Below, in pieces: positions 1 through 48,962 of a DNA stretch of 48,962 nucleotides. The position numbers and the translations under genes are program-made. Under the pieces are notes generated by a model that had not been told where the DNA came from, searched no databases, and saw only the letters and a list, made by a program, of their open reading frames with translations. The DNA is taken from NCBI GenBank assembly GCA_013697635.1, contig JACCWM010000086.1:1-48962 (forward strand), in the 5' to 3' direction. The stretch is from Lujinxingiaceae bacterium. Its GTDB lineage: Bacteria; Myxococcota_A; Bradymonadia; Bradymonadales; Bradymonadaceae. Numbering within the stretch: position 1 is the stretch's first letter; every line of letters starts with the position of its first letter.

Positions 1-39
1 GTCCGCCAGCGTACGACGGACAGGCAGCGCTGCCAATGC

Positions 40-2021
<1,982 letters not shown>

Positions 2022-2032
2022 AAGTGAGCCCT

Positions 2033-3271
2033 TCAGCTACGCGGATGAATCGCGCGAAAGGCTAGCTGGCTGACGCGGTCGACCGGCTCGACGGAGCCTT
2101 TCTGCAATGAGACTTCCCAGGTGATGGTCTGCGCGGACTCTCCCAGGTTGAAGCTATAATTGACCCGAACAATGCCGTTTTCTTCGGTTCCCGGGCTCCA
2201 GTGGCACTTTCGGGCCTGCTTGCAAGCCTCGAAGTCTTCGGCCGTATTGGCTCGCGCCGTGAGCAACCACTCGAGCGTTTCGATCAACTCCGACTGATCG
2301 AGCAACATCGACAAGGCCTTGCAGCCGTCACGGTGCTGGGGCCGCTGGCACTGCTGGCGCGCCGCGCCCGTCCAACGATTGGCCGCGCGTGGCTCGCTAG
2401 GATTGTAGGTGCCGGGCATGATGCTCACACGCGAGTCGACCTCGAACTCTTCACCGACGCGCATGATCTGAGCGGCCTGAAGATTGACCGACTTGAGGGC
2501 CTTGGCGTCGAAATCGAAGTCGAACTCGGCATAGGTGCGCTCATTGTTCTCGACCCACTGAAAGTAGGCTTTGAACAAGTTTCCGCGGTCATGGTCGATC
2601 GTCCAACCCAGGATCGTGTCGCTCTCGGCGACCTCGTCACGCTGCTCGAAGTAGAGCAACAAGGCGCCGGCCAGGTTCATCTTCGATTCGAAGCGATGAT
2701 TGGTGATCGCCGACACCACCTGCTGGGCCTTGTCATAGTAATCCGAGTTGACGCCCTGCTGGGGATCCTCGACCACCTGGGCGAGCACGTTCTTGGGGAT
2801 GACCTTTTGCGAACGGATGTCGACCAGCCAAGCTGGACCGACCGTGATGTTCTCGTCCTGGAAGGCAAAGCGCACCAGAAAGTACGACGGGCCATACTGC
2901 GTCTCGCCCCACCAGGTCGCCTGCCAACCGAGATTGGTTGCCGAGGCGATCTTGAGCTTGCTGCGAATGAACTCCTCGCTCTCGAGCATATCGCCGACGT
3001 TTGCCGGGGCTTCCTCAGCTGCTGCGCCCTTTTTGGTCGGGGTCGGCGCGGGTTGTGCGACGCGCACGCGCTTGACCAGCGCGATCGCGGCGTCTCCCTT
3101 GTCCGACCATGGATTGACCACCTCGGCCTTCTCATCGCTTGCCCGGGTCACCTTCTTGACGATGATCGTCTCAGCCTCGCGCGTGACCTGGTAGACAGTC
3201 ACCGCGCCCATGACCACGACGAGCACGACGATGAATCCGAGCACGATTTGAAGAATTCTACGGGTATCCAT
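2033..3271 (-). CDS. Membrane-anchored hypothetical protein with three internal repeats
   Basis: I do not recognise the family. The 412-residue product starts with one uncleaved-looking membrane segment (about residues 7-28, ILQIVLGFIVVLVVVMGAV), a charged/Pro-Ala-rich linker to about residue 95 and then a large soluble part, presumably periplasmic. That part seems to contain three copies of a module of 75-85 residues (about 95-172, 200-275 and 325-407): a helix, a Trp-containing strand, a Y/F.V.F.F strand, a second strand with W or F and an ending like KVIPKNVLAQV / KSVNLQAAQI / EPVDRVSQL. Four Cys occur near residues 310-350 in a CQRPQHRDGC / CKQARKC context, which suggests disulfides or metal. 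The gene is flanked by a lipoprotein gene upstream and the MPN-like gene 11 nt downstream, suggesting an envelope role. Function unknown. Confidence 0.85.
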   Translation of the reverse strand: MDTRRILQIVLGFIVVLVVVMGAVTVYQVTREAETIIVKKVTRASDEKAEVVNPWSDKGDAAIALVKRVRVAQPAPTPTKKGAAAEEAPANVGDMLESEEFIRSKLKIASATNLGWQATWWGETQYGPSYFLVRFAFQDENITVGPAWLVDIRSQKVIPKNVLAQVVEDPQQGVNSDYYDKAQQVVSAITNHRFESKMNLAGALLLYFEQRDEVAESDTILGWTIDHDRGNLFKAYFQWVENNERTYAEFDFDFDAKALKSVNLQAAQIMRVGEEFEVDSRVSIMPGTYNPSEPRAANRWTGAARQQCQRPQHRDGCKALSMLLDQSELIETLEWLLTARANTAEDFEACKQARKCHWSPGTEENGIVRVNYSFNLGESAQTITWEVSLQKGSVEPVDRVSQLAFRAIHPRS

Positions 3272-3371
3272 CAGTTAACACTTTCCAGGGCAGAAAAATC
3301 AGTGTGAGCAGCTCCGGCGCCACTATAGCAAATGGATCGGGCTGCGAACAATGGCGCGCGCTGTGGCGAAA

Positions 3372-4094
3372 TCAAAGCCCGCCCAGATCGAAGACGCGCA
3401 CTTTTCCAAAGCGCACCGGCGCGTCCCAATTGGCGAAGGCGAAGTGGCGATGACCCTCGCCGACAAGCGGCGCCTGGTCTTCGTAGCGCATGAAATGCTC
3501 GCCGTCGACGTACCAGTGCAGCGTAGAGTCCGTGCGTACGACCGCCATCTTGTAGACGTGCAGGGGCTTGACACCTACGCTGTTGCGGGCCTTTCGATCC
3601 TGGCCGTGCTCGTCTTGGCGTGCAATGACGTCGAGCTTGTTGTTCCAGCCGCCAAAGATCAGGATATAGCCGGACTCGTGGCGCTCGCCGTCGCCAAAAA
3701 TCTCGATCTTGAGATCGCCCACGTTGGTCAGCGCTTGGGCTTCGAACTCGACGCGCACCTTGTCGGGAAGCGCGCTCTGCAACCAGAGAGGATCGTTTCG
3801 AATGGCGTTGCCGGCCACGCGCGCCTCCTCGATGCGCCACTGGCCGCTGCCGCCCTCACCGCTGCCGCGCTTCCAGCGCTCGCCAAGCTCCTCGCGCCCG
3901 AAGTCATCCTCAAAAACGAGCTTGCCGCCGGTCAGGCCAACGCCCGAATCGGCTTCGACCTGGGTCTGGGCTGCAGGCGAGGCCGGCGAGCTGGAGGCAC
4001 TCGAGCCGATCTCGCGGCTCTTGCACCCGGCAAGCAGGCAAACTGCGATTACCAACAGCGCAAAGCGCACGGCTGGCTTCTTAACTGAAATCAT
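3372..4094 (-). CDS. Lipoprotein with concanavalin-like (LamG/DUF1080-type) domain
   Basis: Secreted lipoprotein. The start ATG at 4094 gives a short classical lipoprotein signal (MISVKKPAVRFALLVIAVCL then LAGC) and has GGA seven bases upstream; an in-frame ATG at 4106 would add only four residues, and a still longer frame adds an Arg-rich stretch without signal character. After an Ala/Ser linker, residues about 55-240 look like a beta-sandwich of the concanavalin A-like lectin/glucanase type: LVFEDDFGREELGERW, a GQWRIEEARVAG strand, WLQSALPDKVRVEFEAQA, LKIEIFGDG, and a C-terminal WYVDGEHFMRYEDQAP hairpin, as in DUF1080 and family-16-like proteins. No catalytic ExDxE motif is seen, so binding of sugar or glycan is more likely than hydrolysis. 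The start overlaps the end of the PP2C gene by 14 nt, implying translational coupling. Confidence 0.85.
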   Translation of the reverse strand: MISVKKPAVRFALLVIAVCLLAGCKSREIGSSASSSPASPAAQTQVEADSGVGLTGGKLVFEDDFGREELGERWKRGSGEGGSGQWRIEEARVAGNAIRNDPLWLQSALPDKVRVEFEAQALTNVGDLKIEIFGDGERHESGYILIFGGWNNKLDVIARQDEHGQDRKARNSVGVKPLHVYKMAVVRTDSTLHWYVDGEHFMRYEDQAPLVGEGHRHFAFANWDAPVRFGKVRVFDLGGL

Positions 4095-6066
4095 CCGGTT
4101 TTCCATCGCTCTTGTTATCCCCTCTCTGGGTCTTGATCGAGGGGCGCGCCATGGACTTGGTCGGCGCACCTTCGTCGTCACCTAGCAGATCGCTCGATAT
4201 CTCGATTTTGGAGACGCTTGCCGGGGCAACAGACTCGCCGCCTCGCTTGAGTACGGCGGAGCGCGGAGGGCCTGCGTCCTTGGGCACTTTGGTCTTTTGG
4301 ACGACCGAGACGCCGCTGACCCCTTTGCTGATGGGTCGCTCCGTGGTCGGCTCCGGTATCGACGGAGGCATGGGAGAGGTCGGCACATTCGACAGCGACA
4401 CCGGCGCGCGGCCCGGAAGCGCTGCCGGCGGTGTCGGTGGCGGCTTCGGTGGTGGTGTCGAACGTTGGGGCTGGCGAGCGGCCGCGGCCTGCGCGGCGAT
4501 CGCGGCCGCTTCGCTCAACTTGCCAGACTGTGCCGAGCTCCAGTCGAGCTGAATCGTCGCGCGAAGATCTTCGATATCACCCATGTCGTCGACCAGCTTG
4601 CCATCTTCCCAGGGTGCCTCGGTGCTCTCGGCCAGCGAAAAAGGCGCTGACTTGCCCGAGTCATAGACGTTGGCGGCGATCTTGGCGACGTGTTGGCGAC
4701 TGAGCGGGCGGGTTGCTTCGTTGGCGAGGGCTTGCTCGGCCTGGCTCGGATTTCCGACGGGTCGAGCATCCTCGATGAACACCAGGCGCCCCGAGGGTGG
4801 CGTGGCCTCCTCGATGTTTTGCTCCATGCGCGCCCACCACAAATCCGGATCCCGCAAAAAGTCGTAGGGCACCTGGCGAAGCTTGCCCGAGAACACCTGC
4901 AAAAAATTCCACAAGAGCTTGATCGCAAGCTGCGGGTCGCTGCGCAAAAGCCCCATGAACTGATCGCGCCCAACGCTCATCAGCACGGTCGCCTCGAGCG
5001 CGCGCACGGTGACCGATTCGGGCTGCTCGTCAATGAAGCTCAGTTCACCGAAGTGGTCGCCGGGGTTGAGCACACCAATCTGGCGCCCGTTCAAGTAGAG
5101 CGCAATCGATCCTTGCAACAAGATGTTGAGCCGCTCGGCCGTCTCCTGCGGACCCAGCGCCAGGCTCTCCGCCTCGTACTCGCGCCGCTCGGCCAGACTG
5201 ACGATCTTGAGCAACTCCTTGTTGTTCAAATAGTGAAAGTACGGCGTGTGTTGAAGAATCTCGATGACACGCGCGCTGTCGTCGGCCTGAGCCGCGCCTT
5301 CGGCGAGCAAGGTGTCGATCAAGATCACCGTGATGTTGTCCTTGCCGCCGCCTTCGTTGGCAAAGGCAATACAACGCTGCGTGATGTCCTTGAGATCGTC
5401 GCCCGCGGTCAAGTCGAGGATCTCCTCGTCGCGATTGAAATAGCCGCTCAAGCCGTCGCTGCAGAGCAGGAAGCGATCGTGATCCTCGAGCTCGATCTCG
5501 AGCGTGTCCACCTCGACAAACTCTTTGACGCCGACCGCGCGCGTGACGGCATTTTTGTGCGGAAAGTCGTGATTGTCACCGGGCTTGAGCTTGCCCTGGC
5601 GAATCATTTCGTTGAGCAGCGAGTGGTCCTCGGTGATCTGGCTGACCACGCCCTCGCGCACAACGTAGACGCGCGAGTCGCCGACATGGCCGATGAAGGC
5701 GCGATCGCCGCTAATCAGCAGCATCGAGCACGTCGTGCCCATGCCGCGACGCGTGGCGTCTTCGGCCGACATCTTGAAGATTTGCGCGCAGGCTTGCTTG
5801 ATCGCTCGCTCGAGCAAGGAGAGCATCGCCTGGCGTGTGTCGAAGTCGTCGGGATCGTTCTCCAAGGCCGTGAGCACCTCGCGCTCGGCGGCGACGATAT
5901 CGCGCACGGTACGCACGCACACGGCGCTTGCGACCTCACCGGCGGCGTGGCCACCCATGCCGTCGCATACGACAAAGAGCTGCAAGCGCTTGTCGACGAG
6001 AAAATTATCCTCGTTATGTTCTCGGACACGACCAACGTTGGTCGATGCCCAGAACTGGAGTTCCAT
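4081..6066 (-). CDS. PP2C protein phosphatase fused to cyclic nucleotide-binding-type domain
   Basis: Residues about 1-250 are a PP2C-family Ser/Thr phosphatase with all the metal and phosphate motifs: RVREHNEDNF, CDGMGGHAAGE, GTTCSMLLISGDRAFIGHVG, DSRVYVV, LLCSDGLSGYF and GGGKDNITVILI. Residues about 295-390 form a cyclic-nucleotide-binding fold (LLQGSIALYL, VLNPGDHFGELSFIDEQ). In its binding cassette the phosphate-holding Arg of cAMP receptors is replaced (QPESVTV instead of PR.A.V), so cAMP binding is doubtful. The last 250 residues are Pro/Ala/Ser-rich and probably disordered. AGGAGA lies six bases before the ATG. It is 8 nt behind the AI-2E-type permease and overlaps the lipoprotein gene. 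It would oppose Ser/Thr kinases such as the one at 18378; the partner is not shown by the sequence. Confidence 0.95.
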   Translation of the reverse strand: MELQFWASTNVGRVREHNEDNFLVDKRLQLFVVCDGMGGHAAGEVASAVCVRTVRDIVAAEREVLTALENDPDDFDTRQAMLSLLERAIKQACAQIFKMSAEDATRRGMGTTCSMLLISGDRAFIGHVGDSRVYVVREGVVSQITEDHSLLNEMIRQGKLKPGDNHDFPHKNAVTRAVGVKEFVEVDTLEIELEDHDRFLLCSDGLSGYFNRDEEILDLTAGDDLKDITQRCIAFANEGGGKDNITVILIDTLLAEGAAQADDSARVIEILQHTPYFHYLNNKELLKIVSLAERREYEAESLALGPQETAERLNILLQGSIALYLNGRQIGVLNPGDHFGELSFIDEQPESVTVRALEATVLMSVGRDQFMGLLRSDPQLAIKLLWNFLQVFSGKLRQVPYDFLRDPDLWWARMEQNIEEATPPSGRLVFIEDARPVGNPSQAEQALANEATRPLSRQHVAKIAANVYDSGKSAPFSLAESTEAPWEDGKLVDDMGDIEDLRATIQLDWSSAQSGKLSEAAAIAAQAAAARQPQRSTPPPKPPPTPPAALPGRAPVSLSNVPTSPMPPSIPEPTTERPISKGVSGVSVVQKTKVPKDAGPPRSAVLKRGGESVAPASVSKIEISSDLLGDDEGAPTKSMARPSIKTQRGDNKSDGKPDDFS

Positions 6067-6074
6067 GCACTCTC

Positions 6075-7778
6075 CTAAATGCCAGGAACCAGGTCCTCAT
6101 CTGGCGTGCCGGCGTATTTGTCGCGGACAAAACCAAAGAGCGTCAAAACGATCGACGCCGCCGGAATCGCCAAAATCGCACCGACCAACCCGAAGGCACT
6201 CTGCCCTGCCAACAGCGCAAAAATTACGATCACCGGATGGATCAGGGCAGCTGTGCCGATGATCTTGGGGTTGAGAATGTTGGCTTCGACAAAGTTGATC
6301 ATCAATATCCAGCCCAACGCCAACATTCCCAGGGTAAAGCTTTGCGTCAATGCCATCGCCACGATCGGTATCGTCGACAAGACCGCACCGAAAATTGGAA
6401 TAATGGATAGAATGGCCGCGATCACTGCAAGTAGTACGCTATACTTTACGCCCAAGATGGCAAGACCGAAGTAGGTTAACACCCCGTTTACCACGCAAAT
6501 CATGAGCTGACCGCGCACCACCCCGCCCAGACGTATATCGAGCCTTCGCCCAATCTCGTCATAGCTCTCGCGATACTCACGCGGCACCACCTCACGGCAC
6601 AGCCGCTTGATGCGCGGCAGATCGATCGACATGAAGGCAGCAACCATCAGCGTGAGCGCGACGGCCAAGAAGACCTTGATCAAGCCGACCAGAAAACTCT
6701 GCGTGTACTCCACCAACGAGCTTATCCGAGCGCTCGAGATCGTCGTGATGCTCTCGACCACCTCATCGAAGCCGCGCTCGAGATCGAACATCGTGTGCAC
6801 GTTGAGATCGCTGGCCGCGGCTTCGAAAGCGAGCGCCTCGCTGCCCTCTCGGCGAAGCATCCAGACATCTTCATCGACAGCGGAGAACTCGACGCCTCGC
6901 TCACCCAGGAAAAAGGAGAAGCCCCCGTCGGCGTCGGGCACGATGCGAAAGGTCGGCGTCTCGGGCGAATCTTCGGTGGTCCAGACACCGTGGCGAACGA
7001 GTTGGTCGTCGGCTGGCACAGCGAGCAGTACATCGTTTGGCACGCGCCCGACATAGCGGCGCTGCAGATCGCCTGGCGATCCGACCAGATCCCATTGGAT
7101 CCTGACCTGCGAGGCAGCAGCCACGCGCGCCTGCGCGCTGGACATCGCCGCAGCCGCGCTGGCCGCCTGCTGGCGCGCGTGGCTGACCTGGGCCTTGACC
7201 ACGTCCAGATCGACCACCTCCGGGGCGAGCGTGACGTAGCTTCGCAGAAAGATCTGAAGGTCGCTATTGATGCCCGGCAAGCGCTCCTTTCGAAACTCCT
7301 GCACCACCTCCGGCGTCGTCTCCACGAAACGCGCGATCTCACCGACAAAACGTGGCACGATCAGCAGCAGCGAGGTGGCAACAATCGCCAAAAAGCTGAT
7401 GTAGACGAGCACCACGGCCATCCAGCGTGGCATGCGCCGCATGCCTTCGACCGGCATCGACATGCGGCTGACGATAGGCTCCATCAGGTAAACGATGATG
7501 CAGGCAAAGATAAACGGCAGCAGGACCGTTCGAAACGTCAGCAAAACCACGCTGAGCAGCGCAAGCGTGAGCAACGGCACGATAAAGCGCCGCGCCAGGA
7601 TGCGCGGAGCCGGCGCCGGCGGTGCCGCTTCAGCAGGTGGCGCGCTCACCTGGGCTTCAGACTGCGCCTCGCTGGCCCCGGCGTCGGGCTGGCCGGTGGC
7701 CCCATCGGCGCCCTTGGCGGGCGTAAGCGTCTCGTTCTCCTCGGACAAATCCGACTCTAACGATGCAGATTCACTCAT
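6075..7778 (-). CDS. AI-2E family membrane permease with large periplasmic insertion
   Basis: Member of the AI-2E/PerM transporter superfamily (YdiK, TqsA, PerM relatives), exporters of small molecules or ions in the inner membrane. The 567 residues exceed the usual 340-380. Residues 1-65 are an acidic Ala/Pro-rich cytosolic tail; three segments follow (FIVPLLTLALLSVVLLTF, VLLPFIFACIIVYLMEPI, WMAVVLVYISFLAIVATSLL). Residues about 185-330 are an inserted domain, with an Ala-rich helix and a strand-rich part ending GFSFFLGERGVEFSAVDED, that normal members lack. The C-terminal half is typical: MICVVNGVLTYFGLAILG, LSIIPIFGAVLSTIPIVAMA, NFVEANILNPKIIG (the conserved E.N...P signature) and a last helical pair. 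It sits between carA and the PP2C gene. Substrate unknown. Confidence 0.92.
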   Translation of the reverse strand: MSESASLESDLSEENETLTPAKGADGATGQPDAGASEAQSEAQVSAPPAEAAPPAPAPRILARRFIVPLLTLALLSVVLLTFRTVLLPFIFACIIVYLMEPIVSRMSMPVEGMRRMPRWMAVVLVYISFLAIVATSLLLIVPRFVGEIARFVETTPEVVQEFRKERLPGINSDLQIFLRSYVTLAPEVVDLDVVKAQVSHARQQAASAAAAMSSAQARVAAASQVRIQWDLVGSPGDLQRRYVGRVPNDVLLAVPADDQLVRHGVWTTEDSPETPTFRIVPDADGGFSFFLGERGVEFSAVDEDVWMLRREGSEALAFEAAASDLNVHTMFDLERGFDEVVESITTISSARISSLVEYTQSFLVGLIKVFLAVALTLMVAAFMSIDLPRIKRLCREVVPREYRESYDEIGRRLDIRLGGVVRGQLMICVVNGVLTYFGLAILGVKYSVLLAVIAAILSIIPIFGAVLSTIPIVAMALTQSFTLGMLALGWILMINFVEANILNPKIIGTAALIHPVIVIFALLAGQSAFGLVGAILAIPAASIVLTLFGFVRDKYAGTPDEDLVPGI

Positions 7779-7807
7779 GCGACTCAGGGGATCTAGAACG
7801 ATGGATT

Positions 7808-9016
7808 CTACAAATTGGCGCGTACCGCCGCAGCGAAATCGTCAAAACAGTCATCAGCGTCATGAGGCCCGGGTCCAGCCTCAGGGTGGTACTGAACCGC
7901 AAAAATCGGCAATGTTCGGTGGCGAAAGCCTTCAATCGTCTGGTCGTTGAGGTTGACGTGCGTGATCACCACGTCCTGCGAGAAGCTCGTCGGGTCCACG
8001 GCGTAGCCATGATTCTGGCTGGTCATGCACACGGTCTTTCGTGCCAGGTTCATCACCGGCTGGTTGGGACCGCGGTGGCCAAAGGGCAGCTTAAAGGTGC
8101 TCGCACCGTGGGCGCGCGCGAGCAGTTGGTGCCCAAGACAGATGCCCAGCGTGGGATGGCTCATGCTGGTCTGGCGGATGCTGGCCAGATGATGATCGAG
8201 CACGGCCGGATCACCGGGGCCGTTGGAGTAGAGCACGCCGTCGGGCTTAAGCGCGGCGATCTGCTCGGCGCCATAGCTTGCCGGCACGAGCGTCATGCGA
8301 AAACCACTGCGGTCCAGACAGCGCAGGATGCTCTGCTTGACACCAAAATCGACCACGACCACGTGCGGGCGCTCGGTGGCCACCGGCTCACTGCCAAGCG
8401 CCACGAGGCGAACCTCGGCGGCGCGAAGCCCCGTGGCCAACTGGGTCTCGCAAAGCGCGTCTTGTGAGACCACCACGCTCATCGGCTGCTCGCAGGCCAC
8501 GCGCGCGATCATGTCCTCGTTTCCATAATCGGGATAATCGCGCAGCTCGGCCACAATCGCCGCCACGTCCGCTGCACCGGCGCCGTGCACGATCGCGCCC
8601 ATCATCACGCCCTTGTCACGGATGTGGCGCGTCAAGGCGCGTGTGTCGACCTCACTTATCGCCACCGTGCCGTTGTCCTCGAGCCACTTTATAAAGCTTA
8701 TCTCGGAGCGGTAGTTGCTCGCCATGCGCGAGATGCTGCGCACGATCAGCCCCGAGGCCTGAATCGCCATCGACTCGCGATCGGCGCCGCTGACGCCGTA
8801 GTTGCCGATGTGAGGCATGGTGAAGGTGAGCAGCTGACCGCGGTAGGACGGATCGGTGAGGATCTCCTGGTAGCCGCTCATGCTGGTATTGAAGACCGCC
8901 TCACCGATGGTCTTTCCCGGGGCGCCGGCGGCGATCCCCTCGAAATGGCTGCCATCCTCGAGAACGAGGATAGCAGGCTGCTTTCGATCGTTGGAACGTG
9001 TTGAATCGACTACCAC
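7808..9016 (-). CDS. carA: Carbamoyl-phosphate synthase small (glutaminase) subunit
   Basis: Hydrolyses glutamine and passes ammonia to the large subunit CarB for carbamoyl phosphate, feeding pyrimidines and arginine. The 402 residues match the family: AILVLEDGSHFEGIAAG near the N terminus, NTSMSGYQEILTDPSYRGQ, then a class I glutamine amidotransferase domain with the nucleophile Cys in LGICLGHQLLARAHG, GHRGPNQPV, TSQNHGYAVD and the His-Glu pair in VQYHPEAGPGPHD. The start is GTG at 9016, preceded by GAGGAG at seven bases. It follows pyrB by only 10 nt, so two consecutive pyrimidine steps are co-expressed; carB is not in the window. No pyrimidine-type attenuator or PyrR site is recognisable. 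Confidence 0.98.
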   Translation of the reverse strand: MVVDSTRSNDRKQPAILVLEDGSHFEGIAAGAPGKTIGEAVFNTSMSGYQEILTDPSYRGQLLTFTMPHIGNYGVSGADRESMAIQASGLIVRSISRMASNYRSEISFIKWLEDNGTVAISEVDTRALTRHIRDKGVMMGAIVHGAGAADVAAIVAELRDYPDYGNEDMIARVACEQPMSVVVSQDALCETQLATGLRAAEVRLVALGSEPVATERPHVVVVDFGVKQSILRCLDRSGFRMTLVPASYGAEQIAALKPDGVLYSNGPGDPAVLDHHLASIRQTSMSHPTLGICLGHQLLARAHGASTFKLPFGHRGPNQPVMNLARKTVCMTSQNHGYAVDPTSFSQDVVITHVNLNDQTIEGFRHRTLPIFAVQYHPEAGPGPHDADDCFDDFAAAVRANL

Positions 9017-9026
9017 TTTCTACTCC

Positions 9027-9938
9027 TCAACGCACTAAAAGGCGCGCCAAAATGGCCTGGCGTATGGCCACACCGTTGGCGACCTGGTGAAGAATCAAAC
9101 TGCGTGGCCCATCGGCGATGGTGTCTTGGAGCTCGACGCCACGCATCACCGGGCCGGGATGCATGATCACGGCGTTGGGGGTCATGGCGCGCGCCACGAC
9201 CTCCTCGTCGATGCTCCAGTCACGGATGTAAGCATCGACCTCGACGACCTCGCCCACGAAGCGCTCACGCTGGATGCGCAAGACAATGACCGCGTCGGCC
9301 CCCTCGAGCGCCTCGTCGAGGTTGTAAACCCGGCGCTTCTCGCCCCAATTCTTGCCCGCGGGCAAGAGCATCGCCGGTCCGGCCAGCGTGACCTCGGCGC
9401 CAAGCTTGGTCAGGGCATAGGCGTCGCTGCGGGCCACACGGCTGTGCACGACATCACCGACGATCGAGACTTTCAGCCCCTGAAGCGAGCCAAAATGGCG
9501 GCGAAGCGTCAAGGCGTCGAGCATGCCCTGGGTGGGGTGCTCGCCGCTGCCATTGCCGGCGTTGATAATCGGCGTCTCGAGCTCCCTGGTCAACTGATGG
9601 GCGAGCTCACGCTGGTTATGGCGCACGATGAAGGCGCCCACGCCCATGGCCTCGAGGTTTCTGCAGGTGTCGAGCACGCTCTCGCCCTTCTCCAGGCTGG
9701 TGCCATCGGCGCTCAGATAGACCGAGCTGGCTCCCAGGCGCTGGGCAGCCAGCTCAAAACTCACCCGGGTGCGCGTGCTCGGTTCGAGAAAGAGCAGCGC
9801 CACGCTCACATCGGCCAGCGATTGGCGCCAGCGGCCAGGCGTGCAGACGCGACCACGTTCGTCGAGAAATTCCTCGGCAAAGTCGAGGTAGCCGCTCAAC
9901 TCGGTGGCGTTCATGTGCTCGAGCCCAATCAGGTGCAT
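9027..9938 (-). CDS. pyrB: Aspartate carbamoyltransferase catalytic chain
   Basis: Joins carbamoyl phosphate and aspartate to carbamoyl-aspartate, the committed step of pyrimidine synthesis. The 303 residues cover both domains of the trimeric catalytic chain: LFLEPSTRTRVSFELAAQRL with the carbamoyl phosphate-binding STRTR, SLEKGESVLDT, the GEHPTQGMLDALTL motif, IVGDVVHSRVARS and the MHPGPVMRG loop near the C terminus. AAAGG lies five bases before the ATG. Upstream is lepB (21 nt) and downstream carA (10 nt). No regulatory subunit PyrI is next to it, which fits the class of short PyrB that works without it or with a dihydroorotase partner; pyrC is not in this window. Confidence 0.98.
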   Translation of the reverse strand: MHLIGLEHMNATELSGYLDFAEEFLDERGRVCTPGRWRQSLADVSVALLFLEPSTRTRVSFELAAQRLGASSVYLSADGTSLEKGESVLDTCRNLEAMGVGAFIVRHNQRELAHQLTRELETPIINAGNGSGEHPTQGMLDALTLRRHFGSLQGLKVSIVGDVVHSRVARSDAYALTKLGAEVTLAGPAMLLPAGKNWGEKRRVYNLDEALEGADAVIVLRIQRERFVGEVVEVDAYIRDWSIDEEVVARAMTPNAVIMHPGPVMRGVELQDTIADGPRSLILHQVANGVAIRQAILARLLVR

Positions 9939-9959
9939 GAAACCTTTCGTCTTTCGTGT

Positions 9960-10912
9960 TCAGTGAATGAAACGACCGATCCGCTCCCAGCGCATCGAAT
10001 CAGGGCCGATCGACCACCAGATGATCATGGCTCGGCCCTTGATGTTCTCCACGGGCACCTGACCCCAACAGCGGCTGTCGGAGGACTTGTCGCGGTTGTC
10101 GCCCATCACGAAGAAGCGCCCCGGCTCGACCGTGATCGGCCCAAAGTTTACGTCGCTGCCCACGAACTGAATCGTGTAGGTAAAGCCGTTGAGCGTCTCG
10201 GACTCGTGCACTTCATGGGGGTAGAGAAAGTTGCCCGTGGCCTCTTTGCGCAAAAAGGTGCGCTCGGTGGCCTTGCCGTTGATGATCAGCTGATTGTCGC
10301 GCACCTCGACGGTGTCACCCTCGACGCCCACGATGCGCTTGATGAAATCCTTCTCGTTTTCCAGGCTGCCGCGATCGATGCAGTCGCGTTTGGAGGCAGG
10401 CTGCTGCGCGATGTGGGCGCGCGCCTGGGCGCTTGGAAAGCTAAAGACGACGACCTCGCCAGGCTTGGCCTCGCTGAACTCGAGCAAATACTTTTTGGTG
10501 AAGGGCACGCGCAGCCCGTAGACGAACTTGTTGACGAAGAGGTGGTCGCCCACGAGCAAGGTCGGGATCATCGAGCCGGTCGGGATCTTGAAGGCCTCGA
10601 TCACGAAGCCGCGCAGAATCAGAGCGCACAACACCGCAAGGCCGATGCTCTCAAAGTACTCGCGCCAGGCGCTCTTGGTGTTGGTGGGCAGGTGCTGGGC
10701 GACAAACACGCGCGCCTTCTCGAGGCGCGCCGCGGTGGCGGCGTCCTCTTCCTCGACCAGGTGGCGTAAATCGTTGAGGTGGGCCTGCATCTGCTGGCGC
10801 ACCTCGTCGCTCAGGCCCTTGGCCCGGTCGAGCTGCTCTTGCGTGGCCTTTATGAAGTCCTTGGCCTCGCTGAACACCGTGGTTTTTTGATGTGATTCAC
10901 TCACGTCTTGCC

Positions 10913-10916
<4 letters not shown>
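9960..10916 (-). CDS. lepB: Signal peptidase I
   Basis: Inner-membrane Ser/Lys protease that removes signal peptides from exported preproteins. The membrane segment (about residues 88-105, [18 protein letters not shown]) is followed by the catalytic Ser in [20 protein letters not shown] and the catalytic Lys in [16 protein letters not shown]; the third signature [18 protein letters not shown] is intact. At 318 residues it is longer than minimal enzymes because of an N-terminal cytosolic extension of some 80 residues with a helical, coiled-coil-prone sequence ([20 protein letters not shown]). The ATG overlaps the lepA stop codon (ATGA), reproducing the lepA-lepB gene pair known from many bacteria and implying coupled translation. 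Confidence 0.97.
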
Positions 10917-12727
<1,811 letters not shown>

Positions 12728-12927
12728 GGAGTTAACTTAACCGCCTGGCGTGACCTGAGTAACTCAAAAATTCTCGCGTGCAACGCGCGTGCGTTTGATC
12801 GGCCCGGATTTGCCGGGGGTTGAACAACGCGCACCGGGCCATTCTTCCGACAAGTGGAGCCCGGGGATACATAACCTACGGTGCGGGCCATGGCAAGCAT
12901 GGCCGCCCTGTTGCGCACGCCCGAGCT

Positions 12928-13437
12928 TCAGATGCGCCGCACGTTCTCTAAGATCGCCTCGGCCCCACCCTTGTCCTGACCCAGGATGCTCATTTCGGCG
13001 TTGGTCTCGAGCACGACCACGTAGACCTCCTCTGGCGACGTGAAACCCTGCGCACGCATGGCCGCAATAATCTCCTCACGCGAGACGCGCTCCTTTCGCA
13101 TCGCCTCTTCCAGAAATTCTCCCTCGTAGAGCAGCATCGTCGGGGTGGCCTTGATCGCCGATTGAAAGCGCCCAGAGCGTGCGGCCACTTTGGCCACGAT
13201 GAATTGCAAGAGGACCAAAACGGCGATGCCCGTCAACCCCTCCAAAAGCGGCACCTCATCAACGAGAATCACCGTGGAGACCATCGATCCCAAGGCCACC
13301 GTCACCACCCAGTCAAAAGCGTTCATCTTGGAGGTCGTGCGCTTGCCCGTGACACGCAACAAAACGATCAGCGCCAGGTAGACGAGGAGGGCCAACAAGC
13401 CAACATATGCGAGCTTCGTCCAGCTCTCGAAGAACAT
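12928..13437 (-). CDS. DUF421 (YetF-type) membrane protein
   Basis: Small inner-membrane protein of the YetF/YrbG (DUF421) family, of unknown biochemical role; Bacillus relatives are sporulation- or stress-linked. Three membrane segments lie in the first 85 residues (YVGLLALLVYLALIVLLRVT, DWVVTVALGSMVSTVILVD, LEGLTGIAVLVLLQFIVAK), followed by the family's signature GKRTTSKMNAFDWV between the first two and a short soluble domain (PTMLLYEGEFLEEAMRKERV, a helix SREEIIAAMRAQGF, then EEVYVVVLETNAEMSI) that is diagnostic. Length 169 residues, near the shorter end of the family. It is transcribed away from the gene at 13626 across a 188-nt gap and stands alone; the role is unknown. Confidence 0.9.
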   Translation of the reverse strand: MFFESWTKLAYVGLLALLVYLALIVLLRVTGKRTTSKMNAFDWVVTVALGSMVSTVILVDEVPLLEGLTGIAVLVLLQFIVAKVAARSGRFQSAIKATPTMLLYEGEFLEEAMRKERVSREEIIAAMRAQGFTSPEEVYVVVLETNAEMSILGQDKGGAEAILENVRRI

Positions 13438-13625
13438 GATCCGTGGCCTGGTCAGAGATGAGCGCCAATGCCGCCGAGGTGCCTTTCAATCTAAGCGCCG
13501 GGAGGCCATCGGTGGAATTTCCGCAAAACGCTTTGCCTTGATACCATCGCAGCACAAAACAGCACGCGCCCTTCGGCTCGGCCCAAAGCGCCAGCCGGGG
13601 GCACTCTCATACCGAGGAAGAAGAC

Positions 13626-14255
13626 ATGCCCTGGCTGTTGGCCCTGACCGACGACGCGATGAACCCCGAGCAGCTCAAGACCTTTGAGCGCGCCAAGACC
13701 AAGCTTGGCATCGAGGCCTTGGCCCCGAGCTGGCTGCGCGTGCTCGCCAACTCGCCGGAGTTTTTGAGAGACGTCTTCATGAACCTCGAGCGCGCGGTCT
13801 TCGCCGACGCCAAGCTCGCGGCCAAGGCCAAGCTGTTGATCGCGGCCATCAGCGCCTCCCACGGCGGCCATCGCGACCTCGCGCTTTTCTTCGGCGAGCG
13901 CGCCGTGGCGGCGGGCTTTAGCTGGGATCAGGTGCACGAGGGCCTGGCCATCGCGGCGACGAGCACCTCGTTCAATCACTACTACAAGTTTCGCGGCCTC
14001 TCAGGCTGCGATCACTTCCAGGGCTTCAATACCGGCATCCGCGCGAGCCTGGCGATGAAATCCTCGCTCGGCAAGCCTTTGGCCGAGCTGATAAGCCTCG
14101 TCACAAGCTCGGCCAACGGCTGCGCAAGCTGCGTCTCGAGCCACATCGAAACGGCCGCTCATCACGACGTCGCCCCCGACCAGATCGACGAGGCCATTCG
14201 CACCGCCTCGATCGTTCAGGCGATCTGTCACTTCCTCGCAAGCTCCGAGCGCTGA
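13626..14255 (+). CDS. Carboxymuconolactone decarboxylase / AhpD-like peroxidase family protein
   Basis: Member of the CMD/AhpD fold, all-helical proteins that act as disulfide reductants in peroxide defence or as decarboxylases. Two related halves are visible: residues about 45-110 (AKLLIAAISASHGGHRDLAL, without Cys) and about 140-205, where SANGCASCVSSHIETA gives the redox CxxC-x3-H motif of AhpD. A redox-active C-terminal half with a silent N-terminal half is usual for 'peroxidase-related' members of about 200 residues. GAGGAAG lies six bases before the ATG. The gene downstream starts 7 nt after its stop, so the two form an operon. The substrate cannot be read from the sequence. Confidence 0.92.
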   Translation: MPWLLALTDDAMNPEQLKTFERAKTKLGIEALAPSWLRVLANSPEFLRDVFMNLERAVFADAKLAAKAKLLIAAISASHGGHRDLALFFGERAVAAGFSWDQVHEGLAIAATSTSFNHYYKFRGLSGCDHFQGFNTGIRASLAMKSSLGKPLAELISLVTSSANGCASCVSSHIETAAHHDVAPDQIDEAIRTASIVQAICHFLASSER

Positions 14256-14262
14256 GACAGCC

Positions 14263-15765
14263 GTGCTACGTGTGACCCAAAAGAGCCTGATCCGCCTCAC
14301 TGTGGCCATCGGTGTGGCCATTCTCGGCATCTACCTCGGCGTCCTCGGCGCCGGCCAATTCCATGAGCTGCAACGCTGGTGGGGACTGCCGGTCAGCCCG
14401 ATCGCCGAAGCCACGCCCGGTCTGGTGCGCTTCGAGGGCACGGTCGTGGCCGTTCAACCTTTCGAATCTCGGTTTGCCCTCAAGCCCGTGGTCTACGATC
14501 ACCTCGAGGTATGGACCACCTCGAAGAACAACAAACGCACGTTCAGCCACCTCTACCAAGACGTGGTCAGCGCCGTGCCTTTTTTGTTGGAGGACGCTTC
14601 CGGATCGGTGCTCATCGAGGCTGACTTGGAGGTGCGCGCTCGCCTCTCGCGGCGCATCGGATCCAGTCCCGGCCTCGAGCAGGTGGCCAGGGGCTTCGGC
14701 TCGTCGTACTCGGTCTTCACCTCTCGCATCGAGCCCGGCGACCAGGTGATCGTCACGGGCCTGCTCAGCGTGGTCGACGGCCAGCGCGTCGTGCGCTTTG
14801 ATCCGAGCGAAACGAGCACCGACATCGTGCAGCCCAACCTGTCGATCACCGACCCGAGCGCGATGGCATGGGCCCTCTTGCTGCTCTGGTTCGCCCTGGC
14901 CTGCTCTATCGGGTTTGTCTGCCTGATCGGCTCCAATCGCCTGCCCAATCCCTGGCCCGTCGCGACCGTGATCACCATGCTGTGCGCCGCCTTTTTAGCG
15001 GCTCTGGGTTATCTGAACGTGAACATCGCGCCCGACGTGCCCGTTGGTCCCCTGCCGCTCTCATGGGCTTTGGCCGTCGGGTTCGTGGGCTTTCTCTTCG
15101 CCCTGTGCCTGCCCTCGGCCCTCTATCACATTCGCAAAGCCCGCTGGTTGGCGCGCGCCAACGAGCCCGCGCAGCTCGCGACCGGTTTTATGCGCCTCTC
15201 GGGCCACGTCGAGGCGCTCGACGGCGAGCAACTCGAGACCCCGTACACGAAAAAGGCCTGCGTGCACTTTCACTACGTGCGCATTGATCATAAGAACATT
15301 CGTCAGGCTCCCGTCATTGACTACGTGAACTTTTTGCTCGTGCGGGAGCACGACGCGGTCCATGTGCAGATTGGCACGGCGACGCTGCTCGGCCAGCACG
15401 AGACCACCGCGACCGACGAGGACAACCAGCGCCACCGGGAGTCGTGGCTCGAGATCGGCGACAGGATCGAAGCCGTCGGCTATCTCGAGGCCAGCGACGA
15501 CGGCCGCCACTTCATCCTCGGCTCCGAGCTCACTGGCCTGCCCTTTGTGATCAGCCGCCTCTCGATCCGCGAGCTCGCAGCCTCGCTCAGCGACCAGGCC
15601 ACCACGCTCTTCGCCCTGGGCATGATCGGCGTCATGCTCCTGGTCTACGCCTCCCAGGGCCTTTGGGGCCCGCTCTCTCCGGAGCTGGCGGGCTTTACGA
15701 TCACCACGCTCCTGGTGCTTGTGGCCACGATCGAACACTTCACCCGGCCCCACGACAAATTTTAA
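14263..15765 (+). CDS. Membrane protein with two GIDE-like (MUL1-type, RING-less) modules
   Basis: A 500-residue inner-membrane protein starting with GTG. One helix lies at about residues 7-28, two at about 205-260, one at about 265-285 and two near residues 445-490. Between them are two similar soluble modules (about 45-195 and 300-435) that read like the GIDE domain of mitochondrial MUL1/MAPL and its bacterial relatives: LVRFEGTVVAVQPFESRF / MRLSGHVEALDGEQLETP at the start, a YDHLEVWTT / VHFHYVRID strand, and GDQVIVTGLLSVVDGQRVVR / GDRIEAVGYLEASDDGRHFI at the end. There is no RING domain, so ubiquitin ligase activity is not implied; bacterial GIDE proteins are of unknown role. It follows the AhpD-like gene by 7 nt. 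The domain call is from pattern only. Confidence 0.85.
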   Translation: MLRVTQKSLIRLTVAIGVAILGIYLGVLGAGQFHELQRWWGLPVSPIAEATPGLVRFEGTVVAVQPFESRFALKPVVYDHLEVWTTSKNNKRTFSHLYQDVVSAVPFLLEDASGSVLIEADLEVRARLSRRIGSSPGLEQVARGFGSSYSVFTSRIEPGDQVIVTGLLSVVDGQRVVRFDPSETSTDIVQPNLSITDPSAMAWALLLLWFALACSIGFVCLIGSNRLPNPWPVATVITMLCAAFLAALGYLNVNIAPDVPVGPLPLSWALAVGFVGFLFALCLPSALYHIRKARWLARANEPAQLATGFMRLSGHVEALDGEQLETPYTKKACVHFHYVRIDHKNIRQAPVIDYVNFLLVREHDAVHVQIGTATLLGQHETTATDEDNQRHRESWLEIGDRIEAVGYLEASDDGRHFILGSELTGLPFVISRLSIRELAASLSDQATTLFALGMIGVMLLVYASQGLWGPLSPELAGFTITTLLVLVATIEHFTRPHDKF

Positions 15766-15871
15766 GGCATTTCCGAGCGCCAGCACGGGCACACCGGCTG
15801 AAGAGCAAATGATCCAAAGCCGCGTTGACCAACGTCGTGGTTCTATGGCCAAAGACTCCGCCAGCCGCGGG

Positions 15872-15900
15872 TTTAACTTTTGTGAAAGGCCGTGTACTAT
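15872..15900 (+). promoter_or_regulatory. Candidate sigma70-type promoter for the calcium-loop lipoprotein operon
   Basis: TTTAAC at 15872-15877 and TACTAT at 15895-15900 are 17 bases apart, about 70 bases before the ATG at 15971. The -35 box is poor and the -10 box matches four of six positions, so this is only a candidate. It lies in the 205-base gap after the GIDE-like gene, in which nothing else stands out. Confidence 0.35.
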
Positions 15901-15970
15901 CCCAGCGATCGCGCCCCTGGTTTTGTGTGGGCGGCGCCGATGCGCACTTTTCGCGATTTGGAGACGCACC

Positions 15971-16579
15971 ATGTTTGAGAGTGTTATTGCACGCTTCGCC
16001 CTGGTGGGCCTGATGGCGCTGCTCGTCGCAGCCGGCTGTAGCTCCGATGAAGGCGCCAAGAAGAACAGCTCCGCCCACAATGCCGGAGCGCTCTTTAGCA
16101 CCAGCCGAAATGCCGAGGGTTTCCTCGTGCAAAAGTTCGACGCCAACGGCAACGGTCGGCCCGACGTGATCAAGTACTTTGAAGAGGCGCCCGACCCGAA
16201 CAACCCGGCGATCACCAAGCGCTCGCTTCGCAAGGTCGAGATCGACGTCAATGGTGACGGCCATGTCAACATCCGTCGCTTCTACGACAAGATCGGCAAC
16301 CTCGCGCGAGAGGAGCTCGACGTCGATCTCGACACCCGCATCGAGACGATCAACCACTATGACGCCGGCCAACTGGCGCGAAAAGAGATCCTTGATGTCG
16401 AGCAGGACCGCGTCGTGGCCACGCGTTTTTATCTGCGCGGCCAGATCTTTCGCGTCGAAAAGGACACCAACGGCAACAATAAGATCGACTACTGGGAGTA
16501 CTACGAGGAGGGCGTGCTCACACGCGTTGGCCGTGACATGTCCGGTGACGGGCGCGCCGACGCCTGGCAGCAGCGCTAA
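15971..16579 (+). CDS. Lipoprotein with EF-hand-like calcium-binding loops
   Basis: A 202-residue lipoprotein: signal ALVGLMALLVAAGC, ATG chosen at 15971 because longer in-frame versions add a non-signal Arg/Pro-rich tail. After the Cys the protein is built of repeated short units with calcium-loop-like sequences: DANGNGRPDVIKYF, DVNGDGHVNIRRFY, DTNGNNKIDYWEYY and DMSGDGRADAW, separated by strands such as REELDVDLDTRIETINHY. Such D-x-D/N-G-D-G units followed by a Y/W-containing strand are common in secreted proteins of Myxococcota relatives and resemble dockerin or thrombospondin type 3 calcium loops. It probably binds calcium on the cell surface. The CPBP protease gene starts 3 nt after its stop, so they are co-transcribed. 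Confidence 0.9.
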   Translation: MFESVIARFALVGLMALLVAAGCSSDEGAKKNSSAHNAGALFSTSRNAEGFLVQKFDANGNGRPDVIKYFEEAPDPNNPAITKRSLRKVEIDVNGDGHVNIRRFYDKIGNLAREELDVDLDTRIETINHYDAGQLARKEILDVEQDRVVATRFYLRGQIFRVEKDTNGNNKIDYWEYYEEGVLTRVGRDMSGDGRADAWQQR

Positions 16580-16582
16580 GCG

Positions 16583-17353
16583 ATGCTCACCTCGCTCAAA
16601 GCGATGGTGGCCACGGCCAAAGAGGACATCGCCACCAACGGCGGTGCGCCCGTGCCGCTCGACGTGCGCACCGTGGCCGTGATGCTCGTAACCTGCGTGC
16701 TGCTCACCCTGTTCTACTACTGGGGCCGCCCGGGCTTTTTCCAAAGCCAGTTCGATGCGCCGCTCTCCGCCCTGCTCAATCTCGAAAACAGTGAGTACCG
16801 CGGGCTGCTTCGCTACGGCTACTGGGCGATCGCAAGCCTGGTCATCCGCGTGGCGATCCCGCTGGCGATGATCGTGTGGTGGTTTCGCGAAAGCCCGCGC
16901 GACTATGGTTTTCGCCTCTGGGAGCCCGGCCACGGCCTGATTTACGCGCTGATGTACGTGGTGATGCTGCCCGTGCTGATCGGCGCGAGCTTTTTTACCA
17001 GCTTTCAAAACAAGTACCCGTTCTATGAGCTGGCCGGCGACTCGGTGGTGCAGTTCGTGCTCTTTCAGTCGGCCTACGGCATACAATTCTTGTCGCTCGA
17101 GGCCTTCTTTCGCGGCTTCTTGATCTTCGCGCTCTTCAAGCGCTTCGGCTACTATTCGGTCGTGATCATGACGATCCCCTATTGCATGATCCACTTCGCA
17201 AAGCCGATGCCCGAGACCCTGGGCGCGATCGTTGCCGGGCTGCTGCTCGGCTACCTGGCGATCAAGAGCAAGTCGTTTCTGCCCGGCGCCCTGCTCCACT
17301 TCGGCGTGGGTTTCACCATGGATCTGGCCTGCATCGCTCAGCGCGCGCTCTGA
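16583..17353 (+). CDS. CPBP family intramembrane metalloprotease (CAAX protease-like)
   Basis: Multi-pass membrane protein of the CPBP/Abi family, glutamate-type intramembrane proteases related to Rce1. The three conserved motifs are present: SLEAFFRGFLIFALF (motif 1 usually EExxxR; here the first Glu is a Leu, leaving one Glu before FFRG), PYCMIHFAKPMPETLGAIVAGLLLG (motif 2, FxxxH) and GALLHFGVGFTMDL (motif 3, HxxxN/D). About seven membrane segments: residues 35-52, 74-95, 112-132, 150-175, 183-200, 205-222 and 230-248. It follows the calcium-loop lipoprotein by 3 nt. Substrate unknown; members in Gram-negatives are often linked to envelope protein or prenyl-protein processing. Confidence 0.92.
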   Translation: MLTSLKAMVATAKEDIATNGGAPVPLDVRTVAVMLVTCVLLTLFYYWGRPGFFQSQFDAPLSALLNLENSEYRGLLRYGYWAIASLVIRVAIPLAMIVWWFRESPRDYGFRLWEPGHGLIYALMYVVMLPVLIGASFFTSFQNKYPFYELAGDSVVQFVLFQSAYGIQFLSLEAFFRGFLIFALFKRFGYYSVVIMTIPYCMIHFAKPMPETLGAIVAGLLLGYLAIKSKSFLPGALLHFGVGFTMDLACIAQRAL

Positions 17354-17402
17354 GCAACCCTCTTGCCAGACTGACCATTGTATGAGATTTCCTGCGTAGT
17401 TG

Positions 17403-17423
17403 GCGGGGCCGCGCGTGCCCCGC
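17403..17423 (+). repeat. Stem-loop in the leader of the methyltransferase gene
   Basis: A perfect 7-bp GC stem, GCGGGGC at 17403-17409 and GCCCCGC at 17417-17423, with a 7-base loop. It ends 30 bases before the methyltransferase ATG and has no following T-run, so it is at most a weak terminator for the CPBP gene or a leader structure. Confidence 0.4.
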
Positions 17424-17453
17424 TGGTTTCACCTGGAACAAGCCGGAGTTTCA

Positions 17454-18257
17454 ATGATCTCGACCGAAGTGCTCGACGTACTGCAATGCCCTGGCTGCCA
17501 GGGCGCGCTGTTCATCGGCGCCGCGCGCCGACCCGAGTTGGTCTGCGAGGCCTGTGAGACCCAGTACCCCATCGTCGACGGCATCCCCGATCTGGTCGCT
17601 CGTCAACCCACGCCCATGCCGGGCAATTACCGCACCGAAACGCTCTCCAACGCCATCGCCGGCATCTTCGACTACGTGGCGCCCGTGCTCAGCATGGCGA
17701 TCTGGCGCTGCAGCCCGCTGCTCTACGTCGATCTGGAGAACCGCGCGCTCGGCCGCGCCAACGGCGGCGTCTTTTTGGAAGCCCCCATTGGCACCGGTGT
17801 CACCCTCTCGCCGGTCGTCGCGCCTTACCACGACGTGCAGATCCTGGGCATCGACAAGAGCTGGAAGATGCTCCACCAGGCCGCCAAACGCTTCAAAGAC
17901 GTCAACGCCCGCGTGCAACTCATCCGCGCCGACTACGAGCGCCTGCCGCTCAAGACCGGCTCGGTGCAGAGCCTGCAGAGCATCAACGGCCTGCATGTCT
18001 TCACCGACCGCGTCATCACGCTCAAGGAGTTCAACCGCTGCATCGAACCCGGCGGCCACATCTCCGGCTCCGCCCTGGTGCGCTCGCAGGAGGACGTCGC
18101 CGACGTCTTTTTGGAGCGCTACGAGCGCTACGGCATCTATCCGATGCTTCGAAGCCCCCAGTTCCTCGTCCAGGAGATGGCCACCGTGCCCTTCAACGAC
18201 GTGCGCTTCAGCACCCACGGCGCGGTGATGTTCTTCACCTCCCAAACCGCCAGCTGA
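17454..18257 (+). CDS. Methyltransferase with N-terminal Trm112-like zinc ribbon
   Basis: SAM-dependent class I methyltransferase-like protein, 267 residues. The N terminus (EVLDVLQCPGCQGALFIG ... LVCEACETQYPIVDGIPDL) is a Trm112/YcaR-type zinc ribbon with two CxxC pairs and the typical PIVDGIPDL ending. It is followed by a Rossmann fold: FLEAPIGTGVTLSPVV in the place of the glycine-rich SAM loop, ILGIDKSWKMLHQAAKRF with the acidic end of strand 2, VQLIRADYERLPLKTGSV (motif like type 11 methyltransferases) and an LKEFNRCIEPGGHI motif. ATG at 17454 is preferred because GGAG lies seven bases upstream; an upstream TTG frame at 17400 has no support. Related fusions methylate quinones, lipids or small metabolites; the substrate here is unknown. 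Confidence 0.92.
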   Translation: MISTEVLDVLQCPGCQGALFIGAARRPELVCEACETQYPIVDGIPDLVARQPTPMPGNYRTETLSNAIAGIFDYVAPVLSMAIWRCSPLLYVDLENRALGRANGGVFLEAPIGTGVTLSPVVAPYHDVQILGIDKSWKMLHQAAKRFKDVNARVQLIRADYERLPLKTGSVQSLQSINGLHVFTDRVITLKEFNRCIEPGGHISGSALVRSQEDVADVFLERYERYGIYPMLRSPQFLVQEMATVPFNDVRFSTHGAVMFFTSQTAS

Positions 18258-18295
18258 CCAACCGGCCCAACCGGACGGGGTTTCAGACCGCTGAA

Positions 18296-18325
18296 TTGAC
18301 ATCGCGCCCGTCTGCTGCCTACCAT
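18296..18325 (+). promoter_or_regulatory. Sigma70-type promoter of the Ser/Thr kinase gene
   Basis: TTGACA at 18296-18301 is a perfect -35 box. TACCAT at 18320-18325 matches four of six -10 positions at 18-base spacing. Transcription would start near 18332, 46 bases before the kinase ATG at 18378, separating the kinase from the methyltransferase upstream. Confidence 0.6.
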
Positions 18326-18377
18326 CGGCCTCTTCGATCCCTGATTTGACGATGATGTAAGGCAGCGAGCAGGTCCG

Positions 18378-19913
18378 ATGAGCGACAAACCCGACGTCCA
18401 AGCCGAGATCGAGCGCCGCCTCGAGCAGATCAGCCGCGATCCCGAGGCCCTTCGCCGCTACGACATCAACGCCGACGGCATCATCGATGGCGTCGAGTGG
18501 GACGAGGTGCGCCGCGTCGTCACGGCCGAGGTGCACACCGCCTGGCAGCGCGAGCACACCCAACCGATGGCCGCGCTGACCCTGCAGGCGATCGGGCAGT
18601 CCGACCGGCCTGTGCTCGAGACGCTCAACGGCCGCTTTGATATCTACGCCGAGATCGGGCGCGGCGCGCAGGGCATCACCTCGCTTGGCCGTGACCGCAC
18701 GAGCGGGCGCCAGGTCGCCGTCAAGGAGCTCTTGCTCGATCGCGTCTCGAGTTGGAAAGGCGTCGAGCTCTTCGAGCGCGAGGGCCGCGCCCTGGCGAAC
18801 CTCGATCACCCCTGCATCCCGGCCTACGTCGACACCTTCCACATCGCCGATGCCAGCGGCCAGGAGCGCTTCTTTCTCGTCCAAGAGTTCGTCGAAGGCG
18901 ACAACTACGAAAAACTGCTCGCGGGCGGGCTGAGCATGACCGAGGCCGACGCGCGCGATTTTGCCGTGCAAACGCTCCACGTGCTCGACTATCTGCACGA
19001 GCGCAGCCCGCCCGTGGTGCACCGCGACATCAAGCCCTCGAACATGATTCGCCGCCCCGATGGCAGCATCGCGCTCATCGACTTTGGCGCCGTGCAGGCG
19101 ATCGTGCCCGACGCCTACGGCGGATCGACGATCGTGGGCACCAGCGGCTACATGCCCGTCGAGCAGCTCATGGGCCGCGCCGTGGCCGCCACCGACCTCT
19201 ACGCACTGGGCGCCACGCTCGCCCACCTGCTCAGCCATCGCCACCCGGCCGATCTGCCCGTCGAGTTCATGCGGCTGTCGTTTCGCCCCTTTGTCAACGT
19301 CTCCGAGCACTTTGCCAGCTTCCTCGACCGCATGCTCGAGCCTCACGTCGAGAAGCGCTTTCGCACGGCCAAAGAGGCGCTTCGCTACCTCGAGGGCCCA
19401 CCCGTCCAACTCGTCAGCCAGGTAAACCAGGACGAGCGCATTACTGCGGCCCTGATACAGGCCCGCGCAATCACCAAAGCTCGCCTCGAAGGACAGGGGC
19501 CGGCCCAGCAGCCGGCGGCCAAAACCTCGCCCGTTGCCAAAATCTCCACGGCCGCCGTGTTGGTCATGATCACCGTCGTTGTGTTGTTCTTCCCGATCGT
19601 TTCCAACAAGATTTTTGGCCACGACGAGCAGGTGCTCAACGTGCTGCGGGCCTGCCCGCTGGCCGAAGAGATGCTGGGCACCGATATCGGCAAGGCCGTC
19701 GGCTGTGCCTGGGGCGAGAGCAAGACCAACGGCAGCTCGGGCATCTCGCGATGGTCAATGCCGGTTTCTGGCACCAAGGCGCGCGGGCGCTACGACTTCT
19801 CCATGTCCAAGTCGCGGGGCAAGTGGACCGTGGATTTTGCGTCACTCAAAGCCGGCGATACCCAGATCAATGCCATCACCTGCGAGTACGTGGCATTCGA
19901 CGAGTACGATTAG
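18378..19913 (+). CDS. Membrane Ser/Thr protein kinase with EF-hand-like N terminus and Coa1-like sensor domain
   Basis: Eukaryote-like (Hanks) kinase of 511 residues. Residues about 25-50 carry one calcium-loop-like segment, RYDINADGIIDGVEWDEV. The kinase domain (about 85-340) has the Gly loop IGRGAQGITSLGRD, the ATP Lys in VAVKELLL, the catalytic loop VVHRDIKPSNMIRR, LIDFGAVQ and the GTSGYMPVEQLMG activation segment, so it looks active. A membrane helix follows at about 393-412 (AAVLVMITVVVLFFPIVSNK), and the C-terminal 95 residues outside the membrane resemble the Coa1/Tim21 fold (LAEEMLGTDIGKAVG, VSGTKARGRYDFSMSK, GKWTVDFASLKAG). The signal sensed is unknown. The gene has its own promoter and ends 17 nt from a convergent gene for a double cyclic-nucleotide-fold protein. 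Confidence 0.95.
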   Translation: MSDKPDVQAEIERRLEQISRDPEALRRYDINADGIIDGVEWDEVRRVVTAEVHTAWQREHTQPMAALTLQAIGQSDRPVLETLNGRFDIYAEIGRGAQGITSLGRDRTSGRQVAVKELLLDRVSSWKGVELFEREGRALANLDHPCIPAYVDTFHIADASGQERFFLVQEFVEGDNYEKLLAGGLSMTEADARDFAVQTLHVLDYLHERSPPVVHRDIKPSNMIRRPDGSIALIDFGAVQAIVPDAYGGSTIVGTSGYMPVEQLMGRAVAATDLYALGATLAHLLSHRHPADLPVEFMRLSFRPFVNVSEHFASFLDRMLEPHVEKRFRTAKEALRYLEGPPVQLVSQVNQDERITAALIQARAITKARLEGQGPAQQPAAKTSPVAKISTAAVLVMITVVVLFFPIVSNKIFGHDEQVLNVLRACPLAEEMLGTDIGKAVGCAWGESKTNGSSGISRWSMPVSGTKARGRYDFSMSKSRGKWTVDFASLKAGDTQINAITCEYVAFDEYD

Positions 19914-19930
19914 CGAATTTGGCCCCTTCC

Positions 19931-21841
19931 CTATTCCGGCTTGACCATGCTCGATGCGCCGTAGGGAGTCGTCCCGCGCGTGAACTGCGCGTTCATGTTT
20001 CGAAGCTCACGCACGACCTTGTCGACCTCTCGGGCCACCGAATCGTGCTGGCGCAGGGCCTTTCGAAACTCGTCCGCCGGCAGGCGAAGCACGACCGTGT
20101 CGACCTGAGCGCGCACCGTTGCTGTTGATGGCGAATTGGTGGCCGTTGGCGTCACGCCAAAGAAGTCACCCTCACACAGCGAATCCAACTGCTCGGCGCG
20201 CTCTTGGCTGGCGGGCTGCTTGAAGAGCACCTCGCCGATGACGATCAGGTACACACCCGCAGAGCTTTGGCCCTGGTCCAAGATGATCTGGCCGGCCAGC
20301 ACCTCCTCGAGCACGAAGCGCGAGGCCAGCGCCTCGCGCTCGCCGAGCGTGAGGCGATTGAACATGCGGCTCGAGGCCAGCAGATTGTTGAGCATGCGCG
20401 CATAGTAGAAGTTCCAAAGCGCGTCCCAGACCTCGGGATGGGTTGCGGCAAGCTCGAAGAGCACTTCGTCGCGGATCTCGAGCAGCTCGACGTCGCTCTC
20501 GGCGACGACCTGGGCCAGACCATCGCGGCCGGTGAGCAGGCGAAACTCTCCGAAAAACTCCCCTTCGGCCAAAAGCGCCAGCGGCACGGTGCGCCCATCA
20601 CTCAAGTTCTTCTCCACGCGCACTCGCCCCTTGATAATCACAAACAGGCTGGCCGAGTCGTCGTTGGGATTGGTGATCACCGCCTGTGCCGGCACGCGAC
20701 GAATGTCGATGACCTTGAGCAGCTTCATAAAGGCGTTGGCGTTGAGTTGGCTGAAGAGCGGAATCTCGGGCAGCTTGGCGCGCGTCACGCTCAAGATCGC
20801 CGGATGCGTCCCGCTGCTCAGATCGGCCACCGAGAGCTCGGTGGAGTCGGGCTCGTCGATCTCGTCATAAAACGACATCGACTTCCACTTCTCGTTGGAG
20901 CTCTCATCGAGCCCCAGACTGTCGATATCGAACACGCCCAGCTCAAAGGTGTGCTCCTGATCGTAAAAATCAGCCGGCATCACAGGCGAACTCAGCATGA
21001 CCGTTGCATCCTCAGGCTGCGCTTCGCCCTGCCACTCGTCGAGGATGTCCTCGACGCCAATGTCCACCGTGGCACGAAGCTCGCTGGTCGCCTGAACAGC
21101 CTTTGAATCACGCCGTATCGACGGCAACGCGGGCATCGTCAACATCTCCTGGCGCGAGACGACCCCGTCTCCCTCGGCAAGCGCTGGCAGCCTCGGCGAG
21201 GTGCTCTCCTCGACCTCGTCAGCGCCGTCATCGTCTTCATCCTCGTCGATGGTGAACGTGATCAAGTCGCTGCGTTCGGTCTCGGCAGGCATCATCATGT
21301 CGGAGAACTCATCGAGCCCGGCCACGACCGTGGCAGCCTGCGCGCTCGTTGCAGCCACGCTCGGGTGGCGAGCGACCGTCTTGGGCTGATTGAGCGTGAT
21401 CGCGCGCCCGGTTCCATCCTCGATGTCGGCCAGATCGCGCACCGACATGGCTTGCACGCGAAGCGTGCTCACGTCGAGCACGGCCGCCGCCGACGGGCTC
21501 GACGCTCGTCCGGCAGTGCCATCATCGAGCGGGCGCGCCACCCGCACCGCGTCGCCGCTGATCTCGGGTACCTGGGCGTAGAGCCTGGCCAAGAAGAATT
21601 GGGTTTCGGTGTGCGTGGGCTCGAGCTCGAGGATTGCCTTGCATGCCGCCAACGCTTCGAGCGGAAGCCCCTGGCTGGCCAGCAGCTTGGCCGCCGTCAC
21701 GTACTCGTCGACCGCGTGTGAGATGCGGCCCATCTCACGAAAAATGGCCGCAAGCCGAAGCCGGGCCTCGATATTGCCCGGATCTTCCTTGAGCGTCTTC
21801 TGGTAGTAAACCAGGTATTTTTTAATTTTTTGAGACGCCAT
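19931..21841 (-). CDS. TPR protein with two cyclic nucleotide-binding-type domains
   Basis: A 636-residue cytosolic protein. Residues about 5-100 form TPR-like helices (KYLVYYQKTLKEDPGNIEAR, RISHAVDEYVTAAKLLASQ, LEALAACKAILELEPTHTET). An acidic linker rich in Asp/Glu/Ser (about 110-340) follows, then two cyclic-nucleotide-binding folds: about 355-470 (LFVIIKGRVRVEKNL, ALLAEGEFFGEFRLLTGRD) and about 480-605 (ILDQGQSSAGVYLIVIGEVL, SLCEGDFFGVTPTATN). Neither binding cassette keeps the consensus Arg, as in many scaffolding or regulatory homologues of Myxococcota relatives. There is no DNA-binding or catalytic domain, so it may act as a protein-interaction hub for the phosphorylation network. It lies convergent to the kinase, 17 nt apart. 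The ligand is unknown. Confidence 0.88.
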   Translation of the reverse strand: MASQKIKKYLVYYQKTLKEDPGNIEARLRLAAIFREMGRISHAVDEYVTAAKLLASQGLPLEALAACKAILELEPTHTETQFFLARLYAQVPEISGDAVRVARPLDDGTAGRASSPSAAAVLDVSTLRVQAMSVRDLADIEDGTGRAITLNQPKTVARHPSVAATSAQAATVVAGLDEFSDMMMPAETERSDLITFTIDEDEDDDGADEVEESTSPRLPALAEGDGVVSRQEMLTMPALPSIRRDSKAVQATSELRATVDIGVEDILDEWQGEAQPEDATVMLSSPVMPADFYDQEHTFELGVFDIDSLGLDESSNEKWKSMSFYDEIDEPDSTELSVADLSSGTHPAILSVTRAKLPEIPLFSQLNANAFMKLLKVIDIRRVPAQAVITNPNDDSASLFVIIKGRVRVEKNLSDGRTVPLALLAEGEFFGEFRLLTGRDGLAQVVAESDVELLEIRDEVLFELAATHPEVWDALWNFYYARMLNNLLASSRMFNRLTLGEREALASRFVLEEVLAGQIILDQGQSSAGVYLIVIGEVLFKQPASQERAEQLDSLCEGDFFGVTPTATNSPSTATVRAQVDTVVLRLPADEFRKALRQHDSVAREVDKVVRELRNMNAQFTRGTTPYGASSMVKPE

Positions 21842-21951
21842 GACCCGCTCGAAGCCAACCTGGACGCGACAACCACGCCTGAGACATTAGCATGATGAGC
21901 CATCATAGTCTCACCCTGTCGCGCACGCCAGCCCCGGTCAGCCATCATCAA

Positions 21952-21997
21952 ACAAAAAAAGGCCGTCCGACACCTCACGCGGTGCCAGACGGCCTCT
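21952..21997 (-). terminator. Rho-independent terminator of rplC
   Basis: Read on the minus strand this is GGCCGTC..GACGGCC (plus positions 21988-21994 and 21961-21967) with an inner CACC/GGTG pairing, followed by an unbroken run of T (plus-strand A at 21954-21960). It sits 27 bases after the rplC stop and isolates rplC from the gene at 19931. Confidence 0.88.
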
Positions 21998-22023
21998 TTC
22001 ATCGATCTATCGCGTTTTCTGGA

Positions 22024-22704
22024 TCAGGCGACGGTCTTCTTGACGGCCGTCTTGATCGTGACCACGCCGCCATTGGGGCCGGGGATCGCGCCGCGGATGA
22101 TCAGGGCGTTGTCGTCAGCGAGCACGCGAAAGATGCGCAGGTTCTGGATCGTGACGCGGGCGTTACCGTGCTGGCCGGCCATCTTCTTGCCGGGCATGAC
22201 GCGGCTGGGCGTGGCGGAGGTGCCGATCGAGCCACCGTGACGGTAGACCTCGTGGGCACCGTGGCTGGCCTTGGCGCCGCGGAAGTTGTGGCGCTTCATG
22301 ACGCCGGAGAAGCCGCTGCCCTTGCTCGTGCCGACGACGTCAACCCACTCACCGGCGGAGAAAAACTCGGCGGTGAGCTCCTTACCGACCTCGTACTGAT
22401 CGAGATCGGACTCGGGCAAACGGATCTCGATCACGTGGCGGCGCGGCGCTTCGATGCCGGCCTTCAAGAAGACGCCGACGCGCGGCTTGGCCAGACGCCA
22501 GATCGGCTCGGTGCCCTCTTTTTCGTGCTTGTGAACGTCGCCAAAGCCCAGCTTGACGGCCGAATAGCCAGCCTTGCCGTGGACGCTCTTCTTCTCGATC
22601 ACGACGTTGCCACTGACATCGACCACGGTCACCGAGATTCGGTTGCCGAGCTCGTCGAAGATCTGCGTCATGCCGACTTTGCGTGCCAAAATTCCCTTGC
22701 TCAT
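22024..22704 (-). CDS. rplC: 50S ribosomal protein L3, solitary gene
   Basis: Large-subunit protein needed early in assembly and lining the peptidyl-transferase centre. The 226 residues have family length and motifs: MSKGILARKVGMTQIFDELG, the loop SKGSGFSGVMKRHNFRGAKA, SHGAHEVYRHGGSIGTSATP, and GKKMAGQHGNARVTIQNL, which includes the Gln methylated by PrmB in other bacteria. AGAGG precedes the ATG at about nine bases. Unlike almost all bacteria, rplC is not in an S10-type operon: no ribosomal gene is beside it, it has its own strong promoter 140 bases upstream and a terminator after the stop. The 5' untranslated region of about 130 bases could hold control elements. The sequence itself is ordinary, so this is a relocated gene or a second copy. 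Confidence 0.98.
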   Translation of the reverse strand: MSKGILARKVGMTQIFDELGNRISVTVVDVSGNVVIEKKSVHGKAGYSAVKLGFGDVHKHEKEGTEPIWRLAKPRVGVFLKAGIEAPRRHVIEIRLPESDLDQYEVGKELTAEFFSAGEWVDVVGTSKGSGFSGVMKRHNFRGAKASHGAHEVYRHGGSIGTSATPSRVMPGKKMAGQHGNARVTIQNLRIFRVLADDNALIIRGAIPGPNGGVVTIKTAVKKTVA

Positions 22705-22844
22705 ACTCTTGCCTCTTTGCGTGTTCGATCACCCTGCACCGTTCTTACCTCATTGGCAGCGGAACGTGAGCTTTGCGCGCGAAGGCGCACGACTCGAGGG
22801 CGAAGCATGGTTGTTCTCCCGAAACCGGATGGTCGGGACCGGTG

Positions 22845-22873
22845 TTGATAGCCAACCCGGCGCACAGTGTCAA
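22845..22873 (-). promoter_or_regulatory. Strong sigma70-type promoter of rplC
   Basis: On the minus strand TTGACA (plus 22868-22873) and TATCAA (plus 22845-22850) are separated by exactly 17 bases. The -35 box is perfect and the -10 box keeps TAT..A. Transcription would begin near 22838, leaving a leader of about 134 bases before the rplC ATG. It lies in the gap after the MscS gene. Confidence 0.75.
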
Positions 22874-22904
22874 GCAAAACGGTGTGCCCGAGAGACGCTC
22901 GGTC

Positions 22905-23897
22905 TCACTCAACGTCGGCCGCGATCGCCGCATTCCGCGCGCGCTCCCGGGGCCCGAGCGCCACACGCTCGCCAGGGCTGGGCTGTGCGTCATCTACCTG
23001 GTTGTCGAAATCGTCCCACTGATCGTCGCGCACCGAGTACTGTCGTACATAAGGCGCGTAGATCTTGTGCTCGCGAAAGGCGCGGCGCACCTGCTGGGTG
23101 ACGTCGGAGTCGAAGGCCATCTCATAGCGGGCATCGATCACATAGGCCCGACACACGATCACGGTGGCAAACACGGGCTGAAGAAACTTCTCATGAACCC
23201 CGGTGACCACCGGCTTCTTCAAAAAGACGAACTTCGAGGTGATGCACGCCTCGTAGACGATGCGCCGGGCCAACTCGAAGTCGGCCGACATCGCGATATG
23301 AAAGCGCAGCACGACCATCATGTCGAGCGCGCCGGCGTTGGACGAGGACACCGCCTCGGTCAAGAACTTGTTGTTCGGGATCGAGACCTCGCTGTCATCG
23401 AGGGTGACGATGCGCACCGAGCGCAGCCCGATCTCTTTGACCTCGCCATAGATGTCTTGAAACTGCACCCGGTCACCGACCTGAAATGGCTGGTCGATCA
23501 GGATCAAAATGCCTGCCATCAAACTCGAGGCCGTATCCTTGAGCGCAAAGCCTATCGCGACAGCTAGCGTTCCACCCAGACCGATCAAGGCCGCGCGGTC
23601 CTCCTGAAAGTCCAAGAAGGTGGCCAGCACCATGTAGGAGGCGATCATGAAGATGCCCAGCCGGGTAAAGCTCTGCACCTTCTTGAACATCAACCGGCGC
23701 TTGGCCTGTCCCTCGCCGATGCGATCGAGCGCGGCGCTGGCCAGCCGATTGGCCATGAAGGCCACGAACACGATGATCAAGGCAGCAAATATCTTGCCAA
23801 AATCGATGCCCTCGAAGCGCTCGGCAAGCTCGCTGACATCCGGCGCCGCCTGGGCCAGGATGGAGACCGGAAACTGTATGAAACCTACGTTTGCCAC
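22905..23897 (-). CDS. MscS-family mechanosensitive channel
   Basis: Small-conductance mechanosensitive channel-type protein, 330 residues, GTG start at 23897 with GAGGG five bases upstream. Four membrane segments: about 30-50 (FGKIFAALIIVFVAFMA), 70-90, 97-115 and the pore helix at about 110-125 (GGTLAVAIGFALKDTASSLMAG), followed by the cytosolic beta domain signature FQVGDRVQFQDIYGEVKEIGLRSVRIVTLDDSEVSIPNNKFL, here shortened to fragments for reading, and a C-terminal alpha/beta vestibule. It probably releases osmolytes on hypo-osmotic shock. It starts 24 nt after the stop of the 1.1-kilo-residue ATPase-membrane protein gene, so the two are very likely co-transcribed and may work together. 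Confidence 0.96.
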   Translation of the reverse strand: MANVGFIQFPVSILAQAAPDVSELAERFEGIDFGKIFAALIIVFVAFMANRLASAALDRIGEGQAKRRLMFKKVQSFTRLGIFMIASYMVLATFLDFQEDRAALIGLGGTLAVAIGFALKDTASSLMAGILILIDQPFQVGDRVQFQDIYGEVKEIGLRSVRIVTLDDSEVSIPNNKFLTEAVSSSNAGALDMMVVLRFHIAMSADFELARRIVYEACITSKFVFLKKPVVTGVHEKFLQPVFATVIVCRAYVIDARYEMAFDSDVTQQVRRAFREHKIYAPYVRQYSVRDDQWDDFDNQVDDAQPSPGERVALGPRERARNAAIAADVE

Positions 23898-23921
23898 AAA
23901 AGCCCTCGCTCGAGCTGGATG

Positions 23922-26900
23922 CTATTCGTAGAGAAAGTTCGAGTCGCCCAAATGTTTGATCACGGAGCGAAAATACAGCGGAGTCAGGCTCACGCGCTGG
24001 GTGCGCCGATCAAGGCTGACGATGTCGTTGTCGATGAAGTAATCCAAGATCATCTCGCAAAACCCCGGCTCCAGGCGAATGATCTCAGCGATCTCGTCGG
24101 CGCGCAGACAGCCATGTTGCGCGATCGCTGCCAGGGCAAACCAGTAGTCGCGCGAGACATTGACCAGCACGGCCTGCGAGGGCCGATGAAACAGACTGAC
24201 CTGCAGATGATTTCGCGCCCTGTCGTGCTTGAGGCTGCGAAGCCAGAAGGTCAGCGCCACGCGCGGATTACCCTTACAAAATTCGTGGAGCAGGCGAAAA
24301 TAGCCATTGCTCGTCTTGACGACCTCGTACTGATGATTGTCGGTCTCGTGGGTGACCACCAAATCGTCGAAGCTAATTGGCAGGTCAATGAGCGCGTCGC
24401 GCGCATTGATCAACTGTTGAATCTCAGCCTCGCTCCAGCTAACAACCGGGATCACCGACCCAAAATAGTGCTGGCGGCTGCGCACTCGGTTCAAATACGA
24501 CCAGGCAAAGGAGTTGAACGAGAGCACCCAGAAGTGGCGCGAATCGCACAGGTTGACCACGTCCAAGAACAAATCGACGGCATCGAAGCCGCCAATCTGG
24601 CGCATGAACAGATGATGGCAATCGTCAACCAGCACAGTGCGCGCGGGCTGAGCGCGCAGCGCCGCGACGAGCTCGCTCTTGTTGGCCGGCGTCTTGTCCA
24701 GGTCGAACAAGCTCGTCAACAACTTGATGACGTCGGCGGCGGATTTGAACTTCTCACAAAGCTGCAGATAGACAACTTCGTGCTCGGAGCTGTCGACCCA
24801 TCGCGTGTAGGTCTGGTTGAGCAAGGTCGTCTTGCCCATGCCCGCCTCGCCGGTGAGCGCCACCGAACCGCGCCGCTTGCTCGCTCGCCAGGAGGTCACG
24901 GCCGCCTCGACCGCATCGTTGAGCGCCGCTCGCTCGACGTGAAAGCGCTCGTCGGTCAACGGATGGTCCACAAAATATGCGCAGTAGTCCTCGGGAATCG
25001 GTGAGTGGCCAACGGCCGAGGTCTCTTCCTCGCGCTCGCGGCGTTGCAGCTCGATCTTCTTTCGAAAGATGAAGTTGCTGGCCTGTCGGCTCCAGGCCGT
25101 GTCGACAAACCAGGCCCGGGCAACGCGCGCGATCTCGCGACCGGCAACATAGACCGACGCCACCGCAATCAGCAGCACGCCGTAAGGTCGGTCCTTGTGG
25201 GTGTTGATGACCGCAACCGCGCGGGGCATTCGCTCGCGCGCCAGCTTGCCAAAGACGTGGGCAATGTCGTCTTTCCAGGCGCTCAGTACCAGATAGAAAA
25301 CGGCCAGAAAACCCAGCATGAACACCAGATCGATGGTCCACCAGATCACCGAGTGACCCATCAGGCCAACGACGGCCGTGGGCACGTACCTGGCCAACAT
25401 GCCGAAGATCAGCACAAAGCGCACGCTGAGCACGAGCTTCTGCGCGCGCGAGATCTCGAGCTTGACCACGTCGACCATCTCGTCGAGCGAGCGCGAGTCG
25501 CTCGACAGGCTGGACAAATCCGGCGACGGACTCAGCCCGGAACGCTCCCGATAACCGCGCGGCAGCACCAGCACCTTGAGCACGGTCATCGTCACGAAGT
25601 AGAAGAACATCACGTCGATCACCCAGCGCCCTACGCGCACCTCAGGCAACATCAGCGCGACGTAATCGACCACTACGATGACCGCGATGTAGATCAGCAA
25701 CGGCCGAAGCAGCGCGCGCAATATCTCGGCAAACTTGATCGTGGCGCCCGCTCGCTGGCGAAAGGTGTGCTTCTTGAGCAAATAATCGGTGAGTCGGCGC
25801 ACCATCTGCGGGCCGTACTCTCGGCCCAGATAGAAGGACAACGGAAAAAGCAGCAAGCGCATCGCCAGGCCGACCACCCAACCCCAAAAGGCAATCGAAA
25901 ACAGCTTCTCCGGAAGGCTCAACGCCTGCTCGACGCGCTCGCGCCCGGCGACCAGGAATCGCTCCACTGCGTCGCGCACGCTGTCCACCGCGTCGTGCCA
26001 GCTCTCATCGCGCAGCGGACTGAAAAAACGCGAGCGCCGCTCGCTGCTCGTCTGGAAGACGATACGCTCCAAGGCGGTGTGGAAAAACGTCGACCGCTCC
26101 ACATCCAGGCTGTAATGCTGCTCGAGTGCCGCGGCGAAGTCGCCCGCGATCTGCAGCTTTCGCTCCTCGAGCTGAACGCGAAGATCGGCCAGCGCGACCT
26201 GGCGGCGAGCAAGCTCGGTTTCATTGAGCGTCGAGAGCTCGCTCTGGGCGCGGGCCTGCTCCGCTGTGGCCAAGCTCAGCGCTTGCTCGACGCTGGCCAG
26301 TTGTCGCCTGGCCCCGTCGAAGGCATGGCGAGCAGCGCGTCGCTCCACACGCGCCGTGCGCCGAAGGCTCAAGAGCTCGTCAAAAAGTGGATCGGCGCGC
26401 TCACGCGCGATCGAATCGCTGGGAGTATCGGGCAGCGCGTCGATCCGATCGTTGAGCACGGCGCGCCGCTCGGCAAACACCTCGGCGCGCTCGCGGCGTT
26501 TGTCGCCCACACGGCGCAACTGGTCGGCCTCCTCGCGCGTGAGCGCGACGAGCTGCTCGGCCAACTCGCGCTCGCGCACGAGGATCGCGCGAATCTGTTG
26601 GTTTTGCTCGCGCGTCTCACGAGCACGCGCGTCTTCGAGGGTCTGCAGGGCCGCCTTCTCAGCCAGCTCGGCCTTCTCGACACGGCGCTGACTGTCACCG
26701 TCGATGACATGAACTGCAGCGAGCGCCTCGCGCTGAAGCCCGAGTTTCTCAGCGAGGCCGCGCGCGCGCGCCTCGCCCGATTTTGCTGCCTCACTGCGGC
26801 CTACCACCACCGCACGCTGAAAAACGTGGCTGACAAGCTCGGCGCCGATGATCGTGCGCGCCACGTCGCTCAAGTCTTCGTTGCCAAGCTGGCGCGTGAA

Positions 26901-27257
26901 GATACGCTCGAGGTGCAACAGATTCTCGCGCTCCTGAGCAATCACCGCCTGCAGCGCGAAGAGCTCCTCGGCCGCGCGCAGCGCCTCAGCGCGCAGTTTC
27001 TCAATGCCCTCGATGCTCTCGAGAGCGGCCGGATCAATGGCGTAATCGACCAGCAGCACCTCGGTGAGCGCGCGCTCGTCGGGCGCCGCCTCCGCTGCAG
27101 GGTCGTTGAGTCCAAGCTCGGACTCGACGGCGCCAATCGCCTGGTCTAAAAGGTCAGCTTCGCGCGCTGGCGTCTGAGCCTGGAGGCTGGCCGCACAGAA
27201 TACGCAGATGAGAAAATTCGCGCATGCCGCCCAAATCAGTCGTTCGAACTTTCGCAT
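23922..27257 (-). CDS. Periplasmic coiled coil-membrane-AAA ATPase fusion protein
   Basis: About 1111 residues, not recognised as a named family. ATG at 27257 gives a good Sec signal (LIWAACANFLICVFCAASLQA); GTG at 27266 adds three residues. Residues about 100-400 are Arg/Glu/Ala-rich, strongly coiled coil-like and periplasmic, as in MscK/KefA-type proteins. Membrane segments lie at about 455-480, 517-537, 545-567, 612-636, 638-662 and 690-707. The cytosolic C terminus (about 760-1110) is a P-loop ATPase: Walker A GEAGMGKTTLLNQ near 805, Walker B RTVLVDDCHHLFMR near 875, a sensor-like WVLSFNSFAWSYL, then a lid (GNPRVALTFWLRSL) and a winged-helix-like end. The ATPase resembles Orc/ExeA/TniB-type AAA proteins. 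The MscS gene follows after 24 nt. It may couple ATP use to a channel; function is unproven. Confidence 0.9.
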   Translation of the reverse strand: MRKFERLIWAACANFLICVFCAASLQAQTPAREADLLDQAIGAVESELGLNDPAAEAAPDERALTEVLLVDYAIDPAALESIEGIEKLRAEALRAAEELFALQAVIAQERENLLHLERIFTRQLGNEDLSDVARTIIGAELVSHVFQRAVVVGRSEAAKSGEARARGLAEKLGLQREALAAVHVIDGDSQRRVEKAELAEKAALQTLEDARARETREQNQQIRAILVRERELAEQLVALTREEADQLRRVGDKRRERAEVFAERRAVLNDRIDALPDTPSDSIARERADPLFDELLSLRRTARVERRAARHAFDGARRQLASVEQALSLATAEQARAQSELSTLNETELARRQVALADLRVQLEERKLQIAGDFAAALEQHYSLDVERSTFFHTALERIVFQTSSERRSRFFSPLRDESWHDAVDSVRDAVERFLVAGRERVEQALSLPEKLFSIAFWGWVVGLAMRLLLFPLSFYLGREYGPQMVRRLTDYLLKKHTFRQRAGATIKFAEILRALLRPLLIYIAVIVVVDYVALMLPEVRVGRWVIDVMFFYFVTMTVLKVLVLPRGYRERSGLSPSPDLSSLSSDSRSLDEMVDVVKLEISRAQKLVLSVRFVLIFGMLARYVPTAVVGLMGHSVIWWTIDLVFMLGFLAVFYLVLSAWKDDIAHVFGKLARERMPRAVAVINTHKDRPYGVLLIAVASVYVAGREIARVARAWFVDTAWSRQASNFIFRKKIELQRREREEETSAVGHSPIPEDYCAYFVDHPLTDERFHVERAALNDAVEAAVTSWRASKRRGSVALTGEAGMGKTTLLNQTYTRWVDSSEHEVVYLQLCEKFKSAADVIKLLTSLFDLDKTPANKSELVAALRAQPARTVLVDDCHHLFMRQIGGFDAVDLFLDVVNLCDSRHFWVLSFNSFAWSYLNRVRSRQHYFGSVIPVVSWSEAEIQQLINARDALIDLPISFDDLVVTHETDNHQYEVVKTSNGYFRLLHEFCKGNPRVALTFWLRSLKHDRARNHLQVSLFHRPSQAVLVNVSRDYWFALAAIAQHGCLRADEIAEIIRLEPGFCEMILDYFIDNDIVSLDRRTQRVSLTPLYFRSVIKHLGDSNFLYE

Positions 27258-27396
27258 CCACTTCACTTCTTTCTACGGCCAGCAGCGTCAGGACCAAGAT
27301 CGCTGTTGGCCGAAACACGGATTTGGGAGTAAGGTTACACCGCTCACAGGTTACCTCAAAGCCCGGTGTCGTCCAAAGTTTCCGCGCAGCAGGTCC

Positions 27397-28485
27397 ATGA
27401 CGCCTCAAAAAGCTCAACAAACACTTTCAAAAACAAGCGCACATCCCGTCTACCGCTCGCTGATCGGTGCTCTGGGCCTGTGTACCCTTGTGTTCGGCCT
27501 GCTCGCCTGCAGCGCGGGGCGTCCGGTCCAGCGCTGGAACGAGGACTTTTTGCAAGCCGCGCGCTTGCAGGACCAACGCCAATTCGACGAGGCCGAGCAA
27601 CACTACGTTGCGCTTCGCGCCCGCGCCACCACCGACGGCCAGCGCCGCCAGATCGATTTTGAGCTCGCCAACATTACCCTTCGCCGTGGCGACAAAGATG
27701 GGGCGCTTGCCGCCTACAAGGCGATTTGGGATTCGCCCGTCAAGGACAGCGTGGGAGGTCGCGCCCTGCATGAGAGCGCGCGCATCGTTGCCGAGAAAGA
27801 CCTCGAGCGCGCCCTGCTCCTTCACCGCACGGTCATCACCGAGTACCCTGAACACGTCGCCGCAGACTTCTCGCTGAGCGTGCTTCGAATCCATTATGGC
27901 CGCACCAAAGAACATCATGTGCTGCTTGAACTTCTCGACGCACTCTACGCCGTCGTTGCGCCATCGAGCATCGCAAATCACATTTTGTTCACCCGCGCCG
28001 TGCTGCTCGAGACCGAGCTTCGCGACGAAGATGGTGCGCTCGAGACCTACACGCGCCTCTACCGGGGCTGCGATGGTTGCTCGCTCGGCGATGAGGCGCT
28101 CTGGCAGATGGCCCAGATCTATGTGCGCCGCCAGCATTGGCAACCGGCCATCACGATCCTCGAAGCCCTCGCGGCGCGGGTGGAGACGAGCTGGTTCGTT
28201 GGCACTTACAATTCGCCGCGCGCCGGCGATTCGCGCTACCAGCTTGGCATGATCTGCATGCTTCATCGCAACGACTACGACCGCGCAAGCGAGCACTTCG
28301 AGCTTTACATCAAGACCTTTCCCCACAATGTCGAGACCGACGACGCGGCCTGGCATCTCGTCCAAATTGAGCGCTTGCGCGGCCAGACAAACGCCTACCA
28401 GCAGGGCCTGCTCGCATTCGAGAAGCACTATCCCGACAGCCGTCACGTCGCCACAGCCCGCGCCCGCCTTGGAAGCCGTCCATGA
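27397..28485 (+). CDS. TPR-repeat lipoprotein
   Basis: A 362-residue lipoprotein: signal LGLCTLVFGLLACS after MTPQKAQQTL..., ATG chosen at 27397 because an AGG lies just upstream and the longer frame from 27208 overlaps the divergent gene and has no signal. From residue about 45 to the end the protein is a solenoid of TPR-like units: QFDEAEQHYVALRARATT, DGALAAYKAIWDSP, ERALLLHRTVITEYPEHVAA, DGALETYTRLYRGC, WQPAITILEALAARV, DRASEHFELYIKTFPHNVET. It ends in ATGA shared with the ATPase gene, so it belongs to the MlaFEE operon. It could be the outer-membrane or periplasmic partner of the lipid transporter, a role BamD-like proteins show for other machines; this is inference. Confidence 0.9.
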   Translation: MTPQKAQQTLSKTSAHPVYRSLIGALGLCTLVFGLLACSAGRPVQRWNEDFLQAARLQDQRQFDEAEQHYVALRARATTDGQRRQIDFELANITLRRGDKDGALAAYKAIWDSPVKDSVGGRALHESARIVAEKDLERALLLHRTVITEYPEHVAADFSLSVLRIHYGRTKEHHVLLELLDALYAVVAPSSIANHILFTRAVLLETELRDEDGALETYTRLYRGCDGCSLGDEALWQMAQIYVRRQHWQPAITILEALAARVETSWFVGTYNSPRAGDSRYQLGMICMLHRNDYDRASEHFELYIKTFPHNVETDDAAWHLVQIERLRGQTNAYQQGLLAFEKHYPDSRHVATARARLGSRP

Positions 28486-29225
28486 TCGTCGTCGACAACA
28501 TCAGCAAGAGCCACCTCGGGCGCCCCGTGCTCGAGAATGTGAGCATCGAGATCCCGGAGGGCACCAACCTGGGACTGATCGGCCCGGGCGGCGCCGGCAA
28601 GACGCTCTTGCTCAAGATCATCTGTGGTCTGGTCAAGCCTGACTCGGGCAAGGTGACCATCGGCGGCATCGACGTGCACAAGCTCGGCGCCACACAGCTG
28701 GCCGATTTGCGCTTTCGCATTGGCATGCTGTTTCAAAACTACGCGCTTTTTGACTTCATGAACGTCGCTGACAACATCGCCTTTCCGCTTCGCCAAGAGG
28801 GCACGCTCGGCGAGCTTGAGATCGCCGAGCGCGTCAAAAAGGCGCTGCATGACATCAGCCTATCGACCATCGGCAACCGTTTTCCCAACGAGCTCTCCGG
28901 CGGCATGAAGAAGCGCGTCAGTTTTGCGCGTGCCGTGATCCGCCAGCCGCCGATCCTCTTTTACGACGATCCCACGGCCGGCCTCGATCCGGTGATCAGC
29001 TCCAAGATCTTCATCTTGCTGCGCACCATGCAACAAGAGCGCGGCACCACGGCCGTGACGATCAGCCACGATATCGGGGGCATCAAGGAGATTTGCGACT
29101 TCTTTGCGATGATCGACCGAGGACAAATAATCTTCCACGGCAACCGCGACGCCATCGAACGTTGCGAGATTCCCCTCGTAATGCAATTCTGGCGCGGATT
29201 TAGCGATGATGACCTCGACGGCTGA
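28482..29225 (+). CDS. MlaF-like ABC transporter ATPase (lipid transport)
   Basis: ATP-binding subunit of an MCE/Mla-type phospholipid or lipid transporter, 247 residues. Motifs: Walker A GLIGPGGAGKTLLLKIICGL, Q-loop GMLFQNYALFDFMNV, signature LSGGMKKRVSFARA, Walker B ILFYDDPTAGLDPV, H-loop VTISHDIGG. The residue after the Walker B Asp, normally the catalytic Glu of D-E-P, is Asp (D-D-P). That is unusual and would be expected to slow hydrolysis unless it is compensated, though it is a conservative change. The FDFMNVADNIAFPL segment is typical of MlaF/Mkl. ATGA overlap with the lipoprotein upstream, GGAAG seven bases before the start, and two permeases follow. Confidence 0.95.
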   Translation: MIVVDNISKSHLGRPVLENVSIEIPEGTNLGLIGPGGAGKTLLLKIICGLVKPDSGKVTIGGIDVHKLGATQLADLRFRIGMLFQNYALFDFMNVADNIAFPLRQEGTLGELEIAERVKKALHDISLSTIGNRFPNELSGGMKKRVSFARAVIRQPPILFYDDPTAGLDPVISSKIFILLRTMQQERGTTAVTISHDIGGIKEICDFFAMIDRGQIIFHGNRDAIERCEIPLVMQFWRGFSDDDLDG

Positions 29226-29235
29226 CGATTAAGCG

Positions 29236-30033
29236 ATGCAAAGCATAGCCGCAAAATTAATACGCCCACTGCACGGGGTGGGCCAGAGCTTCAACTACTG
29301 GGCGTTTCAGATCGGTGGTTTGTGCATCTTGATGGCCCGGATCATGGTCAACATGCTGCCCTGGCGCTGGCAGTTCGACGGCCCAGAGACCTGGCGAAAC
29401 CTCTACCGCGTCGGCGTCAAGAGCTTCCCGATCGTTGCGGTCACCGCGCTCTTGACCGGCGCGATCATGGTGATCCAGAGCGGCTTGTACATCGAGCAAT
29501 ACGGCGCCTACGGCCTGCTCGGCTGGGGGGCGGGCTACACGATCTTGCGAGAGATTGGCCCGATCATGATCGGGCTGATGTTCTCCGGGCGCGTGGGCGC
29601 AAACAACACCGCCGAGCTCGGCACGATGAAGGTCACCGACCAGATCGACGCGCTGCGCGCGCTGGCGATCGACCCGATTGGTTATCTGGTCATGCCGCGC
29701 TTTTTGGCCATGATCATCATGATGTTCTTGCTCGTCGTCGTCGGCAACTTCACCGCCCTCGTGGGCGGCGCGATCACCAGCCAGTTGCTGCTCGGCGTCA
29801 ACATGAAGCTCTTCGCCTGGAGCGTGATCACCTACGTCTTTCTCGATGACTTGTTCCACGGCCTGATCAAGGCCGTCGCCTTTGGTTTTGCGATCGCTAT
29901 CATTTCTTGCCACTTCGGACTGAACACGCAGGGCGGCGCGGTCGGCGTCGGGCGCGCGGTCAACGCCAGCGTCGTCGGCAGCGCCATCGCGATCTTTGTG
30001 CTCGATTACATCATCACTTTTGCCTCGATGTAG
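29236..30033 (+). CDS. MlaE-like ABC transporter permease 1
   Basis: Inner-membrane permease of the MlaE/YrbE family (265 residues). Family pattern: an N-terminal amphipathic helix (LIRPLHGVGQSFNYWAFQ), five or so membrane segments at about residues 25-45, 65-85, 100-120 (GWGAGYTILREIGPIMIGLM), 150-185 and 230-260, and the central EIGPIMIGLMFSGRVGANNTAELGTMKVTDQIDALRAL region shortened here, with its invariant E, RVG and AE..TM features. It lies 10 nt behind the ATPase gene. Two different MlaE genes in a row point to a heterodimeric membrane core rather than the usual homodimer. Confidence 0.95.
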   Translation: MQSIAAKLIRPLHGVGQSFNYWAFQIGGLCILMARIMVNMLPWRWQFDGPETWRNLYRVGVKSFPIVAVTALLTGAIMVIQSGLYIEQYGAYGLLGWGAGYTILREIGPIMIGLMFSGRVGANNTAELGTMKVTDQIDALRALAIDPIGYLVMPRFLAMIIMMFLLVVVGNFTALVGGAITSQLLLGVNMKLFAWSVITYVFLDDLFHGLIKAVAFGFAIAIISCHFGLNTQGGAVGVGRAVNASVVGSAIAIFVLDYIITFASM

Positions 30034-30036
30034 CCC

Positions 30037-30867
30037 ATGTCTGCAGAACCACACATCGAACAACCCCAGACCACGAGCGCTGCCCACAACTTGCTCGCAA
30101 GCGTGGGCGAGCCGATCTTGATGATCGCGCGCACCGTGCGTGAGATCTTCGAGATGTTCTCGCTCACGCTCTACTACGTGGTGCGCGGGCGAAAGCGTTG
30201 GCCGGCGATCTTCGAGCAGATGTACGACGTGGGCAACCGCTCGATCCTCTTCATCGCCGTAACGCTGGGCTTTTTGGGCATGATCCTGATCTTTCAGGCC
30301 GGCAACCAGGCTCTCCAGATCACCGGCGATCTTCAGGTGCTCGGCGGCCTCTTCCTTCAGCTCTTGCTGCGCGAGTTCGCCCCGACGATCGCCGCCATGA
30401 TGATCGCCACCCGCGTGGCCACCGGCATGGCCGCCCAGATTGGCTCGATGGTCGTCACCGAGCAGGTCGACGCCCTCCAGATGTGCGCCGCCCAACCCGT
30501 CGACTATCTCGTCGTTCCCCGCTTCATTGCCTGCACCATCATGATGGTGATCCTCACGATCTTCGCCGTGCTCGTGGCTTATGTCTGCGGCGCCTTCACC
30601 GCCTACATGGCCTTCAACCTTAATCCGCGCACCTTCATCGATCTGGGCTTCATCACCTGGTTCGACCCGATCATCGGCCTCGTCAAAGCCTTCGCCTACG
30701 GCATGGCGATCCCGATCATCGCCTGCCACGCCGGCCTCAACGTCTTCGGCGGCAGCGAAGGCGTCGGCCGCGCCACCACCCAGGCCGTCGTCAACGCCAG
30801 CCTCGCCGTGGTCATCCTCGACTTCATCATCTCCGGCCTCGGCTACGTCGTGCTCGGCCTGCTCTGA
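30037..30867 (+). CDS. MlaE-like ABC transporter permease 2
   Basis: Second MlaE/YrbE-family permease (276 residues), 3 nt after the first. Family features: LLLREFAPTIAAMMIATRVA, TGMAAQIGSMVVTEQVDALQ, a long membrane helix MMVILTIFAVLVAYVCGAFT, and the C-terminal ACHAGLNVFGGSEGVG (paired in permease 1 by SCHFGLNTQGGAVGVG), so the two are clearly paralogues. It is shifted by a 25-residue hydrophilic N terminus (MSAEPHIEQPQTTSAA...). No mlaD, mlaC or mlaA is found in the window; the stop is 19 nt from the convergent murD stop, with no terminator between them. Confidence 0.95.
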   Translation: MSAEPHIEQPQTTSAAHNLLASVGEPILMIARTVREIFEMFSLTLYYVVRGRKRWPAIFEQMYDVGNRSILFIAVTLGFLGMILIFQAGNQALQITGDLQVLGGLFLQLLLREFAPTIAAMMIATRVATGMAAQIGSMVVTEQVDALQMCAAQPVDYLVVPRFIACTIMMVILTIFAVLVAYVCGAFTAYMAFNLNPRTFIDLGFITWFDPIIGLVKAFAYGMAIPIIACHAGLNVFGGSEGVGRATTQAVVNASLAVVILDFIISGLGYVVLGLL

Positions 30868-30885
30868 GACGCTCGCCAATCGTGG

Positions 30886-32283
30886 CTAGTGCACGGCGCT
30901 GAGCCCGCTCAAAGCCAGAACGGCTGCCTGAAAGACCTCGCCGCGCTGGGCGTAGCTCTTGAACATGTCGAAGCTCGAGCAGGCTGGGCTCAAGATCACG
31001 GCGGCTGCCCCGCCCTTTTGGGCACGCACGAAAGCCTCGGTGACAGCCTCCTCCATCGTGATGGCTTCGCCCAAAAAGCTTGAATCCATGCCCGCTCCCG
31101 CCAGCGCTTTGAGCAAACGCTCGCGAATCTCGCCAATCACGACGACGCCGCCGGCGTGGCTCGCCAGATACGCGGCCAACTCGCCAAGATCCAGGCCCTT
31201 GTCGACGCCGCCGACGATCGCGACGAAGCCTGTGGGCATCGTGCGCAGCCCGGCCAGCGCGGCGTGAGCGTTGGTCGCCTTCGAGTCGTCGTAGAACTTG
31301 ATGCCAGCGCGCTCGGCGCAAAACTCGATGCGGTGGGCGAGCGGCTTGAAGCGCTCGATCGCGCCCACGATCGTCTCAAAGGAGACGCCACAGCTCAGCG
31401 CGAGGCCGGCCGCACACATCATGTTCAAGGCATTATGGTGGCCCTTGAGCGGGGCATCAGCCAGCCTGGCTAGCCAGGTAATCTCCTGGCCGTCGACGCG
31501 CGCATGAAGCGCGCTGCCATCGGTCCAGAGCGCGATGTCGCACTCGGTGAGCAGGCTTACATCCGAGCCGTATCCGACTTTCTTGCCGCCAAACTCCGCG
31601 GCCCAGGCGCGAATCGTCGGGTCGTCGTAGTTGAACACAGCCCAGTCGTCGGGGTTTCGCAGGTTGCGCAGCAGGCGATGCTTGCTCTTCACATAGTCGG
31701 CAAAGTCGTCGAAATAATCGAGATGGTCGGCGGCGATGTTGGTGAAGCCGGCGACCACGGGATAGAAACGAAAGGTCGACCAGAGCTGGAAGGCGCTGAC
31801 CTCGGCGACGACGATGCCGTTCTCCGGCACGGCCTCGACCACCTCGCAAAGCGGTGTGCCGATGTTGCCCGCGATCACTGTCGGGCGCCCGGAGGCTTCA
31901 AAAATCTCGCCGGTGAGCTGGGTGGTCGTCGTCTTGCCGTCGGTGCCAGTAATCGCGACAAAGGGCGCACGGCTAGCAAAAAACGCCAGCTCAATCTCGG
32001 AGATCGCCGGGATTCCCAGGCTTCTCAACTCGGCGAGCACAGGCAGCCTGGGCGGCAGCCCTGGCGAGAGCACGACGACCTCGGCATTGGCGGCCTCGTT
32101 TCGTCCATAGACGACCTCGACACGTGCGTCGAGCGTGGCGAGCTCGGCTTGCAGCGCCTCTTTGGGCCGCGTATCGCTGGCCACGACCTGCTTTTCCTGG
32201 CCCGCGAGCAAGTTCGCCGCCGCGACGCCGCTTCGCCCAAGCCCAAAGACGGCGAATCGCTTCAAATCCAGCGGTGACCTCAT
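30886..32283 (-). CDS. murD: UDP-N-acetylmuramoylalanine--D-glutamate ligase
   Basis: Adds D-Glu to UDP-MurNAc-L-Ala in peptidoglycan precursor synthesis; cytosolic. 465 residues, family length. Standard motifs: FAVFGLGRSGVAAANLLAG (UDP-binding Rossmann domain), ITGTDGKTTTTQLTGEIF (P-loop), AEVSAFQLWSTF, NIAADHLDYFDDFADY, FKPLAHRIEFCAERAGIKFYDDSKATN (central and C-terminal substrate loops, split here), IVGGVDKGLDL and LSPACSSFDMFKSYAQRGEVF. ATG overlaps the murC-like stop by four bases (ATGA). The usual dcw neighbours murE, murF, mraY, ftsW and murG are absent, so the division/wall cluster is broken up here. Confidence 0.97.
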   Translation of the reverse strand: MRSPLDLKRFAVFGLGRSGVAAANLLAGQEKQVVASDTRPKEALQAELATLDARVEVVYGRNEAANAEVVVLSPGLPPRLPVLAELRSLGIPAISEIELAFFASRAPFVAITGTDGKTTTTQLTGEIFEASGRPTVIAGNIGTPLCEVVEAVPENGIVVAEVSAFQLWSTFRFYPVVAGFTNIAADHLDYFDDFADYVKSKHRLLRNLRNPDDWAVFNYDDPTIRAWAAEFGGKKVGYGSDVSLLTECDIALWTDGSALHARVDGQEITWLARLADAPLKGHHNALNMMCAAGLALSCGVSFETIVGAIERFKPLAHRIEFCAERAGIKFYDDSKATNAHAALAGLRTMPTGFVAIVGGVDKGLDLGELAAYLASHAGGVVVIGEIRERLLKALAGAGMDSSFLGEAITMEEAVTEAFVRAQKGGAAAVILSPACSSFDMFKSYAQRGEVFQAAVLALSGLSAVH

Positions 32284-33740
32284 CGCTCCTCACTCTCGAC
32301 GTTCTCGGCCAGCGGCCCGTCGGTCAGCGGACCGTCCATCAGCGGCTGGGCGTCCTGCGGCGAGGTGCGCGCCGCTCGGCGGGCAAGCTCGGCGGTCAGG
32401 GCGTCGGCCTGGCGAAAGAAGTCGTCGCCGCCAAAGAAGATCACCTTGTCGCCGGGCACCAGCGTCTCGAGCAGATAGTCGCTGATCGCGAGCTGCTCCG
32501 GAATGAAGGTCACGTTAAGCCCGTTCTCGCGAATTTTTTCGACCACGGTCGCCGTGTCAATGCCCTCGATCGGATCCTCGTTGGCCGCGTACATCGTGGT
32601 GATGATCACCTCGTCGCTGCCCTGAAAGGCCGTGCCGTATTCGTCTTGCAGGTACTTGATCAGCGTGTAGCGATAGGGCTTGAACACGCTGATCAGCCGC
32701 CCGTCGACCAGGTCCTGGGCTGATTCGAGCACCTTGCGAATGCCGGTGGGGTGGCTGATGTAGTCCTTGACGATCGTGACGCCGCCGCCGCGCGCGATCG
32801 TGAAGCGATTCTCGACGCCTTTATAAGTGGCGAGCGCCTTGCCAATGACGTCGGGCTCGATGCCGATGCGCCGGGCCACGGCCACGGCACCCATGGCGTT
32901 GACCACGTTGTAGCGCCCGGGCAGGTTGAGCTCGTAGTCGCCCAAGAGCTCGTTTCGATGAAATCCCTGAAAGCGAATCGGCAACTGGCCAAGCCCGGTG
33001 AGCTCACCGCGAAACTCGGCCTTGTGCTCGATCGCATAGCCGGTGGGACGCAGCGCGACCATCTCGACGAGCTGTCGGTTGCCCGCGCAGTCGAGGTTGA
33101 CGAAGGCCTCCTTGAGCCGCTCGTTTCCTTCCAAAAAGCGCGCCATCGCCCCGATGATGTCGTCGAGTCCGCCGTAGTAGTTGAGGTGGTCGAGCTCGAG
33201 AAAGTTGCACAGCACGTAGTCGACCTTGACGTTGTGGTGTGAGCCGTCGCTCTCGTCGATCTCGACGACCATCCACTTGCCACCGGAGTCGCGTGCGTTG
33301 GTCGAGAAGTTGTTGAGCATGCCGCCGATGATAAAGCCCGGCTCGAGGCCGGCACACTCCATGATCCAGGCGATCATGCTCGAGACGGTGCCCTTGCCGT
33401 GGGTGCCGGTGACACCGATCGTGCGATAGCCCTTGATGATCTCGTTGAGCACGTCGGAGCGATGCACCACCGCGATGCCGCGCTCGCGGGCAGCGAGCAG
33501 CTCGATGTTGGTCGAAGGAATCGCCGTGGAGATCACGACCATCTCGACACCCTCGATGTTTTCGGCCTTGTGCCCGATCGTCACCTTGACGCCGATCTCG
33601 CGCAGCGCCTCGGTGAGCACGCTCTCGCGCACGTCCGAGCCCGAGACCTCAAAGCCGCGCCCGGCCAGAATGCGCGCCACACCCGAGACCCCGATTCCGC
33701 CGATTCCCAACAAGTGGATCTTCTTCACTCCATCCAACAT
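32280..33740 (-). CDS. murC: MurC-like UDP-N-acetylmuramate--L-alanine ligase, variant motifs
   Basis: Mur ligase family, 486 residues, ATG at 33740 with a perfect AAGGAGG eight bases upstream. It most resembles MurC: KKIHLLGIGGIGVSGVARIL, FEVSGSDVRES, AIPSTNIELLAARERG, FIIGGMLNNFSTNARDSGGK, VEIDESDGS, and the MurC-specific MYAANEDPIEGIDT near the end. Several motifs are altered: the P-loop reads GTHGKGTVSS instead of GTHGKTTTT, the ADHLDYY-type motif reads ELDHLNYYGG, and DDYGHHPTE-type is DYISHPTGIR. The GK-G-T pattern recalls folylpolyglutamate synthases. Co-transcribed with murD and probably working in the same pathway. A different acceptor amino acid or a MurC paralogue is possible; the gene name is tentative. 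Confidence 0.85.
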   Translation of the reverse strand: MLDGVKKIHLLGIGGIGVSGVARILAGRGFEVSGSDVRESVLTEALREIGVKVTIGHKAENIEGVEMVVISTAIPSTNIELLAARERGIAVVHRSDVLNEIIKGYRTIGVTGTHGKGTVSSMIAWIMECAGLEPGFIIGGMLNNFSTNARDSGGKWMVVEIDESDGSHHNVKVDYVLCNFLELDHLNYYGGLDDIIGAMARFLEGNERLKEAFVNLDCAGNRQLVEMVALRPTGYAIEHKAEFRGELTGLGQLPIRFQGFHRNELLGDYELNLPGRYNVVNAMGAVAVARRIGIEPDVIGKALATYKGVENRFTIARGGGVTIVKDYISHPTGIRKVLESAQDLVDGRLISVFKPYRYTLIKYLQDEYGTAFQGSDEVIITTMYAANEDPIEGIDTATVVEKIRENGLNVTFIPEQLAISDYLLETLVPGDKVIFFGGDDFFRQADALTAELARRAARTSPQDAQPLMDGPLTDGPLAENVESEER

Positions 33741-33968
33741 CCGCCAACCTCCTTCAAACCGCTTGATCGATTGCTCACCGTGACCCTCAAATACGCCCTG
33801 TGCAGCTAGCACACTTTGCCAGCCCTCGCCACTCGTCGCGAGGCTCGTCTAGATGAAGCGAGCTGCCCCGCTCTCCCATTCCCCAACCCACTGGCGGCGG
33901 CGACACCGTCGCTGGAATGCCCGTGCCCCGACCCCTACATGATCAACGAATTCAATTAGCGTCGAGCG

Positions 33969-34494
33969 TCAGATCTCGACCGCATAAGATGTTGTGGCCA
34001 GGACCTCGAGCGTCGTCAGCCAGCCGTTAAACAGCGGACACTGTTGTCGTATCGAAGGCAGCCCTATCTCGAGAGCGGCCAAAGAGCCATGCAGCACCTT
34101 GTCATACTGCGAGAAGGCCGCCTTGATTCGCTTGCTGGGCGCTGTAATCGGACTGTCATTGATGTCCTCAGGCGTTGCAAACTGGTCTCGGATCTGACGA
34201 AACGACAACTCCAGCCCAGTTTGATTGAGCCCTTTTGCAAAAGCATCTGCGTCACTAAAGAGCAGACCTTCGAACTCGTGCATCTGTACGTAAGGTATGA
34301 AGCGGCGCAACGCCTGGTCACCGATGGCGGGCATCAGTGCCTCCACCAGCGCGGCAGTGACACAGGCCGACCGAGCGGTCGACGTGGTTTGCTTGATGGC
34401 CTCACCTTTTCCAGGAAACAAAGTGATGTGACAGCACCTCGTTGACGAACATCTCCTCGGTCTGACCCTCACAAATCACATGGACCCGAATCAT
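33969..34494 (-). pseudogene. DUF4276 family gene, broken by internal deletion and frameshift
   Basis: The intact family starts V.VHVICEGQTEE. Here the first 30 codons after an ATG at 34494 read MIRVHVICEGQTEEMFVNEV then LSHHF and VSWKR before a TGA at 34404-34402. The remainder of the family (FPGKGEAIKQTTS, then the hallmark RRFIPYVQMHEFEGLLFSDA, DINDSPITAPSKRI and CPLFNGWLTTLE) follows in another reading frame from about 34416 to the stop at 33969. The segment of 40-50 residues that normally joins HHF to the FPGK stretch is missing, so this is a deletion with frameshift. DUF4276 proteins are TOPRIM-like partners of ATPases in defence-like pairs. The ATG overlaps the ATPase stop (ATGA). The part starting with GTG at 34472 should not be taken for a real gene. 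Confidence 0.85.
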
Positions 34495-35591
34495 CGTGGC
34501 GGTCTCCCACCCAGAACATTCTTCTCCCAAAGCTCGCCGACGCTGTAATCCTCCAGCCACGAAGCGAAGTCGTCCGCGCTGTGGCGCTTGAACACCGTGG
34601 CATTGTTGTCGCGCTCGACGACCAACAAATCATCAATTGAAAACTCATTGACCAGCGGAACAGACTGGGTCGACACGATGACCTGCATGCGCTCGGAAGC
34701 CGAACGAATCAATGCCCCCAACAGCGTAAGCGCGTAGGGATGCAGACCGAGTTCTGGCTCGTCGATGATGATCGTCGTTGGCGGATTGGGCTGCAAAAGC
34801 GCCGTGACCAAACAAATGAAGCGAATCGAGCCATCGGAGAGCTGGCTTGGCCAGAAAGGATAATCGCTGTCTACCTGACGCCAGAGCAGGCGAATCTGCT
34901 CTTCTTCGGTCGCCAACTTCTGCGGCTTGAGCACAAAGTCGTCGAAAAACGGGATCGCCAGCCGAACGCTCTTGCGGATTTGCTCGTAAACCCCGGGCTG
35001 CTCGTTTGCGATACGGAACAGAAAAGCCGCCAGGTTGGAGGCATCGGGTCGCAGGTAGTCGTTGTCGTGCAAGGCGCCGAGCCGCTTGACACCAGCCGTC
35101 TCGCTCGTGTCATGGAAGTGATAGACCTTCCAGCTGGCGATCGCCTTATAACAATGGCTGGCAATGTTGCCACCTTTGGCCGCCAAGCGCTTAAGCTTGG
35201 CTTCCAAATGACCGGAGCCCAAGCTGTCAGCTTTGTCGTCGCGTCCTCTAAACAACGTCCACTCCCCCGCAAACGTGAAACCGCCGTCCACGGTAGGCTC
35301 CAACGTGAAATGATAGCCGTTAAGTCCAAACTCGAAAGTCGCCGATATTTGGGGGGTTTCCTTGACACCAAAGGACACGATTCGGTCGGCCGAGCCCTGA
35401 TGCCTGGTCCAGCTCTGTAGACGTCCTTCAACCAACTCGCTGAGCATCTGAAACAAGGCGACGAAATTGCTCTTTCCGGCACCATTGGCGCCGATGAGCA
35501 CATTCAATTTGCCGAGCTTGAGCGGTCCCTGGTCCTGAATCGACCTGAATCCCCTGATTGTCAGTAGATCGATTGGTTTTCGCTCGCTCAC
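34491..35591 (-). CDS. AAA family (SMC/RecF-type) ATPase, partner of DUF4276
   Basis: A 366-residue ATPase of the AAA_15/AAA_21 OLD-like group. Walker A LNVLIGANGAGKSNFVAL (near residue 35), the ABC-like signature LSDGSIRFICLVTALLQ near 250, Walker B TTIIIDEPELGLHPYAL near 278 and a conserved VSTQSVPLVNEF (the sensor-like strand). GTG start at 35591 with AGAGGA six bases upstream. Such ATPases are paired with DUF4276/TOPRIM proteins in many genomes and resemble known anti-phage modules (for example PARIS, OLD-type) in layout. The DUF4276 partner here is broken, so this may be a decaying cassette. It is transcribed on the same strand as the YgiD-like gene 117 nt upstream; codon usage seems less biased than in neighbours, though I have not computed it. 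Confidence 0.93.
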   Translation of the reverse strand: MSERKPIDLLTIRGFRSIQDQGPLKLGKLNVLIGANGAGKSNFVALFQMLSELVEGRLQSWTRHQGSADRIVSFGVKETPQISATFEFGLNGYHFTLEPTVDGGFTFAGEWTLFRGRDDKADSLGSGHLEAKLKRLAAKGGNIASHCYKAIASWKVYHFHDTSETAGVKRLGALHDNDYLRPDASNLAAFLFRIANEQPGVYEQIRKSVRLAIPFFDDFVLKPQKLATEEEQIRLLWRQVDSDYPFWPSQLSDGSIRFICLVTALLQPNPPTTIIIDEPELGLHPYALTLLGALIRSASERMQVIVSTQSVPLVNEFSIDDLLVVERDNNATVFKRHSADDFASWLEDYSVGELWEKNVLGGRPPR

Positions 35592-35708
35592 GATTTCCTC
35601 TGCTGCAACCGGCTAACTGGCAAAGCTCACATTGGTCTCAAAGTATTGCAGCCTTTGCCCGCACAACATTGCCTCGTAGAACAAGCGCGCGCAAGGCGCC
35701 ATAAACCT

Positions 35709-36650
35709 TCAACCAAACTGCACACTGCGCCGGCTGATGCTGCCGAACTCGAAGCCTTCGACGGGAAAGGTGCTGGTGCCGCCGTGCACGCTGGCGGCGC
35801 CGGCGGCGACGAGCAGCGGCTGGAAGTGCTCCTCGGTGGGGTGGGCAGCGTGCAAGCCGGGCGCGCGGGTGCGGTAGTCGATCAGCGCATCCAAGTCGTT
35901 GGCGAGCAGGCTCTCGGCGGCCCACTGGTCGAACTCGTCGGCCCAGGCCGGGGGCGCGCCGCCGGACCAGTCGATCTGGCGCAGATTGTGGACGATGTTG
36001 CCGCTGCCCAGGATGAAGATCCCCTCGTCGCGCAGTGGGGCGAGCGCGCGACCGAGATCGAAGAGACCTTTTGGCCCCTCGTGAGAGGGCAAGGAGAGCT
36101 GGAGCACGGGCACGTCGGCCTCGGGCGCCATGTGCAGCAGCGGCACCCAGACGCCGTGATCGAGCGGGCGGTCTTCTTGTTTGAGTGGACCATTGACAAG
36201 CGAGGCCAGACGCGCGGCAAGCTCGGGGGCACCGGGTGAGGGGTAGCGCAGCGCGTAGAGCTCGCGGGGAAATCCGTAAAAATCGTAGAGCAGCTCTTGC
36301 ATGCGGGTGGTGCCGGCCGTGGCCGGGCTCTCCTCCCAGTGCGCCGAGATCACGAGGATCGCGCGCGGTCGCGGCAGATCGACGGCCCAACGCGCCAGGT
36401 CGCCGCCCTTGCCGGGATCGATCGCCAGCGTGGGCGCGCCGTGGGCGACAAAGCCCACCGGCATCCGATCGCCGCCGGCCGTCTTGGGCGCGTCGCTCGC
36501 CACACCGGCTTCAGCGGCTGGTCCGCGCGGCGCACACCCGCTGCCCCAGGTTGCCGTGGCCAACAGCCCGCCGGCCAGCGTGGCGCCGGCGGCGGCGGCC
36601 TGCAGAAATGCGCGGCGAGTGACGTCGTTCATGGCGTTGTTTTCACTCAT
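35709..36650 (-). CDS. Tat-exported DODA/LigB-type extradiol dioxygenase (YgiD-like)
   Basis: Class III extradiol ring-cleaving dioxygenase family of the 4,5-DOPA dioxygenase (YgiD/LigB) type, 313 residues. The mature part contains the expected metal-site motifs: VGFVAHGAPTLAIDPG, VISAHWEES, DHGVWVPL, and EEHFQPLLVAAGA near the C terminus. The N terminus is unusual: MNDVTRRAFLQAAAAGATLA then GGLLATATWGSGC, a twin-arginine (TRRAFLQ) signal followed by a Cys that could be lipidated, so the enzyme would be exported folded. Escherichia coli YgiD lacks such a signal. It lies 42 nt after a YceI gene and behind a LysR regulator. The substrate is probably a catechol-like aromatic but is not known. 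Confidence 0.92.
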   Translation of the reverse strand: MSENNAMNDVTRRAFLQAAAAGATLAGGLLATATWGSGCAPRGPAAEAGVASDAPKTAGGDRMPVGFVAHGAPTLAIDPGKGGDLARWAVDLPRPRAILVISAHWEESPATAGTTRMQELLYDFYGFPRELYALRYPSPGAPELAARLASLVNGPLKQEDRPLDHGVWVPLLHMAPEADVPVLQLSLPSHEGPKGLFDLGRALAPLRDEGIFILGSGNIVHNLRQIDWSGGAPPAWADEFDQWAAESLLANDLDALIDYRTRAPGLHAAHPTEEHFQPLLVAAGAASVHGGTSTFPVEGFEFGSISRRSVQFG

Positions 36651-36692
36651 GGCTAGTATCTCTCGTGAGATTGAAATTGAAACTGGGCGCGA

Positions 36693-37328
36693 TCAAGGGG
36701 CCACGAAGTCGAGCTTGAGCAAGACCTCCTTTTTGATCAAGTCGTCGGGCATGCCGGCGTATTTGATGTCAAAGTCCAGCCGATTGAAGGTGAACTCGGC
36801 CGAGGCGCGAAGCGACTGGTCGGCTGAGGTCTTGATCGTTGCTGGAAAGCTCAGCTCACGCGTGATGCCGCGAAGCGTCAAATCGCCGGTGACCACGTGG
36901 GTGCTGCCCTGGCCGGCCTTTGCTTCGATGCGCCGGGAGACAAAGTTTGCCTTCGGGTGGTTCTCGACGTCAAAGAAGTCCTCAGACTTCAAGTGCCCGG
37001 TGAGCTTCTCGTTGTCCGAGAAGACGCTGGTCGTATCGACCTCGAACTCGACCTTGTTGACCTGGGCGCCGACCCGATGGACCTTGCCGCTCCAGGCGTT
37101 GAAGCCGCCCTTGTGATCGCCCGTGAGCTTGGCGCCGACCCAACCGATGCTCGATTTATCGACCGCGATCGCCGTGACGCGAGCCGCAGGTGCGAGCTTT
37201 TGGGCTGCAGGCTCGGCCGCCTGGGCCGACGACACCAGCGCCGCGGGCTTGTTGTCCAACTCGCTCCTGCAGCCGATCGCAAAAGCCATTCCGAGAACTA
37301 GCAACACCGTCGTCAGCTTCGTATTCAT
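36693..37328 (-). CDS. YceI family lipoprotein
   Basis: Periplasmic YceI-type lipocalin-like beta-barrel, a family that binds isoprenoid quinones or polyprenyl lipids. 211 residues with a lipoprotein signal (LTTVLLVLGMAFAIGC). The mature part starts near residue 50 with AIDKSSIGWVGAKLTGDHKGG and ends with TLRGITRELSFPATIK and RASAEFTFNRLDFDIKY, all diagnostic (VDPAHS.v.f.v.H.g......G.f type). GGAG lies eight bases before the ATG. Upstream in the 117-base gap is a palindrome (37417-37430) that could be an operator; the LysR gene precedes it in the same direction and the dioxygenase follows after 42 nt, suggesting a small regulated unit. Confidence 0.95.
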   Translation of the reverse strand: MNTKLTTVLLVLGMAFAIGCRSELDNKPAALVSSAQAAEPAAQKLAPAARVTAIAVDKSSIGWVGAKLTGDHKGGFNAWSGKVHRVGAQVNKVEFEVDTTSVFSDNEKLTGHLKSEDFFDVENHPKANFVSRRIEAKAGQGSTHVVTGDLTLRGITRELSFPATIKTSADQSLRASAEFTFNRLDFDIKYAGMPDDLIKKEVLLKLDFVAP

Positions 37329-37416
37329 CGTTCATCTCCGTTGGTTATGTACCGAGAGCGAATCCCTCGGTGATGAACAGAGCTTAGACTGTCTCCAGGA
37401 TATGATAAGACGGCAA

Positions 37417-37430
37417 AATGAGAACTCATT
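37417..37430. promoter_or_regulatory. Palindrome, possible operator upstream of YceI
   Basis: AATGAG-AA-CTCATT is a perfect 6-2-6 inverted repeat, about 90 bases upstream of the YceI ATG, just after the LysR gene. The region is AT-richer than its surroundings. It could bind LysR or another regulator; without a compared homologue this is only a candidate. Confidence 0.35.
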
Positions 37431-37445
37431 GTTTCCAATTAGAGT

Positions 37446-38360
37446 CTATTCGTCATCCAAGCAAGCCCACGGAGGCGCGCCAGCGAAACGCTCGACCAGA
37501 AAGTCGATGAAGAGGCGCACCTTCTGGGAGAGGTAGCGCCGATGAGGATAGACCGCCCAGACATCGAGGCGCTCGGTGGTCCAGGGTGTGAGGATAAACT
37601 CGAGCTCCCCGGCACGAATCGCGTCGACGGCGATGAAGTCCGGAGAGAGCACAATGCCCAGGCCTTGTCGCGCGGCCTCGACGAGCGCCTGGCCATTGTT
37701 GGCCACCATGCGGCCCTCGACGCGCACGAGCGTTTCGCCATCGGGCCCGTTAAACCTCCAGCTCGCGCCCATGGCTTGATAGCTGTAGAGCAGGCAAGAA
37801 TGGTCCTTGAGATCGCGCGGATGAGCGGGCCGACCAAAGCGCTCCAGATACTCAGGGCTTGCCACGAGACCCAGGGCCACCGGGGCCAAGTGTCGGGCGA
37901 ACAGGCTCGAATCGCTCAGCGCACCGACACGCACGGCGACGTCAAATCCCTGCTCGACGATATCGACACGGGGATCGGAGAATTGAATGTCGACGTCGAG
38001 ATCGGGATAGCGGCGCATGAAGTCGCACACGGCCGGATTGAGGTAGTGCAACCCAAACGTCATCGGCGCCGTCACGCGCAGCACGCCTTTGGGCGCGAGC
38101 TGCTGTTGGGAGAGCGCACGCTCTGCCTCGCTGATGTCGGCCAGGATCATCAGACAGCGCTCAAAATAGACGGCCCCAAGCTCGGTGACCGTGACGTTTC
38201 GCGTCGTGCGCTGCAAGAGGCGCACGCCGAGGCGCTCCTCGAGCCGGTCGATCTGCTTGCTGACATGGGACTTGGAGAGCTGGAGCTTTCGGGCCGCAGC
38301 CGTAAACCCCTGCTCTCGTACGACCTCCACAAAAATCGCCATCGCCGAAGCTGAATCCAT
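37446..38360 (-). CDS. LysR family transcriptional regulator
   Basis: DNA-binding regulator, 304 residues from an ATG at 38360 preceded by GGAG. The N-terminal winged helix is typical: MAIFVEVVREQGFTAAARKL, QLSKSHVSKQIDRLEERLGV, RLLQRTTRNVTVTELG. A periplasmic-binding-protein-like effector domain (about residues 90-300) follows: VLRVTAPMTFGLHYLNPAVC, LPVALGLVASPEYLERFG, AIRAGELEFILTPWTTERL. An in-frame ATG at 38423 lies within the leader and would add an atypical 21-residue tail, so the shorter start is preferred. The leader contains an inverted repeat (38374-38408) that could be an autoregulatory site. Likely targets are the YceI/dioxygenase genes next to it or the divergent gene at 38581; the inducer is unknown. 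Confidence 0.95.
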   Translation of the reverse strand: MDSASAMAIFVEVVREQGFTAAARKLQLSKSHVSKQIDRLEERLGVRLLQRTTRNVTVTELGAVYFERCLMILADISEAERALSQQQLAPKGVLRVTAPMTFGLHYLNPAVCDFMRRYPDLDVDIQFSDPRVDIVEQGFDVAVRVGALSDSSLFARHLAPVALGLVASPEYLERFGRPAHPRDLKDHSCLLYSYQAMGASWRFNGPDGETLVRVEGRMVANNGQALVEAARQGLGIVLSPDFIAVDAIRAGELEFILTPWTTERLDVWAVYPHRRYLSQKVRLFIDFLVERFAGAPPWACLDDE

Positions 38361-38373
38361 GGGCACTCCAGAG

Positions 38374-38408
38374 GGTGTGGCGCTCGCCAGACAACCTGGC
38401 GCGACACC
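38374..38408. promoter_or_regulatory. Extended dyad in the LysR leader, possible operator
   Basis: The core CGCCAG-acaac-CTGGCG (38385-38401) is a perfect 6-bp inverted repeat, and outside it GGTGT (38374-38378) pairs with ACACC (38404-38408). It starts 14 bases upstream of the LysR ATG in the gap shared with the divergent lipoprotein gene. LysR regulators bind dyads in such divergent gaps, so an autoregulatory site is plausible. Binding is inferred. Confidence 0.45.
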
Positions 38409-38580
38409 CCGTTCAAATAGCATGGCGACCGGGCGGCTCCAAGGCGCTGCACGTCACGCCAAGGGCTCGCCAACGGGTTGCATTCCACAAATTTGGGCGG
38501 TAAGGTGCTTCCCGCCTCAGGGCCTCGTCTGATTCAACCTCGTTTTATTGGCTTTGATACCCCTCACACTCCCAAAAACT

Positions 38581-39957
38581 ATGCGATTTAAGACACTCTC
38601 AGTAACCGCCTTCGCCCTCGCTGGCGCGCTCACGCTTTCCGCGGCTCAGATGGGCTGCCAGGAAGTCGAGGAGCCGACCACGGTCCTGACCCAGGAACAA
38701 TGGCGCGAGGTCAAACAGCACATCCTCGATAAGGATCCCAGCCCGCGCTACAAGATTGGGGCAAACTTCAACGACGAGATCGAGCTGATCGGCTTTGACG
38801 TCGAGGAGCCGATCGTTGCGGGCAAGCCGGCCACCTTTACCTGGTATTGGAAGGCGCTCAAGGATGGCAGCCAGAACTGGCAGATTTTTGTGCACTTCGA
38901 CTCCACGGCGCGCGCCTTTCGCCAGAACCTCGACCATCATCCGGTCAACGGGCTCTATCAGACCAGCCGCTGGAAGAAGGGCCAGATCGTACGCGACGTG
39001 CAAAAGGTCAACATCCGGGCCAATTATCCTGGCGGGCCGGCCGTTCCCTACATCGGCTTCTTTCGCGGTGAGTCGCGCTTGCCGATCAAGAACGACGTGC
39101 GCAAGTCCAATGACAACCGCGTGATCGGACCGACTTTGACCATCCAAGGCAACGCCGCTGCGCCCGCTGCAGCCAGCCCGCGCTACGCCGTGCAGCTGAC
39201 CGATGCCGAACAGGCCGCCACACTGACCCTCGACGGCAAGCTCGACGAGGCACTCTGGGCGGGCATCCCCACGCTCAAGCTCTCGCCGATGGGCAATGCG
39301 CCCGCGCTCGAGACTGTTGTCAAGGCGTTTTGGACCGAGAGTCACCTCTACATCGGCGCCACGCTGACCGACACGCACATCTGGGGCACGCTCACCGAGC
39401 GCGACGCCAGCCTCTGGAATGAGGAGGTCTTCGAGGTGTTCCTTGCGCCCCATGGTGCCGAGGGCGAATACGTCGAGCTGCAGGTCAGCCCGCTTGGCAC
39501 GATCTTCGACGCTCACTTCAAGGCTCGCCTTGGCCGCGGTGAAGGCTCACGCCAGGAGCAAATCGACCGCGCACGTGCATGGAACATGGAGGGCCTCGAA
39601 GTTGGCGTTCATGTCGATGGCACCGTCAACGACAAGAGCGTCGAAGACAAGTCGTGGAGCATCGAGATGAAGATTCCCCTCGATCAGCTCCCGGCGCTCA
39701 AAGAGAAGCCCGAAGCCGGTGCGGTGTGGAGCGTCAACCTTTACCGCTTCGATCGCCCGCAGGACAAGGTCAGCCACGCCTATGGCTGGTCGACCGAGCC
39801 ACGCGGCGATTTCCACCGCATCGAGCAATTTGGCCAGTTTCGCTTCGCTGGCCAGGGCGGCGCCGTCGCCGCGCCCAAGCTCTCGCCAGAAGCCGTCGAG
39901 CAGCTCAAGCGCCGCGTCGACGAAATCAAGATCGATCAACCGTCGGCAGCTCAGTAA
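38581..39957 (+). CDS. Lipoprotein with CBM9/DOMON-like carbohydrate-binding domain
   Basis: 458 residues. ATG at 38581 gives a signal LSVTAFALAGALTLSAAQMGC; a TTG frame starting 33 bases earlier is not needed. Residues about 40-195 form a beta-sandwich (ELIGFDVEEPIVAGKPATFT, WQIFVHFDST, FRQNLDHHPVNGLYQTSRWK) of the type found as C-terminal domains of membrane glycosyltransferases. Residues about 215-420 are a DOMON/CBM9-type domain: LDGKLDEALWAGIPTLKLSP, ESHLYIGATLTDTHIWGTL, WNEEVFEVFLAPHGAEGEYV, VSPLGTIFDAHF and a final DFHRIEQFGQFRF. These bind sugars or haem. It lies divergent to the LysR gene across 220 bases; a possible target of it. The strong hairpin at 39972 follows the stop. Confidence 0.92.
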   Translation: MRFKTLSVTAFALAGALTLSAAQMGCQEVEEPTTVLTQEQWREVKQHILDKDPSPRYKIGANFNDEIELIGFDVEEPIVAGKPATFTWYWKALKDGSQNWQIFVHFDSTARAFRQNLDHHPVNGLYQTSRWKKGQIVRDVQKVNIRANYPGGPAVPYIGFFRGESRLPIKNDVRKSNDNRVIGPTLTIQGNAAAPAAASPRYAVQLTDAEQAATLTLDGKLDEALWAGIPTLKLSPMGNAPALETVVKAFWTESHLYIGATLTDTHIWGTLTERDASLWNEEVFEVFLAPHGAEGEYVELQVSPLGTIFDAHFKARLGRGEGSRQEQIDRARAWNMEGLEVGVHVDGTVNDKSVEDKSWSIEMKIPLDQLPALKEKPEAGAVWSVNLYRFDRPQDKVSHAYGWSTEPRGDFHRIEQFGQFRFAGQGGAVAAPKLSPEAVEQLKRRVDEIKIDQPSAAQ

Positions 39958-39971
39958 ACACGCCAACATCC

Positions 39972-40008
39972 GGACAATCGGGCATATTCTTGCCTCGCCC
40001 GATTGTCC
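39972..40008. repeat. Perfect 12-bp inverted repeat after the CBM9-type gene
   Basis: GGACAATCGGGC (39972-39983) is repeated inverted as GCCCGATTGTCC (39997-40008) with a 13-base spacer. It starts 14 bases after the stop codon and has no T-run, so it may be a terminator that works without a U-tract, an mRNA-stabilising hairpin, or a protein-binding site. Confidence 0.7.
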
Positions 40009-40162
40009 ACCGGCGCTCTCTCAATCATTGCATTCCAGTACAGGGGAATTGACAACTTTCACCAAATCATTGAAGGGTTGTCGCATAATGTAGTAGAGTA
40101 GGCTTCTCCGCACGACATCAATTCATTGACCCCTGCCACGACCAATTGAAGGAAGAGTTGTC

Positions 40163-40369
40163 ATGAGCGATAAGCGCAAACAAAGTTTGTACTTCCCCGA
40201 TGAGTACCTCGACGAAATCCGAGCTGAGTCCCTGCGCCAGGACCGTTCAATGTCCTGGGTCGTCCAAAAGGCCTGGGAGCTCTCGCGAGAGACGATCCGA
40301 AACTTCCCATCGGCCAACGACTACCTGCCTGACGACGACAGCGCCGAGGACGAGCGCGACCGCTCCTGA
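40163..40369 (+). CDS. TIGR04563-like small ribbon-helix-helix protein
   Basis: A 68-residue acidic-tailed protein: MSDKRKQSLYFPDEYLDEIR, AESLRQDRSMSWVVQKAWEL, SRETIRNFPS. The QSLYFP.E.L.EI...A.R.DRS.SWVVQ.AW pattern is that of TIGR04563, a small family known mainly from Myxococcota relatives, and of ribbon-helix-helix DNA-binding proteins: a basic N-terminal strand (KQSLYF) followed by two helices. It is likely a dimeric transcription regulator. GGAAGAG lies just upstream. It stands alone: the gap before it (205 bases) contains the inverted repeat at 39972, and a strong bidirectional terminator follows 35 bases after its stop. Confidence 0.88.
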   Translation: MSDKRKQSLYFPDEYLDEIRAESLRQDRSMSWVVQKAWELSRETIRNFPSANDYLPDDDSAEDERDRS

Positions 40370-40404
40370 GCTGATCGCCTTTGAAGCCTGGAGATTGAAC
40401 ACAT

Positions 40405-40439
40405 AAAAAACCGCGCGGCCAACGCCGCGCGGTTTTTTT
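40405..40439. terminator. Bidirectional Rho-independent terminator
   Basis: A 9-bp perfect GC stem (CCGCGCGGC at 40411-40419, GCCGCGCGG at 40424-40432) flanked by A6 on the left and T7 on the right. It lies between the TIGR04563 gene (plus) and the beta-propeller lipoprotein (minus, end 40470), so it can stop transcription from both sides. Confidence 0.92.
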
Positions 40440-40469
40440 GTTTTCATGCCTACAGCCTGCACATGAACT

Positions 40470-42101
40470 TCATTGCGGATGGATTGTATAGGCCTGAACG
40501 GTATTGATGATGCTGTGCTTTCCGATCCAATCGTGGGCCAAGCCGTTGCGGCGCACGCTCCAAAGATCCATCGTGCTGCCGGCCAGACCGGGGTCGGTGA
40601 CGTTGGGATTGGTCGCCAAAAACACCAGTTCCTTGCCCTGCGGCGAGAGCTGAGCATTGCGCACTTGAACGACGCAGTTGGTCACGTCGACGCGACGGTT
40701 TTGGTCGTCGTAGCAATTGCCGTCGGCATAGTCCTTCCAATCATTGCCCCAGACCACCTCGTAGGCCCGGGTGACCGGATCGACGCGAATGATGTCGGTC
40801 TTCTCGATATTGAGTTCGTCGCAACGTCGTGCGGCAACGGCGTAGAGCTTGCCGTCCGGTCCAAAGCCCAGCGGGCCGCGCAGGTCAGTGTACTGATAGG
40901 CCGGATTTTCATGGGTGAGCACGCAGCCTTCCGTCGCCGGGCTGCCCTGGTAGGGTGATTTGGGAAGGCCAAAAACCGTACGCCCCGCGATACAGCGGGC
41001 GGTGTCGTACTCGGTGTCCGAGGCTGCATCACAGTGGTGGACGCTGCCACAGGCAGTGGCATCAATGCACTCGTCGTCGAGCTCAGCCATGCGCGCGATC
41101 TCGATGAAATGCAGCGTCACTTCCTGGGCCGTGCAGCGCTTGAAGCGCCCGCACTTCTGCCCCGGTCCCGTGCACTCCGGCGCATCATAGGAGTTGGGCA
41201 TCTGGCAGCGCGCATAGTCGTTGGGCGCGGTGGTCAAAAACGACAAGTACTTGCCATCTGCCGAGAAAGCCGTCGGCACGTAGCCACCGAAGTAGCTGCC
41301 GCTGATGTCCTGGAAATTCTCGGAGTTGACCGTAAAGACCTTGTTCGTGATCGGGCGACCAAGATCGCCGACGAAGACGTCCATGGTCTGAAGGTCGTGC
41401 AGATAGACCACGCCCTTGTTGACCTTAGGATCGATGAACCAGGTTCCCTCGGACGAACCGACCGCAGCCAAATTGGCGATGAACACCTCATCGGCGGTGC
41501 CCAGCACGCGGTAGAAGGCCTTGATCAAGTTGTTCTCGGTGCGACTGTAGGTGAGGTGGTTGTCGACCAGACGAGGGCCACGCACGCTCGAGACCAACAG
41601 CTCACCGTCACCATCGACGACCATCTCATCGGTGATCGTCGCGACGTAAACATCAAGCGTGCCCACAGAATCTGCGTTGTCGCGCGTGTAGACAAAGTGC
41701 TTGAGGTCGAGCGAGACCATGCACTCTTGGGGCGGACCACAGGAAACATTGTCTGGATTGAGCTTGATGTCGCTGTCGCCCGAGAGCAGACGAAGCTCGT
41801 AGGTCTTCGGCGTGGTAATCTTCTCAAGCGAGTAGGAAATGCGATAGTCTTCAGGCTCGATCGGTTGCTCGACGGCGTCGGGGCCGGCATCCACTTCGTT
41901 ATTGTTGGGCGTGGGCTCGACGCAGACATTACCCTGGCAGACCAGGTCGTCCTTGCACTCGCTGGCGTTCTCGCAGCTGCCGCCGCTCTTTGTACGCCCA
42001 TCATCGGAACAAGCCGCAGCGCCAAGCACGGCCACCAACAACGCCACCCGGCCAAGAACTGGCCATCTACTATTCATTGTGCGATCTGACATAATACGCA
42101 T
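40470..42101 (-). CDS. Lipoprotein with Cys-rich stalk and beta-propeller-like body
   Basis: About 543 residues, secreted. The signal is LGRVALLVAVLGAAAC; several in-frame starts are possible (42128 TTG, 42101 ATG with AAGAG about eight bases upstream, 42092 and 42077 ATG), and 42101 or 42077 are both acceptable. Behind the Cys is the small stalk SCENASECKDDLVCQGNVCV, a Dickkopf-like cysteine pattern very common in Myxococcota lipoproteins. The rest is a strand-rich, WD40/TolB-like body with repeated units such as LKHFVYTRDNADSVGTLDVY, SADGKYLSFLTTAPNDYA, GPDGKLYAVAARRCDELNIE, SPQGKELVFLATNPNVTDPG. Further Cys pairs (CGRFKRC, CIDATACGSVHHC) may form disulfides. Function unknown; surface sensor or binding protein. 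Confidence 0.85.
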   Translation of the reverse strand: MRIMSDRTMNSRWPVLGRVALLVAVLGAAACSDDGRTKSGGSCENASECKDDLVCQGNVCVEPTPNNNEVDAGPDAVEQPIEPEDYRISYSLEKITTPKTYELRLLSGDSDIKLNPDNVSCGPPQECMVSLDLKHFVYTRDNADSVGTLDVYVATITDEMVVDGDGELLVSSVRGPRLVDNHLTYSRTENNLIKAFYRVLGTADEVFIANLAAVGSSEGTWFIDPKVNKGVVYLHDLQTMDVFVGDLGRPITNKVFTVNSENFQDISGSYFGGYVPTAFSADGKYLSFLTTAPNDYARCQMPNSYDAPECTGPGQKCGRFKRCTAQEVTLHFIEIARMAELDDECIDATACGSVHHCDAASDTEYDTARCIAGRTVFGLPKSPYQGSPATEGCVLTHENPAYQYTDLRGPLGFGPDGKLYAVAARRCDELNIEKTDIIRVDPVTRAYEVVWGNDWKDYADGNCYDDQNRRVDVTNCVVQVRNAQLSPQGKELVFLATNPNVTDPGLAGSTMDLWSVRRNGLAHDWIGKHSIINTVQAYTIHPQ

Positions 42102-42234
42102 GACATGGCTCTTGTAAAACGAACGCAAAAGTCTTGGCGCCCATGAGGAGCGCCCCCGAGCGGCCTACTATAGAAATGAGCCCTTCACATATCAAGCCCG
42201 ACGCATCCAACACCAACGCAGCCCACCCCCGTGC

Positions 42235-42627
42235 TCACTCGATTGCCTTGGCCTGCTGCCAAAGCGCCTCCATCTCGTCGAGCGAAGCGCTCTGCGGCGA
42301 GCGACCGCTCGCCAGCAGTCCGTTGAGCACGTAGGCAAAGCGGCGCTCGAACTTGACGCTGGCCGATTGCAGGGCCTGCTCGGCGTCGATGTCGAGCTTT
42401 CGCGCGACGTTGACCACGGCGAACAGCAAATCGCCCAGCTCTTCGGCTACACGCTCATCGGCGCTTTCAGCGCGATCGAGCAAGGCGCGCAGCTCGCCGA
42501 CCTCCTCGTCGACCTTCTCCAGCGCACCGACGACCGTTGGCCAATCAAAGCCAAGCGCGCCGGCCTCTCGTCCAATGCGTTGGGCGCGAACCAGCGCACA
42601 AGGCGAACTCTTTGGGCTCTTGTTCAC
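42235..42627 (-). CDS. MazG-type nucleotide pyrophosphohydrolase, single-domain
   Basis: 130 residues that match only the C-terminal catalytic half of MazG: RIGREAGALGFDWPTVVGAL, EKVDEEVGELRALLD, ERVAEELGDLLFAVVNVARK (the EExxE and ExxD metal ligands), LQSASVKFERRFAYVLNGL, SLDEMEALWQQAKAIE. MazG hydrolyses NTPs and house-cleans damaged nucleotides or lowers ppGpp. The enzyme of Escherichia coli has two such domains; here the first is absent, but single-domain members are known, so this is likely a working enzyme rather than a fragment. GTG start with GGGAG about nine bases upstream. It is divergent from the operon at 42765 and precedes the beta-propeller lipoprotein gene by 134 nt. Confidence 0.93.
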   Translation of the reverse strand: MNKSPKSSPCALVRAQRIGREAGALGFDWPTVVGALEKVDEEVGELRALLDRAESADERVAEELGDLLFAVVNVARKLDIDAEQALQSASVKFERRFAYVLNGLLASGRSPQSASLDEMEALWQQAKAIE

Positions 42628-42673
42628 AACAGGGCTCCCTATCCAGTGGACATCGACCAGCGGCCGATTTCGG

Positions 42674-42703
42674 TTGTACCGAGCAGGATCAGACGTCTAG
42701 AAT
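42674..42703 (+). promoter_or_regulatory. Candidate promoter of the 42765-48962 operon
   Basis: TTGTAC at 42674-42679 and TAGAAT at 42698-42703 (five of six -10 positions) with 18-base spacing. A start near 42710 leaves a leader of about 55 bases. The -35 box is only half conserved. Confidence 0.45.
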
Positions 42704-42764
42704 AGCGACGGTTCATCTTGTTTCAAATTGCAGCGCACTCGTCCACCCAGAGAGTACCCATCTC

Positions 42765-44801
42765 ATGTCCTTTCGCTCCAAAGCGACGGGCGAAAGCCCG
42801 TTTTCCGCCCTGCTCAATTTGCTCATCCTCGTGGCCGTGGTTGCCTCGTCCTGGTTGATGGCGCCCCAGGCCGCCGCCCAGGGTGGCAACGCCGAGATGG
42901 AAGCCTTGCTCAAGCAGGCAGGCACCAGCACGCGCAAAGTCCAGCAGGGTCCGCTCGCGCCGCCGAGCGTAACGCCGGTCAACATGGACGTGCACTGGCG
43001 ACTTTGGAAGCGCGTCGCCAACGCGGGCCAGGCCGGCGTCAGTGAACTCACAGCGTTTCGAAATGACGCTCGAAGCCTCGGCTACCACAACATGCCCACC
43101 CAGGCGATGGCCATCGTCACGCTGGCGCGTCGCGCCGAGCAGCAAGGTGGCGAGCCGACAATGATCATCCAGCTTTACCGCCAGGCGCAGCGCCTCGCTC
43201 CCGACTTGCCCTATCCGTATCTGGCCCATGCCTCGTACTTGTTTCGCAAACAGACCGCCGAGGTGCCCTCGATGGCCGCATCCTATTTCAAAGGCATCGA
43301 GCGCGGCGTTCGCTGGCTCGATACGCGGCTGGCCTGGCAGCTCAAGATCATCGTCCTGGCGCTGATCGCGCTACTTGGCGCGTCATTTGTCTTTCTCTTC
43401 ACTCAGCTCGTGCGCTACTTCGGCATTGCCGCCTACGACGCAACCCGCGTTTTGCCGCGCGGCTTCTCCAGCGGCCAGACGGTCCTTCTAACCATCGTGC
43501 TTGTCGTCATGCCGGGCCTGCTGCTGCGCTCTCCCCTGCTTTCACTGATCATCTTGCTTGCGCTGGTCGCCGTCTTCCAACAGCTCAACGAGCGCATCGT
43601 CACGGCTGTGATCTTCTCCGCGCTGGCCCTGCTGCCCTTTGTCGATCATCACATGGGCGATCTCGTCAGCTTTCCAGGTAGCCGGGCCCAAGCGTTGATG
43701 CACGCCCAATACTTCGTCTGTGATCCGGCCTGCACCCAGGCGCTCGCAGACCAAGCCGGCGGACCGCAAGGCGACGCTCTAACTCGATTTACCCATGCCC
43801 TCGCAATCTACCGCACGGGCGACACCGCCCGCTTCCAGGCGCTCCTCACGATGCTCGACGGCGAGCCCGCCTGGCCGGTCGCGATTCGCGGCGAGGTCGA
43901 CAACCTGCGCGGCGCGATCCATGTGGCCCTGGGCAAGCCCGAAGACGCTGCACCCTACCTGGTGGCTGCCCGCACAGCGCTACCAACGAGCGCGGCGCCA
44001 TCTTTCAACATGATGCGCGCCTACCAACTGGCCGCCCAGGAAGCGGAGGCCAACAGCGCACTCCAAGAAGCCAGCGCTCGCGACATGGCTGCGGTCGGCG
44101 CCTTCATCGAACAGGATCGCCGCGACGTGAACAACCAGTTGATGGTCCCGCCGCTTGGCCTTGGCCACTTCTGGAAACATCACACCGACCAGCAACGCGA
44201 AGACATCTCGATGATCGGCCCGATTTGGAACTCACTTGCAGGCGAGCGCCTTGTCTTGGACTGGGCACCCTATTTGGGCGGGTTGGGCTTGCTCATCGTG
44301 ATTTTGTGCGCCCCACTGCGACGCATGCATCGCACCAGCACACCGTGCCCAAAATGTGGGCTCGCCCGCGATCCAAACGATGCCCACAAGATGGCCGGCC
44401 ATCACTACTGTCTGCCCTGCTATCGCACCTTTCTCGCCGGCGCATCGCTGAGCTATGAGGCCCGCGTCCACAACGAGACCGTGCTCGGTCGACGCGACCG
44501 CATGCAGGCGTTTTTGAGGCGCACGCTCTCGCTGATCGTTCCCGGCACGGGCCACGCGCTGGCAGGTCACGCCTTGTTGGGCTTTGGCGTAACGTTCACC
44601 CTGATCTTTGCCGCCCTGGCCCTGTGGCAACCCATGGGCATCTGGCGCTCACCCTTTGAGCTGTTCACCGGCGATTGGCTGGGACAGCGCGCCCTGGCCT
44701 GGGCCGCGCTCAGCATCTGTGCTTGTATTGGACTGAACGCGGCCTGGCGCGACATTGTGCCCACGCGTATCGAATCACCCCGCGCCAGGAAATCCCCATG
44801 A
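42765..44801 (+). CDS. Multi-pass TPR/zinc-ribbon membrane protein
   Basis: 678 residues, function unknown. Signal-like N terminus (LLNLLILVAVVASSWLMAPQ, then AAAQGG). Residues about 70-175 are TPR-like (TQAMAIVTLARRAEQQG, MIIQLYRQAQRLAPDLPYPY). Membrane segments at about 193-215, 245-265, 268-290 and 295-310 follow, then a second TPR-like stretch (about 330-450: FTHALAIYRTGDTARFQALL, AIHVALGKPEDAAPYLVAAR). A helix at about 505-522 leads into a zinc ribbon with four Cys, CPKCGLARDPNDAHKMAGHH then YCLPCYRTF, and two or three final helices (TLSLIVPGTGHALAGHALLG, VTFTLIFAALALWQPMGIW). The zinc ribbon-plus-'GTGHALAGH' ending looks like DUF5683/TM2-like regions. ATG at 42765 is used because the upstream frame lacks a signal. 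Its stop overlaps the next ATG (ATGA). Confidence 0.85.
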   Translation: MSFRSKATGESPFSALLNLLILVAVVASSWLMAPQAAAQGGNAEMEALLKQAGTSTRKVQQGPLAPPSVTPVNMDVHWRLWKRVANAGQAGVSELTAFRNDARSLGYHNMPTQAMAIVTLARRAEQQGGEPTMIIQLYRQAQRLAPDLPYPYLAHASYLFRKQTAEVPSMAASYFKGIERGVRWLDTRLAWQLKIIVLALIALLGASFVFLFTQLVRYFGIAAYDATRVLPRGFSSGQTVLLTIVLVVMPGLLLRSPLLSLIILLALVAVFQQLNERIVTAVIFSALALLPFVDHHMGDLVSFPGSRAQALMHAQYFVCDPACTQALADQAGGPQGDALTRFTHALAIYRTGDTARFQALLTMLDGEPAWPVAIRGEVDNLRGAIHVALGKPEDAAPYLVAARTALPTSAAPSFNMMRAYQLAAQEAEANSALQEASARDMAAVGAFIEQDRRDVNNQLMVPPLGLGHFWKHHTDQQREDISMIGPIWNSLAGERLVLDWAPYLGGLGLLIVILCAPLRRMHRTSTPCPKCGLARDPNDAHKMAGHHYCLPCYRTFLAGASLSYEARVHNETVLGRRDRMQAFLRRTLSLIVPGTGHALAGHALLGFGVTFTLIFAALALWQPMGIWRSPFELFTGDWLGQRALAWAALSICACIGLNAAWRDIVPTRIESPRARKSP

Positions 44802-45355
44802 GCGAATTCAAGCTCGATTTTTCCAATCTGCCCGAAGACCTCACGGTGCCATCTTCGCTCATCGAGCCGGAGCCACCGCCACCTGAGCCCGAACCCACGC
44901 CGGAGCCGCTGCTTGGCTTCGCCGGCGACGATCAAGGCCAGACCACCAAGAAGAAAAAGACCAAGCACTCCAACGCCGGCGTTGTCGTTTTCCATCACAG
45001 CATCACGATCTTCTTGCTGCTCTTGCTGCTTGGCGTGGGCACCTGGTCGTATCTGACCTTCAACAAGTCGAGCTTCTTCACGACCGGCGCGGTCAACGCG
45101 CGCGCCGCCACCTACCACGCCCACCTGGTCGAGGCGCAGCTTTACCGCATCAGCACGGCTCTCGAGGTCGCCTACGTCGTCCAGGAGCGCTACCCGGCCC
45201 AGCTCGATGAACTCGTGGAAATGGGATTGTTGCTGCCCTCTGATTTGTATTATCCGCTGGGAATCCAGGGCTATGACTACGCCCGCGATCAAAAATCCTA
45301 TCGGCTGCGGGTCATCGATGCCTCCGAGCCGGAAATCGAAATCATCACCGACTAA
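44798..45355 (+). CDS. Membrane protein with pseudopilin-like C-terminal domain
   Basis: 185 residues with ATG at 44798 (AGGA seven to eight bases upstream, overlap ATGA with the gene before). Residues 1-60 are acidic and Pro/Glu-rich cytosolic sequence (PEPPPPEPEPTPEPLLGFAG), followed by a Lys cluster, one membrane helix at about 68-87 (ITIFLLLLLLGVGTWSYL) and a periplasmic part. The latter reads like the C-terminal half of a type II/IV pseudopilin: HLVEAQLYRISTALEVAYVV, ERYPAQLDELVEMGLL, YPLGIQGYDYARDQKSYRLR, i.e. the 'l..al..yp..l..L...G.l..P.g..y.Y......Y.l' pattern. No pilin signal peptide cleavage motif (G-F/L-T-x-x-E) is present. It may be a degenerate family member. Function unknown. 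Confidence 0.8.
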   Translation: MSEFKLDFSNLPEDLTVPSSLIEPEPPPPEPEPTPEPLLGFAGDDQGQTTKKKKTKHSNAGVVVFHHSITIFLLLLLLGVGTWSYLTFNKSSFFTTGAVNARAATYHAHLVEAQLYRISTALEVAYVVQERYPAQLDELVEMGLLLPSDLYYPLGIQGYDYARDQKSYRLRVIDASEPEIEIITD

Positions 45356-45385
45356 AACGGCAATTTGAAGCCGTCGAGGAGCACT

Positions 45386-46390
45386 TTGAGCGAGCGTGTG
45401 ACCCAGACCATGGTTTTTGAGGAGGATGAAGTCGCCCGCTACCTCTATGGCCAACGCGATGAACACCTCAAGGCCCTCGAGGCAGCCCTCGATGTCGAGA
45501 TCGGCGCGCGTGGCACCGAGTTGCATATCGCCGGTAGCCCGCCCGACGTCAGGCTGGCCGAGCTCGTGCTCAGCCAGCTCTACGTGCTTGCACGAAAGGG
45601 CCATCCGCTCACACCGGCCGAGGTCGCCCGCGCCGTGAGCATCTTGGCCGCCGACCCGCAGATCTCACTCAAGGACATCTTCTCCGATCAGGTCTTTGCC
45701 ACGAAGCACTCCAAGGCGATCGTGCCCAAGGGTCTCAATCAAAAGATCTACGTCGATTCGATCCGCCGAAACGACATTGTCTTTGGGATTGGTCCGGCCG
45801 GCACGGGCAAGACCTACATGGCGATGGCCATGGCGCTGGCCGCCTACTTCGACAAGCGCGTCAAGCGCATCATCTTGACACGCCCGGCCGTGGAGGCCGG
45901 CGAGAAGCTCGGCTTCTTGCCCGGTGATTTGGCCGAGAAGGTCAACCCTTACCTGCGCCCCCTCTACGACGCCTTACACGACATGGTTGAGCTCGAGCGC
46001 GCTGAGAAGATGCTCGAGCGCGGAATCGTCGAGGTCGCTCCACTTGCCTTCATGCGCGGGCGCACGCTCAACGACGCCTTCATCATCTTCGACGAGGCCC
46101 AGAACGCGACGTCGGCCCAGATCAAGATGTTTCTCACGCGCATCGGCTTCAATTCACAGACCGTGATCACCGGCGACATTACCCAGATCGACCTGCCCTC
46201 GCGAAAGATGAGCGGCTTGGTCGAGGCGCTCGACATCCTACATGGCATTCCCGGCATTGGTTTTTGCACCTTCAACGACACCGACGTCGTTCGCCACCCG
46301 CTGGTTCAGAAGATCATCAACGCCTACGACGTGCTTGACCAACAACATGAGCGCGAAGACGCCGAACAAGCTGGCGTTCGTGGCCGATGA
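45386..46390 (+). CDS. phoH: PhoH family P-loop ATPase
   Basis: PhoH-like protein, a superfamily 1-related ATPase linked to RNA metabolism and phosphate stress in other bacteria. From an N-terminal KH-like domain (LKALEAALDVEIGARGTELH, IAGSPPDVRLAELVLSQL) to the ATPase: FGIGPAGTGKTYMAMAMALA (Walker A), ILTRPAVEAGEKLGFLPGDL, DAFIIFDEAQNATSAQIKMF (Walker B), FLTRIGFNSQTVITGDITQI and QKIINAYDVLDQQHERED. TTG at 45386 is preferred because GAGGAG lies five bases upstream; TTG at 45365, GTG at 45398 or ATG at 45410 are alternatives. The usual neighbour ybeY is not here; instead it lies between a pseudopilin-like protein and a double-FHA protein, which is an unusual context. Confidence 0.93.
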   Translation: MSERVTQTMVFEEDEVARYLYGQRDEHLKALEAALDVEIGARGTELHIAGSPPDVRLAELVLSQLYVLARKGHPLTPAEVARAVSILAADPQISLKDIFSDQVFATKHSKAIVPKGLNQKIYVDSIRRNDIVFGIGPAGTGKTYMAMAMALAAYFDKRVKRIILTRPAVEAGEKLGFLPGDLAEKVNPYLRPLYDALHDMVELERAEKMLERGIVEVAPLAFMRGRTLNDAFIIFDEAQNATSAQIKMFLTRIGFNSQTVITGDITQIDLPSRKMSGLVEALDILHGIPGIGFCTFNDTDVVRHPLVQKIINAYDVLDQQHEREDAEQAGVRGR

Positions 46391-46409
46391 GTGCCCCAAG
46401 CGCGTTGTA

Positions 46410-46421
46410 GGTCGCGCGACC
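46410..46421. repeat. 12-bp perfect palindrome upstream of the FHA gene
   Basis: GGTCGCGCGACC at 46410-46421, 69 bases before the FHA ATG. Palindromes of this length arise by chance in GC-rich DNA, so a regulatory role is only possible. Confidence 0.25.
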
Positions 46422-46490
46422 GATGTGTTAGTCTGAGAACGGGTTGGATCTTCTCCCAATTCAAGCTCTTTCGCGCGGGATTCTCACGTC

Positions 46491-47402
46491 ATGCCAGACA
46501 ACAACAATCGCTACGACCAGATACCGCGCGCGCCCACCGAGCGAACCGGCAGCTCGACCACACTGCCCTTCGCACTTCCCGGCGAAGAGGAGGAGGACGC
46601 CGACGTCTTTTCAAGCGCGCGCTCTCCCGAGGAAGAAGCAGAAGAAGAGGTGCTGTCCTCGGTTGGTGCCGACGACTATGCGCCCTGGAGCTCTTCGCCG
46701 AACACCGCTGCGCTGCCGGCGATATCTTCGAGTACTTCGAGCCCCTCGATCGCCTCGCTGAAAAGCGAGAACAACACGAGCCGGCCCTGGATCAGCGTCC
46801 ATACCATCGGCGGCGGCCCACCTCAGCGCGTCGAGATCCGAGGCAGCCGTTTTCTCATCGGCCGCGAGCGCGCCGACCTCGCGCTAAATGATCGCTTCGT
46901 ATCGCGCTGGCACGCCCAGATCTTCATCGAAAATGGTGGCCTGATGCTCGAGGATCTGGGCAGCCACAACGGCATTTACCTGCGCGTCGCCGATGACTTT
47001 GCCCTCGAGGATCGCGACGAGATCATCGTCGGATGTCAACGTCTGATCTTTCGCACACGCCACGACGAATCCCCCGACGCTCCACGTGGCGTGCCCAGCC
47101 TGGGTGCGCCGATGCACAACACGCCGCGCCTGATCCTTGCGCTCGAAGATGGCCACATCGGCGCGATCTATCCCGTCGGCGATCGCATCACCATCGGCCG
47201 ACAAAACGCTGACGTGGTTCCACCCCAAGACGATCTACTCTCCAAACAGCACGCGGCGATCCATCGGCGCGGTGATCAATATTTTCTCCACGACATGGGA
47301 AGCCAAAATGGCACCTTCATCCGGGTGCGAGGCGCCGTGGAGGTGATCGACGGCGACTGTTTCATGATCGGTCGCACTCGCCTGAGCATCTCCTACCCGT
47401 GA
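46491..47402 (+). CDS. Double FHA domain protein
   Basis: 303-residue cytosolic protein with two forkhead-associated domains that recognise phosphothreonine. Residues 1-85 are acidic and low-complexity (EEEEDADVFSSARSPEEEAE). FHA 1 (about 90-180): FLIGRERADLALNDRFVSRW, HAQIFIENGGLMLEDLGSHN, GIYLRV. FHA 2 (about 205-300): ITIGRQNADVVPPQDDLLSK, QHAAIHRRGDQYFLHDMG, SQNGTFIRV. Both have the GR...S.H...SxNG residues, with GSHNG and GSQNG loops; FHA 2 has SKQH and FHA 1 SRWH. It is therefore a reader of Ser/Thr kinase signals, consistent with the kinase and phosphatase of this window. Last bases GTGA overlap the next gene. Confidence 0.95.
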   Translation: MPDNNNRYDQIPRAPTERTGSSTTLPFALPGEEEEDADVFSSARSPEEEAEEEVLSSVGADDYAPWSSSPNTAALPAISSSTSSPSIASLKSENNTSRPWISVHTIGGGPPQRVEIRGSRFLIGRERADLALNDRFVSRWHAQIFIENGGLMLEDLGSHNGIYLRVADDFALEDRDEIIVGCQRLIFRTRHDESPDAPRGVPSLGAPMHNTPRLILALEDGHIGAIYPVGDRITIGRQNADVVPPQDDLLSKQHAAIHRRGDQYFLHDMGSQNGTFIRVRGAVEVIDGDCFMIGRTRLSISYP

Positions 47403-48962
47403 TCGAGGCACCTCCCAGAGTCATTGGCGTCGCCCTGCTGACCGCGCTTGCGTGCATGGCCTGCTCCTGGACGCAGCCGCCCCGCGAAAAGGACGCCTTA
47501 GCGCCCATTTTGAGCGTTCAAGACCCGCTGTTTGCGCGTTCGACGGGCAAGGTCTTCTTGCTCCCTGAAGGGCTCTGGGCCTACCTGCCCGACGAGCAGA
47601 CTCACGCGCTCGACAGCGCCCTTCCCGGCGCCATCGTGGCTTTTGATCCGGTCGCAAAGGAGGCCGCGGGCCATATTTTCACGGTCGTCATGACGCGCTC
47701 CTGGGGTCTGCTTCTTCAGCGCCTCGACGCCCAGCCGATCAATCGTGACTTTCGAGGCGCGCTCGTACCCGTAAAGCTCTCGGCTGTGGGCGCGCTGCCA
47801 GCCGGGCTGTGCACGGGCACCCAGGACGAGTTCGATGACGGCTGCTTTGCACGTCACGCATCCACGCGCTTCAATGTCTACGCGCTCACGGGCGACGGCT
47901 CCGGACGCCTGCTTCTCACCAATGATGCGGACTCTGAGAGCCTGACCATGCCTGCGGTGCGAGCAGCCCACGTCCACATTGGCTCCGATGGTGCGCGTAG
48001 CGTGTTTTCCAGTCCCCGCAGCAGCGGCCTGCCTGCTCGCTGGATCGCGATCAGCACGCCGCGGGCGAGCGTGCCAACCTCGCCAGTCGCGATCGCGTCC
48101 TCGCCGGAGTGTGAACGCGCATCAGGACTGACTGGACTGCGCACTGAGCACGTGATCGTGGCCAACAGCGCCCCTACCAGCCACCCGCTCGAGGTCGAAT
48201 CGGCGGCCTTTAACCAGGGTGTTGACGCGCTGGTTTATTGCACGTCCGCTGGTGCAACGATCGTCACGCCGGCCATCCACCGGCCCATGCTTGTTGCCGG
48301 CGGCCAGTTCGTGCTCGGCAGCTCAATTTTGGGCCTTCGCCCTGTGCGCCTGCCCGCGATTTCGGCGCTTGAGCGCTCGCTGCTCGCTCAGGCGGCAGCG
48401 AGCAGCGCGCGCGGCGACTTCGCGCTGGCTGATTTCGCCCTCGAGATCGTGCTCCAAGGCCAACCCGAGCAGCGGTGGGCTCACGATCTGGCCGTGCAGG
48501 CCATGCAGCTCACGGCCACGGCGGGCCGGCCCGAGGCCGCGCTTCGCCAGGGTTTCAAAGGAACGCGCAACGCCTGGAACCGCGAGAACGACACGCTCTA
48601 CAATGTTGGTATGGCTGCGGCCCTGGCCGCCCTCGGACTGCAAGGCGAGTATATGGCGCTGGCCTCGCGGCTGCCCGAGATCGCCTCGAACGCCCATGAC
48701 AACGAGCTCGTCGCCTGGTTGATGTGGGATCACTTTCGAAAGCGCATCGCTGCGGGGCGTGAAATCCCCCTGCTCGAGTTCGAGGAGGCCGAGCGCCTCA
48801 TGCTCACTAACAAGAGCGAGCTCTGGGCACTGGCCGTGCGGGCGATGGCGATGCGCCACGGCGCCGCCCACGCCAGCCCCTCGACCCAGGCCGCCCACAC
48901 TGCCGCCGACGCCGCCTTCACTCGCCACAAGCTCGAGGCGCTGTGGCAGGCCTATACCGACG
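47399..48962 (+). CDS. Lipoprotein, hypothetical, incomplete at the window edge
   Basis: An open frame from GTG at 47399 that overlaps the FHA stop (GTGA) and runs without a stop to the last base, so at least 521 residues; the C terminus lies outside. Start: VIGVALLTALACMACSWTQP gives a lipoprotein signal with Cys near residue 22. Residues about 35-315 are strand-rich (VFLLPEGLWAYLPDEQTHAL, HIFTVVMTRSWGLLLQRLDA, FNVYALTGDGSGRLLLTNDA), suggesting a beta-propeller-like fold. From about residue 330 the protein becomes helical with TPR-like spacing (ALADFALEIVLQGQPEQRWA, AALRQGFKGTRNAWNREND, MAAALAALGLQGEYMALASR). Its codon position bias matches its neighbours, so it is a real gene. Fifth gene of the operon starting at 42765. 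Family not recognised. Confidence 0.85.
   Translation, partial: MIEAPPRVIGVALLTALACMACSWTQPPREKDALAPILSVQDPLFARSTGKVFLLPEGLWAYLPDEQTHALDSALPGAIVAFDPVAKEAAGHIFTVVMTRSWGLLLQRLDAQPINRDFRGALVPVKLSAVGALPAGLCTGTQDEFDDGCFARHASTRFNVYALTGDGSGRLLLTNDADSESLTMPAVRAAHVHIGSDGARSVFSSPRSSGLPARWIAISTPRASVPTSPVAIASSPECERASGLTGLRTEHVIVANSAPTSHPLEVESAAFNQGVDALVYCTSAGATIVTPAIHRPMLVAGGQFVLGSSILGLRPVRLPAISALERSLLAQAAASSARGDFALADFALEIVLQGQPEQRWAHDLAVQAMQLTATAGRPEAALRQGFKGTRNAWNRENDTLYNVGMAAALAALGLQGEYMALASRLPEIASNAHDNELVAWLMWDHFRKRIAAGREIPLLEFEEAERLMLTNKSELWALAVRAMAMRHGAAHASPSTQAAHTAADAAFTRHKLEALWQAYTD

Follow-up and report, generated by a model that had tools for sequence, protein, structure and literature searches.

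A P-loop ATPase domain and a dedicated MscS-family channel encoded as a nearly obligatory gene pair

Introduction

Can an MscS-family channel be under the control of a nucleotide-binding partner? MscS channels are taught as valves that are opened by membrane tension alone. The question is raised by a locus in the genome of a Lujinxingiaceae bacterium (assembly GCA_013697635.1, contig JACCWM010000086.1), where, within the window (the whole 48,962-nt stretch of DNA that was analyzed), a gene for a long protein ending in a P-loop ATPase is followed by a gene for an MscS-type pore. The original prediction was that the pair would be an "ATP-gated" or "ATP-assembled" channel; either term may apply. 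It also named two findings that would count against it: homologs of the ATPase that are never next to MscS, and a frameshift that joins two unrelated genes.

Results

The ATPase protein is encoded by a single intact frame

The ATPase gene (P0001) occupies positions 23922–27257 of the minus strand, as do all features of the pair, and encodes 1111 amino acids (aa) from an ATG at 27257; the open reading frame (ORF) extends to 27266, where an alternative in-frame GTG would yield 1114 aa. The chain begins with a signal peptide or N-terminal hydrophobic segment (aa 1–28; 27174–27257; hydropathy peak at aa 7–25, mean 2.18). Next comes a region rich in Ala, Arg, Glu, and Leu, extending to about residue 445, which composition and AlphaFold helices predict to be periplasmic, helical, and coiled-coil-like (aa 30–445; 25923–27170). 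The AlphaFold model of the full-length protein, built at low depth (two sequences), had a pLDDT of 45 and usable confidence for the coil only, where it contained three long helices (189–273, 282–343, and 348–402; pLDDT about 60–90). As the ATPase domain modeled alone reached a pLDDT of 37, the structure prediction originally proposed as a check was informative for the coil and not for the ATPase.

The coil is followed by a membrane region (aa 452–712; 25122–25904), which had been read as about six helices. Hydropathy identifies five clear segments (about 452–475, 519–537, 542–560, 615–633, and 642–660) and a weaker sixth (694–712). If all six segments behind the periplasmic coil crossed the membrane fully, the ATPase would end up outside the cell, so segment 694–712 probably does not cross fully and is probably interfacial or re-entrant.

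The P-loop ATPase domain (AAA_22/NACHT/nSTAND-like; aa 761–1040; 24138–24977) was delimited by Pfam and by a family profile. Pfam matches include AAA_22 (E = 2.6e-9 at aa 795–903; 37.9 bits against a cut-off of 27), NACHT (E = 1.9e-6; 28.2 bits, above the cut-off of 26.7), and nSTAND5 (E = 2.5e-6). Both motifs quoted in the original prediction are present: the Walker A motif GEAGMGKTT (aa 803–811; 24825–24851) and the stretch VLVDDCHHLF (aa 875–884), whose first five residues form the Walker B motif (VLVDD, aa 875–879; 24621–24635), with DD in place of the DE of most AAA+ proteins. Conservation revealed a GNP motif (aa 996–998; 24264–24272) that corresponds to the GxP of STAND NTPases or the sensor-2 region. 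The C-terminal end, previously called winged-helix-like, is indeed a winged-helix domain by profile comparison (aa 1036–1111; 23925–24152), with MarR-type matches in some family members and a match between positions 270–330 of the ATPase family profile and the MarR-family structure 1s3j. A histidine in this domain, H1048, was considered as an equivalent of the MHD-like histidine of NLRs and rejected: it is invariant in 30 sequences, but conserved at <80% in a larger set.

Relatives of the gene are found in 33 of the 58 genomes sampled around that of the window; one partial relative is a Bradymonadaceae MAG (L032). The closest homologs are collinear over nearly the full chain, at 33–45% identity and with zero internal stops, which rules out a frameshift fusion of two genes. 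Thus a Sec signal, a long helical stretch predicted to be periplasmic, a membrane region, and a cytosolic P-loop ATPase do lie in one chain, next to a gene for a separate MscS pore.

The neighboring gene encodes an MscS-family channel

The MscS gene (P0002; 22905–23897) begins with GTG and encodes 330 aa. Its predicted product is a member of the MscS channel superfamily, judged by the MscS beta domain PF00924 (aa 121–183; 23349–23537; E = 7e-21) and the preceding TM2/TM3, with the predicted pore helix TM3 just ahead of the beta domain (about aa 102–133). Among solved structures, the MscS family profile finds those of MscS, MscK, and YnaI (for example, 3t9n at 5e-23). The interval between the ATPase stop and the MscS start is 24 nt, as originally stated (23898–23921). 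Read directly, it is CATCCAGCTCGAGCGAGGGCTTTT, with a GAGGG, the likely ribosome-binding site of MscS, shortly upstream of the GTG. The two genes form an operon-like unit.

The ATPase and its MscS are rarely found apart

We gathered homologs of the ATPase by ATPase similarity alone from relatives, 379 genomes of the phylum, and plasmids. The ATPase domain was matched at E<=1e-8 in 128 of the 379 phylum genomes; a late match, L157 (E = 3e-8), was left out of the set as a different ATPase. A same-strand MscS gene lies downstream of the ATPase domain in 95 of 98 loci, the opposite of homologs that never adjoin MscS. In 93 of the 98, the MscS domain starts at most 240 nt past the ATPase stop, and several of the gene pairs overlap by a few bases. 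Wider spacing occurs at L065 (2.2 kb) and L145 (3.5 kb). No MscS gene is seen at three loci, two of which are cut by contig ends; the true exception, L070, encodes a group B ATPase (described below) at 5214–9773, with no MscS within the 5 kb fetched.

For the reverse search, we ran a profile of the partner MscS against the same 379 genomes, taking matches of at least 200 bits as members of the clade. This yielded 110 MscS genes, 107 of them directly behind an ATPase gene. The other three are a tandem copy, a gene 3.5 kb away from its ATPase, and a gene at a contig end (G160), where the cut locus still shows the C terminus of the ATPase beside the MscS. Altogether, the ATPase domain and the partner-type MscS co-occur in well over a hundred genomes. 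Chance adjacency is negligible, because the window's genome holds just eight MscS-family genes. Pairing is therefore near-obligatory in both directions, and the genome-wide search originally proposed as a check finds the pair in relatives.

Some loci carry additional MscS genes behind the pair. Those at L106 (7676–8734) and L146 (6860–7801 and 9488–10354) belong to other MscS clades, and that at L040 (9514–10605) is a tandem copy of the same clade. At L112 (3530–4496), the partner MscS is split across two frames by a frameshift mutation or an assembly error.

The front of the ATPase protein is exchangeable

Three architectures have the ATPase domain and the MscS neighbor in common. Group A, the form in the window, consists of a signal peptide, coil, membrane helices, and ATPase. 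In group B, the ATPase follows a Na_H_Exchanger domain (PF00999, up to 3e-24) and a long helical stretch, and a diverged MscS comes next. The window's genome contains a second, paralogous operon of this kind on contig C39 (L062, 4692–10028), in which the antiporter-fused ATPase (4692–9245; 1517 aa) is directly followed by the diverged MscS (9258–10028). The third form is soluble. Within the phylum, it consists of a 415-aa ATPase and an MscS in G098 (L172), where the upstream gene encodes an unrelated P450; on a plasmid of the haloarchaeon Salinirubellus (L109), a 331-aa ATPase gene overlaps its MscS gene by 4 nt. Outside the phylum, the pair's known occurrence comes from four plasmid records, with group A pairs on alphaproteobacterial plasmids of Caulobacter and Novosphingobium. 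A search of viral contigs yielded no relative.

The layout first described, coil–membrane–ATPase beside MscS, thus exists, but its coil and membrane part is not essential, as soluble and antiporter-fused ATPases also adjoin MscS. The only parts invariant across architectures are the ATPase domain and the MscS. With these two alone constant, the simplest reading is an action of the ATPase domain on MscS.

The paired channels form a dedicated clade that evolves in parallel with the ATPase

In a tree of MscS proteins, the channels paired with group A ATPases form a cluster distinct from the unpaired MscS that those genomes also encode. Paired and unpaired labels change four times on this tree, compared to a mean of 26.7 when labels are shuffled, and the "unpaired" entries inside the partner cluster are the tandem copy and one piece of a partner gene that is split. 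For group A, distances in the ATPase and MscS trees are correlated (Mantel r = 0.77, 79 pairs; none of 2000 permutations reached a value as high), a correlation of which shared descent alone would account for some. Two genomes, G365 and G212, each carry two distant paralogous pairs. There, cognate combinations gave r = 0.69–0.91, and swapped combinations gave −0.09 to 0.29; the test had no power in five further genomes, where the paralogs are closer. We conclude that the two proteins evolve in parallel.

Conserved adjacency can also stem from co-expression or assembly. Two proteins that serve osmotic or ion stress could share an operon and never touch, and the 2–3.5 kb that separate the genes at L065 and L145 are what such an arrangement would allow. 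However, the pairing outlives the replacement of the ATPase's whole N-terminal part, spans bacteria and archaea, and employs a specific MscS clade rather than any MscS. We consider co-expression without contact quite improbable.

Conservation of the nucleotide site favors a switch over an obligatory motor

Among group A proteins, 71 of 79 retain the Walker A lysine, as do 8 of 14 in group B; it is replaced by Arg in the archaeal member (L109) and by Met in L172. The second Walker B acid is Asp in 49 of 79 group A members, as in STAND NTPases, and the GxP motif of this group is highly conserved (Gly 100%, Pro 96%). As some members have lost the lysine, nucleotide dependence would not be universal, and the pattern favors a nucleotide-binding switch, lost in some lineages, over an obligatory motor; the same losses speak against obligatory hydrolysis.

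These losses also bear on whether the ATPase might be an assembly or placement factor resembling ExeA/GspA, one that stands outside the gating channel and uses ATP to insert it or to tether it through the cell wall. Weak matches of the ExeA/TniB kind (AAA_22; TIGR03015, E = 3.5e-4; TniB, 0.0045) and the long periplasmic rod are consistent with this idea. Yet several members lack the lysine expected of a hydrolyzing assembly motor, the archaeal and L172 members keep the pair with no membrane or periplasmic part, and, to our knowledge, other MscS channels require no such factor. An assembly role is therefore unlikely.

On balance, we think it probable that the MscS-family pore and a dedicated nucleotide-binding control subunit make up one membrane machine. 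From the sequence patterns, we infer a physical complex, gating by nucleotide, and a role in osmotic or ion homeostasis. The AAA/STAND-like domain and its winged helix, both cytosolic, would probably dock on the MscS heptamer from the cytosolic side, and the domain's nucleotide state would probably shift the channel's opening threshold. The exchangeable N-terminal module could be an input or an anchor: a periplasmic rod with membrane helices, a Na+/H+-antiporter domain, or nothing.

Relationship to known channels and NTPases

Like this pair, MscK (KefA) and MscM of E. coli combine an MscS pore with a signal peptide, a long periplasmic helical region, and extra membrane helices. In MscK and MscM, however, all parts lie in one chain that contains no ATPase, whereas here the pore is encoded by a separate gene 24 nt away and the coil–membrane chain ends in an ATPase. 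The original prediction had likened the coil to MscK/KefA; kinship of the coil or membrane part is not supported. P0001 shows no Pfam match to MscS_porin (PF12795) or MscS_TM (PF12794), neither of which is among the 25 families most often matched by 21 members (E<=0.5), and a PF12795 search of the window's own genome gave no match at the ATPase gene. Alignment of the coil and membrane part to E. coli MscK with hhalign also gave no match, in a weak test that used one single-sequence template.

Some MscS-superfamily channels carry regulatory domains; in the cyclic-nucleotide-binding bCNG channels, for example, a fused domain binds a small messenger. The likeness is an MscS pore controlled by a cytosolic ligand-binding domain; the difference is that here the domain is a separate AAA/STAND protein. 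KtrAB/TrkAH potassium channels combine a membrane pore with a cytosolic nucleotide-binding subunit, using RCK domains and a K+ channel fold. These are the nearest analogs by function, with a P-loop AAA/STAND domain and an MscS pore in the present case.

As in Orc/Cdc6, the ATPase is predicted to have a P-loop core of the AAA type ahead of its winged helix, and the family profile has weak matches to TnsC and Cdc6. It differs from ExeA/GspA, TniB/TnsC, and Orc/Cdc6 in its other fused domains, its Walker B motif (mostly DD, not DE), and its fixed link to MscS. The periplasmic peptidoglycan-binding domain that follows the ATPase in ExeA/GspA has no Pfam match in P0001, and the domain order is reversed. 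With STAND NTPases (NACHT, NB-ARC, and nSTAND), the protein shares Walker A, an hhhhDD Walker B, GxP, and the winged helix. Unlike these proteins, it has no C-terminal sensor repeats, as the chain stops at the winged helix, and its partner is a channel gene.

In agreement with the original prediction, a search of open-access full text turned up no account of MscS paired with an AAA/STAND ATPase. The layout is apparently undescribed, in the sense of "not found" rather than "proven" new. That one MscS clade is hardly ever encountered without a P-loop NTPase of its own suggests nucleotide control of part of the superfamily, and the pair offers a simple two-gene system that includes a minimal version, a soluble ATPase with a 269-aa channel. 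It also suggests a function for many genes whose current annotation is "AAA family ATPase" or "hypothetical protein." We propose, tentatively, that the pairs may represent a channel class spanning bacteria and archaea, in which an obligatory AAA/STAND NTPase subunit with swappable front modules (rod, cation antiporter, or none) would unite ATP state, ion exchange, and tension.

The pair occupies a stable chromosomal site

Genes for an ABC ATPase of the MlaF type and for two MlaE permeases lie next to the pair, in divergent orientation, in several genomes from the window's family. The same MlaF-MlaE-MlaE neighbors are found at L052, in another family of the class, and ribosomal protein L3 lies on the pair's other side in the window, L036–L038, and L052. 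The pair's place is a stable chromosomal site, unlike a defense island.

This location is relevant to a conflict or suicide module, in which a STAND-like protein would sense an invader and open the MscS pore, killing or stalling the cell. Such a role would fit the NACHT/nSTAND similarity and the plasmid-borne copies. However, PADLOC profiles gave no match to the pair better than E = 0.033, the pair has a fixed location next to MlaF-MlaE-MlaE, in some genomes with L3 as well, that extends to another family of the class, the ATPase and MscS gene trees run parallel, and the sensor repeats expected after the winged helix are missing. A defense function is thus very unlikely.

On the plus strand of the window, 27208–30867 encodes a TPR protein, an ABC ATPase, and, in adjacent genes, the two MlaE permeases (PF02405, 2.5e-70 and 3.6e-59); this block is divergent from the pair and is retained next to it in several genomes, L052 among them. 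Near L3, a minus-strand gene (19931–21841) encodes a protein of 636 aa that has TPR repeats plus two domains for cyclic-nucleotide binding and is kept close by in L036–L038. The plus-strand gene at 18378–19913 encodes a Ser/Thr protein kinase whose C-terminal part has a Coa1-like match (1e-5).
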